Below, piece after piece: positions 1 through 64,000 of a DNA stretch of 64,000 nt. Source of the stretch: Paragonimus westermani. Its lineage: Eukaryota > Platyhelminthes > Trematoda > Plagiorchiida > Troglotrematidae. Location: assembly GCA_008508345.1 (NCBI GenBank), contig QNGE01003687.1, forward strand, positions 1 through 64,000, in the 5' to 3' direction. The notes beneath the pieces were generated by a model, which made no database searches, had not been told where the DNA came from, and was given only the letters and a program-made list of their open reading frames with translations. The position numbers were made by a program, and so were the translations under genes. The number at the start of each line of letters is the position of its first letter. Positions within the stretch are counted from its first letter, which is position 1.

Positions 1-385
1 GCCGCAGGTAACCGTTTAGTGGAAGACGACCAAGACGAGTCCGACTACGATGTGTTTGTGGCGCGGTGTCGTTCGCCCCACATCACCACCCCCTTAGCCA
101 CCTGGCGCGAAAATGCACGCTATCTAGCCGCCAGTCCGACCGCATTACGGTTTGCCTTCCTATGTGCTTACGCAGCACACTCGGGTGTGCGCCAGCTGGG
201 CTTGCAACTGTTGCCCAGTCTACGCTATCCGTTGGATCCTCCTCGTGCTTTTGCCAATTCTGTTCGCTGTCCGCTTGAATGGACCCCATTGTTGGAGTCC
301 GGTGGTTCTCGTTTGAGTGAATTAACCTTGGCTTTTCTGGTCCGGTGTCTTCTGGAAAGTCCAGATCGAGCCAGTCTCATTGGAG
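1..385 (+). CDS. ARID2: ARID2-like protein, internal exon (open at left edge)
   Basis: The frame is open from base 1 and encodes about 128 residues. It begins with an acidic stretch (VEDDQDESDYDVF) and continues with helical repeats containing WRENARYLAASPTALRFAFL and GVRQLGLQLLPSL. Spacing and residues resemble the armadillo-like region after the ARID domain in ARID2/BAF200, the subunit that defines the PBAF form of the SWI/SNF chromatin remodeller in the nucleus. The exon ends at a good donor (GGAG|GTCAGT at 385/386) in phase 1. The split codon with the next exon restores Gly, giving SLIG|G|LNFLANL, where the known family has a matching RxxGMEILGNL-type segment. The start codon and ARID domain lie outside the window. 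Homology was judged by eye from memory of the family; another armadillo protein is the alternative. Confidence 0.66.
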
Positions 386-631
386 GTCAGTTTTGGTGTG
401 TATCCCAGTTTGTTGTTCACGACAGCATTCATTCAGACGTTTATCTCTAGTGACAATTCGATTTAATTGTCTTTCTCATGTTGTTTATCTTAATCTGTTG
501 CTGTTCAAAACCACTAAACCTAAGTTCCACTTGTCATCGAAACTACACAGCCATGTCTCCCAATGATAAGTCTAACCTTTACTGCCACCGTCGTATCCAT
601 CCGGTTTGCTTAATCGCATTTTCTCAAACAG

Positions 632-953
632 GACTCAATTTTCTCGCCAATTTGGCCACCGTACCAGAGAAGGGAAACGAGGACAGTCTGTTGAACGGCT
701 TGCCCTCTGCCATCTGGCCTCGACTTGCCCAGCTTATCTGTCTGCCCGACCTGGCCGTGGTGTGCGCCACAATCGAGGCACTTCGTTTTTTAACTAAGTT
801 GGGCCAGTACGCATGCGCGTTTGCTTGGCAGGCTTGTCTAGATTGGTCAGCTAATGTGGCAGCGTCAGCGGTACCTCTGATTTTAGTGCAACCGCTGCTT
901 GCCTTACTCACACTTGAAGGACAGGCTATGGGATCACAGTCGTTGCATTTTCG
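632..953 (+). CDS. ARID2: ARID2-like protein, next exon of the armadillo region
   Basis: The acceptor TTCTCAAACAG ends at 631. The exon reads LNFLANLATVPEKGNE, then WPRLAQLICLPDLAVV, ATIEALRFLTKLGQYAC and VPLILVQPLLALLTLEG. This follows the family order of a conserved GNLC-like helix, a short loop, an LTLPDVLLVISTLEVL-like helix pair and a final helix before the RFX DNA-binding domain. The phase matches the preceding exon across a 246 bp intron. The likely donor is CG|GTTGAA at 953/954, a weak match, in phase 2; without splicing the frame stops at 981. No frameshift or premature stop is present, so this looks like a living exon. The 3' boundary is the least certain part. Confidence 0.66.
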
Positions 954-1124
954 GTTGAACCACCGGACTAGAAAGCGCTAGAGACCGACAGTGATAAGGT
1001 GGAGGCAAGTGATTAGCAGACTAGTCAGCTTGTCAAGTGATAGGATGCGTGAGAGGGCGAGACGAGGGCTACAAACTCATGTAATGTAGTCCAGACGCAG
1101 TCAAGGATTATTTTTTACCATCAG

Positions 1125-1314
1125 CTCACTAACCTTCTGCACACCACGCGGCGTGCGAACACTAGTACTGGCCAGAGAGTTAGCCGTTCAGGTAGGCAAG
1201 CTAAGTGCTGATGAGTGTGACTTGGGTGGTCCGCACTCAAAACTGACAGCTCTTACATGTACTCTGGAGATCTTGGCCATCAACGCCTGTTATCATGCTG
1301 AAACAGGGCACCAA
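1125..1314 (+). CDS. ARID2: ARID2-like protein, probable third exon (3' end uncertain)
   Basis: A pyrimidine-rich acceptor (TTATTTTTTACCATCAG) ends at 1124. Joining 953 to 1125 keeps the frame and gives ...LHFR-SLTFCTPRGVRTLVLARELAVQ. A very good donor (CAG|GTAGGC) follows 1191. If that donor is skipped, the frame stays open and still looks helical (LTALTCTLEILAINACYHAE) until a stop at 1318, so the exon may end at 1191 or near 1314. A LINE fragment starts a few bases later, so the original donor may have been displaced. No RFX, glutamine-rich or zinc-finger exon of the gene was found downstream in this window. Confidence 0.4.
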
Positions 1315-1319
1315 TGTTA

Positions 1320-1628
1320 AAACTTCAATCTCCGCCAGCCTGTACTTGTCAAACAGACAACAGTGAACGTCTGTTGCAACTCTGTGCTGGTAACGGTCTG
1401 TTTCTGGCAAGTGCTAATTTTCGACGTTTTAGACGTCAGCGCGCCACCTGGCGACCTCCATCGCTGAGTCACTCGAAGATGCAGATTAATCACATCACCG
1501 CCAGCTATTAATGGTGTGACTGTTTCCCAGATTGCAGGTCAATCTGGAGCACCTGTGTTGATTCCGATCATGCACTGTTACGTGCCAAGTTCGCACAGTG
1601 TTTTTGTGGGGGGTCATTTCGTCGTCAT

Positions 1629-1674
<46 letters not shown>

Positions 1675-3341
1675 TATCTGAATAACAGATAGCAGGATGC
1701 CAGATTTGTGTGAGGTAATCTGAAAAGACAATGCTAACGTGCAACGAAGCTTACGATGCTGGGCTGAGCACCTCCAACAATAGTTCCAATGGCCATTTGC
1801 GTCATTGGCTACACCTTCAGACCCTGCCTATACACATTGGTCATTTTGGGACGTTTATCCGCCCTCGGAAACAGATGTGTCACTTGAGATCAAGCTTCTG
1901 AAACGTCACGGGGCACCCGTCCCAGACTGGGAATCGGTTATCATCGTTTTGATACACAATTCACCCGGGGACTAGCTTGCTTCCTATTGCGTCAAAGTTG
2001 CCCACAACCATTGTACTCCTTAGACTAGGCGGAAAGCACCGTGAGAAGCAAGCTGGGTTTCGTTGTCTTCGCGGCTACATTGATGACACCTTCACACTAC
2101 ACCAGATACTTGATCTACGCCATTCGATTAGAAGGCCAACAGTTGTTTTCTTCTTAAACATCAAGGGAGCTTTCGATTCGATTGACAGAGCTACACTCTG
2201 GGACTACATATTAAGAAAGGATGTGCCTGATAGATATGTGAACATGCTGAAAGCAGTTTATTGTTGGACTCCGGGTAGGGTTAGGGCTTATGACAATGTA
2301 TTGCTGATCGTTAGCATCTCAAACGGGGTGCGACGAGGTTGTCCAGCCCCCCCTTCCTACTCAACTTTGCAGTAGACGATATCCTAAAATGTTTCCTGAA
2401 AGGTTATGAATATGATAGTGTGGAACTGTCTCCAGACACTCGAATTGGAGACGGAATATGCAGACGACACCGTCGTTATCTGCGAGAGCTTATAGGGAGC
2501 CCACAACATCTTAGAGGGACTAGAGGCTTCAGTTTTCCAGTTTGGTATAGTCCTTACATCTATTAGTACCAAGGTGCTGTTGCAAGATTGGCAGGACTCT
2601 GTGCCTGCCCTCACCCTTTGAGACGAGTTGTTGATGGTAGTTGAGATGCTGTATACCTTGGGAGCTGTATCAGTTCTGGTGGAACGTCTAATGAAGTCAC
2701 AAGTCGTACGGCTAAGGCTTAAAGGGCGCATTTCAACTCACGTCATCTGTGGCGTCGGCGTGATCCCAGTCTTCCTATGAAACGGCGAGTGTACGGTTTC
2801 ACTGTAGGAGCGCTCCTATCCTACGGCTACGAAACCTGGTCCAGTCGCGCAAAGGCTGTTCACAGTGTCCGTTTTCTACCGCCGGTGTTCCTGAAGCATT
2901 AGTCGCGTGTAATGGGAGCACCGTGTTCGCAATGACGATGTCTTCGGAACGGACAGGCGTTCGACCTCTGATCATAATGACCTCGTCTCACAGGTTTCCT
3001 TGGCCTGGCCGCATTTTACAAGTGCCAACTCACCTGATGCCGCATCGTGCCTCGTCTGCGAATGGTGGGTTAGGTTGGAAGCCGCAGCTCGGTGATCAGT
3101 ACATAACTTGTGTTCGGAATATGATGGCACTCACTGTGATGGTTGCTTCAGTAGAGCGCTTTTGGATATCCGGCTGCAGTCCGAAATACACTGAGCACCT
3201 TTGATTGATGACGTTGTCTGATATGACGAAGAACAATGTTGCATTGGTGTAATTCCTTTTCCCCCCTCTCTGTCCTTCTCGTTTACCCTACACAATGCCT
3301 CTTGTTTTTCCACATTGTGGCCCGTTTGCCGCTTCCTTTGG

Positions 3342-3345
<4 letters not shown>
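1320..3345 (+). mobile_element. RTE-like LINE copy A (endonuclease + reverse transcriptase), decayed
   Basis: The 5' part (about 1330-1610) encodes the end of an apurinic-type endonuclease: LLQLCAGNGLFLASANF, TWRPPS, then DCRSIWSTCVDSDHALL after a frameshift. Next come a linker (VSLEIKLLKRHGAP near 1880) and the reverse-transcriptase fingers and palm (1977-2375: KQAGFRCLRGYIDDTFTLHQ, KGAFDSIDRATLWDYILRK, SNGVRRGCP). The C-terminal segment near 2995-3100 (FPWPGRILQVPTHLMPHRAS) corresponds to WLGHVLRMPxxxLPHRALF in copy D. Many stops and frameshifts are present, so it is inactive. An (AT)n tract interrupts it between endonuclease and linker, and another marks its 3' end. Assignment to the RTE/SR2 group is by domain order and by similarity to the other copies here. 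Confidence 0.8.
1631..1677. repeat. (AT)n microsatellite inside LINE copy A
   Basis: About 47 bases of almost pure AT, with one AA interruption near the end. It lies between the endonuclease and RT parts of the LINE, replacing the expected inter-domain linker sequence. Confidence 0.98.
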
Positions 3346-3378
<33 letters not shown>

Positions 3379-3379
3379 N

Positions 3380-3420
<41 letters not shown>
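3345..3420. repeat. (AT)n microsatellite with one N
   Basis: About 75 bases of AT dinucleotides with a single N at 3379 and a TG variant near 3412. It lies exactly where the 3' part of LINE copy A ends. The true length is probably not resolved because of the N. Confidence 0.98.
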
Positions 3421-3421
<1 letters not shown>

Positions 3422-5414
3422 AAGTGGATATTCCGCCGGTTTACGTAATTTTTGTAGTCTTGTGTGTAAAATGTGCTACATTGATGTCAGCTTCGTGCCA
3501 GTTCATCGGTACTAACTGTTTGTGTCCACCCTTTGTTCGACAGTGTAATACAAAAAGGACGTACTGTAGCCGAAATTTGGTATCCGGTAACAGCGCCCCA
3601 GTAGTGCATGTCTTGTGCGGACTATGTGTCGAATTCGCGCCGTCGTCTATTTGCTAGTCCAGTTTATCGATCGTTTCCTACCAACATGACGGAATCCTCA
3701 TAGAAAAACAGGATTCACTACGGCTTACTAGTGTGGTGGTTAGTATAATGTTACGCGCTTTGTCACAATTAATGAACAGAGTGCTTTCCAGCCTTCATCC
3801 AGTACATAACCGGCAAACACTATGTAAACCATACCGTCCACATTCAGGCCTGCCCTACATGCACCACCTGATGAACGACACACTCAGGCCGAATGGAACA
3901 ATCCGCCGTGCGTCTTGATATACCTCGTTCACGTCATCTTTGATAGATACCGGCCGTCCATTTAACCAGTGTCTCTCACTCGTCCTTGCTTGTTACATTT
4001 CCCCGCCTATCCGACCTTGGAAACGTCAGCAATTCCGCACGTGGGGTGATTATACTCCTACTAATTCCATTTAGCTCCAACAACTGGCCATGTGCTCAAG
4101 GGGGAACGACTCGATTCTCCCAGTTTACTGGATGATAGTTACATATGAACTGAATCATCATCACCCTGTGTCATGAGGACGTTCACGTCGTGCATCTTAA
4201 GTTACTGAAGTGAACTTGTGACCCATCAGTCCATCTTCCGCATTTCAGTAGAACGACTGTTGTTTCCTTGTTTGTTGATCAACACACCAAGTTCGATGGA
4301 ATTGTGTTTAGTGGGGTGGATGAATGAAGGTCACATTTGGGAGCCAGTTGGAAGTAAGAAGCGATGTTCATCAAGAATCACGTGAACGATGTTGATCGAG
4401 GTGTGCCTGTTGTGAGGGGCAAGTAATTTTGTGTACTCCGAATTAGTCCTTACTTAATCGGCACACGTTTGTATAATTAGTACATCTGAGCGAGGGAAAT
4501 GTATTTTGCGTAGTCTCCTTAGCGTGCTGGACACCATCTAATTTCTGTTCGAGAGTCTACTTGTAATCATTTTTTATCAACTGCAGCTATGTGTAGTTTG
4601 AACTAATCTACCCCCCTTCTCCCGGATCAAACTACCCCAAATTAGTTACTGAAGGATTGCTTGGGCATTTTTGTTATGGCCGCATGGTTAATCGAAACAA
4701 AAGATTGAATGTCACGAGATATAAATACGAGTGCACGTGAACCTCAATGACCCGAGTCCAACCAAGACAACAGAAAAGCGATATGACCTCCAATGAGATT
4801 GTGCATTAGCACCCGATTCAGAGACAAAATATGGACGCTGAGCCTCAGTATTTGTAGATTAAATGTGACCATCTTCACCCCAGTAATTGATTCAGTAGGA
4901 GGCCTGTTCACTAATCAACAGTACGGTTGAGAATGTTGCAACAAAAATGGTTTTTCACGATGATGACGCAAAATTCAAATTAAGACATTTGATCTCATTC
5001 AGTAACATTTTGAACAGGATCGCTTTGGGGGGAAATGTGGCTTTCCTCACCAGATTATGTTAAAAAGTTAACTTAAAGTATCACACTCGTTTGTCTTACG
5101 CTGCTCACATGCTCCAAGGTATTTGAGAAGACTGACAATCGGCTAGTGTATTCCGTAGCATGTACTTCGGTGACCCCTATCCAGGAGTTGACATCAGTAA
5201 GGCCCCTTAAAAATCCCAGGTGAAATTCAGAGGAGGACGTGCATCTCGCCGCGAGCACCGTTAAAGCCACCTAAGAACGCATCCGATGGCGCACTTCCCG
5301 TGGATCGGTTTATTTTCGTTAACGTTTGATGTTTCGGTTTTTTGTTCCTACTAATCCCTACCAATGATTTGTTATCAGTAGTGCCTCCTGTGCTGATATT
5401 TCCACCAACCCGGC

Positions 5415-5453
<39 letters not shown>

Positions 5454-7510
5454 TAACTACCCAAATTTTTGATGAGGAAAAGCTTCCTTTTTCAGTGGGT
5501 CACGGAGTTTATAGGCTTACTGTTCCTCTACACAATAAGGCCAGTATTTGGTTAGGCATTGAAACGACTCCTTTTGCATGCTCAGGTGCACTAGTTACTT
5601 GCATTTTGCGTGAGAGATTGCATTGTTTAGGCCTAAGGATAATATATTTGTGTGTATTCTTAGAAAATGGTTTCAGGTTCGCCGTGCGAATAGGAAGCAA
5701 CGGGAATAGGGTGGTCAGTCCTCGTCCACTAACTATTTGGAACGTCTCTAGAGGAGAACAGTCGAGCTGTGTTCTCAGCAGCCACCAAAATGGAGGAATA
5801 TGGGAGAAGTGGGTTTGAAACCGGATCGTATATTTCCAGCACTGTTTTTAAATGTATTAATTATTTGCATCTCTTCGTCTGGGACTAGCAGCAGCAACCA
5901 TGAAAGAAGAGCAAAAGCGTGAGGTGGGCTCACGCCCACTGAGTAGCGCTCGTAGACTCGCTAATGAAAATTGCTTAGAACGCTCGAGTATTTTAAACAA
6001 CGGCCGAAAGGGTGCGAGCAAAACGACCTTAGCGAATAGAATAATGGATGAGTCGTTGAGGATGTACAAGCATTCGTTGCATGCACTTAGTTGCACGACC
6101 GAAGGAAGTGGCGTCGTGTTCACACCACTTCAGTTTCAATGGCACTAGCCATCACGGGTTCAAGTTCGTTAGTTCGTTCTGCACTATCTAATTCTGGAAA
6201 ACCGCAAACATTTCGTAGTCCACCGGTCAAAAACGCTTTTCTGTGTACGACATAAGTTTGACACCAAGATGAGCTCACGTGATTGCTTGTTTATCGATTG
6301 GATGACTAATCGACAGATCGATTGAGTGAAGCTGAACAGGTGTTGCAGATGACTGATTCCTATTCTACACTTCATTAGTTAGTCGTCCCTTACTAGTTCA
6401 TCTGAGGGGAACAAAGTATGAAGCACCGGTAATGGTAGTATTCGTACTCCGAATCCGGTCACTTTCAGTTTAAAGCGATATCCAATGTGTGAGACATACA
6501 GTCAGACTACTATACCGGCTGCCGATCAGTGGTCACTGTATTTGTGCGTCGAGTCACAAACGAAGAAATTGGACGTAGAATTGCAAAAAGACAATGCTTA
6601 TCCCGTTACACTCGATCGTGCGATGCAGACTGATTATCAGTGCTGTGGCGCTCCCATCCGGCTACGTGTACGCTTTTAAGCGATAGTCAGACCGTTGCTT
6701 TGATTGGTGTTGCACGCGGAGAGCACCGCTATACAACTTCATAACGGATCAAACGGTCAGCTTGTTTTTGTGATCCTGAAATTTGTATCGATTTTGACTA
6801 TTTGTTTATCGTTCATCGTAGTATGTTTCCAGTGACTTACACAGGTTTACTTGTAATAATATATTCTACTGCTTGCCTGGCTTGTGATGTGTGATTTATA
6901 GTAGTGTGGTCGGTTCACGCATTCGTCGGGAAATCATCAGCGGATTGTGAATGCTGTATTGAATTATGTATCACTCGTAACAGACGATGTTTTGGCTCGA
7001 GCCGCCGTACATTCCAACACTAGCACACAATATCCCGGAATTAAAAGGCACATCCAGTTTGAGCAGTTAATTGGATTGGATGCTTGTCCAACTCATTGAG
7101 CATCTCATTCGTGCTCGAAGTAGGCCCCATCGTTCATTACCGCAAGATCCCGTTTGCAGACATGCTGGAGCTCAATATATCTCACGTGACTCCTACCCCA
7201 ACACACGAGAGTCATCTCTCCACCGTTGAGTACGATTCATCTACACACCGGTAGTCGTGCTGTATGAACCCCGAGAACGACTGTTTTGTTTGGTGAAGGC
7301 ACCTGTTCAAATTCAGTCTCCCTCTACAAATGGTTTTCCATCGCAGTCTAGTAGTAACCTTTAGACTGTGTGTAACTGATATGAGCCTTGTGTTGTGATT
7401 AGGTCGCAAATGTTCATTGACCATTAGTGAAATTCTTCATATGCGTTGCGAGTTGATCAAACATTTAATATCAATTGCTGATGAGTAGTCGGGGATTTAG
7501 TTTTATTTTC
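3421..7510. other. Intergenic or intronic stretch, no gene recognised
   Basis: Open frames here are short and show no motif I recognise; several overlap on opposite strands (for example 5857-6148). The only clear feature is the AT tract at 5415-5450. If the ARID2-like gene continues downstream, this could be one of its introns, but no exon was identified. Confidence 0.6.
5415..5450. repeat. (AT)n microsatellite
   Basis: An uninterrupted run of about 18 AT units, with no recognised transposon beside it. Confidence 0.97.
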
Positions 7511-7526
7511 AAGTTGACCATCACTC
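7511..7526 (-). repeat. Inverted stub of the SINE 3' end
   Basis: The 16-20 bases before the N (CAAGTTGACCATCACTC) are the reverse complement of the 3' end of SINE copy A at about 7650-7668. The stub therefore reads in the opposite orientation to the copy right after the N. Confidence 0.85.
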
Positions 7527-7527
7527 N

Positions 7528-7672
7528 CGGCCGTGGCAAGGATATGCACTACTGATGAGCTCTAATGAGAGCGAAACTCGAGTCTGGTGCTTCATTTCAA
7601 AAGAGGCTAGCTGGAAAGTCTATGTGAATGCGAACGCTGCGATCAAATGTGAGTGATGGTCAACTCGAAAAT
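7528..7672 (+). mobile_element. tRNA-derived hammerhead SINE, copy A (5' truncated at N)
   Basis: Starts just after the N with the end of the tRNA-like B-box region (CGGCCGTGGCAAGGATAT). It then carries the hammerhead ribozyme (7546-7590) and the family 3' body (GGAAAGTCTATGTGAATG, GCTGCGATCAAATG), ending in GTCAACTCGAAAATT before A/T-rich DNA. The pol III promoter half is missing. Compared with copy B at 17201-17463 it is nearly identical over the shared part, so it is young or has been conserved. Confidence 0.9.
7546..7590 (+). ncRNA. Hammerhead ribozyme, type I, intact core
   Basis: Stem I is GCACUA (7546-7551) pairing with UGGUGC (7585-7590), one G-U pair. Then the core CUGAUGA (7552-7558), stem II GCUCU/AGAGC with loop AAUG, core GAAA (7573-7576), a very short stem III ACUC/GAGU with almost no loop, and cleavage triplet GUC ending at 7584. 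All catalytic positions of the hammerhead consensus are present and in order. The expected self-cleavage is between 7584 and 7585. Open-ended stem I and minimal stem III match the layout known for retrotransposon hammerheads such as schistosome Sm-alpha. Activity is inferred from the sequence. Confidence 0.92.
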
Positions 7673-7788
7673 TTAATATTAATATCGATTCAAAGTAAAT
7701 TCACAATTGACATAAATCCGAACAGTGTTCATTGGACCAACGCAGACATTACAAGATTGGGTTTATTGATACTGGAGTTCCCTTTATT

Positions 7789-8031
7789 CAAATTGAATAC
7801 CACTCATAACGGATCGCAGCTTTCGTATTCAGACGGAGTTTTCGGCCAGTTGCCTTCGAACTAAAACACTAGACTCAAGCGTTTGTTTTATCAGACTCCG
7901 CAGTTGTGTATGTGTTCGCCACGACTGAGACTTTAGCTCTGGTTCACGTTCTCAAGGAGCAATCCTGTTGACCGCTGAGTCATTGACTTCAGATTAGGCA
8001 CGTCCGCTACGTCCAGCCACACTTGCCCGAG
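7789..8031 (-). mobile_element. tRNA-derived hammerhead SINE, copy F (old)
   Basis: Reverse-strand copy with recognisable body and a tRNA-like head (GTCAATGACTCAGCGGTCAACA corresponds to the A-box part). The hammerhead region (about 7866-7915) has lost its core: CUGANGA has become CUGCGGA, and stem II does not pair. It lies tail to tail with copy A, about 115 bases away. Confidence 0.75.
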
Positions 8032-10924
8032 TTTTTGATAGAGAAATCAACGTCTTTTGTGACGAATTAAAGTAGAATTAAAACCTAAATTTGAGTGCAG
8101 TATTGAAGAGACTGGCATATTTTAATCTAAGCTACAAAGTTGTGCTTGTTAGCCGTTCGTTACACATAACACCCTAAGGGTGTTTATTAGGCAATGTTCT
8201 TAACTTCATAAGTCGGTTCACTGAATTATACTTCAGAATTCCACTTCATCGTTAAAGATGAAATTTTCCATGCAAGGTGAACACTTTGGCTAACGGTAGC
8301 TCCGGCTTGCAACGTAGCGGAAAAATCGCCATATACATGAGGTATAATATACTTTGTGCGGGAATATTCGTGTAGTTCCTGAAATTTACTCTAATAGGTG
8401 CATCTAGTTACCCGTGACTATCTAAGAAGTGTTGTTTATATGTGGTTGCTGGCACTTTCAAATAATATACATCGTCCTATGTACCTATGGTGATGCCTCA
8501 TTACTTAAACCGTTCTCATTTGAGATGAACCTCACTGATCTGTACCAGAGGCTTCCCTTCGAGAATACACAGCGACTAGTATCTCATGATTGTTACTTTG
8601 ATGTATGAACCGTTCTCCCGTTGAAATTCAGATGTATTGCGTTGTGCGTTCCGATGACTGTTTCATGAAACTCAGAATGTGTCACTTCCTGTTCGTATAT
8701 CTGTCTGTCTGTCCGAGCTCTGGCTTCTCCGATTGGTAACTTCCTAACAAGCTCGGACGTCGGCCATTTCACCCATCCATCGGGCGATTTTTTCTAGCAA
8801 TCCAATGATGTTCTTCACTACTCTACGATTTACTTGAAACACATCGTGCAATTCTCTTTCCATCTACTACGCACTAGTTAAGGGAAAATGAACAGCTGGG
8901 CCGTCAAACTCATTGATATTCTATGCTCTGTTTATTGAGGTTATATAGAGAGGAAATGGGCAAACAGCTTTAGCGGATGTGCCTACCTGTCAACCGTTAT
9001 TGATCATGTTTTCGATACTGTTTGGATTGTAAGTGTATCTGGTGGCCCACTTGTGATTAAGCTGTTAATTGGGTAGTGTTGTGTTTTTGGCACATTAAAG
9101 CCTCCAATCTCATCTCCTGCACTTGAATTGGCCGTTGCAATTGAGAACACTGGAAAATAATACTGCGCTTACTGTCTGCCTCACTTTTTCCAATGATGCT
9201 TATTAGAAACAATTTACTGTTAGCTATAATCGTCCGCTTCTGTATTTCGTCCATTGGTGTAAGTAGAAACACTAAGGAACCAGTGATACGTTTATTGCAT
9301 ACCAGTGCAGCTAAACCGGCCCACTCAGCTTAGTCAGTATGTAACCACCAGACTTATAGGTGTTTGGTTGTTCACCGAGCCTGGTACTTAGATTGCAAGC
9401 GTTTACTCGTCAGATGAAAAGGAATCAGTGCGCGTGGTCATAAAGCCACTAAACTGAACTGCTAACTCAGCCACGATTCTGAATAGTTAGAAGCCACCAG
9501 ACCGGGACAGCATATATTTAAATGCATGCTGTGTGGTTTGGTGGGCAACCATGTAAATCATTGAGCCAGTGCGCTGGACACAATTAACGAAGGCGAACCG
9601 CAACGGGTTCATAATATTGTAACTTTATTCCCAAATATTTTGCGTTGCCCTAATATAGCGCTTTCTGAGAATACTTGTGCACACTTACACGCGAACGTAG
9701 TATCAGTTGAAATCAATGTTTCAGCGCAGATCTGTACATTGCGTTCAAAATTATTAACTTTGTTACTCCTCTTACGTAGGGTATGAGTGTTAGTCACTAC
9801 AACATGCTGTTCGCAGCGTGTTCGGAAAATGCATACTTTTGTTCGTAGGGCTTTCATTTCCCTTTTCCTATCGGTAATCGGCTGGTGTGTCTGTCTTGGT
9901 AGGAGTCTACAGATGGGTTTCTTAGCAGTAATCGACCCCGTTTTTTTGTACCGCACAATAATCGTGCTGACTATGGCTTTAGCTAATGAATTGTGTTTGA
10001 GTTGGTTGTGTCAAATCTCTTTTCAGGATTGTTGACAAACCTGTTGAACGAGTCAATGAATTCAACACCTTCATGCTACAACATTTCTGTGGTTTTTATC
10101 TCGCTTCGTTTTAAATTAGCTGGAATTTGCGCCGAAAATCTTGCGAGCTGTCTTAGCTGCAGTGTGCTCTGTTTGCGCTCCGAATTGCCACGTCACGTGG
10201 GTACAGTGAGATAAATGTGCACCTATTATGTTTCTGACACATGTTACGCTATGTGTTCAACGGCAGTTCGGACTCCGGTGCAACTGTAAATAGATAACAG
10301 CAGAAAAATAAACGGTCTTTATAAGAACCATGTTTCTGACTCCACCGTTTCTCGCCATAGCTGTTCACTTTAATTCCATACTAATGCCGTTGGTCTGAAA
10401 GCCGGTTGCATCCTACACAACTGACGTTTATGTCGGTGCATTCATCCTTTTTGATGCGTTAACTTCATAATCTCTTGAAGTAGGTCAAGCTATGAACTTG
10501 TCGAATGAAAAACTACTTTCACAACCATAGCAACGTGAATACGTCTGACCTCCGTCTACTCTGCTTCTGTCAGTGAAGCACTGTAAGATCCCTCGTACTT
10601 GTGCTTTGCAATTTGCTGTATGGTCTATCGACCGATTGTATCCAGATGCCAGCTACTCAGGTCACATGCTTTCGAGCATTTGTAACCATTAACAGTTTCG
10701 TTACGTGACATACAGGTATTGCTCATTGTTGGATTTAGAGTAGTCTCTAGCATGCATTTATATCTACATGTTACTGTGTTTTTGGGGGGAGCTTTTGATT
10801 TACCTTACAGGGCATCACCTTGCAATCGTGCGGGAAGGTATGCCTGAGGAGTATTTCGAAACCTCTTAGCGTCAGACATTCGATTGAGTAAAGTTTCATT
10901 TTTTGCCACCACAAATATTGTCGT
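8032..10924. other. Stretch with no recognised gene
   Basis: Open frames at 9609-9956 (minus) and 9787-10214 (plus) overlap each other and match nothing I recognise. An AATAAA hexamer near 10306 could be a polyadenylation signal, but no gene can be tied to it. A short CTGT run occurs near 8700. Confidence 0.55.
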
Positions 10925-11080
10925 TACTCCTTTAGTGTTCAACTTCGCTGTTGACGTCATTCCGGACGTGTGTGCCCAGTTTTGAATGTAGTGTGAGGCG
11001 CATTAAACATTTTCACTAGACAGGAGATACCGTTGGAAGATGTTGGTTATGTACTTTATGCAATACAGCCTGAATGTATG
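10925..11080 (+). mobile_element. RTE-like LINE copy B, small RT fragment
   Basis: Translates to TPLVFNFAVDVIPDVCAQF, which aligns with SPFLFNFVIDEIMEDCL of copy D, the segment after the reverse-transcriptase GVRQGCPLSP motif. About 20 codons on, EDVGYVLYAIQP occupies the place of the LTDIGYADD catalytic motif; the aspartates are lost. Only this part of the palm domain is recognisable. Confidence 0.65.
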
Positions 11081-11367
11081 ACCTATTTGACTAGTGCAAG
11101 TACCCCTTGACTTCTGCTTTTAGAATCTGTTTTCGCTGTTTATTCTCGATCTTTATTTACTGTGCAAGTGATTGGTTTTTATACGGTCATATTTATGCGA
11201 CTCGTATGATTGGGGCTCCACTTTTACGCCAATTATAATCGGCTAGTCAGTTTCACCTTCTGAATACATACCGTGTTGTGATCCTTTGAGCATCATAACG
11301 GTCAGAGTTGTACGATTAGATGATGCCCATATAACCTGTTTTACTCGTGACGTCGATGAGGTTTAAC

Positions 11368-11503
11368 TGTTGTGTAACAGGCAGTTTCGTTGTGAGTAGT
11401 ATACTACTCACAAGCAGTGTATTACCCACAGGGGACATTCAGGAGCAAAAGGACAAGCCCCGAACACGACGGACAAGAAGAGACTATCGAAACAGTGTGT
11501 ACA
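11368..11503 (+). repeat. 5' LTR
   Basis: 136 bp from TGTTGTGTAACAG to CAGTGTGTACA, matching 15609-15744 except at 11374 (G versus A) and near 11415 (C versus T). It contains a perfect 24-bp palindrome at 11390-11413 centred on GTATAC. No clear TATA box or polyadenylation signal was seen. The LTR is very short for a gypsy element. Confidence 0.93.
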
Positions 11504-11566
11504 TGATGTGTGAGAACTTTCACCAAGGCGAATGACCACGTACTGTCACCCAATGTATGTGAGTGC

Positions 11567-14500
11567 ATGTCCGTCGTGCAAATGAGTGTACACGTTTGTG
11601 GTTTAGTTTTTGACATGACCTATACGGAAGTTTGCGCAATAAACCAACTTGTTGGCCAAGCGTCTTTTGCGGACACAACAACAAGTGCCGTGACGAACGC
11701 GAGGATGAAGATTCCCTGGCCACAGCCGTTCGAAGATGGAGACGTCCGGACGTTCCTGGAGGACTTGGAGGACGTGGCCGAAGTGGTCGGAGTCAAGACC
11801 GACCGTGGGAAGCTGGCTGCCCTGCGGACGCTGGTGAAGGGCAGGGCGAAGGCGGTGCTGGACGCAGCGCGAAGAGGCCCTGCGAAGATGGAGTGGGCCG
11901 CTGCGAAGGAGACGCTGGTGGCTGCGTTTGACAGCCCGGCCGACCGCCAGGAGGCCATGCGGCGGTTCAAGGCGGCCAGGCTTGGACAAGGAGCGGACCC
12001 GTCCGTGTTTGCCACCACTCTGCAAGGTTTGCTGGACAGGGCTCTGCCAGGATTGGATCAAGAATCACGACGGCAGTTGTTAACGGAGCAGTTTATTGAA
12101 GGTCTCCCGATGGAGGTTCGCGACCAAGTCCGTATTGCCCATGTCGCCCGGCCGATGGACCTTGACGATCTGGCGAAGGTGACACGGGAGTTGGCAGTAA
12201 TGTCCGTGGCCTCAGTGGATTCAAACAGCAATACGGACAAGAAGACATTGGAGGTAATGCAGAAGGCAATGGAGCAACTCGCAGCGGATGTAGCTGCCCT
12301 GAAAACAGCAGCACGGAAGAACGATCAACCAGGAGGCTGCTTCATCTGTGGAAAAAAAGGACATTGGAAGAAGGATTGCCCAATCCGGCGGTCTCAGAGG
12401 TCTAAAAATAAAGTGTTTCGTGATTGTTCTTTTTGTTGGGCGGGTCGACTAGTAATGGGAGCGATTGAGAAGGGGGCCGTACATACAAGGGTTGAAGTTG
12501 ATGGAGAGGTAGAACAGTGTTTAGTCGATACAGGGGCAGCTATTTCGTTGATTGCTCGTGCCGAAAAGCAAAACCTAGAACCGACATCCATGATGATCAA
12601 GACGGTTGGAGGTCATAGTCTACTGGTTGACGGTGTGAAAGAATGTGGGGTACGTATCGGCGGCCATATCGTAAAGCACCGTTTCATTGTGTCCCCAGAA
12701 ACCAGGCAAACGATACTCGGAGCCGATTTCCTCGCTGCAACAGATGCCGTGATTGACTTGAAGCTCAAGAAGTTGTCAACCAAGTATGGCTCCCTGACGC
12801 TCATAGGACAGCGAAAGGATAGCGTCAACCAAGTACGCAAGGTTAAAACCCCCAGTTGCACAGCCCCCCTGCTCCAGTCCACGGTCGAGAAATACGCGGA
12901 AGTATTTACGACTGACGATGATCCGTACGGATTTTGCAACTGGATTGCCCATGAAATACCAACAACCGGAACATTTCGACCTCACGGGCCCCGCAGGATA
13001 CCGGTTCATCTTGAGGAGGAATTGAGGAGACAAATACAGAACATGCTGAGCGAGGATGTTATCGAAGAAGCCAACAGTCCGTACAACTCGCCTGTTCTCC
13101 TGGTGAAGAAGTCCAACGGGAAGTACCGCTTTTGTGTGGATTTTAGACGGCTGAATGAAGTAACACAGAATACAGTCGTACCAATACCGTCCGTCGCTGA
13201 TATTTTTGACAAGCTACAGCAGGCGAAATTGTTCACAGTTTTGGACTTACGCTCCGGATACTGGCAAGTACCAATTAAACCCACAGATCGTGAGAAGACC
13301 GCATTCACGGTAGGCGAAAAACAGTATCAGTTCAAGCGCATGCCGTTTGGCCTATCCGGGGCACCTTTCACATTTCGGCGCCTGATGGTTCAGCTGGTAA
13401 AACGACTGGATAATGTGGCGGTATACGGAGATGATATCGTAATATACAGCAACACGGAATCGGAACATGCTGCCCATATAGATGCTGTCTTGAATCGCAT
13501 TAAGAACTCAGGACTGCGGATCAATGCTGATAAGTCACAGCTCGGACGATCATCGGTGGTGTTACTGGGACACAAGGTGGGTCAAGGCGAAATCAAGCCT
13601 CTCCCGGAGAAAATACTGACAATTAGAGAAGCCATGGCTCCGAATTCCAAACGAACCCTGAGACAATTTTTGGGTCAAGCGGGGTACTACAGTCGGTTCG
13701 TGAAAAATTTTCACTCCATTGCATTGCCATTGTACGAACTCCTTCGAAAAGACAAGAAATTTGAATGGACCGACGATGCCCAGAGGGCGTTCAAGCGAGT
13801 GCAACAAGCGATGAACGAGCAACAACTGACGTTGAAACTACCGAATACAAAAGAAACGTTCATCGTAGCAACAGATGCCAGTGACCGTGGCATTGGGGCA
13901 GTACTCAAGCAAAAGGAAGGAGTAATCGAGTATGCCAGCAGAGTCCTGACTCCAACGGAGCAGAAATATTCGACTATTGAAAAGGAATGTTTGGCAATCG
14001 TCTGGGCACTGGACAAGTGGAGGCCATACCTGTTGGGTCAACAGTTCCACGTGGAGACGGATCACAAACCCCTGGAATGGATCATGACTGCGAGGGACCC
14101 GAGAGGCAAATTAGCCCGATGGGCATTACGTTTACAGGAATATGACTTCACGATCAACCATGTGCCTGGTTTGAGCAATTGCGTCGCGGATTTTCTTTCT
14201 CGACCACAAGTAGACGACGAACTCCCCAAAGTGACCTTTGGAGTCAACGGCTTAATAATGGAGCAGGACCCACAAACGCTAGTACGCCTACAACGTCAAG
14301 ATAAGGTCCTCCGGAAAGTGATTGAAGCTCTGGCAAGAGGCGTGAGAATCCCCACAAATACTAAGGATGAGGAGCTGAAAATAATCGCATCCCAATGGAA
14401 AAGAGTTGGCTTAAACAGTGCAGGCGTATTGACATGGCAGCGTGGCGTTGGGCACCCGTGCGTGGTAGTCATCCTGAGACAACTGAGGAGGAAAGTGGTG

Positions 14501-15640
14501 GCAGACTGCCATGAAATGGCACACACCGGATGCACTAGGACGTACGATCTGTTGCAACAAAGAGCATATTGGCCGAAAATGAAAGAGGATGTGACAACTT
14601 ACGTGCTTGCATGCCAACAGTGTCAGTTACTGAAAGGCGACAATCGGGGAGCCCAACAGCCCTTACAGCCAATACCAGTCTCCGAAATCGGTGAACTCTG
14701 GTCTATGGATCTTATGGGCCCATTTCCACTGAGCGCCCGCGGTAACCAGTACGTTCTGGTCATGACGGAACACTTTACCCGTTGGATCGAAGCGACTGGC
14801 GTTCCGGATCAGAAAGCATCTACGGTGGGAGATATGGTGATGAAGCACATTGTAGCAAACCACGGTGTACCAAAGGCGATCTTGACGGATCAGGGACCAT
14901 GCTTCGAAAGCGATGAGTTTCGAACACGCATGCAACAACTGGGAATCAAGCGCATCCGAACGACGCCGTATCACCCACAAACGAATGGCCTAACTGAGCG
15001 TAACAACCGAACGGTCAAAGAATGGTTATCAGCCAAAGGAGGAGACTGGGAGTCTGCGTTGCCACTAGTGTTATTGGCCTACCGGGCGTCTGTGCAGGCG
15101 AGCACGAAGAAATCTCCATTTCAATTGATGTACGGTAGAACCCCTCGACTTCCGGTGGATCAGGACATTGGGGTATGGCCAGAGTGCATTGATTCCACTA
15201 AAGAATTGGTAACCGAAAGAGAAAGAGCCCAACGAAATCTGAAAGCATCGCAAGCACGCACAAAGGAGAAATCCGCAAGGCAACGGTTCGGCAAGACTAG
15301 AATGTTCAACCTAGGAGAACGGGTGAAATATCGAGACCATCGGAACACCGGTGCCAGCGGGCCAGGATCAAGAAAACTTTTGCCTAAATGGAAAGGTCCG
15401 TATTTGGTAATATCCAGACGAGGCCCAGTATACACGATCAAGAAGGACGGCGAGACGAAACGAGTGCACGCCAGTGAGTTAGCAACGTGGCACGAGATGC
15501 CGGCGCGACGAACCAGAAGATCAATAATCCGGGAGGAAACACCGCGTCGATCGGAGAGGATTCGTCGACAAATGCGAAGGAACCAAGGAACCTCAGAAGG
15601 GGGAGGAGTGTTGTATAACAGGCAGTTTCGTTGTGAGTAG
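11567..15640 (+). CDS. Gag-Pol polyprotein of the Ty3/gypsy element
   Basis: A single uninterrupted frame, 1357 aa from the ATG at 11567; ATGs at 11615 and 11705 (MKIPWPQPFEDG) are possible later starts, and the latter fits usual gag N-termini best. Order: helical gag capsid region; CCHC knuckle CFICGKKGHWKKDC (12338-12379); aspartic protease VDTGAAISLI (Asp at 12527); reverse transcriptase with KSNGKYRFCVDFRRLN, LDLRSGYWQVPI, MPFGLSGAPFTF and catalytic YGDD (13424-13435); RNase H with ATDAS and TDHKPLEW; integrase with an HHCC zinc region (MAHTGCT to ACQQCQ) and a D,D-35-E triad (14708, 14888, 14996). The polyprotein is expected to form particles, copy its RNA and integrate the cDNA. The stop TAG (15638-15640) lies inside the 3' LTR. 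Gag and Pol share one frame, so no frameshift is needed. No disabling change is seen. Confidence 0.95.
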   Translation: MSVVQMSVHVCGLVFDMTYTEVCAINQLVGQASFADTTTSAVTNARMKIPWPQPFEDGDVRTFLEDLEDVAEVVGVKTDRGKLAALRTLVKGRAKAVLDAARRGPAKMEWAAAKETLVAAFDSPADRQEAMRRFKAARLGQGADPSVFATTLQGLLDRALPGLDQESRRQLLTEQFIEGLPMEVRDQVRIAHVARPMDLDDLAKVTRELAVMSVASVDSNSNTDKKTLEVMQKAMEQLAADVAALKTAARKNDQPGGCFICGKKGHWKKDCPIRRSQRSKNKVFRDCSFCWAGRLVMGAIEKGAVHTRVEVDGEVEQCLVDTGAAISLIARAEKQNLEPTSMMIKTVGGHSLLVDGVKECGVRIGGHIVKHRFIVSPETRQTILGADFLAATDAVIDLKLKKLSTKYGSLTLIGQRKDSVNQVRKVKTPSCTAPLLQSTVEKYAEVFTTDDDPYGFCNWIAHEIPTTGTFRPHGPRRIPVHLEEELRRQIQNMLSEDVIEEANSPYNSPVLLVKKSNGKYRFCVDFRRLNEVTQNTVVPIPSVADIFDKLQQAKLFTVLDLRSGYWQVPIKPTDREKTAFTVGEKQYQFKRMPFGLSGAPFTFRRLMVQLVKRLDNVAVYGDDIVIYSNTESEHAAHIDAVLNRIKNSGLRINADKSQLGRSSVVLLGHKVGQGEIKPLPEKILTIREAMAPNSKRTLRQFLGQAGYYSRFVKNFHSIALPLYELLRKDKKFEWTDDAQRAFKRVQQAMNEQQLTLKLPNTKETFIVATDASDRGIGAVLKQKEGVIEYASRVLTPTEQKYSTIEKECLAIVWALDKWRPYLLGQQFHVETDHKPLEWIMTARDPRGKLARWALRLQEYDFTINHVPGLSNCVADFLSRPQVDDELPKVTFGVNGLIMEQDPQTLVRLQRQDKVLRKVIEALARGVRIPTNTKDEELKIIASQWKRVGLNSAGVLTWQRGVGHPCVVVILRQLRRKVVADCHEMAHTGCTRTYDLLQQRAYWPKMKEDVTTYVLACQQCQLLKGDNRGAQQPLQPIPVSEIGELWSMDLMGPFPLSARGNQYVLVMTEHFTRWIEATGVPDQKASTVGDMVMKHIVANHGVPKAILTDQGPCFESDEFRTRMQQLGIKRIRTTPYHPQTNGLTERNNRTVKEWLSAKGGDWESALPLVLLAYRASVQASTKKSPFQLMYGRTPRLPVDQDIGVWPECIDSTKELVTERERAQRNLKASQARTKEKSARQRFGKTRMFNLGERVKYRDHRNTGASGPGSRKLLPKWKGPYLVISRRGPVYTIKKDGETKRVHASELATWHEMPARRTRRSIIREETPRRSERIRRQMRRNQGTSEGGGVLYNRQFRCE
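15595..15608 (+). promoter_or_regulatory. Polypurine tract (plus-strand primer)
   Basis: An all-purine run (GAAGGGGGAGGAG) ends directly at the 3' LTR start, the position of the plus-strand primer of LTR elements. It also codes for the last residues of Gag-Pol (EGGG). Confidence 0.85.
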
Positions 15641-15744
15641 TATACTACTCACAAGTAGTGTATTACCCACAGGGGACATTCAGGAGCAAAAGGACAAGCC
15701 CCGAACACGACGGACAAGAAGAGACTATCGAAACAGTGTGTACA
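15609..15744 (+). repeat. 3' LTR
   Basis: 136 bp copy of 11368-11503 with the same 24-bp palindrome at 15631-15654. The gag-pol stop codon lies within this palindrome. Confidence 0.93.
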
Positions 15745-15750
15745 TGTTTA

Positions 15751-17200
15751 TCGGTCGTGAGTTTGCATGTTTATTAAATGCACGCGACAGACGACCGTGT
15801 TAACCACGCAATCAGTTTATTTGATACAGCCTAACTGGCCTACACAACGGTATGCATCTTCTGCACGAATGGAGGGCCTCTCTGATCTCTGGAGCAAAAG
15901 TCGAGTGTGTACACGCATTGAAAGTGCATATTCAGCCGGTTCAGCATAGACCGCGTGCACTCTGAAAAAGAACCAAATAAGACAATGTTGTGTGCGTGTT
16001 CATTATCAGTCAGCTTACTATTTGATAGAAGCTCCACTCCGAGATCTTCGGAGCCTCAAATGTTCCTTCGTAAATATAACTCATTTCATAGTTGAAGAAG
16101 GAGGGGGGGAATCGCACATCCCTGTCAAAAGTCACGAAATAACGCTCGAGATGGTTACCCATAAATATAATTTTATATCGACCTCATGGTTAGAGTAGGA
16201 GCGTTCAATAAGAAATGCGAACTGACTGCTTTTGTCCGAAACGGACTAGGCAATATTTATCATTTTTGTAAGAAAACTACTGACGAAATGTTAGTACATA
16301 TCGCCTTGGTAAGTAGCCACTTTTCCACGGACCCGAGGGTGGTTAATCGTAAGACTATTGAGTGAGCTCTTATAGGACGCCTGTTGTTCACATGTGTTAT
16401 GAGCTAAACGAGGTTGTTTTCAGCTGCGTAAAAATATTTTCACCCGCAGTACCGGTTGATACAGTATTATGAACGTTTGTCAAAAGTAATCTGCCACATT
16501 TACAAGATTTCGGTAGTTGCTGTACAGTTTTATACCATGTAAATAGTTATTTGACAAGGTGATAAAATGTCGGTTTGTTTTCCTTTTATATAGGTCGTCG
16601 TTTCTACCCCCCTCCCGCCTACAATGCTGTTCCGCCGAACGAACAGGCAACTTCCGGCCCGCCACCGTCATCACGTAACGTGGTCACTTACTGTGATTTG
16701 GACTATGGGGATGTTTGAAAATGTACATACACGTTCATGTTCCTTCTTCCCTATTGTTGTCCAAATATACCATCTTCTGTTCGCTCCAAATCTTGATTTT
16801 CCGTGTCCTTATTCATTCCTGTGTGCAAGTAATTTGACTAATGTCGTGTGATGATTCAGATGACCTCGTTCAAACCTGCTACACGATCGTCTTATAGTAC
16901 GACCAATGTATGATGCTCGACAGGAGAAAAATCAGCATAAACAGCAGTACATGAGGGTTTGTCTTTGAGTTGTGACATGATGACGGGTGTCGAACGCAAA
17001 TTCACCATTGAACGGCAGGATAGGTTGTTTCGATTGAATTTCTGAGCTCTCGCGATAACTTCGGTTGAGAACTGACAGAGTGCGTGAAAATCATCCCACA
17101 TGGTTGAACAGTCGTATGGCTAAAACGATTTCAAGTGTGATTATTGCTCATTTGATCGACTCTAATCATTTTGTCAACAAGAAAGATGCCTTTTCTTTTT
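15751..17200. other. Stretch with no recognised gene
   Basis: Only short frames without recognisable motifs. A pyrimidine-rich run near 16605-16620 resembles a splice acceptor tract but is not followed by an identifiable exon. Confidence 0.55.
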
Positions 17201-17278
17201 TCAAGTTGACCATCACTCACATTTGATCGCAGCGTTCGCATTCACATAGACTTTCCAGCCAGCCTCTTTCGAAACGAA

Positions 17279-17323
17279 GCACTAGACTCGAGTTTCGCTC
17301 TCATTAGAGCTCGTCAGTAGTGC
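17279..17323 (-). ncRNA. Hammerhead ribozyme, type I, intact core
   Basis: Stem I GCACUA/UAGUGC is six perfect pairs. Core CUGACGA, stem II GCUCU/AGAGC with loop AAUG, GAAA, stem III ACUC/GAGU and triplet GUC are all present. It differs from the copy at 7546-7590 only at the variable base of CUGANGA and by a better stem I. Predicted cleavage follows the C complementary to 17285. It is the best-preserved ribozyme in the window. Confidence 0.93.
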
Positions 17324-17385
17324 ATATCCTTGCCACGGCCGGGATTTGAACTCCGGACATTCCAATCATGAGGCAACCATGTTAA

Positions 17386-17396
17386 CCGCTGCGCCA
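17386..17396 (-). promoter_or_regulatory. Pol III A box of SINE copy B
   Basis: TGGCGCAGCGG fits the TRGYNNANNNG A-box consensus. The matching B box is at 17341-17353. Confidence 0.75.
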
Positions 17397-18000
17397 TTGA
17401 CCTCACTTTAGGCACGACCGAAGTATCCAGTCTGAACGCTCAACCACTCTCGCTTGTGAGCAATGATCATATTCATATTGTCTGTCGAGTGTCAGGAAAT
17501 CGATCAAAAATGAGATTCCGAATGTTGACCGATTTTGCAACTCCAATCTCTGTGCTCAGAAGAAGTTTGTGCGGACACAATCTCCCGTAGCCCACAATCA
17601 ATCAACCTCACAACTTGGAACAGTGATTGCGTAACTGACACAAAACACGCCGTCCATAGCTCCTGTCGACTGTTTTTCTGACTCACCCTAGTTGCCGTTT
17701 TCATACTTATTGTGTTGTGATGATCAAACACAGATAACATGTCTCGTTCGTCGCTTTGTCTGAAACATGAACTTGAATTAAACAGTGAGAAGACGCAATT
17801 CATGTGATGTTCTCCGGAGTAACATTTCGTACATTCTGATCACACATGGACATGTAACTACTTTCAAACGGGTCAAAATTCCAGAGCGGAAGTCATGGCT
17901 CAAGGGGTTAAACACACCAAAAATGAACATCACAATTATGGGACTGCGGACTACCAGTATAGCCGCAGTGTCAGCACAAATTTTTTTGAGCACAGGGGGG

Positions 18001-19175
18001 ACTAACGTTTAATGGCCAAAGCCTCAGCAAACCGGAGTATGCGTTTCCGGTTGCTCCGAAAGATCACCGAGAACGCATCAGAAACTTTGACTGTGTCCTG
18101 TTTGTATTATGTGCCTTGCGACTGAAGATGCGGGGTGCCGTTCGTCGGCATCTATACAGGTTCCTGACGTTTCTAATCGCTTCTCCAGCCATTTGGGTAC
18201 ATGCTCCTTGATACGAACAGCTAGTTGTCGGTTTGTCCTCCCATACTGCAGCTACATGAGTATTTGTATAAACAGTGAGATGTGACAGACGTACACTGTT
18301 TGTTCGTAACCAGGGCGACTGTTAGAGTTCTAGTTCGTTGTTTTACACACAGCTTTGCAGCGTTATAAGTCCTGGATACAGCCGCTGTTAGACGCTTCCT
18401 CGTCATTGTTGACCAGCTGTCCCCTAGAAACTGGAGTTCTAAATAGACCGTCCTCTTCGGTACCGTCGTCACTTTTACAGTTGGGATGACGGCTTTACCC
18501 TACTTTTTATTAAATCACAGTGGGTACCCGTTGACCTGCAGAGTGTCAGTTAGCCTAACTTTAGCCGTAGGTTGTCTTCAGTGCAAATCCTCCGTGCTCG
18601 ATGGAAAAGCGTCCGGACTGGACTTCTCTTATGCTGCACTGGACAGAAGCTTTCGAAATGCATGTACTGTCTAGTCCAGGTAGGTTTCCTGTAGACGGAT
18701 CTCCCTACTGTGACATCTGGTCTTCGAGTGACTAGAACGTCCAGGTACGGAAGGCAGTCATTCGCTCCGTTCTCTCGTCAGTTTTAAGTTTGGGTGAACC
18801 TGGTTCAACTTTATGAATAACGTATTTGATTCACTGGAGCTGTCAAAGATGGCTAGAATATCATCTACGTAGCGTCGGTACAGCACTGGTTTTGACAGGC
18901 TTTTGCATAATGTGGATTCTACTCTAGCCATGAAGAAACCCGCTAGAAGTGGACCCAACGGACTGCCCATTGCAACCCCGTCCATTTGCCTGAAACTATA
19001 TGTTTGAAAGTTGAACCTTACATTATGTGTGCATAGGAGTAATAAAGATTTCAGTTCGATCACCGGGATAGGAAACGGAGCACTGCTGCTTACAATGAAT
19101 TGGTAAATGCTATCAACTGTTTCATGAAGCGGAATGTTAGTAAATAGGGATGTCACTTTGTCATTCTTGTGACTT
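18001..19175 (-). mobile_element. Penelope-like element: RT plus GIY-YIG endonuclease, decayed
   Basis: Minus-strand order: RT (19156-18758) with SLFTNIPLHETVDSI, MDGVAMGSPLGPLLAGFFMA and the catalytic YRRYVDDILAIF; then, after a frame change, CLPYLDVLVTRR, SVYRKPTWTRQYMHFESFCP and RTLFHRARRIC (18770-18590), typical of Penelope elements. Further on come LTAAVSRTYNAAKL, LYKYSCSCS and the GIY-YIG part YGRTNRQLAVRIKEHVPKWL (18250-18183). The C-terminal signature IFRSNRKRILRFAEALAIKR ends at a stop near 18002. The catalytic YVDD is intact, but stops and frameshifts split the protein. The 5' end is truncated just upstream of the RT. Confidence 0.9.
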
Positions 19176-20560
19176 CAACAGGTAATTTCGAATGAATTAA
19201 AACTGGCGACGTAGAATCCAGCCGAAGCATATTTTCTTTTTAGTAATCGCACGGTAACCACTGAACCCACCATTTTTAAAGCGTTACTTCAATTTGACAT
19301 CTTGAACGCCTGCATTTGTTGTTTGCAGACGGTGCGGTGTGTTCGGAGATACTAAGAACAGCTGGATATGACATAAACACTTCTGGCTTCGTCGGTCATT
19401 GAGCTGGACACCCATAGTTTACGAAACCACCGATGTGCTCGGTTTTTCAAGTCGGACGATCTTTCACTGTGAAGGTCTGCATTACACTTTATTCTTTTCG
19501 CCTCAAGATATTCTGTTTGGTTTTTGGTGCCTTCTGGATAGCCGATTAAATGTCTCACTGATTCCTTGTTTTTTATTCAGGTGAGTAGCTTCCATTTCCT
19601 GTTTCGTTAGGACCATCAACAAATTTGAGGTTCTGTAATTCTCTAAGGTCGGACCTCGTTATCAGGTATGAGATATGCTTCAGCGACTTCCGTGCACAAC
19701 CGATAAACCAACGGTGCACATAAAGTCAATCCTGTTTGGTCCTCTCGTCGTCCTCGTTAGGTGTGATAAAGTGATGACAGTTCATCGTTCGTTTCGGACC
19801 GCACGTTGAGACATACTCATGATAAGCCTAGGCTTAGTTTTGACCGAACACGGATTGGGTATATCTTGCTCGGTTGACCTTTTTGTTCACACGTGAATTT
19901 GAGTGATTTAATCTCGGATTGCGACTATCGGGTGGTTTTACGAGGTGAACAAGCGACGTAAACGAACATGAAGCAGGGCAGCGGGGCTGATCTAAACTGC
20001 AAGTGCTGATCACTGTATGGAAGTTACGCGCTGACAAAGCCGTCGCTTTAAAAGTGACGTTTCAACACGTTTTCCAACGGATTTGCACCGTTTTTTGCAG
20101 TGGTCGTTGTTGCAAGGAACTCGCATTCGTTAGTGGGAGACGCTGCATATACAATCATCAAAACAGTTCAACCAGTAAAGGTTGTTACAAACGTATGCAG
20201 AACCGACTATTCGTATTCACGAGTCTCTGCCACTTTATCATTCGTCTTACGTGAGCCAGAAAGTGTTCCTCAACTGAGTAATTCTTATCACCCCCGTCCT
20301 TAAAAAATAACGTTGGCCACGTGCGATGCCGCACAGCCATGGATTTCTGGGTTCTGTGTATTTTTGGGATTGAGTCATTTTGAATGATCCAGATAGACGA
20401 AATCCCGGAAAACGGTTTGTTTGTTTTGCATCCTGGTTGGTTTCGTCATTTGATACGCATTTGTAACTACACGTAACCTTGAGACATTTACTATTCTCTC
20501 ATTATTCTGAACACCATGCTGTATGTGCCATACACCTGTTCATCTTTTTTCCTCATCGTT
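19176..20560. other. Stretch with no recognised gene
   Basis: Short frames on both strands without recognisable motifs. It presumably holds the promoter or an upstream intron of the TMEM223 gene that starts at 20595. Confidence 0.5.
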
Positions 20561-20562
20561 AG

Positions 20563-20594
20563 CTCCTCTTTGCTGGATTCTAATCTTCGTTGGC
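20563..20594 (+). promoter_or_regulatory. Possible splice acceptor and 5' leader of TMEM223
   Basis: CATCTTTTTTCCTCATCGTTAG ends at 20562, a strong acceptor 32 bases before the ATG. It could join an upstream exon or receive a trans-spliced leader, which is common in flatworms. The frame is open upstream of the ATG, so an N-terminal extension (for example a targeting sequence) is also possible. Confidence 0.45.
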
Positions 20595-21042
20595 ATGAAA
20601 TTCACGGCGTTAAAGACAGGTGTGGAGATCTACCGAAGCCCTGATCGCCTTCGTTTTTACCGTGGTTTCGGCTTGTTTTGTGCTGTTCACACGGCCGTGT
20701 GGTTCGGTTTGACGTACTACCAAGATTGGCATAAAAAGATGGAACGTGACCATTTGAGGGCTAAATTAAAGGAGTTGTCATCAAATATCGGCACATTTTT
20801 CTCCCGTGGATCTTCCGCTCCGAGTGCCGAACCTACGTTGCTCCCCGCCACAACTGATGTTTCTACTGTCAGTTCACCACCGCCGGAACGTTCCGAATCA
20901 CCTACGGCTGCAGGACCCGAACAAAAAGGTCTTTTTTCTAAGCTTTTTAATTTGGATTCGTTCCCTCAGAAATCCGAGGAATGGAAAAAGAAGAGTGAGG
21001 ATTTCAACGCTGCCGTCGTACCGTTTACCACGCTGACACTTG
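20595..21042 (+). CDS. TMEM223: TMEM223 homologue, exon 1
   Basis: 149 residues plus one base. The N-terminal block GVEIYRSPDRLRFYRGFGLF matches the TMEM223 pattern of a short charged segment (xxLYxxxRxRFFRxLGLFC) leading into membrane segment 1 (about residues 25-42). Human TMEM223 is a mitochondrial inner-membrane protein reported as a mitoribosome-associated factor for cytochrome c oxidase assembly; the same role is inferred here. Between the membrane segments lies a long Ser/Pro/Glu-rich loop (about residues 70-130). Membrane segment 2 starts at about residue 138 (AAVVPFTTLTL) and is split by the intron. The donor is TTG|GTGAGT at 21042/21043, phase 1. The ATG at 20595 is the first that precedes the conserved block after the strong acceptor. 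Confidence 0.8.
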
Positions 21043-22750
21043 GTGAGTCATAGTCGGTGAGCAACAACGTTGTTAGGTTGCACCCACACATGTTGCATAA
21101 TTCGTGAGAACTAGGGTTTATCCATGGAAACGTGATCATTTCTTCGCTTGATCTGTTTCACCATACCGCTCATAAACTGTAAGTATATACTTAGTCAGAA
21201 CACGTCGCTTTGTCTAACAAAGCTACTTACTTTGTGTTTATTACCGCCTGTGGGTCTGAATTACATAGGAAGCAAGACATGACTGACATAGGGTAATCAT
21301 GTGCGAATTGTTTTTTCGGTGTGAGGCACACGTCCAGTTGCTCCGAATATGACGTATATCCGTAGGAAAGTGTGCACACATGATTCCATTGTTAATGAAT
21401 ATCGTAAGGTGAGAATATATGGTTAAGCAAACGAAATGAGCAGTGCATAGGGCTCTTGATGCTAACTTACTCAGCAGTAGGATTTTTACCATTTGGACGT
21501 GTAGTCCACAACAATGTCATTATATCTGTCCAACCAACAACCACCACCGTGGTTATTAATGCTTCCAATATTACTAATAATAGAAGCTATGGTTACCAAA
21601 AATATGTTCAAGTTCATCCCCAAAGTACAGTTGAACATAAACAGTTAGAAAAGACAACCGCCCACGATACTTGCACGCGTGACACGAGAGGCCGCTGCAT
21701 TCAGAGGTCGGTAGCACAAAATGAAATTATCCAGCAGGACACGATGAGTACGTCGTCAAGACTCACTCCAGTTTTATGCCTTCACGCAGATCGGGACCAA
21801 AAACTCACGTACACCCTAGGTCGTCCCCATGTTTTATATCCTGCCAAGAAATTCTAGTAGGTATTAGTGATGCACTGATGGTCAAACAGCATGCACTGTA
21901 CTTTGCGACGTTCGGCCTGCGCGGGTTTGTTGTTTACGGAGTGCATTGCCTTCCCTCAGACTGGCACTTTTGCTCACATGCGCGGGTTGAATATTCACTC
22001 ATTAAAATTGAATGAAGAAATTTGCCGTTTGCTTGGCTTTTGATGAATACACAGTCACTGCATCACATCCAACTTTAGCGAAGTCTTGCATTAACTCGCC
22101 CACATAAATTCCATTGAACTCGGAATACTGTCTAATAAATAGAGAAACATCTGGCAAACGATTGGAATGTGAAATTGCAAAATGAAATGCAAGCGGATAG
22201 ATCATGATTTTGTCGCGATAAATTGAATAGACAAATACGATTGTCAAAATTCTAAGATGAGTCATTTACTAACAGCATGGGCTTTCAACGTTACGAAGTG
22301 CTGCTGATTCCGTCGAGGAGCTTCTCATGTATGCAATGGGGCGGTATTGCTATAATTTTTACTCAAGATGCCCCGACTAAGTATGACCTTGTGCAAAAAC
22401 AAAAATCACCCTTCCTTTGTTCAGTCTTGCTCAGTCGGGCGATGTTATGAGGAGTGCGTATGCTGGTGTGACAAGTGGTCGCCCAAATGATCACTTAGTC
22501 GAGTAAAACGCGAGCCATGCGCTCTGCTTGTGTTGCTCGCGCTGTCTCATCACTGCTAACTGCTCCTGCACATTTCTGGATTTCACGTTTACAGTGTGTA
22601 TACACGATCCCTGCGGATCGAAGGTTACGCACACTTTCGGCGTCTACAGATCATCATTAATACGTATTAAGCAATCCTTGCAGAATGTGCAGTGCAACGA
22701 CGACCCAAGATGCACGATCGTTTTTTAGTTTTAATTCATGTAGGTAGATA

Positions 22751-23012
22751 AACTGAACATCACCCACGACTGATCGCAATTTTCGCTTTCCCACAGAGTC
22801 TTCAGTCGGCTCCTTTCGAGAACAAACACTAGACTCGAGTTTCGTTCTTGTTAGGGCTCGTCAGTGGTGCACATCCTTGTCACGGCCGGGACTACAACTC
22901 CGGCCACGCTTTCACGGGGTAACCATGTTGACCACAGCTCTATTGACCTCACATTAAGCACAATCGAATTATCACATCTGAAAGCTAAACCACTTTCGCT
23001 TGTGAGCACTGA
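22751..23012 (-). mobile_element. tRNA-derived hammerhead SINE, copy C
   Basis: Full-length minus-strand copy: head GCTCACAAGCGAAAGTGG, A-box region GTCAATAGAGCTGTGG (degraded), B-box region GGAGTTGTAGTCCCGGCCG (degraded), ribozyme at 22826-22870, body, and 3' end GTTCAGTTTATC. It lies inside the TMEM223 intron, antisense to the gene. Confidence 0.88.
22826..22870 (-). ncRNA. Hammerhead ribozyme, core kept but stems damaged
   Basis: CUGACGA, GAAA, stem III ACUC/GAGU and triplet GUC are intact. Stem II is GCCCU/AGAAC with two mismatches, and stem I GCACCA/UAGUGU has one mismatch and one wobble. It is probably weak or inactive. Confidence 0.7.
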
Positions 23013-23269
23013 TCAGATTGCTCGATCGCCTCGAGAGTAGACAGTAACTATCTTGTCAACTCCAATCAATAACCTTTCGATTAAGACTTCTCTCCAAGTT
23101 TAAATCGCAGAAATCGTCCTCTTTACTTTATCGGCTTGCCTATAGATCCAAACACAGAACTCTCACATCATACTTCTAAACACACTGAGCGGTCGTGTTT
23201 TCTCAACCGTTTGTGTTCAGTCGTATTTCAGAGGTGACTCAGACAACCCTTCGTCCGTCTCCACAGTCA

Positions 23270-23640
23270 GCTGTATAGTCGCCCGCCTCCCCCGTGTCGC
23301 CATAATCCGTTCGAATATCCAAATAAGCCACCACATCCACACCATCCGGGTTTCCTACTTCCGTCTGGCTATCCGCTTCCACCCAAAAAGTGGTTGTCGA
23401 TTATCACTCGCACGTTCTCCACCATCTGCACCCATTAGCACGCACCTTTTGTACAATCCCTCGTTTACCTTCGTTCATACACTCAGCTATCACCATCCCC
23501 TCAGTCATCTGGTTCCTCACAGTTATCTGCAACATTTGAGGCAGCCGCCCTCCCTTGGACGCTATCTACCATTCGATTTTCCGATTTTCTTCAGTAAGCC
23601 AGCTTTACCACAATCGACTGCATCACTCCCATAGTGTATA
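23270..23640. other. Pyrimidine-rich stretch with a long stop-free frame
   Basis: The plus strand is strongly C/T-rich and one frame stays open from about 23152 to 23634 without any ATG. Stop codons are purine-rich, so such a strand stays open by composition alone; no domain was recognised. It is probably not coding. Confidence 0.4.
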
Positions 23641-24639
23641 ACGCTTAGCTTGCCTATTTCCTCATCGACTGCAACGTCACTGCTAACGAGGCAACGAAGG
23701 TCTTCCACAACAGACGCTCTGATGCTTATCCGGCCAACTGAAATAAATCAGGTAAGCCGGCTTTCCCCCCGATAGGTGTTCTGCATTCCTAGAACACCAC
23801 CAGTATACTGGTCTTGGATTACATCGCCATCACTTCTGAAATTGTAACGAAGGACTCAATGACATTCCCTCCGGCCGTCCTCATCACGTGTTATGATCCT
23901 TCTTTTTGGTAGCAGTAGACTTTGAACACACTCTTCTGGACCTTGATGTGAAGTTGAAGCAACCCCTAAACCAACCATCCCCGATGGACGCCTGCGATTT
24001 TTCCAGTCTTTCAGGTTCACGGTGCTTGTTCGTCGTTTCTAACTCAACACAAAAAATGCCGTCTCAATGATGCTTGACGTACGTTCCGTGGTAGTTTCGC
24101 GGGATTTGGAAACTTTACATGTCTTCGGAATACTGATTACAAGCGTTAACTACATTGTCGGTGGGAGACACTCGATGTCTGCTGCCGTGCTGGCCCTGGT
24201 TTCCTGTGTATTTTCATGGGGCTCGCATGTTTGCTCACATTTTTCAGTAGCAGTTTCCTCACACGGTATTAGGGGTATTGTAATGGGGACTTGCACCCGA
24301 TAATTTGTCGTGTGATATGCGTGCAGACAGCTAAAAGTATGACACAGTGGTATTCAGTGTGTTGTGTAGTGGGCGGTTTGGCGATTCCGACATTTTGTCA
24401 CTTATTAACTTTTTCATCACAGTACTTATAAAGTTTAAGTAGATGAAAAATATAACGTCATACTAGCGGGGTATCCAGTTGAATCACAGCAAAGGCTGGC
24501 TTTAATAATCATGGTTCAATGGAGTAACGTCAACATAACTGGGAGGTCCTGATCACGGGGTTATCGATTAGATTGAACGGAACGATTCAGTTCATCCCCC
24601 TTTCGAAATGACCAGCCAAGCTGAACACTATCCACACAA

Positions 24640-24890
24640 TGTTCTGGTTAAGCGTTTGGATGATCATTCGGTCGTCTATTGTGAGATTACTGACGTTGTA
24701 GTTAACATGCCGGTCTCACAAACACAAGGGCCGGAGTGTGACTCCCGATCCGAACGAGGATATACACTACTGGCGAACCGTAATAACAGTGAAACTCGAA
24801 TTTAGTGTTTCCTTTCGAAGTGGGCCCGCCGAAAAGTTTGTCTGAATATGGAAGCCGTGATCAGGTGTGGGTGGTGTTCAGTTTGAAATA
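24640..24890 (+). mobile_element. tRNA-derived hammerhead SINE, copy D (old)
   Basis: Plus-strand copy: GTTCTGGTTAAGCGTTTGG, tRNA-like segment with GTAGTTAACATGCCGGTCTC and GAGTGTGACTCCCG, ribozyme remnant (about 24764-24808) and 3' end GGTGTTCAGTTTGAAATA. The ribozyme core is mutated (CUGGCGA for CUGANGA, AUU for GUC). Inside the TMEM223 intron, sense to the gene. Confidence 0.8.
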
Positions 24891-27097
24891 ATCACGGAAA
24901 CGCCTTTCTCCCTGAAATTGCCCATGGAATAATGAAACTATGATGCGTGCTTATTTGAAGGTGCACCTACTTAGTTACACTAATGGCAGTATTGATCACG
25001 AAATGCAAATCATTGTCAACCACTTGTGCGGACACATGTATGAAGTTCCCTACCCGAATTCGTTAAATCACAATGGTGTGCATATCTAAGGTGTAGTTGA
25101 GCACAATATGTTACAAGTTAGTCTTCTTTTAACCTGACAACAATGATTAACTAGTAGTAGCTTTAATTTGATTATTCGGTACCACATTCACGATATCGGA
25201 TCTCCAGTCCCCTAAATTCCCAATCAAAGACACTAACAAAGGAGGTAAGAAAAGCCAATACATTTTCTGCGTCCTAAATTAATATAAGAAAGAACGTGTT
25301 TGTAGGTTGCAAGCAGATCCGACAGAAAATGGGAGGTCAACCACTTCCTGGAACTGCTCCACATAATCTGATTGGTTGGTTGATATTTAATAAGCGTGTT
25401 TGAGCAAACGGTCAAGTTTTGGGCCATTATATTCCTGATTTACCACCAGATTTGAAATTTGAGGTCAGGATTTGCAAATCCTCACAGGTAGTTTTGACTT
25501 CAGTAAATCATTCTGAACTGATTAATATCTAGCAAATTGCCTCATGCCATTATGAGTAACGTAAACATTATACTCACAACTAGTGTTTAGTCAAAAAGAA
25601 TGTGTACGAGCCGGTATTGCCAGTCTACTAAAATTACAACTGTCGCACCCACATTATGGTGATGTACGCACGAGCGACTGCACAATATTTCCGAATGCAC
25701 ATCAAATAATGTATGAGATAGTCAAACTAACTGACATGAAAATCTAAGTGGTCTAGGTTGAGCTGAACTATACCCTCATTTCGCAAGCGTGTATATTCGG
25801 TAGAGTTCAAGTAAAGCTGGCTCTTTATCAGGCCTACTATCGAATCGGCGCCTCTATTCGAATTCCGTAGAACGATGGAGAGGAAGTTGAAGCGGCTAGC
25901 GGAATGATACTCGGCCAGCCCAGTACATATACTTATCAACACAAATTTAATATACCTTGCCTTTATCGTTTTGTTGACTTTGTGACTAAAATACAGCTGA
26001 TAGTGTAAACACTTGTTGTCGGCGAGATCGTCACTGGTATTTAGTCTAGCCCTAGTTTGAAAATTAAGCAAGGGAGCGGGGAAAAACCTGCCCAAGTTTA
26101 AATATACAACGCCAAAGGGTCTATACCCTGTAGTTAAACAATCGGGTTGGGAGTAAGACTAAGAGGACGTCTACCAAATGGTTCTTCCAACTGCCTCATT
26201 CTTATTCCGGCTAAAATTTAGTTCCTGTGTTAAATCAGTTGTATTTCCTGTCCTTCCGTACTCACTGGAAACGGTCACGTTGCCACAATCAGTTGCTCGC
26301 CTGTCAATAAAAAAAGGAACTAACAATGAGAGTGACGAACCGTGCGTGCAGAGTTGATTCATCTCGAATGACCGAATCCTACGATCCATCGCAAAATTTG
26401 AGCCACGCATTCAACGCTCTGCAGTAAGGGAGTTTGAGTCTTCTATATTGGAATTGAAGGTCATTCCGCTCCACACAGTCTGACTGCTCAGACAGACCTA
26501 ATGCTGGATAAGCCATTGCCATCATCCATCGTGTTTATACACTTTACTGGTTCATCTCCGCCAAATGAATACAGTGTATGTACAAGTTCGATCTCTCCCA
26601 AAAATGGCCATACTTTCCGGAAGTCTTCAAATAACTGTCAACCTGAGTTACCCAATTTTCCCTTATGTACCTTGGCACACATTACCGCTAAAAGTGACGT
26701 TAAGAACTGTTGTTGAAACCTGAGAACAAAAAAGTTGTGGGGATTACTTGAACATCGCATTGTGATTGGACGGGCACAACCCACCTCGTGAACACTGCGC
26801 ACTGGTAAAAACAGCTAGCGTCGCAATTTGAAGCGATCCAAAGGAGTCCAAACAATGACGAAACCGGTCATAGTGAATGTTGGAAGATATTTCGGACATA
26901 TTTGAATGATGTTGGTGTAGGCGCGTGGTCGCTTGTACAATAGCATTGCAATTGCCTAATATAAGGTGGGATGCCTGTTCGCCTGACGAATTCCTACCTG
27001 TTTCCCGAAGTCTGTTTGTAAACTTATTTTGAAACGCTATGCATTCATGTACTCGGTTTTTTCTTATGAATGACTTCTCATTTGATCCTCCTTCTAG

Positions 27098-27447
27098 GTG
27101 TGCTCACATTTGCAATGGGTTTCATTATTCCGCGACGCATTGTTCGTCGGCTCATATTGATTCCACGTAATACGACAGCGACCCAACGAAATTCAACAAG
27201 AAACGTCGACAGTCGTGAGTGGGTGGAAATTCAAACGTACGGAGCATTTGGTCTACGAAAAGAAGGAGTCACATTCCAAACTCCTCTAACGACCGTTTCG
27301 GCGATCGAATCCCGTTCAACGAATACGAACTTCATACATTTTTTTGTAAAGCATAAACCCTTCCGGTTTATTGTGGAAACCGTCGGCGCCGAGTTTCCAG
27401 TCCCGGAAGAGTATGATCACACCTTTGGTTTGAAGAGGGACCTGTGA
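27098..27447 (+). CDS. TMEM223: TMEM223 homologue, exon 2 (C-terminus)
   Basis: The acceptor CCTTCTAG ends at 27097. The exon completes membrane segment 2 (VLTFAMGFIIPRR) and encodes the conserved soluble C-terminal domain: RRLILIPRNT, WVEIQTYGAFGLRKEGVTFQ, PLTTVSAIESR, FIHFFVKHKPFRFIVET and a tail PEEYDHTFGLKRDL before TGA. The pattern of THAPFG-like turn, F(T/Q)xPLxxVS, a substitution-tolerant strand pair and a closing D(N/H)TxG motif is that of TMEM223. The total protein is 265 aa, longer than the roughly 200 aa vertebrate proteins because of the linker in exon 1. No obvious AATAAA was found in the next few hundred bases. Confidence 0.82.
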
Positions 27448-28502
27448 TCACTAACTTGTGGTTTTTCAACACATAGCTGTAGTTGGCTTCACATTGTCGG
27501 TCTGTACTTTATATCGATTAGGAAGCACGCATTTCCGGTGACCATTTAGAACACTCCTTATTTCTCGCGTTGTTGACGATCCACATTGTTGGGTAAAATG
27601 TACCGCAGTTCGCAGTGTTTGTTCGACATGTCAATGCACCGACATATTAAGTTCCTCGGATGTTGATGTAACTATTGTGTAATCAGACTATCAGGGCGTA
27701 GTGGCGCAAAAACATTGAAGCCTCGCCGCTTGTTCTGTAATAACAATTTGTTATTCGAAAGTGTGGGAAACCTTTAGTAGACAGCTAAATTTGACGAAGT
27801 AGACGTTAAGAGCCTTTTCAATCAATGACCATTGATCGCCAGTCCAATGAATAGCACACCCCTACATTTTCTTAACGTACTTTCACCGGCTTGTCAAGCG
27901 CACATACGTCGAGCACTGACACATCATCTTCGGATGAGTTTTCTGATTACTTAAGAAACTCTGATTAAGTTCTGTCAACTTAGCTGCCTGCGCGCACTAA
28001 AACGAACGGTGTTCATGCTCGAGGTCATTGTAATTATCACTGACATAAACACCCCATAGATGCTCAACTGTGAGACAATCATGAAGAAAAAGTTGCAGTT
28101 CTAATTTAAGCATAAAAGATGGAAGAGGAACGGAACTTACTACAAACACCTGTGTGCCTGCACCCAGACGCTCGACATCAAAGCATCCGCACTTCCTCAT
28201 GAAAACGGCCTGGGTGCAAAAGTATGACGATATCTACTTCCTGCAGTTAAACTGTTTCAAAGTCCTACATGTGTGTACGGTTTTTTCTCTATGGAGGTGC
28301 CACTTTATCTCTAGAGGTGATCGGAATTGATGTAGACCGCGCTAGCTTCGGAGGTGGGAGCCTCACTTTCATTTCCTATGCCGCTGCTGATGCGGGTTCT
28401 TATGTGTGCTAACCAGTCAAAAATCTTCATAATTTCCTTGTGCATTAATGAATACACACACGTCTCGGATGAGGTCCCAGAGCGCACCTTAAAGCACTTG
28501 GC
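27448..28502. other. 3' flank of TMEM223, nothing recognised
   Basis: Should hold the TMEM223 3' UTR. No canonical polyadenylation hexamer and no convincing frame were seen. Confidence 0.5.
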
Positions 28503-29010
28503 CTAGCATGAAATATCCAGTACCACTTGTGTTGTCTGAAAACTGTCGAATAACAGCTTGTCGCTACTATCGCAAGCAGTCAGTCCCTCACCAGACAGGT
28601 GGCTTGCATCGGTACTGTGCGCGTGCGGTAAACAACCCACCATCGTTTCGTCTATGACAAAAATTGGAAAGTGGGCGGTCTTAACCTCCGGGTTCCAAAT
28701 CAATTAGTCGGTTTTTCGTAACCTGTAGCTTACGTTGAATTATGGGACTATACCAGGCTGTGCGCTCGCAGTATTTCCTTGATTTCAAAAAATATGGATT
28801 GATCAACCGAATCGAAACCACCCTAGCAGTAAATCAGTGACGCGCACGAAGTCTAGAACTAATGCAGCACGCAGTAGTGACAGCCTCGTGCCGCAACTCG
28901 AACGAAGTGACGCTAGTCCAAATTGGCAGCTTAAACGTGATCCTGCATCGCTCGATTGGCTGACCTGGACATTCACAACCCCGACAAAAACTGCTGTAGT
29001 AAGCCTGTAT
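28503..29010 (-). mobile_element. RTE-like LINE copy C, internally deleted
   Basis: On the minus strand an endonuclease piece (VVFVGVVNVQVSQSSDAGSR and FGLASLRSSCGTRLSLLRA, 29000-28840) corresponds to LAGYMNAQDGRFGEAESR... of copy D. It is followed almost directly by RT pieces (LKSRKYCERTAWYSPII, then FPIFVIDETMVGCLPHAHST and KLLFDSFQTTQVVLDIS). The whole linker and RT finger region is missing, so a large internal deletion joined the two domains. Confidence 0.75.
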
Positions 29011-30469
29011 GGGTGTTACAAATAGCCACATCCGACTAAACGACGCCATTGATAGCGCTGTAACTGTAGTCAGTGGAGATAAGTTAACAGAACGACAGGA
29101 GTTCGAGAGTTGCTGACGTAAAAGTTATCATCAGAAGGTAAATAACGCCAGTAAGAATGCACATGATACATACATAGCAGTGTATTGAGTACGAGTGAAT
29201 GACAAAAACTGTGTTAAGACATCTGAATCCGGATAGCGCAGTAGAAATGATTTTGGTAGTTGCGAATAATCAATTGAGACAGTAGAAGCTTTTGGGATAT
29301 AAAAATGGATGAGATGGTAGTCTTTGATTTGTAGCTCGTTTGCTGAAGCTGTGCAAGTCTTGGAGTCGATAGTTCTCACCATAGGAGTATCGTTTAGACA
29401 GTGTGGCGGCGTGAGGGTAAGATGTGTTGTTCAACATGTGTAACAATGAATGGTCATTCTTGTTGATGCGTCGCGTAGAAAAGTGACAAAACCCGATTAG
29501 TTGTGGTATTGTTTGTGGCCATCAGACATGCCACACAACGAACTAAGTAAGGTGTTGGTGGTACTGACGCTAATGTTGCTGACAGAATTGGAACCGCTGA
29601 TCATGTTGCGCGTTCCTTGTCAGGCGCTTCGTCGAACCGTCTCTGTCAGGCGTTGTGCCATGCCTTGATTGAATAAACGGCTGTTCTTATAGTTCACGTG
29701 GGCTTTCAAAATGTATGTCTATGAAGGTCGGGACGGGTTACGTATTGGACACGACATGTTAGAGATGTAATTGACCTGATCACATACATGGCAGGTTCAT
29801 CAAGATAGTTAAGAAACGTGTACGGACGAACGCATCGGAGGTATGGTGATGCATTTATCATGATGTTTCTGTCAATTTCGAATGGAGTCAGTCGAACCTC
29901 TACAGAGTCTTGATAACTTTATGGATGGACGGCACAGGGACTACTGCCAACAGGAATCCCATTTCTCATTGCAGATAATACTGCTGTATCTGGGACTATC
30001 CTTATTCTAATTTTGTGAGAACCGGTTTAAATGTCCAGTACAGTACGTTACCTGGATTAAAGCCTAAAATTCATGTCGACAGTTAACCTATGTGCGGAAA
30101 ATGAAGGTGTATAGATTAACTCACACCCTATACCAAGACACCGGAAGAGGAAACCAATGATGAAACTCACAGGGGCAATGTAAATATGATAGACTCTATG
30201 GAACGAAGGGAGTTTTAGAGGAGACTTGGAAATTCGTTAACTTTTGAGTCAAAGCGACAGTGTAGGAGTCGGCAGTGGCGTACGTTCGACTAGCCGTATC
30301 GGATAGAGCAGGTGGGGAAGCTCGAATTAATCTCCAGAAAGGCTGATGTGGTGTACAATTAGGGATGTAGCAAAATGTCACATATGTAAGTGAGCTGAGG
30401 TAATGTCAGGACGATTAGGATTCCTAACCGATCTTTGGTTACTGGCAAGTAGTGGGGGATTCGGTTGGT
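29011..30469. other. Stretch with no recognised gene
   Basis: Short unassigned frames only; no transposon motif seen. Confidence 0.5.
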
Positions 30470-30740
30470 ATAAATTGAACGCTATTCACGAGTGATCGCA
30501 GTTTTCACGTTTCCATGGACTTTCCGGCCAACTCCCTTTAAAAAGAGGCACTAGGTTCGAGTTTTGTTCTTGTTAGAATTCGCCAGTATTACAAATCCTT
30601 TCCACTAACAGGACTTGGACTCCGACCACACCTTAATGAGGCCACCGTGCTGACCACTGCGTCATTGGCCTCACATAAGGCACGACTGAATTATCACGCA
30701 CAAACGCTCAACCACTTTCGTTTATGTGACGTTCAGATTG
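30470..30740 (-). mobile_element. tRNA-derived hammerhead SINE, copy E (old)
   Basis: Minus-strand full-length copy: head AAACGAAAGTGGTTGAGCG, A-box-like CAATGACGCAGTGGTCAGCA, B-box-like GGAGTCCAAGTCC, body and 3' end TTCAATTTATACC. The ribozyme region (30548-30592) has CUGGCGA and AAAA in place of CUGANGA and GAAA, so it is dead. Confidence 0.82.
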
Positions 30741-32962
30741 CGTCCAACATGAACCTATACTAGACGGCAACAGTTGGGATGCGGTGGACTAGGATTAGTG
30801 GCGTTTATCTTCCGAATAAGCGAAAAGTCTGGTCTCAACCTGGAGATCGAAATATATGAAGCTTTAGGCCTACATGCTCAAACCCCTACAGAGTGATGGT
30901 TGTTTGTTGAGGAAACGCTTGCGATCTAAGCGTCAAGCTAGGCGAACAACAGAGAATCTGACCTTCTGTATGTTAGTATAAGTGACATGGAACACGGTCA
31001 CCACAACGTTCAAGCTAATTCAACAGATCAGGTCTGCGAGCCGTCACATCGCTCAAACTCATAGTCTGACCACATCTTGACCACGACGACGCCATCATGA
31101 CCTAATCACAGGTTGAAAAATTGGAGTTCAGTACTAAACCGGTAGGCTATTTATTTGCAATACTAAACAGACTCCCATCGGGATAAACCTCAGTGTTTAC
31201 AGATGGATACACTTCCAAATTTGTACAACGTTCAGGTAATGACAATCTGGTAGGGATTTTTTTGAAGGTTAAGCACGTCGGGAAGTCTCACCGAGTGTTA
31301 AGGTTAATATGAATGCAATACCTAAACCGACTGCGCCTCCTCTCAATCTGTTCACTTTTCAGCGAATGGTCCGATTTTGCCTGCAAATGTAAGTTGCCTT
31401 TGATGAGAAGGTACCTGTTGGAGATGATTGCATATGAGGTGCGGGAAGTGGTTAGGGTAAATTGGTTGTTTTAGCTAATAGCGCGTCTGTAGAACCTAAT
31501 GACTGTATCTGACTACGAACATTACTGGATCAATCAGCAGGATGCGAGAAATGCGATGTAAACTGTCGATTGTAGTGCTTACCAATAGCAAGCAATAATG
31601 CTCAACCGTTTTTCATTGACTGTCTACTTGGTCTTTGCAGGCAAGTGCCCATTCTTCCGCGCTCAACTAGACGAAGACAGACTGCGGCTTTCCAGAGTTT
31701 GCCTGGAGATGAAACCGGCTAACCTGTAAAGTATGTATCAAAAGATCAACAAATTCTCTTGGCTTTGAACCATCCTATTGGTTGAATGGAGGTAGCCTAT
31801 ACCATGAGGTTCGAATGCGAACGAAACCGGTCGTCGAGTGTTAATTCATGTAGACAACGAACATGAACTTCTTTTCAAATTTAAACCCTCGCGATGGTAA
31901 CCAGCTTGACGTCACAATCTAAAACGGTCAATGCCCATCCGACAATTTATGTTGACTGAAGCCACAACTGACGTCTCACTTTTCTCATCGCATGTGATCT
32001 GTGTGGATCAACCTGCACACTACAAGGTTTCTGCTAACAAGCCACACTGCGTCATTTATGGGTGTGTACTGTCAGACTGTTCATAACTAGATAAGAATCG
32101 ATAAGCGGATAGATAACAACACTCGGATGGTAACAAGCTGACTGGAATCCAAGTCCTGTTATTTTTCCGATTAAAACGTAGTACTGAATTAAACGGTAAA
32201 TGAAGGATAATAGCATCAGTTAAAAAGATCTTCCCCTTGTTGGGGCACGTTTCATATTATGCATCAGAAGCTCCTTACACTTCCATTCGATGACTGTCTA
32301 GCAGTTGGTACCAGTGAACCAGGAGCGTAGCAAACAGTGCAGGCACAAGTAAATGACGGAGTGATACAACTGACATACGGCACAACCACTTGACTTTGTG
32401 TTTTTAAGGTTGGCAAAAGTAGACATGTTTGATCCTTGTTGCCGAAAATGACCATCCTAATAGCCTCATCGAGTAGACCCGGTAGGCGTGATTGAACACA
32501 AACATCGACGATACAACATTCAGTAGGTTCAATATTCTAGACTTGTGGTGGACAACCTTTTACAACCTTAAACTGAAATTGCTGTGTTTTTATCGAAGTA
32601 ACCCTCAAGTTTAGGTGAAAAAGGCTACCCCGGTCCAGGGAATAGAGGGTCTGATTTCCCTTAATGTATTCCTGCCATTTGAGGTGCAACGTCCTAGCTA
32701 CAAAAGTCAATCACCAACCTCCAGAACAAGTGTCTAGCAGAAATCCAATGGCAATGTCAGGTTCCGGGCAATACTTAAAACTCTGGAGCATATCTTAGAG
32801 TGACACCGAAAACTGCCTCATGGAAATTTTGAAAAACCACAGTGGTGCCTCCAAAAAAGAGCACTCCGGCCTGAGGCCTCAAGTTTCTCTACTGCATTAC
32901 CACCTTTTAAGAAACCACTCAAACATAACCAACCCTAATCTATTAGTCCACATTAGCCAATT
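30741..32962. other. Stretch with no recognised gene
   Basis: No frame with recognisable motifs. It directly precedes the 3' tail of LINE copy D. Confidence 0.5.
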
Positions 32963-32977
32963 CATCATCATCATCAT
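32963..32977 (-). repeat. Trinucleotide tail of LINE copy D
   Basis: Five GAT/ATC units at the 3' end of the element. RTE-type LINEs typically end in short simple repeats rather than poly(A). Confidence 0.8.
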
Positions 32978-35570
32978 AGACAATGATACATCAGTGGTTC
33001 ACAATGATGCTTAACTGCCACACAACCATGAAGAAAAACCAAACCCTATATAGGAAGAGAGAAGGGAAAAAAAGGGGACGGGATGGGACCTGACTACTGA
33101 GAATGACTACGTCCATATTCAAACGTTCAACATCAAGGTGCCTACACCTTGCTAACAAACAACCGAGCTGCAAGTGAGAGTAAGGCGTCATCAGCGAGAC
33201 AACTTCCTTACGGCTTTCACTGCCCCGCGTCATTAAATGCACTCACTTCACTGACAACTCGGTCAAACAACGACAACATTCACGCCACTGAGCTCGATTA
33301 GCCGCCATCTCACCTAAAGTCTCCAGCCACCGACTCTGTGAGTCGCGATGGCCCCAGCCCGGGAGACCAACCGACCCACAGTGGTCAGCCCCTTGGTGAA
33401 CGACTTCGTCTCCCTACGCCAGGTCATTATCTGTCCACCTTGCACCTTACACCAGTCAGTCGCAGTGTCAGTGAACAGTGCTCGGTGTGGAAGACAACTA
33501 GCTGGCATCCTTAATACATGACCTAACCATCTAAGCCTGTGCAAACGNGCAGAACGCGAAATAGCGTCTAACATTACTTGTGCCGATTGAAAGTTGTCAA
33601 ACAGCAACACCTTGTCGTCAGCATAATCAAGATCCGTCAGTCTTTCACCAGGTAGGAGGTCCACGCCGGCATCTTGTGAGTGCCGCAAACAATCCTCCAT
33701 TATTTCGTCTATGACGAAATTAAACAAAAATGGTGACAGCGCACAGCCTTGACATACGCCGCTCATGGTGCTGAAACTGTCACACAGTTCACCGTAAACC
33801 CTAACCTGAGCTGAAGTATGGGAATAAAGTGCCGACAGTATGTTCATGTACTTAGTCGGCACACCTCTGCATTTTAGCGACTCTAAAAGTGTAGATGGAT
33901 CCACTGAATCGAACGCACCTTTATAGTCGAGAAATACAACGACTGTTGGCCGGTGATATACATGATGCTGCTCTAGAATTTGACGAAGAGTAAAAATGTT
34001 ATCTATACATCGTCGCCCGGGGCGAAACCCTGTCTGTTGTTCCCTAATGTCTACCTCCCGAGCTGCGGTTAGTCGACGGAGTATAATGGATGCTAAAACC
34101 CTAGAAATGACTTGGGTCAAACTAATTCCTCTGTGGTTTTCACAAGAGCCCCTGATATCTTTTTTGAACATAGGAACTATTATCGAGTGACCCCAACTCG
34201 AGGAGATAGTTTCCGTCGTTGAAACAAATGAGTCACAGCTTCTACTAACGCCTCTCCCCCTTCTTTGAAAAGTGCCGGCACGAGGTCATCTGGACCAACA
34301 GCCTTATTATGCTTGAGAGCCACAATGCAATTGCGGACCTCAGTCTCAGTGGGTGGTTCCAACTCTACCTAACAGGGTGCTACATTACAAGTTTGTGGCC
34401 GCAACGCGGTAGAAACAGGAGGCCAGTTAAGTTGATCCTCAAAGTGTTCCGTCACCGCTCTAACCTTCTGGACTTATTATAGATGAGTGTGCCAACTGTC
34501 TCGCTGATGGCTTCACTAGCAGACGGTCGCTTGGGACCAGTGGCACGGATAAGCTTGAGCAGTTTGCTAGTGTTTCGTGAAGCAAAAGCCGTCTCCATTT
34601 TCTTAACTTTTCCCAATAACCAAGCCTCACGATCAGCATTTAGGCTACGTTTCAGTTTCCTACAGATATCTCTTCTACACTTGTTATATAAACTGTCAGG
34701 AGGGATGTTCCGCCTGACTTCTAACTCCAGGGATTTCTCCAAAATCCAATGTTTGTTCATTCTATGTACCCCCGTGCCGCATGCTAATGTACCCGCTTCA
34801 CTAATGGCCTGTGTGATATGGGTCCAAGAGCTATCAGGATCTTCAGAGTGAGAACTACTGAGGCAGGTTTCTAAGCTGGTTTGATACCTATGCTTTACCG
34901 ACGGTATAGTCAGCTTCTCAACCGCCAATCACTGCTGTCGATAGGGTCGTTGCTCAGCAAAAGTGAGTACGAAACGACAACGTACCAGCGCATGATCTGA
35001 GTCTAGGTACGTGCTCCAATAAGAACGACAGTCCTGTATGGAACCCCGCCACCTATTACTAACAGCTATGTGGTCTATCTGAGACCAGGTCTGATTCGTA
35101 GAAGGAGGGCGCCAATTATAGCAGACTGCACGATGCCTAAAACTAGTGCTGGCTAAAAACAGCCTATGCTCAGCGTACAGCTGCAATAGTCGCCCGCCAT
35201 TGTCCGAGGGATGTGATGCTATCCCAAACCTGCCACCTAGACGAGATTCGGCCTCACCAAAGCGGCCGTCCTGGGCGTTCATATATCCGGCCAGAACGAC
35301 TAGATCAGAACCATGTGTCGACCGGAGGAGAGCGGCCAGATCCCAGTAAAAGACGTCCTTTACGTCGACGTCAGTACAGTCAGCTGGAGCGTAAGTAGAC
35401 ACAACGAATAGATTTCTGACAGTTTTGCGTCTAGAACTGACCCTAACAGAACCTGCCAAGCGGACGGCACAAAGTCTACTGTCAACATTAGCCAACTGAT
35501 CTTCACTGACTGCGGGACGACATACGCACTCAACTAAAGTTGAGGATGTGGTGGACACACACGTATGCAC
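32963..35570 (-). mobile_element. RTE-like LINE copy D (best preserved; 5' truncated)
   Basis: Minus-strand order. Endonuclease C-terminal two thirds (35570-34929): VDSRLCAVRLAG, STYAPADCTDVDVKD, LAGYMNAQDGRFGEAESRLG, YNWRPPSTNQTWSQIDHIAV, DCRSYWSTYLDSDHALVRCR. Linker (34928-34452). RT (34362-33314): HNKAVGPDDLVPALFKEGG, HRGISLTQVISRVLASIILR, EQQTGFRPGRRCIDN, FLDYKGAFDSVDPSTLL, SGVCQGCALSPFLFNFVID, DLDYADDKVLLFDNFQ. The usual YADD is intact. Next to the N at 33548 the thumb region is missing and RLHRLRWLGHVLRMP follows at once. Few stops, so it is the youngest RTE copy here. The N-terminal third of the endonuclease is absent (5' truncation), and the 3' UTR ends in a (GAT)n tail. Confidence 0.9.
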
Positions 35571-36049
35571 TTCACTTACGCGTATATGAACAGGTTACCA
35601 CAAACCGGACACCAGATTAATAACTAAACCGACAGTCTTGGTAGGGGATGTGTATCACAGTACTGTCCGCTTGAGCTTACACAACTTTCGGACAGCTGAA
35701 TGGAAAACTGAAGTCCATTTGGCCATTGACCTATTTGTATGACACAAACAAGTTGCCCCCGATAAACTAGGAGGCTTGTAAGCGTACCATAATCATCTTC
35801 AACACTGGTTCGTACCTTTGGCTACTGGGGCTCGGGATGCCATTGGTTCAGACAATGGTGCACGAGGTGATGAGGGCAAACGTGCAGAGAAATTAAGCAA
35901 AAAACACTCATGAAGAATAATGAAGGTCTTTACGGATATAAATTCGCCACTAATTGCGACAAACTATCGTGTCTGAGGGCGTTTCCAAGCAGCACAATAA
36001 ATGATCACGAAACCTCCAAACCGGACAAGAGGGGTCTGTCAACTTTGGT

Positions 36050-36450
36050 CCGCAAGGCCGCCAAGCCTCTCATAGCCAACGACCTGTAAGTCGGATTCGT
36101 CTCTCGGACGGGAGACCTTGATAATCACAGTATCGGTGGTTAGAGATGTTGGACCCCTTGGTGGCTAATTGGGGTCAGCGGTGTGAATACTGCTTTTGTT
36201 TGTCCGAGTTGTGTGCGGTATGTGCGCCTAATGATGCATGGGAGTGAAAGTCGTAAGAAAGCTGTCTCCCTAATAACATCTCATTCTCACCTACAGCTCG
36301 GCAATATGCCTGCAAAGTGTAGGTACCTTGATGCTGGGAGTATGGGAATTGACATCGTTGTATTTATTAGTCAAGTCCCCTTTTTCTCTTTGTTTTTTGT
36401 TGGCTAAGGTTTGCTTTCCACCCATGGCTGTATGGCAGTTAAGCATAAGC
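36050..36450 (+). mobile_element. RTE-like LINE copy E, 3' end only
   Basis: Plus strand; the end of the RT frame (VSRIRLSDGRP and YRWLEMLDPLVANWGQR) is followed by a 3' UTR that matches the one of copy D (33245-33000, minus): GCATGGGAGTGAAAGTCGTA, TACAGCTCGG, GTAGGTACCTTGATG, GGCAGTTAAGCAT. Severe 5' truncation, the usual fate of LINE insertions. Confidence 0.8.
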
Positions 36451-36455
36451 CTGAA

Positions 36456-38130
36456 CTACAGATCAATTGCTCGTTCATGATAACAAAAAACCCAAGGCCA
36501 CATCATCGTTTGACCACTTTGCGGTTTCCGCCAACCATCAGTAGTCTGCCGCACAAAACACGGCACGGCAGGCGCTCCGTCAACGTGAGTAGCGTATGAC
36601 CGAACTAGGTGATTTATTATCTTCATGGATACCTCATCAACAATGTCAGAAGTTGAGAAGACACTATCCAGGAAGGTGGGATGAATGACGGTGTTGAGCG
36701 GCTTGTCTACCACAGACAAGAGGTCAATACCAACTCAATCTTTTAACAATATTTTACGCTGAAGTCAACCATACAGATCACTCATGCCGTTCAACTGTCT
36801 CGGCATTATCCGAACGTTCTCTGCATGAGAAGTAAGCGAACAACTATCGTCCGCGTACCCAATATTAGTTATTTTACCGCCAGACAGAAGCTACTCCGAG
36901 ATCCCCGGAACTCTCGAGCGCTCCTCCCAGAATATTGTCGAATAATTGAAGAGGAGATACCGGACGCTCCTCTCGAACACCAGCTGAAATGAGGAACGCT
37001 CGAAATAGGTGCTAGTGTGTGCTTTCTGCAATCAAAACGGGAATACTTCAATAAATTGACTTATTACACTAAGACTCGTTTCTGATGGGGATAGAGCCAG
37101 AATAGGCCGGACAACCAGTCTAAAAGTGGTCTTTAGGCCCCAAAAGTATCATGACCGATGTTCCACTGCCCGTCACATGACGAAGATATGGTCGAAGCAT
37201 CCTAGACCAGGTTGAAAACCAACTTGTACCGTTGTTATCTGAGTCTCTCTGCGCTTCGGGTAGTATCGTGTCATGATACCCGTGAGCACCTTGGATGCGA
37301 CAGAGATAAGCCGAATACTTTAATGGATGTTGCCACGTCCTGGCATCATTTCTGGAAATGGGAATGACTTTTAGTGAAAGTTAATAACGGGAAATCTATC
37401 CGGTATCCCGTATGAAATGCAGAAGTGTTGTCAACCCAGACAATAATTTGCCACCGTTATCTTTAAAAAGGGCTATGGAAAGAAGGTCCGATTCTGGGGC
37501 TGTCATATATTTCAATAGTTTGAACTTCGAAGACACTTCTGTTTTCGTGAGAGGATCGTTGGGAATGGCATAACTAAACACACCATCTGCATCATCCATC
37601 GCTGAATAAGCTGACCACTCCAGCTGAATTGTTCCTTAGACTGTTCAGCGCGCTGGTCAAGTAGCCGCGGGAGGTTATAAATTCAAGTGCCACCCTTTTC
37701 ACATATAGTATCAGTAACACCTTGTCGACGGTCAGTCCAACCGCCAATCAGGGAAACAGCAGTAGTTCATTCCAAGATGTAGATGTCCCCCTGAACCCAC
37801 TGTCCTCAAGCAGACGCCTCATAAGTAAGAGTTCCAGTGCGTGGCAGTCTTCGCAATAATCGGAGTCGGGGGACGAATCGATGTTTGTTAATAAGCCCAG
37901 CTGAGTCAGTAAAGATCCATTTCTACAGTAGCTGCAATTCACCTATGGAAAAAATCCTTAAAAGGTCCGCATGGTAGTCGAGGTTTTCCCCAGCGTCTAC
38001 TTCATTGATGTGGCATCGGCGGCTTGAATGTTTCCACTGTTTAATAGGTGTTCTGCAAATCCTCATCGCTCAATTTCCAGCTGAATACTTCATGCTGAGT
38101 AGACGACCTCTGATCGCACGGTAAAACCAA
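36456..38130 (-). mobile_element. RTE-like LINE copy F, decayed
   Basis: Minus strand. Linker DPLTKTEVSSKFKLLKYMTA and LFKDNGGKLLSGLTTLL (37599-37400) match copies A, D and G. Degraded RT includes GVREERPVSPLQLFDNILGG near 36985-36930 in place of GVRQGCPLSPFLFNFxIDxI. The C-terminus near 36590-36500 is VRQTTDGWRKPQSGQTMMW. The 5' limit is uncertain. Multiple frameshifts. Confidence 0.75.
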
Positions 38131-38249
38131 CCGAGTGAGAACACTCTGAATAAAAACGGAAACTCTAAAGTTAACTCTAACCCCTCTACTCCACCCCCCA
38201 AATTTTCACCTTTCCTGTGCGCGTCAGTAATAACTGTTTTCTAAATTCA

Positions 38250-41191
38250 AGACAATGGTAAAAATCGGTGTCTTTAATATCTGCATTCTACGACAAGTTG
38301 ATCAACAACCTGCTTTGTCAAGTACACTCACAAGCCTGGAGCCTCATCTTAGCTGTGTGTCGCCGACGCGAATCTACGACTCTAGTATTGTTATTCATTT
38401 GAGCTCACTGTCGATCCAGACGCTTTTCTCTCATGATTTCTGGTGACGCCGAGGCTGAATCTCTTGGTCGAGCTGAAGCGGGAATTGCACAGAGTTCCAG
38501 GGCAAAGCAATGATTGCTCGATTGGATCCCATTGACCGACCACCTGTGTATTGTTAGATTCGACACCTCGATTAAAGTCTATCAACGCACAACCAGAAAG
38601 CATTGTCTATTCATCACATCGGCGTATGCACCATTGGACAGCTGTTCAGATGCTACCAAATATACGTTCTACGATGGCCTCGTGGACCTTCTGGAGCATA
38701 TTAACCACCCTGACACCAGCATACTAGCTGGCGATTTTAATGCTCAGCCTGGTCGCCTTTCTCCAGAGGAGTAGCGGCTGTGAGGTATGTTTGGTGTCCG
38801 GGCAAAACATACTGAAAATGGCTAGTGACTGCTGTAACTGTGTGCATCTCAGTCTCTATATTTCGAGCACCAAATTTCAACGCAGAAAGAGGTATTACGT
38901 TACACGGAGACCTCCCCGTGCTTCTCAACCGTGAGCAACCCGATCATATAGTAATCAGTTACAGGTCGCGTCACTGTTAGACTGTCGTACTTTTTGAAGC
39001 AACTATCAGAACCCGGATCATGCTGTTGTGCATGCCTATTTTGCTTCGTTACTTTCCGAGGGGTCAAATTCGTAAGTGTGATATCCGACTGGTGCTTCAG
39101 CGAGAACAGTGTAAAAGATACTCACCAGGAAGCATTGGTGAACAAATTGTTCAGTTTCAGTCAGATGAGAAAACCTAACGAACACTGGGAACAACCCAAA
39201 GCGGCTATGAAGGCTTGCTATGGAGAAGTGTGTTCCGAAGGAGCCGTGCAGTTTCGGCAGAATCGGATTTCTGCTACGTCGTTAAACTTCATGAACAAGC
39301 GTCGCTCGATGTCACCCGGCTCTGAATATGACGACCAGTGGGAACTTCAATGAAAGCTGGCCAAAGTCTTGCACAAAACCTGTGAGCACCACTTGGTCGA
39401 ACAGTCGAAGGAGATGTAGCGAACCTTTTCACCTGGGAACAACAAAATGCCTTCCCCCTTGATCCGCGGTTGTACTGACCGTCCAGTCGATGAAGCGAGA
39501 CCATAGATGGAAAATCTGGTTCACTTACAGCCAGCCAATCGCACCGACTCAACAGGTGGACCAAACATTTCGAAGAACCGCTCAGCTGGCCCCAATCAGA
39601 CCATGTAGATAACGGGATCTGAATGTTCAGTTATTGCGTTTCAGACGGCTCTCTGTCGGAGGCAGAAGTGGTCTTGGAGCCTAAGTTATTAAGGCGAAAC
39701 AAGGCTCCTGGACCGAATCTCCTCTCTTCTTCTGTTTTCAAGGATGGGGCAGAGAGGTTGATACCGGAACCGAAAAAATCCCTTCGTGCGATTCAGGAAT
39801 CTGGAAAGGTACCTCGTGATTGATGCTCACCAACAATACATTCCCGTTCTCAAAATGGGGTCGCGAAGTCTGTATGACAACCACGGAGGAATCAGTCTAG
39901 TGCCTGTCGCGTCCAAGTTATTCACTGGCCTCATTTTACGTCGGCTTACTAAGCGCACAGAAAGTCAGATACATTAAGAACTGGCAGAATTCCGATTCGG
40001 TCGTGGATGTGTTGATCAGACTTTTACCCTGTGAGGGATCTTGCAACGTCGGCACTCTTATAGGCAGCCGACGATCGTGGTCCTTTAAGACCTAAAGCTT
40101 GCTGCCGAATGGGTCGCTCGTAACGTTCTTGGGGGCCGCCTTCTTCACAAGGGAGACTCGGTGAAATACGTGAATCTATTGAGATCACTGTACGCTCACT
40201 TTTAAAGCAGGGTGAGGGTTTGTAGACAGCTGTCTCGGGTGTCCGCCACTTTCAGTGGTGTTCGTCAGACGTATTCAACCTCCTCCTCCCTGTTCACTTG
40301 TCATAGATGACATTTTAGGTGTGTTTGAGGAATCTAGTGAGCTTGGTGATGCGCTCCTTCTGGGCGCTAGGTTGACCGGCATGCAGAATACGGATGACAT
40401 TGTCTTACTTAAACCCTGTGCCGAGAATATGCAGACCATACTGAATAAGGTGTGTGACTGGTTTGTATGGAATATGCTTCGCATCTTCAAAGTGCAAAGT
40501 ACTGCTCTACGAATGCGGCACTCCCACTTCTACCTCCTTTAATGCAAGTAATCCGCTTGAAACCATGGACAATTTCACATACTTGGGTAGCACTATGCCT
40601 TCAGTCTGCAATATTGCTGATGAAACATCAGCGAAGGGAGGAAAGGCCCGAGTTGCCTTTGACAACCTGCATCATTTGTGGAGTCGGAAAGACGTTCAGT
40701 TGTCAATAAAAGAAGGGGTACATAATGCTTGTGTGTTCTGATTTGCCCCATGGTTCGGAAACGCGGCCTGCTCGCAAAGTTTCAACAAACTTGCGGTTTG
40801 ACTACCGTTGTCTCCGCTAGTTAGCTCACATTAGTTGGACTGTTCGCCGGAGCGTATTCCGAAACGCTCGGAATGCGCGATCAATTAGTCAGCTAATCAC
40901 TTTGCACAGCCTGTGGTGATTGGGTCACGCACTCGGTATGCCATCTGATCGTTTGCCGTACCGAACACTATACAATGAGACCACCACCAGTTGGATGAAA
41001 TTGCGTGGTGGTCACAAAACATGAAGACCCTGACTCTTCCATTGAGCAAAGTGGATAGGTGTCGTTTGTCTGGCTGGGCCCTGGTGATTACTCAAACCGC
41101 TCGTTAGGAACGCCATCCGAGGTGGTAGTGTGCCCAAGTCGATGGTGTGCCTGCATTTACACCATCCCCAGTTCCTGTTTTATTATTATTA
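38250..41191 (+). mobile_element. RTE-like LINE copy G, near full length, decayed
   Basis: Plus strand. The endonuclease starts at ATG 38255 (MVKIGVFNICILRQVDQQPA), continues with LLDWIPLTDHLCIVRFDT, ITSAYAPLDSCSDATKYTFY and ILAGDFNAQPGRLSPEE (to 38774). Then come the linker (SEAEVVLEPKLLRRNKAPGP, 39650) and RT palm remnants (LVIDDILGVFEES near 40300; NTDDIVLL for YADD near 40390). The thumb and C-terminus run to about 41100 (SSKCKVLLYECG, NFTYLGSTM, LGHALGMPSDRLPYRTLY). It keeps the N-terminus and thumb that copy D lacks. The catalytic YADD has become NTDD, and stops are common. Ends in a TTA repeat near 41180. Confidence 0.88.
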
Positions 41192-43804
41192 ACCCTTCCA
41201 GTATCTTTCCCTTCCTCCATTTATGAGACGATCGAGGGTGGGAGTTGAATTAGTAACTCCACTGTTTTGACATGCTTTTATATAAAAAAAGGAGTTGAAG
41301 CAGACCTGTCCCAATTAGGAGACGGTCTCAACTGTATAGGTCAGCTGAAACAGGTAGGTTAGTCTTTTTTCGTGCCCTATTACCCACCTAGAAGTGATAG
41401 TGTGAGAGCGTCTGGGCCAAACCAAAACAAAAGCAGTCGGGGTAACCAGGTCTCAAACGCACAACTACTCCAGTGGTGGTCTGCGTTTAAAGATTATATA
41501 AGTGTACAAACAACGGGATCACCACCTCCTGGCATCCCCAAAAATGCCTATTCCTTGGTCTGTTACTAGCACCCAAATCATCAAGGCCTTCTGTGACTGA
41601 AAGATGACGACAATGTAGAATTAAGCACATAACCTGAATGTGCTAACACTTCACACATTGAAGTATACGTCAATAATTATTTCAAAAATCATATAGTTAC
41701 GAAAAGAGTGGAAGGGCTTGGCCGTTTGTTAGAGTTAGAAGATAACGTTCCGAAGATTACCGAATGGTGATCATTTGTATGGATGACAAATTTCAATAAC
41801 ATGGCTTGACACGTGCGCTGCAAAACCCTTTAATTCGACGACGTCAGGCGAGAAACATGAAGCTTCATGTTTCCGGGCTACTTCGACACGTGAACTCTAC
41901 GAAGTACGCAAGTGATACAAACGATCGCGATTATTTATCTGGCAGCATGGAGTTCACAAAGCACTGTTGACATCAAAACCATGCCGAAAAATCAGCAGCA
42001 ATAGCCACAGTCGCACAACAGTAAACGAAAAACGACAGTGCTACTAACAACATGGCCTGTTGAAGAAAGCCCAAAATTCGTACCTCAGTATCACCACACT
42101 ATGATAATCGTTATTAGTTTGAACCACGTTAAGAAAGTGACTCAAAATAGAGCTTTGCTAACCTTCTCAAACACCCCAATTAGGGGAATGTATACTCCAG
42201 ACAGCCACGAATGCAGTGGAATGGACGACAAATTACCGGATTTGAATAGCTCCGACAGCCGTTGATTCACCTGTTCTTAGGTATACAGTTCTAACGAGCT
42301 AGAGCCTCTAAATCCGCTCCACATGAGATCACTGACAGTCAGGCTTTAACAACCTAGCACCGACAATCGTAAATAGCAAGTCTGGGTACAGTGTAAAAAT
42401 CTCCCATAGTCCTCATACGGGTAGTTTATATAACTCGATAAACGTTACTGTAGGGTAGCCAGACAGGCAAGTGGAGCAGTGAGCACACTGTCCTGCGGTA
42501 CTTAAAAATGTTTAGCGTGTAGGATATACGTGAGAACAATCCGAGGTTGACTAGGAACCATACAAGCTACGGGGACTGCTTAACAGCATTGGTTGTTGAT
42601 ACTGGCGAGTCTTGACCGTCCTGTAGCGGGAATCTGGTGTGCCGTAGCAAGCCATTTTATTATAGAAGGGAGTGAAAAATGTTTACTTGGTTTAACGACG
42701 GATTTAGTACATTCACACTACCAACCGAAATAAGCCAAAAGTAGACACTGATTGTGTTGAATTTATTTGAGTGACCAATGCCCAAATGTTTGATTTTATT
42801 AGAATAAAGCGTACTAGTCACGCCGCAGGGGAAATTGCTTCTCTTCAATACCCTCACGAGTAATAACACAAATAACCACGCTATCACCGCAGTTTATATC
42901 ACGCTCAGCTGCGCTGATGAAAACGTCATGAGCTAACTTCACAGCAGAGTCTTTGTCCAAATGTGGAAGTTCGGATGTTAAATTTTTTCCGCCAACCTTT
43001 CAAGTTATAAGTATTAAGTAAAACATACCCGATTGTCTAAGAACGGCTGCAGAATGATGCCAGAGCTTCCTGATGCATCATACTTGACACGTTCAAATGA
43101 GCCTACTGGATCATACCTATACAAAGCCCCACGACCCTCATCATCTAAACCGGCAAGAATGTTGCTGACGTAAAAAGGGAAGAAACGGCGGTTATAGAGT
43201 GTCACTGCTATGAGGCCAGCCATTGCATTTGTTGAAATTTCCTTTCCATGGTCATACCGGTAAGTCTACAAAATGTATTCAGAAAAGTTGAAGTCACTTT
43301 AACACGATTTTCTAACAGCTTCGTCAAAGTGAGGACATCGCCATGAAATCCGGTGGCGGCCAGAATTTTATTCTTGCCCCTATGTGTTCGTCCAATCAGT
43401 CTTCGAAAGAAACTCACATTCGATATAAGTGAAGAGAATTTCGTGAATAAATCATATAGCTGCCTTCTTCGCACAGACGAGTATCTGAGGCAACCAATAC
43501 AAAATCCTCGCCGGCGATCCCCATTGTCGTCCTAATTTTCACATTAACTCGAAGTTCATCAATTTAAAGCTACCCTCCGTTGGACGTGTAAGGAGAAAAA
43601 CTGCTGGACATGACTAGGCAAAGTAAATAACCCTGAACTCAACCGCCGCGCGCTACACTGAAGGGCACTCAGTGGGTCTAATGGCTTCAATGGTGATGAT
43701 TCAGCGATTCAGCGATTGATACACGGGTTCGAGGCAACGGCCCAAGGTTACCGAATCCAGTCGGTTTTCCTTGCTCAGTGTCAGCGTGCTTCTGTTTATC
43801 TAAA
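41192..43804. other. Stretch with no recognised gene
   Basis: A-rich frames of up to 88 codons on both strands without recognisable motifs. Confidence 0.5.
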
Positions 43805-44560
43805 AGGCGATCATTGAAAACAGGGTGTAGCACCGCTCTTAGGGATTACAGTGAACACTAAGAACAGAGAAAGATTATTCGCATAATGCAATTTTATATG
43901 AACGAGAATCAAGCAAAGCTTTAAAACTATCCTTAGAAGCGCTGCTGTTGACCTCAGAAGGAAGGCTGTTCCAATAGTTAATAACCCTGTAAGAAAAGAA
44001 CTGCTGCCTAAGAAAGGTCCGAGGACGAAGCTGGAAAAGCTTCCGTGGTCCTCGTCGGCCGTCATCATTCGCCACAGTGAAGAACTGTTCTACAAGACCT
44101 AGTCTAAAGAAGTTTGTGAGTATTAAACCACCGCGGCGTCTTCGAAATTCAAGTGGGTAAAGGTTAAGAATTTCAAGTCGAGACTCATAATTAACATTAC
44201 TCAGGCCAGCGGCCATCTTGGTAGCCGCGCGCTGAACACGCTCAACGACTGATATGTCTCTCTTCAGGCCGGTATACACGACCTGATTGGCACACTCGAG
44301 GATCGGTCATATATAAATCCCGTAAAGCGTTTGAAAAGCTTTCTTGTCTATGCGGGGGAAAGTGCGCCCAATCATCATACGAGCGGCAAATCCCTTTTCT
44401 GCTTCCATCTCATGGTGATACGCGAAGGACAAGTTACATGACAACCAGATGCCCAAATCTTTCTTCAGATAGACTTTCATGATATCTACTGTGCTAGATG
44501 CACTATGAATCATGAACAGAAGTAGAAAGTGATAGCTTTTTGTGTCTCTGTTCCTCAAGC
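43805..44560 (-). mobile_element. CR1/SR1-like LINE, C-terminal part
   Basis: Minus strand: DLGIWLSCNLSFAYHHEM, AEKGFAARMMIGRTFPRIDK, ALYGxYI-like LYGIYI, CANQVVYTGLKRD, VERVQRAATKMAAGL, LEILNLYPLEFRRRRGGLIL and FFSYRVINYWNSLPSEV. This is the characteristic end of CR1-type reverse transcriptases. One stop (TGA near 44309) splits it; otherwise well preserved. No RT palm remains upstream, so the copy is strongly 5' truncated. Confidence 0.9.
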
Positions 44561-45336
44561 TGATGAATCTCCGTACCAGAGAAATAGTTACAGGTCACAA
44601 CTTTTGTTGATTGTATCGGAGGGCTAAAATTGAAAATAAATGAATGCCCGTTCATGGCCATTATAGACGTGAGTCTGTAGCTGGGTGATTATGCATGTAG
44701 TGTCTGCAGTTCACAGTCATATTTTGCGATTCATTTTTGTATAGTTTCTTACGTAACGTTTCGTTAACTTCACCTGTACACTTGTTTGAAATCATCACCA
44801 ACAGTGATAAACAGATTGAGAATGGCACAACTCCATGAACTTGCTCATAACGTTGTGTTATTCCCAATCTGTTTATCAATAACATGTTACACACGACGGC
44901 CAAACTGTTTGACTTCATTCGCACTAAATTTGGTGCGGATATCTCACATCACCACCATTTTTCGAATGTAATTGGCATCAAAAATGCACGGGGGTCGCCG
45001 CGCAACGTCTCTGTCTTCCTCATTTGCGTTGATTTTGGGGCCGGTGAGGTAATCGTACAATGAAAGCTTTTAGCTTCACGTGTCTCGTGATCTGTGGACG
45101 CTGAATGTTTGTCATCCGACGTCGCATGTGGAATTAGCCCTCGGTCTTCGTCCGAACTTACCCTCTGGTGCCGTCTTTCTCTCTGTTGGTGGCCTATACA
45201 ACTTACGCAGTGAGTTGGTGAGTCACTTCATTTTTTATACTTCTCCCTTTTATTCTTACGTATACCATTCGTACACATCCGTAACGTCTACAACTTCCTT
45301 TAGTGTTACCATATTTTTATCATTCTTATCACTTGA
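44561..45336. other. Flank of the CsRn1-type relic; possible LTR, not shown
   Basis: Lies just upstream of the gag remnant, so a 5' LTR would be expected here. No matching direct repeat was found downstream of the relic by eye. Confidence 0.35.
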
Positions 45337-47690
45337 CTGATTAGCCCGCTACAAAATTGGTTAGCCCAACTATTTTTTCTGAACAGTACTTTATCCATCT
45401 CCCTGTTAATAGCAACAATGCTCGATGACACTGGGGACGCTGACACCAAAACTGAACACAGTGTTGCTTTAAAATTGTCTAAACACATCGTCCGAAACTT
45501 CCGAATGTGGTTCCCTTTGATAGGGGCACTCTTTACCACCAGGCGGATAACATCAAAGAAAGTAGGATTTCCACACGTGATACAATCCCTTCTTTCTAAT
45601 GCCGCAGTAGAAGTGGACGATCTGCTTGAATCAGTCTTGTCCGATTCCCCCCATTTTCATTCAAGAAACGCTATCATAAATCGGAGTAGGAAGTCAGAGA
45701 GTAAACTGTTACACGACTTGTTCAATTCAATGGAGTCAGTGACTGGTCCTCATCCAAATTGTCACGTTTTGTAAGAGGCACTTCATGCTCGCGGGGCCTG
45801 GTGACACCATCTTAATGCAGCTGTGGGTGGAAAAGCTGCCATCTGCGACATAGCATATTTTGGCTGCCATGGATGAGGACACCTGAGTCGAAGAGTTGAC
45901 GGCCCTTGTCGACAAGGTATCGATCACTTCCCCTCCCCACCGGTGTCTGTCGCAACCAAAGCCGTTCTTTCATCGGTCACTTCACCCTCAACGACTGATG
46001 GTGGTCTGAAGCCTTTGATGGATAAGATGTGCCACCGTATGACCATGCAGATCAACTAGCTGAAGAGGCACCAACCCAGAAGCCGTGCAAGATGTGACTC
46101 TGGCCGTTCTTCAAGGCGGTGTTGGTACCACCAGTGTTCGGCGTAAAGAGAGGAAGTGTGCCCAGCCATGCGCCTCCCGAACTCGCCACTCATCACCGTC
46201 AAACTAGCAGGCCAGCCAGTAACGGCGACTACTGTCGCTGGCCAAGCAAATATTAATCGCTTGTTTTATATCAAGGACCGATCGAACGACCTGCGACTTC
46301 CGGAGCTGAGCTCAGCGTTATTCCAGCGCGACCAAATGATCGACCTCAGCCTGGCCAGTAAACTTTACAGGCTGCGAATCAAAGTCGCATCAAAACTCTC
46401 GCGGAACGCCCACTCACTCTCTCTGGAGACGTTCTCAATGGATATTCCAGCTTGCCAAAGTTCAGACGCCACTCATCGGTGCTGAATTCCTTTGGCATTT
46501 TAACCTTCCTTTTGATGTCAAAAGACGTAAGCTGAATGATAACAATGTCGCCGGCGCAGTAAACGGCGTCCAATCGACGACCGCATCAATCTGCATTCGG
46601 CCATTTCTTCCACCAACACCGCCTTCTGAAGAAGTGCTGAAGGATTTTCCTTCGTTAACTCGACTGTACTCATATGTCGAGACGATTAGGCGCAATACGG
46701 AGCATCATATCGCAGCGCACAGTACTACGGTCCTCCACCGTCCACGCCAACTGCATCCTGACAAACTCGAAATAGCCAAGGATTATTTCCAACATATCTT
46801 CAGTTGGGCATAATTCCACCCTCAAACAGCTCTTGAGCGACACCTCTGCACACGGTATCCAAAAATCTCAGTGCGATTGGTGACCTTGCGGTGATTATCG
46901 TTCTCTCAACAGCCGCACAATTCCGGACAGGTACCTTACATCATATGCGCACAATTTTTCTTCGGGATTCGCTGACGCTAGTATTTTCTCTCAATTAGAC
47001 CCAGTTCGCGCTTATTACTACAGTCCGGTTGCCATAACGGACATTTCGGAGACAGCCACTACAAACTGTTTGAACTTTTCAAGTTCATAAGGAAGCCCTT
47101 TGGGCTTCGTATTGCAGCTCAAACGTTTCAGCGATTCATGGACGAAGTAATGCGCGCACTCCCTTTCGCATACGTCTACATTGATGGCATGCTGATCGCC
47201 AGTTGGCCGTACCAGGAACAATTATCTCAACTAGTTGCCCTTTTCGATCGCTTCGTGCAGTATGGTGTAGAGATCATCATCGATAAGTTTGATTTTGCTA
47301 CGTCATTGCACTGATGAAAACCGGCATCATATCTCTGCCGGATAAGGTTGAGTCTAGCTCGGCTCTTCCGATTCCCACTACGACGACGCCACTACGACGA
47401 TTCTTCGACATACTCAACTATCATCGGCGTTTCATTCCCCATCGCGCAAGCATTTTAAAACCTCCGATTGACTTGGTTGACTCAAAACGCCAGCTCCTCG
47501 AACTCCACCCAGAGACAAAGTAGCTTTCATAACGGCAAAGGAAGGTATTTGTCACGCCACTGAACCACGCTTTACTAATTGTGATTCAAACGTCTGCCTT
47601 CTCCTTACGACAGATGCGTCAAAAGTTGCTGTTGGCGCATTCCCAGAAAAATCCCTAAGTGGTAAAGAGCAAGCTACCCTTGGGAGGGGA
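45337..47690 (+). mobile_element. CsRn1/Kabuki-type Ty3/gypsy element, degraded
   Basis: Gag N-terminal frame (45418-45774) with WFPLIGALFTTRRITSKKVG and SLLSNAAVEVDDLLESVL. A gag zinc finger of the unusual C-x2-H-C-C kind follows, now split by a frameshift (CWYH and RKCAQPC, about 46110-46165). The protease has ATSGAELSVIPAR instead of DTGA (46295-46340), then ANQSRIKTLAERPLTLSGD and PLIGAEFLWHFNLPFDVKRR. RT remnants (46880-47310) are PCGDYRSLNSRTIPDRY, FGLRIAAQTFQRFMDEVM and YVYIDG for YIDD. Then come FLDILNYHRRFIPHRA and RNase H TTDASKVAVGAF (47600-47640). The integrase is not found; a CR1 fragment begins at about 47700. The catalytic protease and RT aspartates are lost. Confidence 0.85.
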
Positions 47691-47699
47691 TACAGTTCA

Positions 47700-48060
47700 G
47701 TCCGGAAAGGATCGCCTCATCGCAGTCAGAGCAGGAGCACGGAGGCCGATAGTTTGCGTCGGCTAACAATCTATCAGAGTTGGATAGTGCGACTGAACAC
47801 CAGACGGATTCAGGAATGGTAGTGAGCATTGGGTGAGACGAGGGAGTTGTGGACATAAAGGTCAACACCGCTTTCTCTAACTATTACTCTATCATTCATA
47901 ATTAGAATGCCTGCCGTATCAGGCTCAGGATCAGGGTGATTTGGCGGGAGCCATGATTCAGTAATTCTGACAACAAAGAAGACATTAGCGAGACGCATCC
48001 TACGGAGTTCACCTAGATCACTGATCAGACTTTGAGTATGAGCACATTTGACGGAATTTA
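47700..48060 (-). mobile_element. CR1-like LINE fragment (endonuclease N-terminus)
   Basis: Minus strand: VRITESWLPPNHPDPEPDTA and RVIVRESGVDLYVHNSL fit the CR1 endonuclease ITETWL...GGVALYV region. Only this fragment is readable. It truncates the gypsy relic. Confidence 0.7.
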
Positions 48061-51000
48061 TTCTGAATGAACGCAGGCTGCTGGAGTCGGTAATAGACTA
48101 GATTTCCTGGGGAACACTGGGCTCATCGGCGGGGTCACTGGCGACTCTGACTAATCCGGCTGGTAGACGTTCTTTTGAGACTGCGGTTCAACCAAGGGAA
48201 CGACTATGCGTGCAGCGCGTGCTGGGTAATCAGCTCACAACTCCTTGCGTTCGTCTTTGGAATGATCAGGGTGGAAGGTTATGTCTCGTGGAATTCGATG
48301 GTGCTCGTTGCGAAAACTCTTTAGTGTATATGCAGTTGCCTCGGAGGCAGTCACGGTCAGTCTCGAAAGCTGCGATAAGTATTCTGCTCTGGTCAGACTA
48401 GAGCACGGAATGCGTATTATGTTCGGTGGAGGCGCATTTTCCGGCTTTGGAACAGACGCAAGGATCTCCCCTCGAATAATACCACGCGCGGCGTTGTCTC
48501 CACAAATATGTCAGGCACATTTCTGATATTTACGTCGCGTGGACGGTCAACAGCGACGACATTTTTCGTGGCTTGGATTCTAAGTCTTCCGATCAGTCCA
48601 GCGTGTCAGGATAAATTGAGACACCGTCAAAGAGGCGCGGTTTAAAGGCTGCCAAGATAACTTACTAAGTTTCCGGAGCATTCACAAGGGCAACCCGTAC
48701 TAGCATTGGTTTGGTTACATGTGTTGAATCAGGTGCTCTTGCAAGACGGGTCATGGAAAAAGGACATCGTGGTTTGATTCACGTTTGAACATAGGGAGCG
48801 AGCCAAATTTCGCGGTCACGTTTATCATGTAACTAGAGAGTTGAATCAGGTCACTCCGGAAAGCCCTGCGCTATAACGGAGTCTGACTGGATGGCAAAAT
48901 ATGTTGTTTTACGACAGGCATGGCAATACCTATTGAACATAACGACCCCTGGACACCGATCATCACTTACGCATACAACTCTTTGACTACTTGGCTTGCG
49001 TTCAGGCGGTGTTGTCACACCTCGCTGGCGTTGGGGGCGATATTATGAAGCGTGCTTCTATTACATGATGGCTCACCAGCTGCGGCTATTGAAGTGCCAG
49101 TGGTACCTACTTGATCAGCAAGTGGCTTACCGGAGGAATGACAACTATCGCAGTTGGAATGAATGCAGTCCAGATTGGTTGCACTAGGTGCGTGGTATAG
49201 CTCTTCAAAGACACAACGGCAGGAAATGCAAAACCACGTATTACAGCCGAGGCCTTGTAGCGCATGGTCGTTTACGGGGACAAACTTTGTACACGAGCTG
49301 CAACTGGATCATTTGATCATTCTGCAACAAGAGCGAACCGCTGCTGCCAGGAAATAGGAAGCGAGCTATGGTATTAACTGATCGATACCCTACGCGACAC
49401 TAACAGTGTAGAAATAACGACCAGAAGGTAGCACTTGTATAAAATTCAATTTTTTTGGGAATCCATTATGTCCAGTAGGCCTCAGAGACTAATGTCAAGT
49501 TCCCGACGACCTTGATTTGTGGATGGCTTACCGCTGGGCCTCTCGGAAGGGATATAGATATGGCCACCCTGCGCCGGATGCTCAGTGGAAATATCGACCT
49601 CAGGAATTCTGTAGTACACCGATCTAAGCAAAAGCAGTTGACGATAGAATCTATCGCAGCGAAATGGGGATGCGTGTGGATGGGTTACTTGGGGGTGTTG
49701 TGTGGGCTGCGGGAGAGTTCATTGTGTTCAGTGGGCTGGCGACATATTTGTGAAGCATAGATTATGAGTGTTCCTTGTCTAGGACCAAAGAATCACCAGA
49801 CCGCGGACTAAACCTAACAGCAAAATCAAGGACGGCGTCTGAAATACGGTATTAAAAGTCGATCAACACTAACTGCAAAATCAGGCAGAGAACCTGCACA
49901 GATATTGTTGTCAAGGCAGGGGCTTGTGGCGGTTGTATAGGGCAAACGTTTTTCCTAGTCGCATTCAATTGTACGTTTTTTGATGGTTCGGCTTCCACTT
50001 TTGATTGTCCTAGTCAAGTTATCCATTCCGTAATGTCCGTCCTAGGGGCTAAAACACAACCTCCGCGCCTTGCTAGCCTCATTTCCAGGTTCGGTATCAA
50101 TATGCTGGGGTGAACGCGCTGAGTCTTGATTTTTCGTTGTCTATCGGTTCCAGATCGTGGGTGATGACTGACTAATATTCTGTTGGTCTGGTGCCAACAG
50201 GTTTCAAGGTTCAAGAACGCATGACAATAAGAATATTAGCAGACGTTTCAGTCGGTTGGGTTGAAACCCCAAATCGAGAGCTTCACCTCAGTGTGCACGT
50301 GAACTAGATTGACGCCTTACACGGTATATCCAACCAATATCACCATATGATAATTTCAGTAATTCCCGACCACTGCTGAACGACACCGATGCGCTGAGGT
50401 AGCTAGAGAGGTTAAGAATCCGACCGTCCAACGCGCGAGCAAGCCTGAAGTGTATATGGCGCCACTGATGCGCATAGGCCAGCAAACATGCAAACAAAAA
50501 ATCGCGATCGCATGCAGCAAGCGGACGGAAGTCAAGGATCCACACGACCCCAGGTAAAATGTGAAATAAGATCTTGGAAAGGATTTTACGCACCTTACAG
50601 CAGTCAGACCGTGTTTTCTTCTGGTCACCACGTCACCACTCGAGACAATATTTGTAAAAGTGATAAGTGGCGCTCCTATTACGAACCTAGTTCCTCGCTG
50701 ATAGTTTTGTGCGCCCGAAGCCTGCATAACTATGCAAAAACGAACAACAGATAATTGGGAAACTGCAAATCTGGTAGCAAAATTTGTGTGGTAAAAATCT
50801 GATCGACTTACCTCTTATCCAAACTCCGAAACAATGGAAGATCTACCAGGAGACTAGACGTCGCATTAGATATACTGCATCAGGGGTGGACGAACAGTCT
50901 CAGTTTTACGCCTTTCGTTATCCGCCAATTTCTTTGTTATGTATCGCACCAACCGAGTGACAGTTTGTGAATTTGTACATGCCAATGACAGACTGTGATT

Positions 51001-51499
51001 TCTTGAATAGTCTTATATGTTTATGGATTCGAGTTCTGGTCTCATGAATGAGACCTTCTTACTGCAACCTGTGAGAGGTTTTTCCCTATTGCCTGAGTGG
51101 AAGGGTTTAATTCCAGCGCGATTCCCAGGGCTATTCAAAGTTACTAACTTTGAGGAAAACACTTTGTTTGTTGACCTAATCGCTGCACACATGCGAACTT
51201 CAATGCAACGAGGAAAGGCTCCTGGAAGTTGGACGTGAGATGGCCCTCAGCACAGCAACACAACGGCTGCTAAATTATCAACGGAAAATCCAATCGACCT
51301 TCTGAATTCAAACAAGTGTCGGACTGGTTGGGCCTCGTTTCCAACGGCCGTGAGCAAAACCGTGTCATTGTGACGAGTGGAGCTCACGTTGGTGGGGATG
51401 ATGCGGATTCATTGTACATCCTCGAGTAAAGCTTCGACGACGCAAACATACTAGCCATGACGTTAGCAGTCCGTGGTGATTTCACATCCAAAATTTAAC
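48061..51499. other. Unassigned repeat-like stretch
   Basis: Several open frames (48210-48526, 48996-49357, 49512-49760, and 50288-50727 minus) have no motif I can name. The minus-strand frame at 50593-50288 includes AHQWRHIHFRLARALDGRIL and SSGRELLKLSYGDIGWIYRV, which look coding-like, but no family is recognised. Confidence 0.4.
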
Positions 51500-51760
51500 G
51501 TAAACAGATTCGGCGATATCAGTGGTGAACCTTTCACATCGCTCGCAGTTTATGATTCTGCGGACGTCAAAGCCGACTTCGCTACACTCTTGGCTGGTGA
51601 CTGAGATGCCTGAGGATTGGAATAGGGAACGTCAAATCGTTTCTGGTCCACTGAAACTAGGAGGAGTGCGTACTAAGTTCACCAACCTACCCTTCATAAT
51701 ACCTCTAAGCTGTTGTAGGGCGGATTATGTGCCTATTCGATGAGCATCTCCAAGCAGAGC
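51500..51760 (+). mobile_element. Probable CR1-like LINE RT fragment
   Basis: Plus strand: LVTEMPEDWNRERQIVSGPL followed by KLGGVRTKFTNLPFIIPLSC resembles the CR1 RT stretch (GxVPEDWKxAxIxPIxKKGG...NYRPISLTS). Other parts of the element are not readable. Confidence 0.5.
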
Positions 51761-53479
51761 CTTGGCTTTCCAGGGCTGACAGCCACATCGCGGTTCACTT
51801 CACAGGATGAAATCTAACGGGGTCGTCAAAGAGGACCGCAAGCTACGCACAGTGAAGCCCGTCAGAGTTCTGCTCAAAGAGTGTTAAGGCCCTGATGGAA
51901 ATGTCTATATCGTTTGCTGTTTTGTAAGCGAGATGGAGTACTAAAGACAAGCGATACTGAGGCCCTGTCTGCACATGTGTGCTGAATTGAAGTACAGCTG
52001 TGGTGATAGGTGGCGCTATAGGAACATCGATTGTGCATCAGTCGGCACTCCTTGAGGTTTATCTGGTGTCAACCAAATGCAGTGATCATGTCGCATTTCA
52101 GGTGAGCAAACTACTCAGAAGTTTCAATTCTACGTCAGGTATTGACGTCATATACACGCAGCAAAAGAGGATAAGGAAGCGACGAAGGTACCACTTTCGA
52201 ATCCACGGGGTTCAAAAATCGAGCCGTGAAACCTTCACTACTTTCCCAGCGGATGTTAACGAAACAGAAATAGAGACGAAGACGGTTGCAGCGACTGACA
52301 ACGTAAGAGTGTGGCCATCGGAGCGGGCCCCTTTGAATGCCAACGTTGTGTGGTTAATCCAGCAACACCGTGTTCCAACTAGTCGAAAGCCTTAGCAGAG
52401 GAAAGATTTACTTAGTCCACTTCTCTACTTGGACCGGATGACTACGTCCACTGAAAAGTGGTCAGCAGGAGGTCAGTTGCATGTGAGCGTCGTCTACGAC
52501 AGCCATGCTGGGTATTAGAATAGAGGCTTCGACGGACTTATAGCTGAAGACAGCATTATACGTGCGAACGTTCCGAGCACTCCAGGTATTCCAGTAAGAA
52601 TAGCGATCAATCTGTAGGTGGTGAGGGTATCATGAAGGACATCTTTTAATATTAGAGGTAGCTTAATCGCTTTTCAGCTCCCGCGAATGGGACGCTGTTC
52701 GAACGTCTTATTGAGCAATAGACCCAGAGGGTCAGTCAGCTGGTCGACAAAGCCCGGTAAAACAAGAGAAGAAATCCCACCCATTGCAAGAGAGCAGTCC
52801 TTGAGTTCACGCAGTCTGGCCAGCGCAGTCAGTGAATACACGGCACTCTGTCTGGGAAGACGACTGTTGAGGCTGTGCTAGGTGCCATAAAAGACTCCGA
52901 AAACACTGTGGTAGTGGTCGCAAATATAATAGGCGATTCAGCGTCGCTAATGGTGAATAATGAATAACCTATCTACCTGAGGAGCTTGCCTTCAGTGTGC
53001 AAGTGAAATATATGAAACTGAGTAGGCTGTTGGAATCGAAGGTGAGTGGGCTTGCGAGCCGTTGTCAATAACAAAAAACGGTCCTCCAGAATGAGATCCT
53101 TGCATCAACTCCGAATGCAAGCGTATCACACCCGATCAGATTTACTCCAAGGTATTCCAAAGACCAGCCGAGAATTCCGTTTATCATGAGTCAGCTTGAC
53201 TGTTTGGCAGCGAAGCTGGCAGGTATCTTTCTGGAGTTTAACCGCTGATGGGAGTCTGCCAACTTCAACAGCCACGCCGGGGAATCAACAAGCTGCACTC
53301 AGAGATTGTCAACATGAAGGATTGGTCGAAGCTTGTGCAGTCCTTGGAGAACAGACATGAGCTGGGACGTGCTACATTAATTCGCCCGAAATTTTTGTGA
53401 TAGGTGCTAACCGGGTCAACGAGTTTTATGCGGCAGATAAAGCGCAGTATCTTTGTGGCACGGTCACAGCTCTAGGAGA
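51761..53479. other. Unassigned repeat-like stretch
   Basis: Includes a 131-codon frame (52000-52395) and shorter ones with no recognisable motif. Probably decayed LINE sequence. Confidence 0.4.
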
Positions 53480-53940
53480 AAGGTTACTTTGGGATATTCA
53501 ACCGTGAAATTCCTGTTGATCCGAACGTTGTCCAACCGAGATCGGGCTTAGACGACATGACACCGAGTGTAATAGCAACCGAGCCCCGTTGGCACGAAGT
53601 AAAACGACTGTGATGAAGAATTTTGTGGTTAACGAACCCTTTGACCCTACATGTGAGCCAGAAAGGAACTTGCTTCTAGGCAAGTTAAAGTCCCCCACTA
53701 CACGGATATGAGAATAACTTAGTGAGGATTTTCACTCTAACCCGTTGGTCAGTAGTTCGTGCCGGAAGTGTTTGAGGACGGAAAATTACGGGTACGTCAG
53801 CCAATCAGCTGCCCCACTTAGTCCGCCTACTGAAGTACCACGTGGACCCCGGTATTGCACACAATACATCATCAGCAATCTGAATGGTATTTGTTGAAGT
53901 TTGAACGTAAAAACCTCCGTCGCCATATTTTCTGTAGGTT
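53480..53940 (-). mobile_element. CR1-like LINE endonuclease fragment
   Basis: Minus strand: VGRTYRKYGDGGFYVQTSTN (near 53940), then SHIRVVGDFNLPRSKFLSGS (53720-53650) and GSKGSLTTKFFITVVL. The GDFNLP motif is the catalytic signature of APE-type LINE endonucleases. Confidence 0.7.
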
Positions 53941-56578
53941 CTACCTACACGAAGTCGACGTACGGGCTTGGTCCATGGATCGTGGTTTGAATGAGAAGCA
54001 GGTAGTCAGGTTGTAATGTTCACGGTGATGAAACACTCCGAGGAATGACAGCATTCGTTAAGTTAACTCAACCACTCAGGTGAACTCCGAGTATTCGCGT
54101 TTGTGCAATTCTGAAATTTGAAGACGGCACAGTGCACAGAAACCGGACGGAGCAAACAGGGTTTCCGGCTCATTTTGTGGTGTGTTGACTCACTGCCGGC
54201 TCTACTGAGAATCCACTTTTTACTTCCTGTCTTTTTAAGGTTTTGGATGCGTGATAAGCCTGTCATAGAGATGGAAATTCACTGATATCGCTCAAGAAAC
54301 CCAACGCGAGACTCATATTCCTCCATCGACCGATCCGGGTGAAATAATATTACTTCGGAAAAATAGCGACGCGAATATTTTAAGCATTCCAAAACTTGGG
54401 CTGCCACAACCCCGGAAATGACTGTAAAGCTGCCGATGCATCTCTCCTTTGAAGGATGAAGTCGAAGTATGCGAAGGGTTCGTTAAAATTAGAATGGTAT
54501 TCAACTTCATGGCAGGCAAAAGTTATTCTTGATAGTTTAGTTCCTGGTTTGGGACGTCACCAGGTGAATCGAAGGCACCTTGGGTTGTAATGCTTCGTGG
54601 CCGCCTGATGAAAAAAGCTTCTCTTCCCGAATGATTTCACCTATGGCAATCAGTCCAAAGCGTACGTAGGTGTATGGGAGCGCCGATATGTAATCGGAGT
54701 TTGTAGGCAACCAGAAGTAGTGACTCATTCACTGCCGGTATTTCTAAACATCGCGCAAATTATCCGGAGTTTTCCAGCTGGTGCGAAGCTGACCTTCCTC
54801 GTAAACTGGGCGGTGAAAACGAGTGAGCCAGACCAATTTACATTCTGGAACAGAAAAAAATTCCAAAGTTCCCTACCCCGCTTATCTTGTACAAACTTTC
54901 TTGGCATTTTGCGGGGTTCAGCAAGACAACTTGGTCTCTACGAGGAGGAGAGTTCGGCTTCGTGATATTCACACTGGTTTCAACTTTCGAAGCCTTTCTA
55001 GATTTTCCAGGGGAAGAAGGCGTCCCAGTTATAGCGGATTCAAACTACTGCAAGAATCGCCGACTCAGTCGAGGCAGCATCGCAGGGTTGACATCTTGCT
55101 TGCTTGCCAGTGGACGAAGTGAATGTCATTTGTGTAGTCACTTGCGTGGTACTGCTGAACTTCATAAAAAATCTACTTAAAGCGTAAATCAGCTGGATGC
55201 GGAACAGTGCAGCTAGAATAAGAAATCCATGGGTCCCCGTGAAAAGTCCCCCTTGTAAGTATATCTGGACTGTAACATACTAGCCGGCCGTTCTCACTCT
55301 CAATTTCCGTAGCACTTTCGGACTAACTTTGGGACGATACGAAGGAAACGGGGAACAGCGTTCCTCCAAGGTAGGAGTTCCAACAACATTCCTATAGAAA
55401 AAAACAAGCAGGCATGAGCCGATTACCCGGTAGGTCATGCACACGCTTCACACAAACGTGAACTAAAACGGCGCCTTCAACCCAGCAACACGCCTTGTTA
55501 CGAACTTCACACTTAGTTCGTGCGTACTTGCCGGTTTAGACTGCGCGCTACGGGACGTAGTTACCGGTTTGACTCCAAATTATTTGGAACAGCAACTCAT
55601 ACATAACTGTTTGAAAGGTAAAGTAGCGTAACATAACATATTCCGGACTAAATTAATAAAACATGCAAACTATCTTTCCTCTCGCTGCGTGCGTGAAATT
55701 TTCGTAAACTACAATCATCTCACTTCTTATTGCGCCATTTTTGTTGGCAGACATCACGTTTGCAGTGTTGTTTGATGTTGATAATCATAACAATAGGATA
55801 CATTTCTCACAGCATATGTGAGAAGCACGCTGATTTGTGCGTGATCACTGCAGATGACTACAGGTAATACAACAAATAATTAAACCGTACCACAAAAGTG
55901 AGATCTGCTACCAAAAGGACGTGATTAGAAATAAAATGACCGAAGCTCACGGAACTTTGACGCACGCAGCAAGAAAATAGATAGTTCGTTCGCTTCACAG
56001 ATTCGGTCAAGAAAATGTGCTGTTACAGCAATTTACCTTTTACAGGGTTGTGTTTGGGCCGATGTTTCAATCGGGTGAGGCTCACTCCGGAAAGATCGTC
56101 CAAATGTATTTTCAGGGTGTCTTACAATTACGTAATATAATCAGCGTCGGAAAAGTGTTTAAATACGTCGAGTTTGGCGAGAAAGGGCAGGAAATTCCAA
56201 AATCCAGCGGAAGATTGAGCAGACTTCAGCGCAGAACCTTAATAGTTGCTGCAATACGTCAAAAAGCCGAAAATCTCACGAATTGTTCAGCCGAGACTAA
56301 GTTTTGTGTGTTCGTCCATCGACGATTTGGAAGGCCCAATGAACTAAGCGTGTTCTTTGTAGAACTCATATAACGTCATTCTGCTAGATTTATTAATAAG
56401 CGTCAATTGTATATTTTCCAGGTAATGCGTGCACACGAATAAATATATCAAAAACATAATGTTGAGTTGTAAACTGTTTGGTGAGCATGCAGTGAATCAA
56501 ATGCTAAATGAATGACACAACGAACCGTTTCAAGCACGCTGTTTTCGGGGGGGGCGACCTGACAGTGGAAGCGAGCAG
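53941..56578. other. Unassigned stretch
   Basis: Frames at 54063-54728 (minus), 54720-55180 (plus) and 56017-56373 (plus, 118 codons) match nothing I recognise. Confidence 0.4.
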
Positions 56579-57850
56579 CTACTTTCTATATAGCTGACGG
56601 CCAAGCGCTTCCCGAACCATGCTCGAAAACGTCATCGGAGGATACACAGAGGTGGGATATAGAAATTGTAATCGATATCTTAAGATAGCTTTCCAAACTT
56701 TCTTAAAACTCTGTATGTTGTTAACGGCTCTGACTTTATTTAGAAGTTTATTCCAGACATAGAAATATCTTACAATAAAGAAGTTTGCGCGTAACTTTTT
56801 CCAAAATAGCAGGGTTGGCAAGCTGGAACCTTTACTTCCTAGACCATATGAGGATCTCTGTGATAAGTGAGCGGTGAACGCTGTTATGATGATGTCTAAA
56901 TGTGTGAGTTTACAAAAAAGTGTCAGGTTCAACTTTGGTCTGAAAAACCAAAGTAGACGATTACCAAGTTTTGACAGCGTTAGCTGTAGGTGAACGAAGA
57001 AGAACATCCTAATAAGCTTTTGGTAAATGGTCGTTCGAGTTTTTCTAACACAAGCCCATCCCACTTGCGTATACGGCAGTAAATGAATGTTTGATACGCA
57101 AGTTGAGGCCGGGCACAAATTTTGTGTTGTGATATCAACATTTTTGTTAACGACCCTTGTCAGGACCACTAGTTGGTATTATTCAATAACAAATGGGAGC
57201 CATCTTCAAATCTCAGAACTGTAGTGGTCTTTAAGCCTTTCATGACTATGCCCCTTTGCACTGTGAAAATGAGCACACGGAAAAGTTGTGAATTGAAAAT
57301 GTTGGCCAAGAAACCGCCGGCTTACCCTGCCGACTTTATGCTGTTTAACAAGTTTAACGCTCTCTCAACTTCGAGGAACATTATAATTTCATCCCCCGTA
57401 TTTGTACTCTTGGAGTTAGAAAGAGGGCCGAGTACACCATTGTCTGAGTGATGGTTTCCTTGAGACTGACATGGGCACGTCTGTTTTAACCTTGCCGATT
57501 GCTGTGTCATCTTCAGTATAGAGAAGTGCGATTTCAATTTCCTTCTTTTGGTTAGGAGTGGTTTGGGCGCAAACAAAGCGACCTAGGTTTATCAATGATG
57601 TCACGTGCCTGATAAATCCTATTCACCAGAAAATCACACCCCGTCATTCTGACTACCTCGTTTAGAACCCTTTGAGTAGCATGAGAATTTGAGTCCATTT
57701 TGCCGAATATGTTCTTTCCAAGTGACTTACTGTTTCTAGAACGCTCTCTAGGCTTTGTGAAAGTGATTGGAATGGGCGAATCACCGGCACAAATTCGGCT
57801 AATGACTCGCGGAAGACTAAAGCCAACCAATGTTGATAACTTTAACATAC
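56579..57850 (-). mobile_element. CR1-like LINE, C-terminus plus linker pieces
   Basis: Minus-strand frame 57169-56579 (196 codons without a stop) ends with LPTLLFWKKLRANFFIVRYF, YVWNKLLNKVRAVNNIQSFK and KVWKAILRYRL, the FFSxRVVxxWNxLPxxVVxAxSxxxFK block of CR1 elements. Upstream (57576-57322) EVERALNLLNSIKSAG resembles the endonuclease-RT linker. The RT palm between them is missing. Confidence 0.72.
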
Positions 57851-59438
57851 TGACACGTCAGCGCGATGACCAACCCAGATGGCTTGCTGGCTCAGCCCCA
57901 GAGTTCGCTGTGACGAGCATGGGAGCAAAAATTGTTTGAATGCTTTAAGTGTCAAAACAACTGAGCATAAAGTGGAGCTGAGGAGTTCATAACAATAAAA
58001 ATTTTTATCCTCAACTGATGCATCTCATCTGTGAAATAAATGGTCAGAGTTCAATTAAATTAGGACTTGGCTGGTGCCACAAGTTCTGGTTCTGCTTTCG
58101 TCTTGGCCGAGGACAAGATTTCAAAATGCTGAGGTGAATCTATGGCTTCTGACCCCTTCATCTGAGCAGTAGTTTGGAGTGTGTCGACGTAGTCTGATCA
58201 CAAAATATTGACGTCCTCTAAAGAGTGTGATGGGTCCCAAATCGTCATCCCAGCTACAGATGTGAACTTCTCTTGAACAGATCGGTAAAATATCTGACGC
58301 TATGTACTGGTTTTGCCGTTGTCAAGCATTTCACGTTTTCATAGCAGCTGACGATCTGATCACAAATCGGAGGTGGCCTAAGTTAGCGCAGTTCCCACTG
58401 GCGGTGGAGAAAGAAAAACATGACTTAGTATGAAGGATCTTCATGTCAAAACTGAAATGTCACCAATAGAACGAGTTACTGTTTGTCCACAATTATGAAA
58501 TTACGAATGCTCAATTGACCTCAAGCATAGTTCGGTTGATCGCATACGCTTACAAATATCACGTTTGGAAGGTGGCAATAAAACCAGATCCTGTTTGTCG
58601 TGATAGTAGGGTGGATGAAACCGGTATTTTGCGATTAAATGCCTGATTGTGACGACTGACAGACGATTCGCAAACAAGCATTTCACCTTTTACAGTCAAA
58701 AACAATTATCGGTTGGTTTTAAGCGGACCATCTGCAATTGGCTGTGGTGAATTTAATTACCGATACTAGGGACGTTGAATGTCAACATCATTTTGTATGA
58801 TATTTGTGAATACGGCACGCATACCGGAATTCGGGCGGGTAGTTAGGCCCAAAGTAAAAGCCCAAAATACTTCCTGATGTTAGTGCAACTACCATGGCGA
58901 GAGGATGTCGGCCGATGGTCAAGCAAAATTACAGAAGAAGGACCAACTTGTGGGTGGAATGGGCAGAAATGTAGTTGCATTATTTTCAACCATGGGATCT
59001 GATCTTATCAACGGTCACGATGTTCTAGAGAAAGCCAGGAGAAATACCCACGTTAAGAAAGAAAAGATAAGTCTCTGGCTTGCTTTATAACACGTAGTTA
59101 GACCACCTCCAAGCACATACTGTCTTTGAATAGGTATGAGAAGAAAGCTGGTGTGACGATGAAGGTCAAAATATTTCACAGAGCTGCAGTATACAACGCA
59201 CAGTAACTACGCCACGCGTTTTCAGTAACATGCCCAGATAAAGCCTTACGAGTGAAACAAGATAAAGAAAACCATGATGTACGGAAAATTTTAACGGAAT
59301 TATGGTACCTAGTTTTTGCTTGTGTTTGCTTGAAATAATAGGTGTAACGAAATTTCCAGTGTAGTGGAAGAACGTTACAGTCGGACAATGGACCAGTGGT
59401 GAAGAATGTAAAAATCGGTTTAAAAGGCAGAGCTTTCA
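57851..59438. other. Unassigned stretch
   Basis: Only short frames without recognisable motifs. Confidence 0.45.
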
Positions 59439-60103
59439 CTAGAATTTATGACTCCAGGTCTCCTTGTTAATTTGACAGGGAGAATGTGTACAAGCTGTGA
59501 GATGGTCTATTAAAAGCAGAAATAGAGCACCGACAGCAGAATATCCTGGGACTTCTAAGACGGCCATACAACAGACTAATCGTGTGCCCTTGACAAGTAC
59601 GTGAAAGTGTCCACTGAACAAATAATGGCTTATCGAACCGATGTTGAAAGTAATAAAGCCAAAGCGAGAATGGCTGCAAGGTAAGAACGAAAGAGGAACT
59701 CCGTCGAACGCTTTAAATGGGTCTGAGTAGATGAAGCTGGGGTTGTATCTTGGGATAATTGGCTTGTTTCCAAACACTAGCGTCCAGGGTGGTAGTAGAG
59801 GTGAGCAACCGGTCACTTAGAACCCCGAGATGAGTTTTTCGGATGTCTGTTATCCTCCAAGCTAGGCCCAAGTGGGTCTTCAATGAGGCTCTCCGGCATA
59901 TCCGACTTGACGGATGAAAACGCTACCGGAAAGCATCTTGATGGGCCAGAGTGGTTTTTGCCCCTATACACGGACGATGGGATGGAGGGCTCCCTCACAC
60001 ACAAAGTTGTACACAACTCGCGGAAATTATGTCTGCTTGAGCGATTTCCCTGCATGTTCTCTATCCACCTATGTTGTGTAGCAAGTCGAGGATTGTCCGG
60101 CAT
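59439..60103 (-). mobile_element. CR1-like LINE RT fragment, copy 2
   Basis: Minus strand: IYSDPFKAFDGVPLSFLPCS (motif A, YxDFSKAFDxVPHxxLL) near 59740-59680, then FHVLVKGTRL and VLEVPGYSAVGALFLLLIDH (motif B, SGVPQGSVLGPLLFLLYIND). This is a second copy, because the neighbouring fragment at 60480-61030 carries its own motif A. Confidence 0.75.
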
Positions 60104-60479
60104 GTTGCTGCCTTATTGAAGAGACAACAAACCGACCTGTGCCTCAAGGATATGCGACGGTCGGACAACGTAAGACTCAGTACGAGTGAGTGAGAAGGAT
60201 GTAATGAGTGGGAAAGGAGGACAGTGTGAAATTTGAGGGAAGAATGGTCGTTAGTAGGGCTGGTTAGATCAGAAAGATTTATGATACAGATTAACTGCAC
60301 AGCAGTTCAGCTTCCAGTGGTTCTTGGGGAACAGCAAATTTTGGACCAGTGCACACTGACCACATTTAAATTTGCCGGAGGACCACCATCTATGGACTCA
60401 ATTGTTCCAGTTATCACGATTCAGCTAGTTTTGTCAGATTGATCTTGTGTCTACTATTATTCGCGTTCCCTTCTCTAAT

Positions 60480-61030
60480 CAAGATGAATCGAATTCAGTC
60501 TACACTGCAATAGGGTCACCAACAAAGCGGAATTTTGAATCGTCTGCGTGGAGAGCAGCGTTATGGGAAAAATTCTCCGAAAGTTTGTTTATTCGACAGG
60601 AATCAAAAATGGACCCGGCACTGCTCTTTGGGGAAGTCGGACGAAAATCCACGAAAGAGATTACAGGTGTGATTTAATTTTACTTTCCAAACGTTTTATC
60701 CTCAAGCAAAGAAGCATTTCATTGGAGAACCTCCCCAGGGATGCTACAACCCGCCAGTTTATGTGTGAGGGGTCGTATGGTGCACAGTCGTAAACCTTAG
60801 CGAAATCATAGAAGGTAGCTTCAGAAAGGATACACTTGTCATTGGCCCACATCCAGCTATCCATGAGGACAACTATTTGCTGGGCATGACCGGCTATGAC
60901 GGAAACAAAGATGGGTAAATGGAGGGAGATAATCTGACAGAAAGTGCCAATAAGGACGATTTCCGGTAGCCAATCAGGGAGTGCCGGTAACGGTTCTCGA
61001 AGATAGGCTTGACCACGGCTTCCTCCCATG
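60480..61030 (-). mobile_element. CR1-like LINE RT fragment, copy 1
   Basis: Minus strand: ATFYDFAKVYDCAPYDPSHI (motif A) near 60830-60770, SPKSSAGSIFDSCRINKLSE and LHADDSKFRFVGDP (motif C, FADDTKxxRxVxxP) near 60580-60510. Frameshifts separate the motifs. Confidence 0.75.
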
Positions 61031-63207
61031 CACTAGGGAGAATTTCAATCCAGAGATCCTGTTTAGACAACCTGTAACAGGGTTCTGACAGAATTGCAAC
61101 TGATGTTGTGAGATTCTAGGAGCGACTGACAATTTCGGTTCACGAAGCGTGCAGCCCATGCGGGTTGACGCATCATAAGGATCGGCCGCTTTTGTCTCTA
61201 CTAGGTTCGGCCTTTGTAGATACGCGCAGGTCTTGAGTTGGAATTGCCTCATGCTATGCTTTATTTCACGGTCAAAGTAGCATTCAAAAGTTCTGATGTT
61301 CTCCCCAAAGGCTGGCAGTGGGATAACCTGAGAGTCCTCAACACAGATATGGACTCTTGCTGACGGGAGGCACGTCAGAATTTCATTTTCGTTGATGGTT
61401 CTTGGACCAGGTTCAGGTATTGCGTTTGTAAGTAGCTAGGGGGATGAGGAAATAACAGGGTATTAAGCAGCCATGGTTGCATTCCCGATACTATGCGAGA
61501 CAACATCGTCGTTTTTTGGTTACATGTTACGTTAAAGTGATCAATGAGAAGTCACCAAAGAAGCTCATTTAGATAATCGAAAGAGGATTTTAAGTGGCAT
61601 GCATCCCAGCGGCTAGTTCTCTGAGCAGTTTCCGACAAATTTGACGAAACCATTCTAGACCCTTGTTTTACACGAACTTTGGACAAAAGGTTGAATGAGT
61701 CCAAGCACTTTAGATAAGGCCACTGGCTTTGGGCGTCACAGTGATTACCGGTAGCAGAACTGCGACGGCAAGACCGCTGAAAACATGCGGATGATTTCGT
61801 TTCCTCAGCAATCAAACACAAGTGAAATGCAAGGCGAGCACAACAAGGTAAATAATTTGTTGAGCATAGCATTGTTAAAACGCTGTAGCGAAATAAGTGG
61901 TAACCTTGACAAGACGAAAAAGGAAGCGAAAATCTGCAAATAAATGAACAGAGGTAAAAATATGGGATTATGAGGCTATGCAATTCTACATGATGTTTGT
62001 TCGATGATGCCCGGTTTCGAGTAGTGAAATACATGATTCCGTTTCCTTCCACCGTATGAAATCATTAGGAATGGAATATTTCATTATGAGCCGTGCAAAC
62101 CACCTCGCTTAATGAAGCTTCGATGAAGATTGCCAGCAGGTTTTTGAATGCCGTAAAAATGACCGACAGGCGCCCGTGCCTGTAGATGGATGATTTTCTC
62201 GACGGATTCCTGCCCACTTGAAATTCCGAATATTTTTAATTGGTCAAATGAAGTCAAAGACCACTACGAACGATTCGAAGTGCGATGCCTCACAGAAGAA
62301 CTTACCTAATCAAGATGCGTAAAGCCCGATAAAAAGCTTGTCATTTTCTGATTCGTCAGTTTCTCTTTTCAACTGATGCTCGAAGAATCTGCTGCTTTTA
62401 CATGCTCGGCCTGTGAAGTTTGAAGCAGTTGAACGGGCCAACTTCTATACTCTTGTGAGAAAGAAAAATCAGGATGTCAGACACTCCGTTCTCGAAATCC
62501 AGACTCGAACAGCTCAGTGTAATTTCGAAAACCAATTACAAACTCGGCTTCGTGACCGTTTAATTGCTGGAATAAATACACGTTAATTACAACATGAACT
62601 TTTGCTGTTTTCAAATTCCACTTTTCAGTCAGCCAGGACAATATACGAGCCCCATCGGGATATGAAAGCTACTGTACAAACGGACCCGTGTTTTTTAAAA
62701 CATATGTGACTTAGCCTTACTACCTCTTGAGATTCTGTTTAACATTACGTACTAATTTGAGCTCATGGACCAGATGACTGCTTCGTTTGAAGATTTTTTA
62801 AACGTCGTGAGTCTTTCTTACCCCTTCTACCGAATGTACGCCTTCCAAGCTATTCATGTGATTCAGGAATCCTTTTTGACCCTTGGGCAAACCCACGGCT
62901 CCCATCCACTCCCTTTCGACATTTTTCTGAGGGACGTTCCCACATCTAATAGCCCAAGGCTTGTCAACGCAGTCCGACTATGAATTATCGACGTCTTCTG
63001 TTGAAACCTTTGGGTTCCGGGTCATTCCATCGGCTTCCAGTATCAGCTTCTGTGGTCACTTCGGTGAAAAAGTAATTTGTGAGCCTGTTTTACTAAGGGA
63101 ACATTTGAGCAAGAAAAAATCGGCATGTCATCACTTTTTCCGACTGGAGCTGAAGGCAACACTTCCGTGACGTCACTGATATGGCGAGTTATGGTTAAGC
63201 CTAGAGT
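61031..63207. other. Probable LINE linker region, largely unreadable
   Basis: Lies between the endonuclease at 63208-63937 and the RT at 60480-61030 on the minus strand, so it may be the middle of one CR1 copy. The minus frame 62052-61552 (166 codons) and the plus frame 62765-62983 show no motif I can name. Confidence 0.4.
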
Positions 63208-63937
63208 TTAAGCTATCTGGAAAAGTTGAGATCTCGTGGCCAGTCTAACGTGTTGTACTAGTGTGAAATTGTGGAGTGGGCTAAAATATTTGTTATTACA
63301 ACCTCTACCACTGAAAGATTCCAGTAGCCAGTTGACTTTGAGAGCATTAAAATCTCCCAAATCGAGCAAGCCGTAGATTGAATGGCAAACCGAGTGGAAT
63401 GATTTCAGCAATGCTACCTGTTCCTCGTGTGTTGCACCCGGACTTCGATACACCTCGAAGACCACCAGTGGTGTGTTGAAATTGCGAAGGTTTTCGACGG
63501 TTTAAATACTCACGCAACCGCCGTCGTAGTTATAGAACTTTCGAATAATAATCGACAACCGCCTCCAACGGTATTGTCACGGGTAGAACGATACTATTGA
63601 AACTCATGCGCTTGATCCCCAAATCTATTTCTTCTTTGAACCATGTTTCTGCGAGTAAGCAGATGTTTATAGAGTGAACGGCTTTCTTCAACTCGTCTCT
63701 CTTATTAAACATACTGAATGCATTCGTCAACGTGTATTTCATATCCAAGGTCCGACCTTTTGTCTTCTCCGCAGTTCGATTACGCCTACTCCCTCGGAAG
63801 TAACTTCCTAGGGACATGTTCGTTTTTTGGATAGAAGGGTATGAACCAAACCGATGTAAACCATTTTTCCTCTGTGGTTGGCTGACCTCGGCTGTTGCAT
63901 CATCGTCTTTTCCCAGTGGAACTGCGACTAGCTTCAT
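63208..63937 (-). mobile_element. CR1-like LINE endonuclease
   Basis: Minus strand: NAFSMFNKRDELKKAVHSIN, ICLLAETWFKEEIDLGIKRM (the ITETWL motif, 63740-63600), then VYRSPGATHEEQVALLKSF, LGDFNALKVNWLLESFSG and FTLVQHVRLATR (63465-63210). Motif order and spacing fit the CR1 endonuclease. One frame break lies between 63530 and 63465. The 5' part continues toward the right edge of the window. Confidence 0.85.
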
Positions 63938-64000
63938 GACCTTGGTTTGTGCTGAGAAGCTCGCTTTTGAGTTCTTGTGCAGCTGGCATCACCACGTACT

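Follow-up and report, generated by a model that had tools for sequence, protein, structure and literature searches.

A dispersed SINE-like repeat family with a type I hammerhead and a candidate leader-tail RNA rod in Paragonimus westermani

Introduction

Does Paragonimus westermani, a fluke outside the schistosomes, carry a mobile repeat with a self-cleaving ribozyme, and what kind of element would that be? The question is raised by one locus in a 64,000-nucleotide stretch of contig QNGE01003687.1 (the window), where an earlier note had read positions 17201..17463 as a tRNA-derived SINE with a complete hammerhead, parallel to the Sm-alpha repeat of schistosomes. Hammerhead repeats in flatworms are already known in general, as retrozyme-like repeats have been described in platyhelminths (PMC7229834), and Schistosoma mansoni holds more than 38,000 hammerhead candidates (PMC2770079). 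NCBI taxonomy places Schistosoma in Strigeidida and Paragonimus in Plagiorchiida. SINEs make up 0.96% of the P. westermani genome and 0.96–1.26% across four flukes, and that genome report is not seen to name a hammerhead (PMC6329441). The statement in another source that flukes are without widespread SINEs (PMC6191129) is set aside given these values. In the literature searched, which did not include subscription papers, nothing joins Paragonimus with a hammerhead ribozyme, and an earlier account may exist. One paper there, on small RNAs of S. japonicum, mentions hammerhead ribozymes together with Clonorchis sinensis, and 12 mention a hammerhead along with SINEs and flukes, although some of these mean an animal by the word. 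The features described below are collected in Table 1.

Table 1. Positions of the repeat copies and their features in the window
Feature	Positions	Strand	Basis or remark
Copy c17, full-length, intact hammerhead	17198..17474	-	Profile and BLAST matches to other copies
c17 leader, 5' arm of predicted RNA rod	17408..17474	-	Leader profile, consensus fold
c17 A-box-like motif in leader	17436..17446	-	10/11, consensus scan; putative function
c17 A box	17386..17396	-	11/11, consensus scan
c17 B box	17342..17352	-	10/11, consensus scan
c17 type I hammerhead	17279..17323	-	RF00163 match and descriptor
c17 tail, 3' arm of predicted RNA rod	17200..17266	-	Tail profile, consensus fold
Copy c07a, without leader and most of box region, intact hammerhead	7504..7671	+	Core start 7552
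c07a probable target-site duplication, 5' half	7463..7475	.	12/13, shuffle p 0.007
c07a probable target-site duplication, 3' half	7671..7683	.	12/13 bases
Copy c22, core intact, stem II with two mismatches	22747..23021	-	RF00163 30.2 bits
Copy c30, broken hammerhead core	30469..30741	-	
Copy c24, broken hammerhead core, strongly complementary ends	24616..24887	+	
Copy c07b, most decayed, broken hammerhead	7787..8047	-	

The hammerhead of the full-length copy

The hammerhead at 17323-17279(-) is real. A covariance-model search for type I hammerheads, which the earlier note had proposed as a check, was run on the window and did not refute the claim: the Rfam model Hammerhead_1 (RF00163) matches here with 34.7 bits (E 6.2e-5), which exceeds the gathering score of 34 by only 0.7 bits. 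The core lacks none of its bases (CUGACGA, GAA-A, GUC). Stem I has 6 bp, stem II has 4 bp, and stem III, closed by UCGA, has only 2 bp, so the complete hammerhead claimed from core, stems and GUC holds. A strict descriptor, for which both the core and all three stems are obligatory, matches twice in the window, with core starts at 17317 (minus) and 7552 (plus), compared with none on both strands of 100 Markov-random windows, and a chance hammerhead is rejected on this ground. The cleavage point is predicted between 17285 (the C of GUC) and 17284. In the energy model, an alternative pairing of the core is more stable than the active hammerhead by 4.9 kcal/mol, both at full length (-96.1 versus -91.2) and when the 45-mer is folded by itself (-13.7 versus -8.8). 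This preference is a caution and not a refutation, because the tertiary core contacts of hammerheads are absent from the model.

Copies of the family

The hammerhead belongs to a family of dispersed repeats of about 275 bp. Searched by BLAST and with profiles, the window yields six of them, in both orientations, that together cover about 2.4% of it. Each copy is at most one unit long (at most about 277 bp), and there are no tandem units among the six copies in the 64 kb. The longest reading frames that overlap the copies have 60–77 codons, and no coding capacity is seen. The copies are thus dispersed, short, and non-coding, as SINEs are, which supports the claimed SINE-like family holding a hammerhead, parallel to schistosome Sm-alpha, here in a non-schistosome host. 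Separate profiles of the leader, box region, and tail find no additional copy in the window, and the covariance model R1 run over it recovers only its six source copies. A hammerhead pattern search of a viral contig collection and a genome contig collection gave 0 matches, and of nine candidates picked up with a peptide key, which was taken from a single reading frame of the copies, none had E up to 10.

The closest pair is c17 and c07a, with 95% identity over 147 bp in BLAST. They differ at six definite positions, all of which are transitions, plus one N. Position N7 of the hammerhead may be any base; it accounts for one of the two differences that fall inside the ribozyme, and the other changes a U-A pair of stem I to U-G. 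The remaining BLAST pairs among the copies have 68–78% identity, and the five long copies share 65% on average when compared pairwise.

The shorter copy c07a has an unusual 5' side. Twenty-eight bases (7476-7503) lie between the 5' duplication and the element, the 21 bases at 7506-7526 are identical to the reverse complement of the c17 3' end, and a single N at 7527 follows this inverted piece, after which the element resumes from the B box. This structure may stem from snap-back template switching, from a deletion in a copy whose ends were perfectly complementary, or from a join made by the assembly at the N. The p value of the c07a duplication comes from 300 shuffles and rises to about 0.04 when six tests are allowed for. 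The five other copies have no convincing target-site duplication (p 0.25–0.78), and the copy ends are not adjoined by a duplication of fixed length.

Promoter boxes and the question of tRNA descent

The tRNA-like pol III promoter that had been proposed is a candidate in one copy. c17 holds an A and a B box, scored against consensus strings, that lie 44 nt apart. The window contains no second pair of this kind, but boxes by themselves are weak evidence, because four pairs arose in 30 random windows. Box scores are lower in the remaining long copies, and clear boxes are found in c17 only. Descent from a tRNA gained no support: no tRNA, 7SL, or 5S family was matched in 17180-17490 up to E 10, where decay may hide descent, and ARAGORN finds no tRNA there. 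An A-box-like motif also lies in the leader, about 28 bases past the c17 5' end, and scores 10/11 in c17, c30, and c24. If this motif were a working box, it would explain why the leader is retained.

State of the hammerhead stems across copies

The hammerhead is intact in two of the six copies (c17 and c07a, the only ones with a complete core and three stems); of the four that fail, one keeps its core with two mismatches in stem II and three have a broken core. In a permissive scan, c07a scores best with Hammerhead_HH9, at 7538-7607 (plus) with 33.2 bits, below the gathering score of 52, and c22 matches Hammerhead_1 at 22826-22870 (minus) with 30.2 bits, below the score of 34. For c24, c30, and c07b, no hammerhead model is matched at E values of 10 or less.

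The stems were compared in a structure-free MAFFT alignment of the copies (A1). Here, 83.3% of the 72 stem cells pair, compared with 12.5–47.2% when the partners are slid, and the covariation score of 0.317 exceeds the shuffled mean of 0.175 and is reached by none of 500 shuffles. Two-sided changes are found in six cells versus 2.5 in shuffles (4/500 as high); counted by pair, there are four versus 2.2 (62/500), which is not decisive. Compensatory changes between copies occur in stems I and II. At pair 32-43 of stem II, for example, three copies have C-G, whereas c30 has U-A and c07b has G-C. Source copies thus seem to have retained the hammerhead stems, as judged on six related sequences only. 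In loop 2, at which natural hammerheads make a contact, U-A-A is conserved in all but one of the six copies and the final A in every copy.

The candidate leader-tail rod

Homology among the copies extends some 70 bases beyond the A box on its upstream side, into a leader with complementarity to the 3' tail. The element is therefore longer than the earlier note had it: the stretch shared between copies begins near 17474 and ends near 17198, so that the proposed extent was too short. The leader and its pairing with the tail had been missed.

RNAalifold was applied to an alignment of the five long copies (A2). The consensus fold contains 81 pairs, 18 of which have two-sided changes and 41 of which form a rod between leader and tail; hammerhead stem III is absent from it. 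Compared with column shuffles, the whole fold has a z of -7.0 on the sense strand and -2.1 on the antisense strand. The difference is strongest in the arms alone (-7.7 sense, +0.5 antisense in the five-copy alignment), smaller in the hammerhead region (-4.1 and -2.8), and absent in the box region, where both strands score -2.0. In a strand-symmetric alignment, the arms hold 18 G-U pairs versus five A-C mismatches, with a binomial p of 0.011 that is optimistic as the copies are related. An RNA rod is favoured here, because a repeat that acts at the DNA level would not be strand-specific.

The individual copies contribute unequally. Standard pairs are formed at 40/41 rod positions in c17, 37/41 in c22, 36/39 in both c30 and c24, and 19/32 in c07b, and 87.5% of rod partners pair versus 34–45% when slid. 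Eight rod pairs have two-sided changes versus 4.2 in shuffles (8/500), the rod covariation score is matched by 41/500 shuffles and the pair-type count by 276/500, and the RNAalifold covariation term of the whole fold is unfavourable (+3.24). When one copy is omitted, the z of the whole fold becomes -2.5 (c17), -2.5 (c30), -3.4 (c24), -7.4 (c22), or -8.3 (c07b); the rod signal leans on c17, c24, and c30. The same three of the five copies self-pair significantly when folded singly, with sense versus antisense z values of -3.1 and -0.4 for c17, -3.0 and -1.6 for c30, and -4.0 and -2.1 for c24. The sense strand folds better in these three, c22 has the opposite preference (+0.6 and -2.2), and c07b folds on neither strand (+0.9 and +0.2). 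The interaction energy between leader and tail lies beyond shuffles only in c17 (-28.6 versus -6.4) and c24 (-24.0 versus -7.8). Taken together, a sense-strand leader-tail rod is moderately supported as an extra feature that the family would have.

In the energy model, mutual pairing of the two halves of c17 (189 and 87 nt) is worth about 22 kcal/mol. A transcript of a single c17 unit would be nicked rather than severed by the hammerhead, because its halves would be held together by this energy.

The surrounding window

The GC content of the window is 42.5–49.7% in 4-kb bins, and that of the genome is 43.3% (PMC6329441). A Ty3/gypsy LTR retrotransposon occupies 11368-15746, with a single open frame of 1377 codons and flanking 138-bp repeats whose 98.6% identity indicates that the element is probably young. 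Its frame is 100% identical to a P. westermani protein over the 751 residues searched, and the next four matches, three of them from named flukes, have 60–68% identity. A protein filed under an Aeromonas MAG is 59% identical to the fluke Ty3 frame and is probably eukaryotic contamination of the bin. A comparison of the Ty3 protein with the viral contig collection gave one pattern match and no relatives, and a published PwRn1 LTR primer is absent from the window at up to three mismatches. ARAGORN calls a tRNA-Lys at 11894-11985 inside the open frame, which is probably a false positive. A reverse-transcriptase relic lies at 33314-35594, with PF00078 in 33314-34285 (minus) and more open pieces upstream, and possibly derives from a non-LTR element. 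Self-comparison also finds an inverted pair of about 179 bp with 68% identity at 55584-56070, which is unrelated to the SINE.

Relation to known systems and rival readings

The best reading of the family is that of an Sm-alpha- or retrozyme-like SINE outside the schistosomes, likened to Sm-alpha by its hammerhead and by description. Sm-alpha and Sj-alpha of Schistosoma are likewise short interspersed repeats, in which a type I hammerhead is combined with a region of tRNA type (PMC2770079, PMC8490949). They differ in several respects: the Sm-alpha unit has 332–335 bp and also occurs in long W-chromosome arrays of up to 450 units (PMC8490949), whereas the P. westermani unit has about 275 bp and is found as six single copies in the window, and Sm-alpha is linked to tRNA-Gln (PMC2770079), whereas the present element matches no tRNA model. 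No Penelope protein was seen beside the copies among the listed open reading frames of at least 150 codons (five scanned). The minimal hammerheads of Penelope-like elements have a short stem III, as found here. They resemble the present case also in being linked to a retroelement (PMC7229834).

Metazoan non-LTR retrozymes are repeats, too, that measure a few hundred bp, carry a type I hammerhead, and have strongly self-paired RNA (PMC7229834, PMC4918200). The family could be a true non-LTR retrozyme, a possibility that deserves weight without being the favoured one: tandem source arrays elsewhere in the genome would be transcribed, two hammerheads would release unit-length RNA, tRNA ligase would circularise the unit, and the dispersed monomers would be reinserted circles. 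Size, hammerhead type, and strong self-pairing agree with the animal retrozymes (PMC7229834, PMC4918200), and retrozyme-like repeats are on record for platyhelminths (PMC7229834). However, no copy in the window is tandem; the copies stop where the rod stops and are one unit long or shorter, whereas cDNA derived from circles is expected to be longer than a unit (PMC7761336). The same source describes retrozymes as without promoters, whereas c17 has pol III-type boxes. Retrozyme target-site duplications are longer than 4 bp (PMC7229834, PMC4918200), and the probable one of c07a has 12 matches in 13 bp.

That the family is an ordinary SINE whose hammerhead is a relic without present function is improbable. 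The broken cores and the damaged stem II in four of the six copies would fit decay, but the closest pair, c17 and c07a, is intact and differs in the ribozyme only at the free N7 and by the U-A to U-G change, and the stem changes between copies are compensated. Least probable is a DNA element of the foldback or MITE-like kind. Its terminal inverted repeats would be the complementary ends of the copies (21 bp in c24 by its own fold, 15 bp in c17, and also present in c07a), a reading disfavoured by the strand-specific folding of the arms, the excess of G-U over A-C, and the lack of a fixed-length duplication adjoining the ends.

Proposed cycle and implications

The reading preferred here, which stands at about an even chance, is that of a P. 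westermani SINE-like retroposon family: dispersed and monomeric, with a sense transcript that folds into a rod and is reinserted via LINE-type machinery. In the rod, leader and tail (about 70 and about 65 nt) would pair with each other, and the opposite end would carry the pol III boxes and the type I hammerhead. The cycle would start with transcription from the internal boxes, probably by RNA polymerase III. The transcript would then fold into the rod, a step that the alignment supports, and in young copies the intact core would cut after GUC. As the rod would clamp the halves, a single unit would only be nicked, and either the hammerhead itself or a ligase could reseal it; where transcripts are tandem or result from read-through, such cuts would release unit-length RNA. 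Ligation by the S. mansoni hammerhead is 2000-fold faster than by minimal hammerheads, according to a review (PMC6155905). The unit-length RNA may finally be reinserted by LINE-type machinery, for which one of the six copies has a likely target-site duplication. Older copies would mutate and decay, while source copies would retain the ribozyme stems.

More tentatively, and at a confidence well short of even, the family may be a promoter-bearing, monomeric, self-cleaving SINE with rod-clamped ends, in which the hammerhead cut is a reversible nick and which would link tRNA-type SINEs and the retrozymes with circular RNA.

By its sequence features, the family appears to add another fluke order to the Sm-alpha/retrozyme kind. 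Its intact, compensated, and decayed copies would offer a test set for why such an element retains a self-cutting ribozyme. If the family forms part of the 0.96% SINEs of P. westermani, hammerhead SINEs extend past the schistosome order, and a clamped self-cleaving SINE outside the schistosomes, if true, would be either ancient in flukes or evolved twice.
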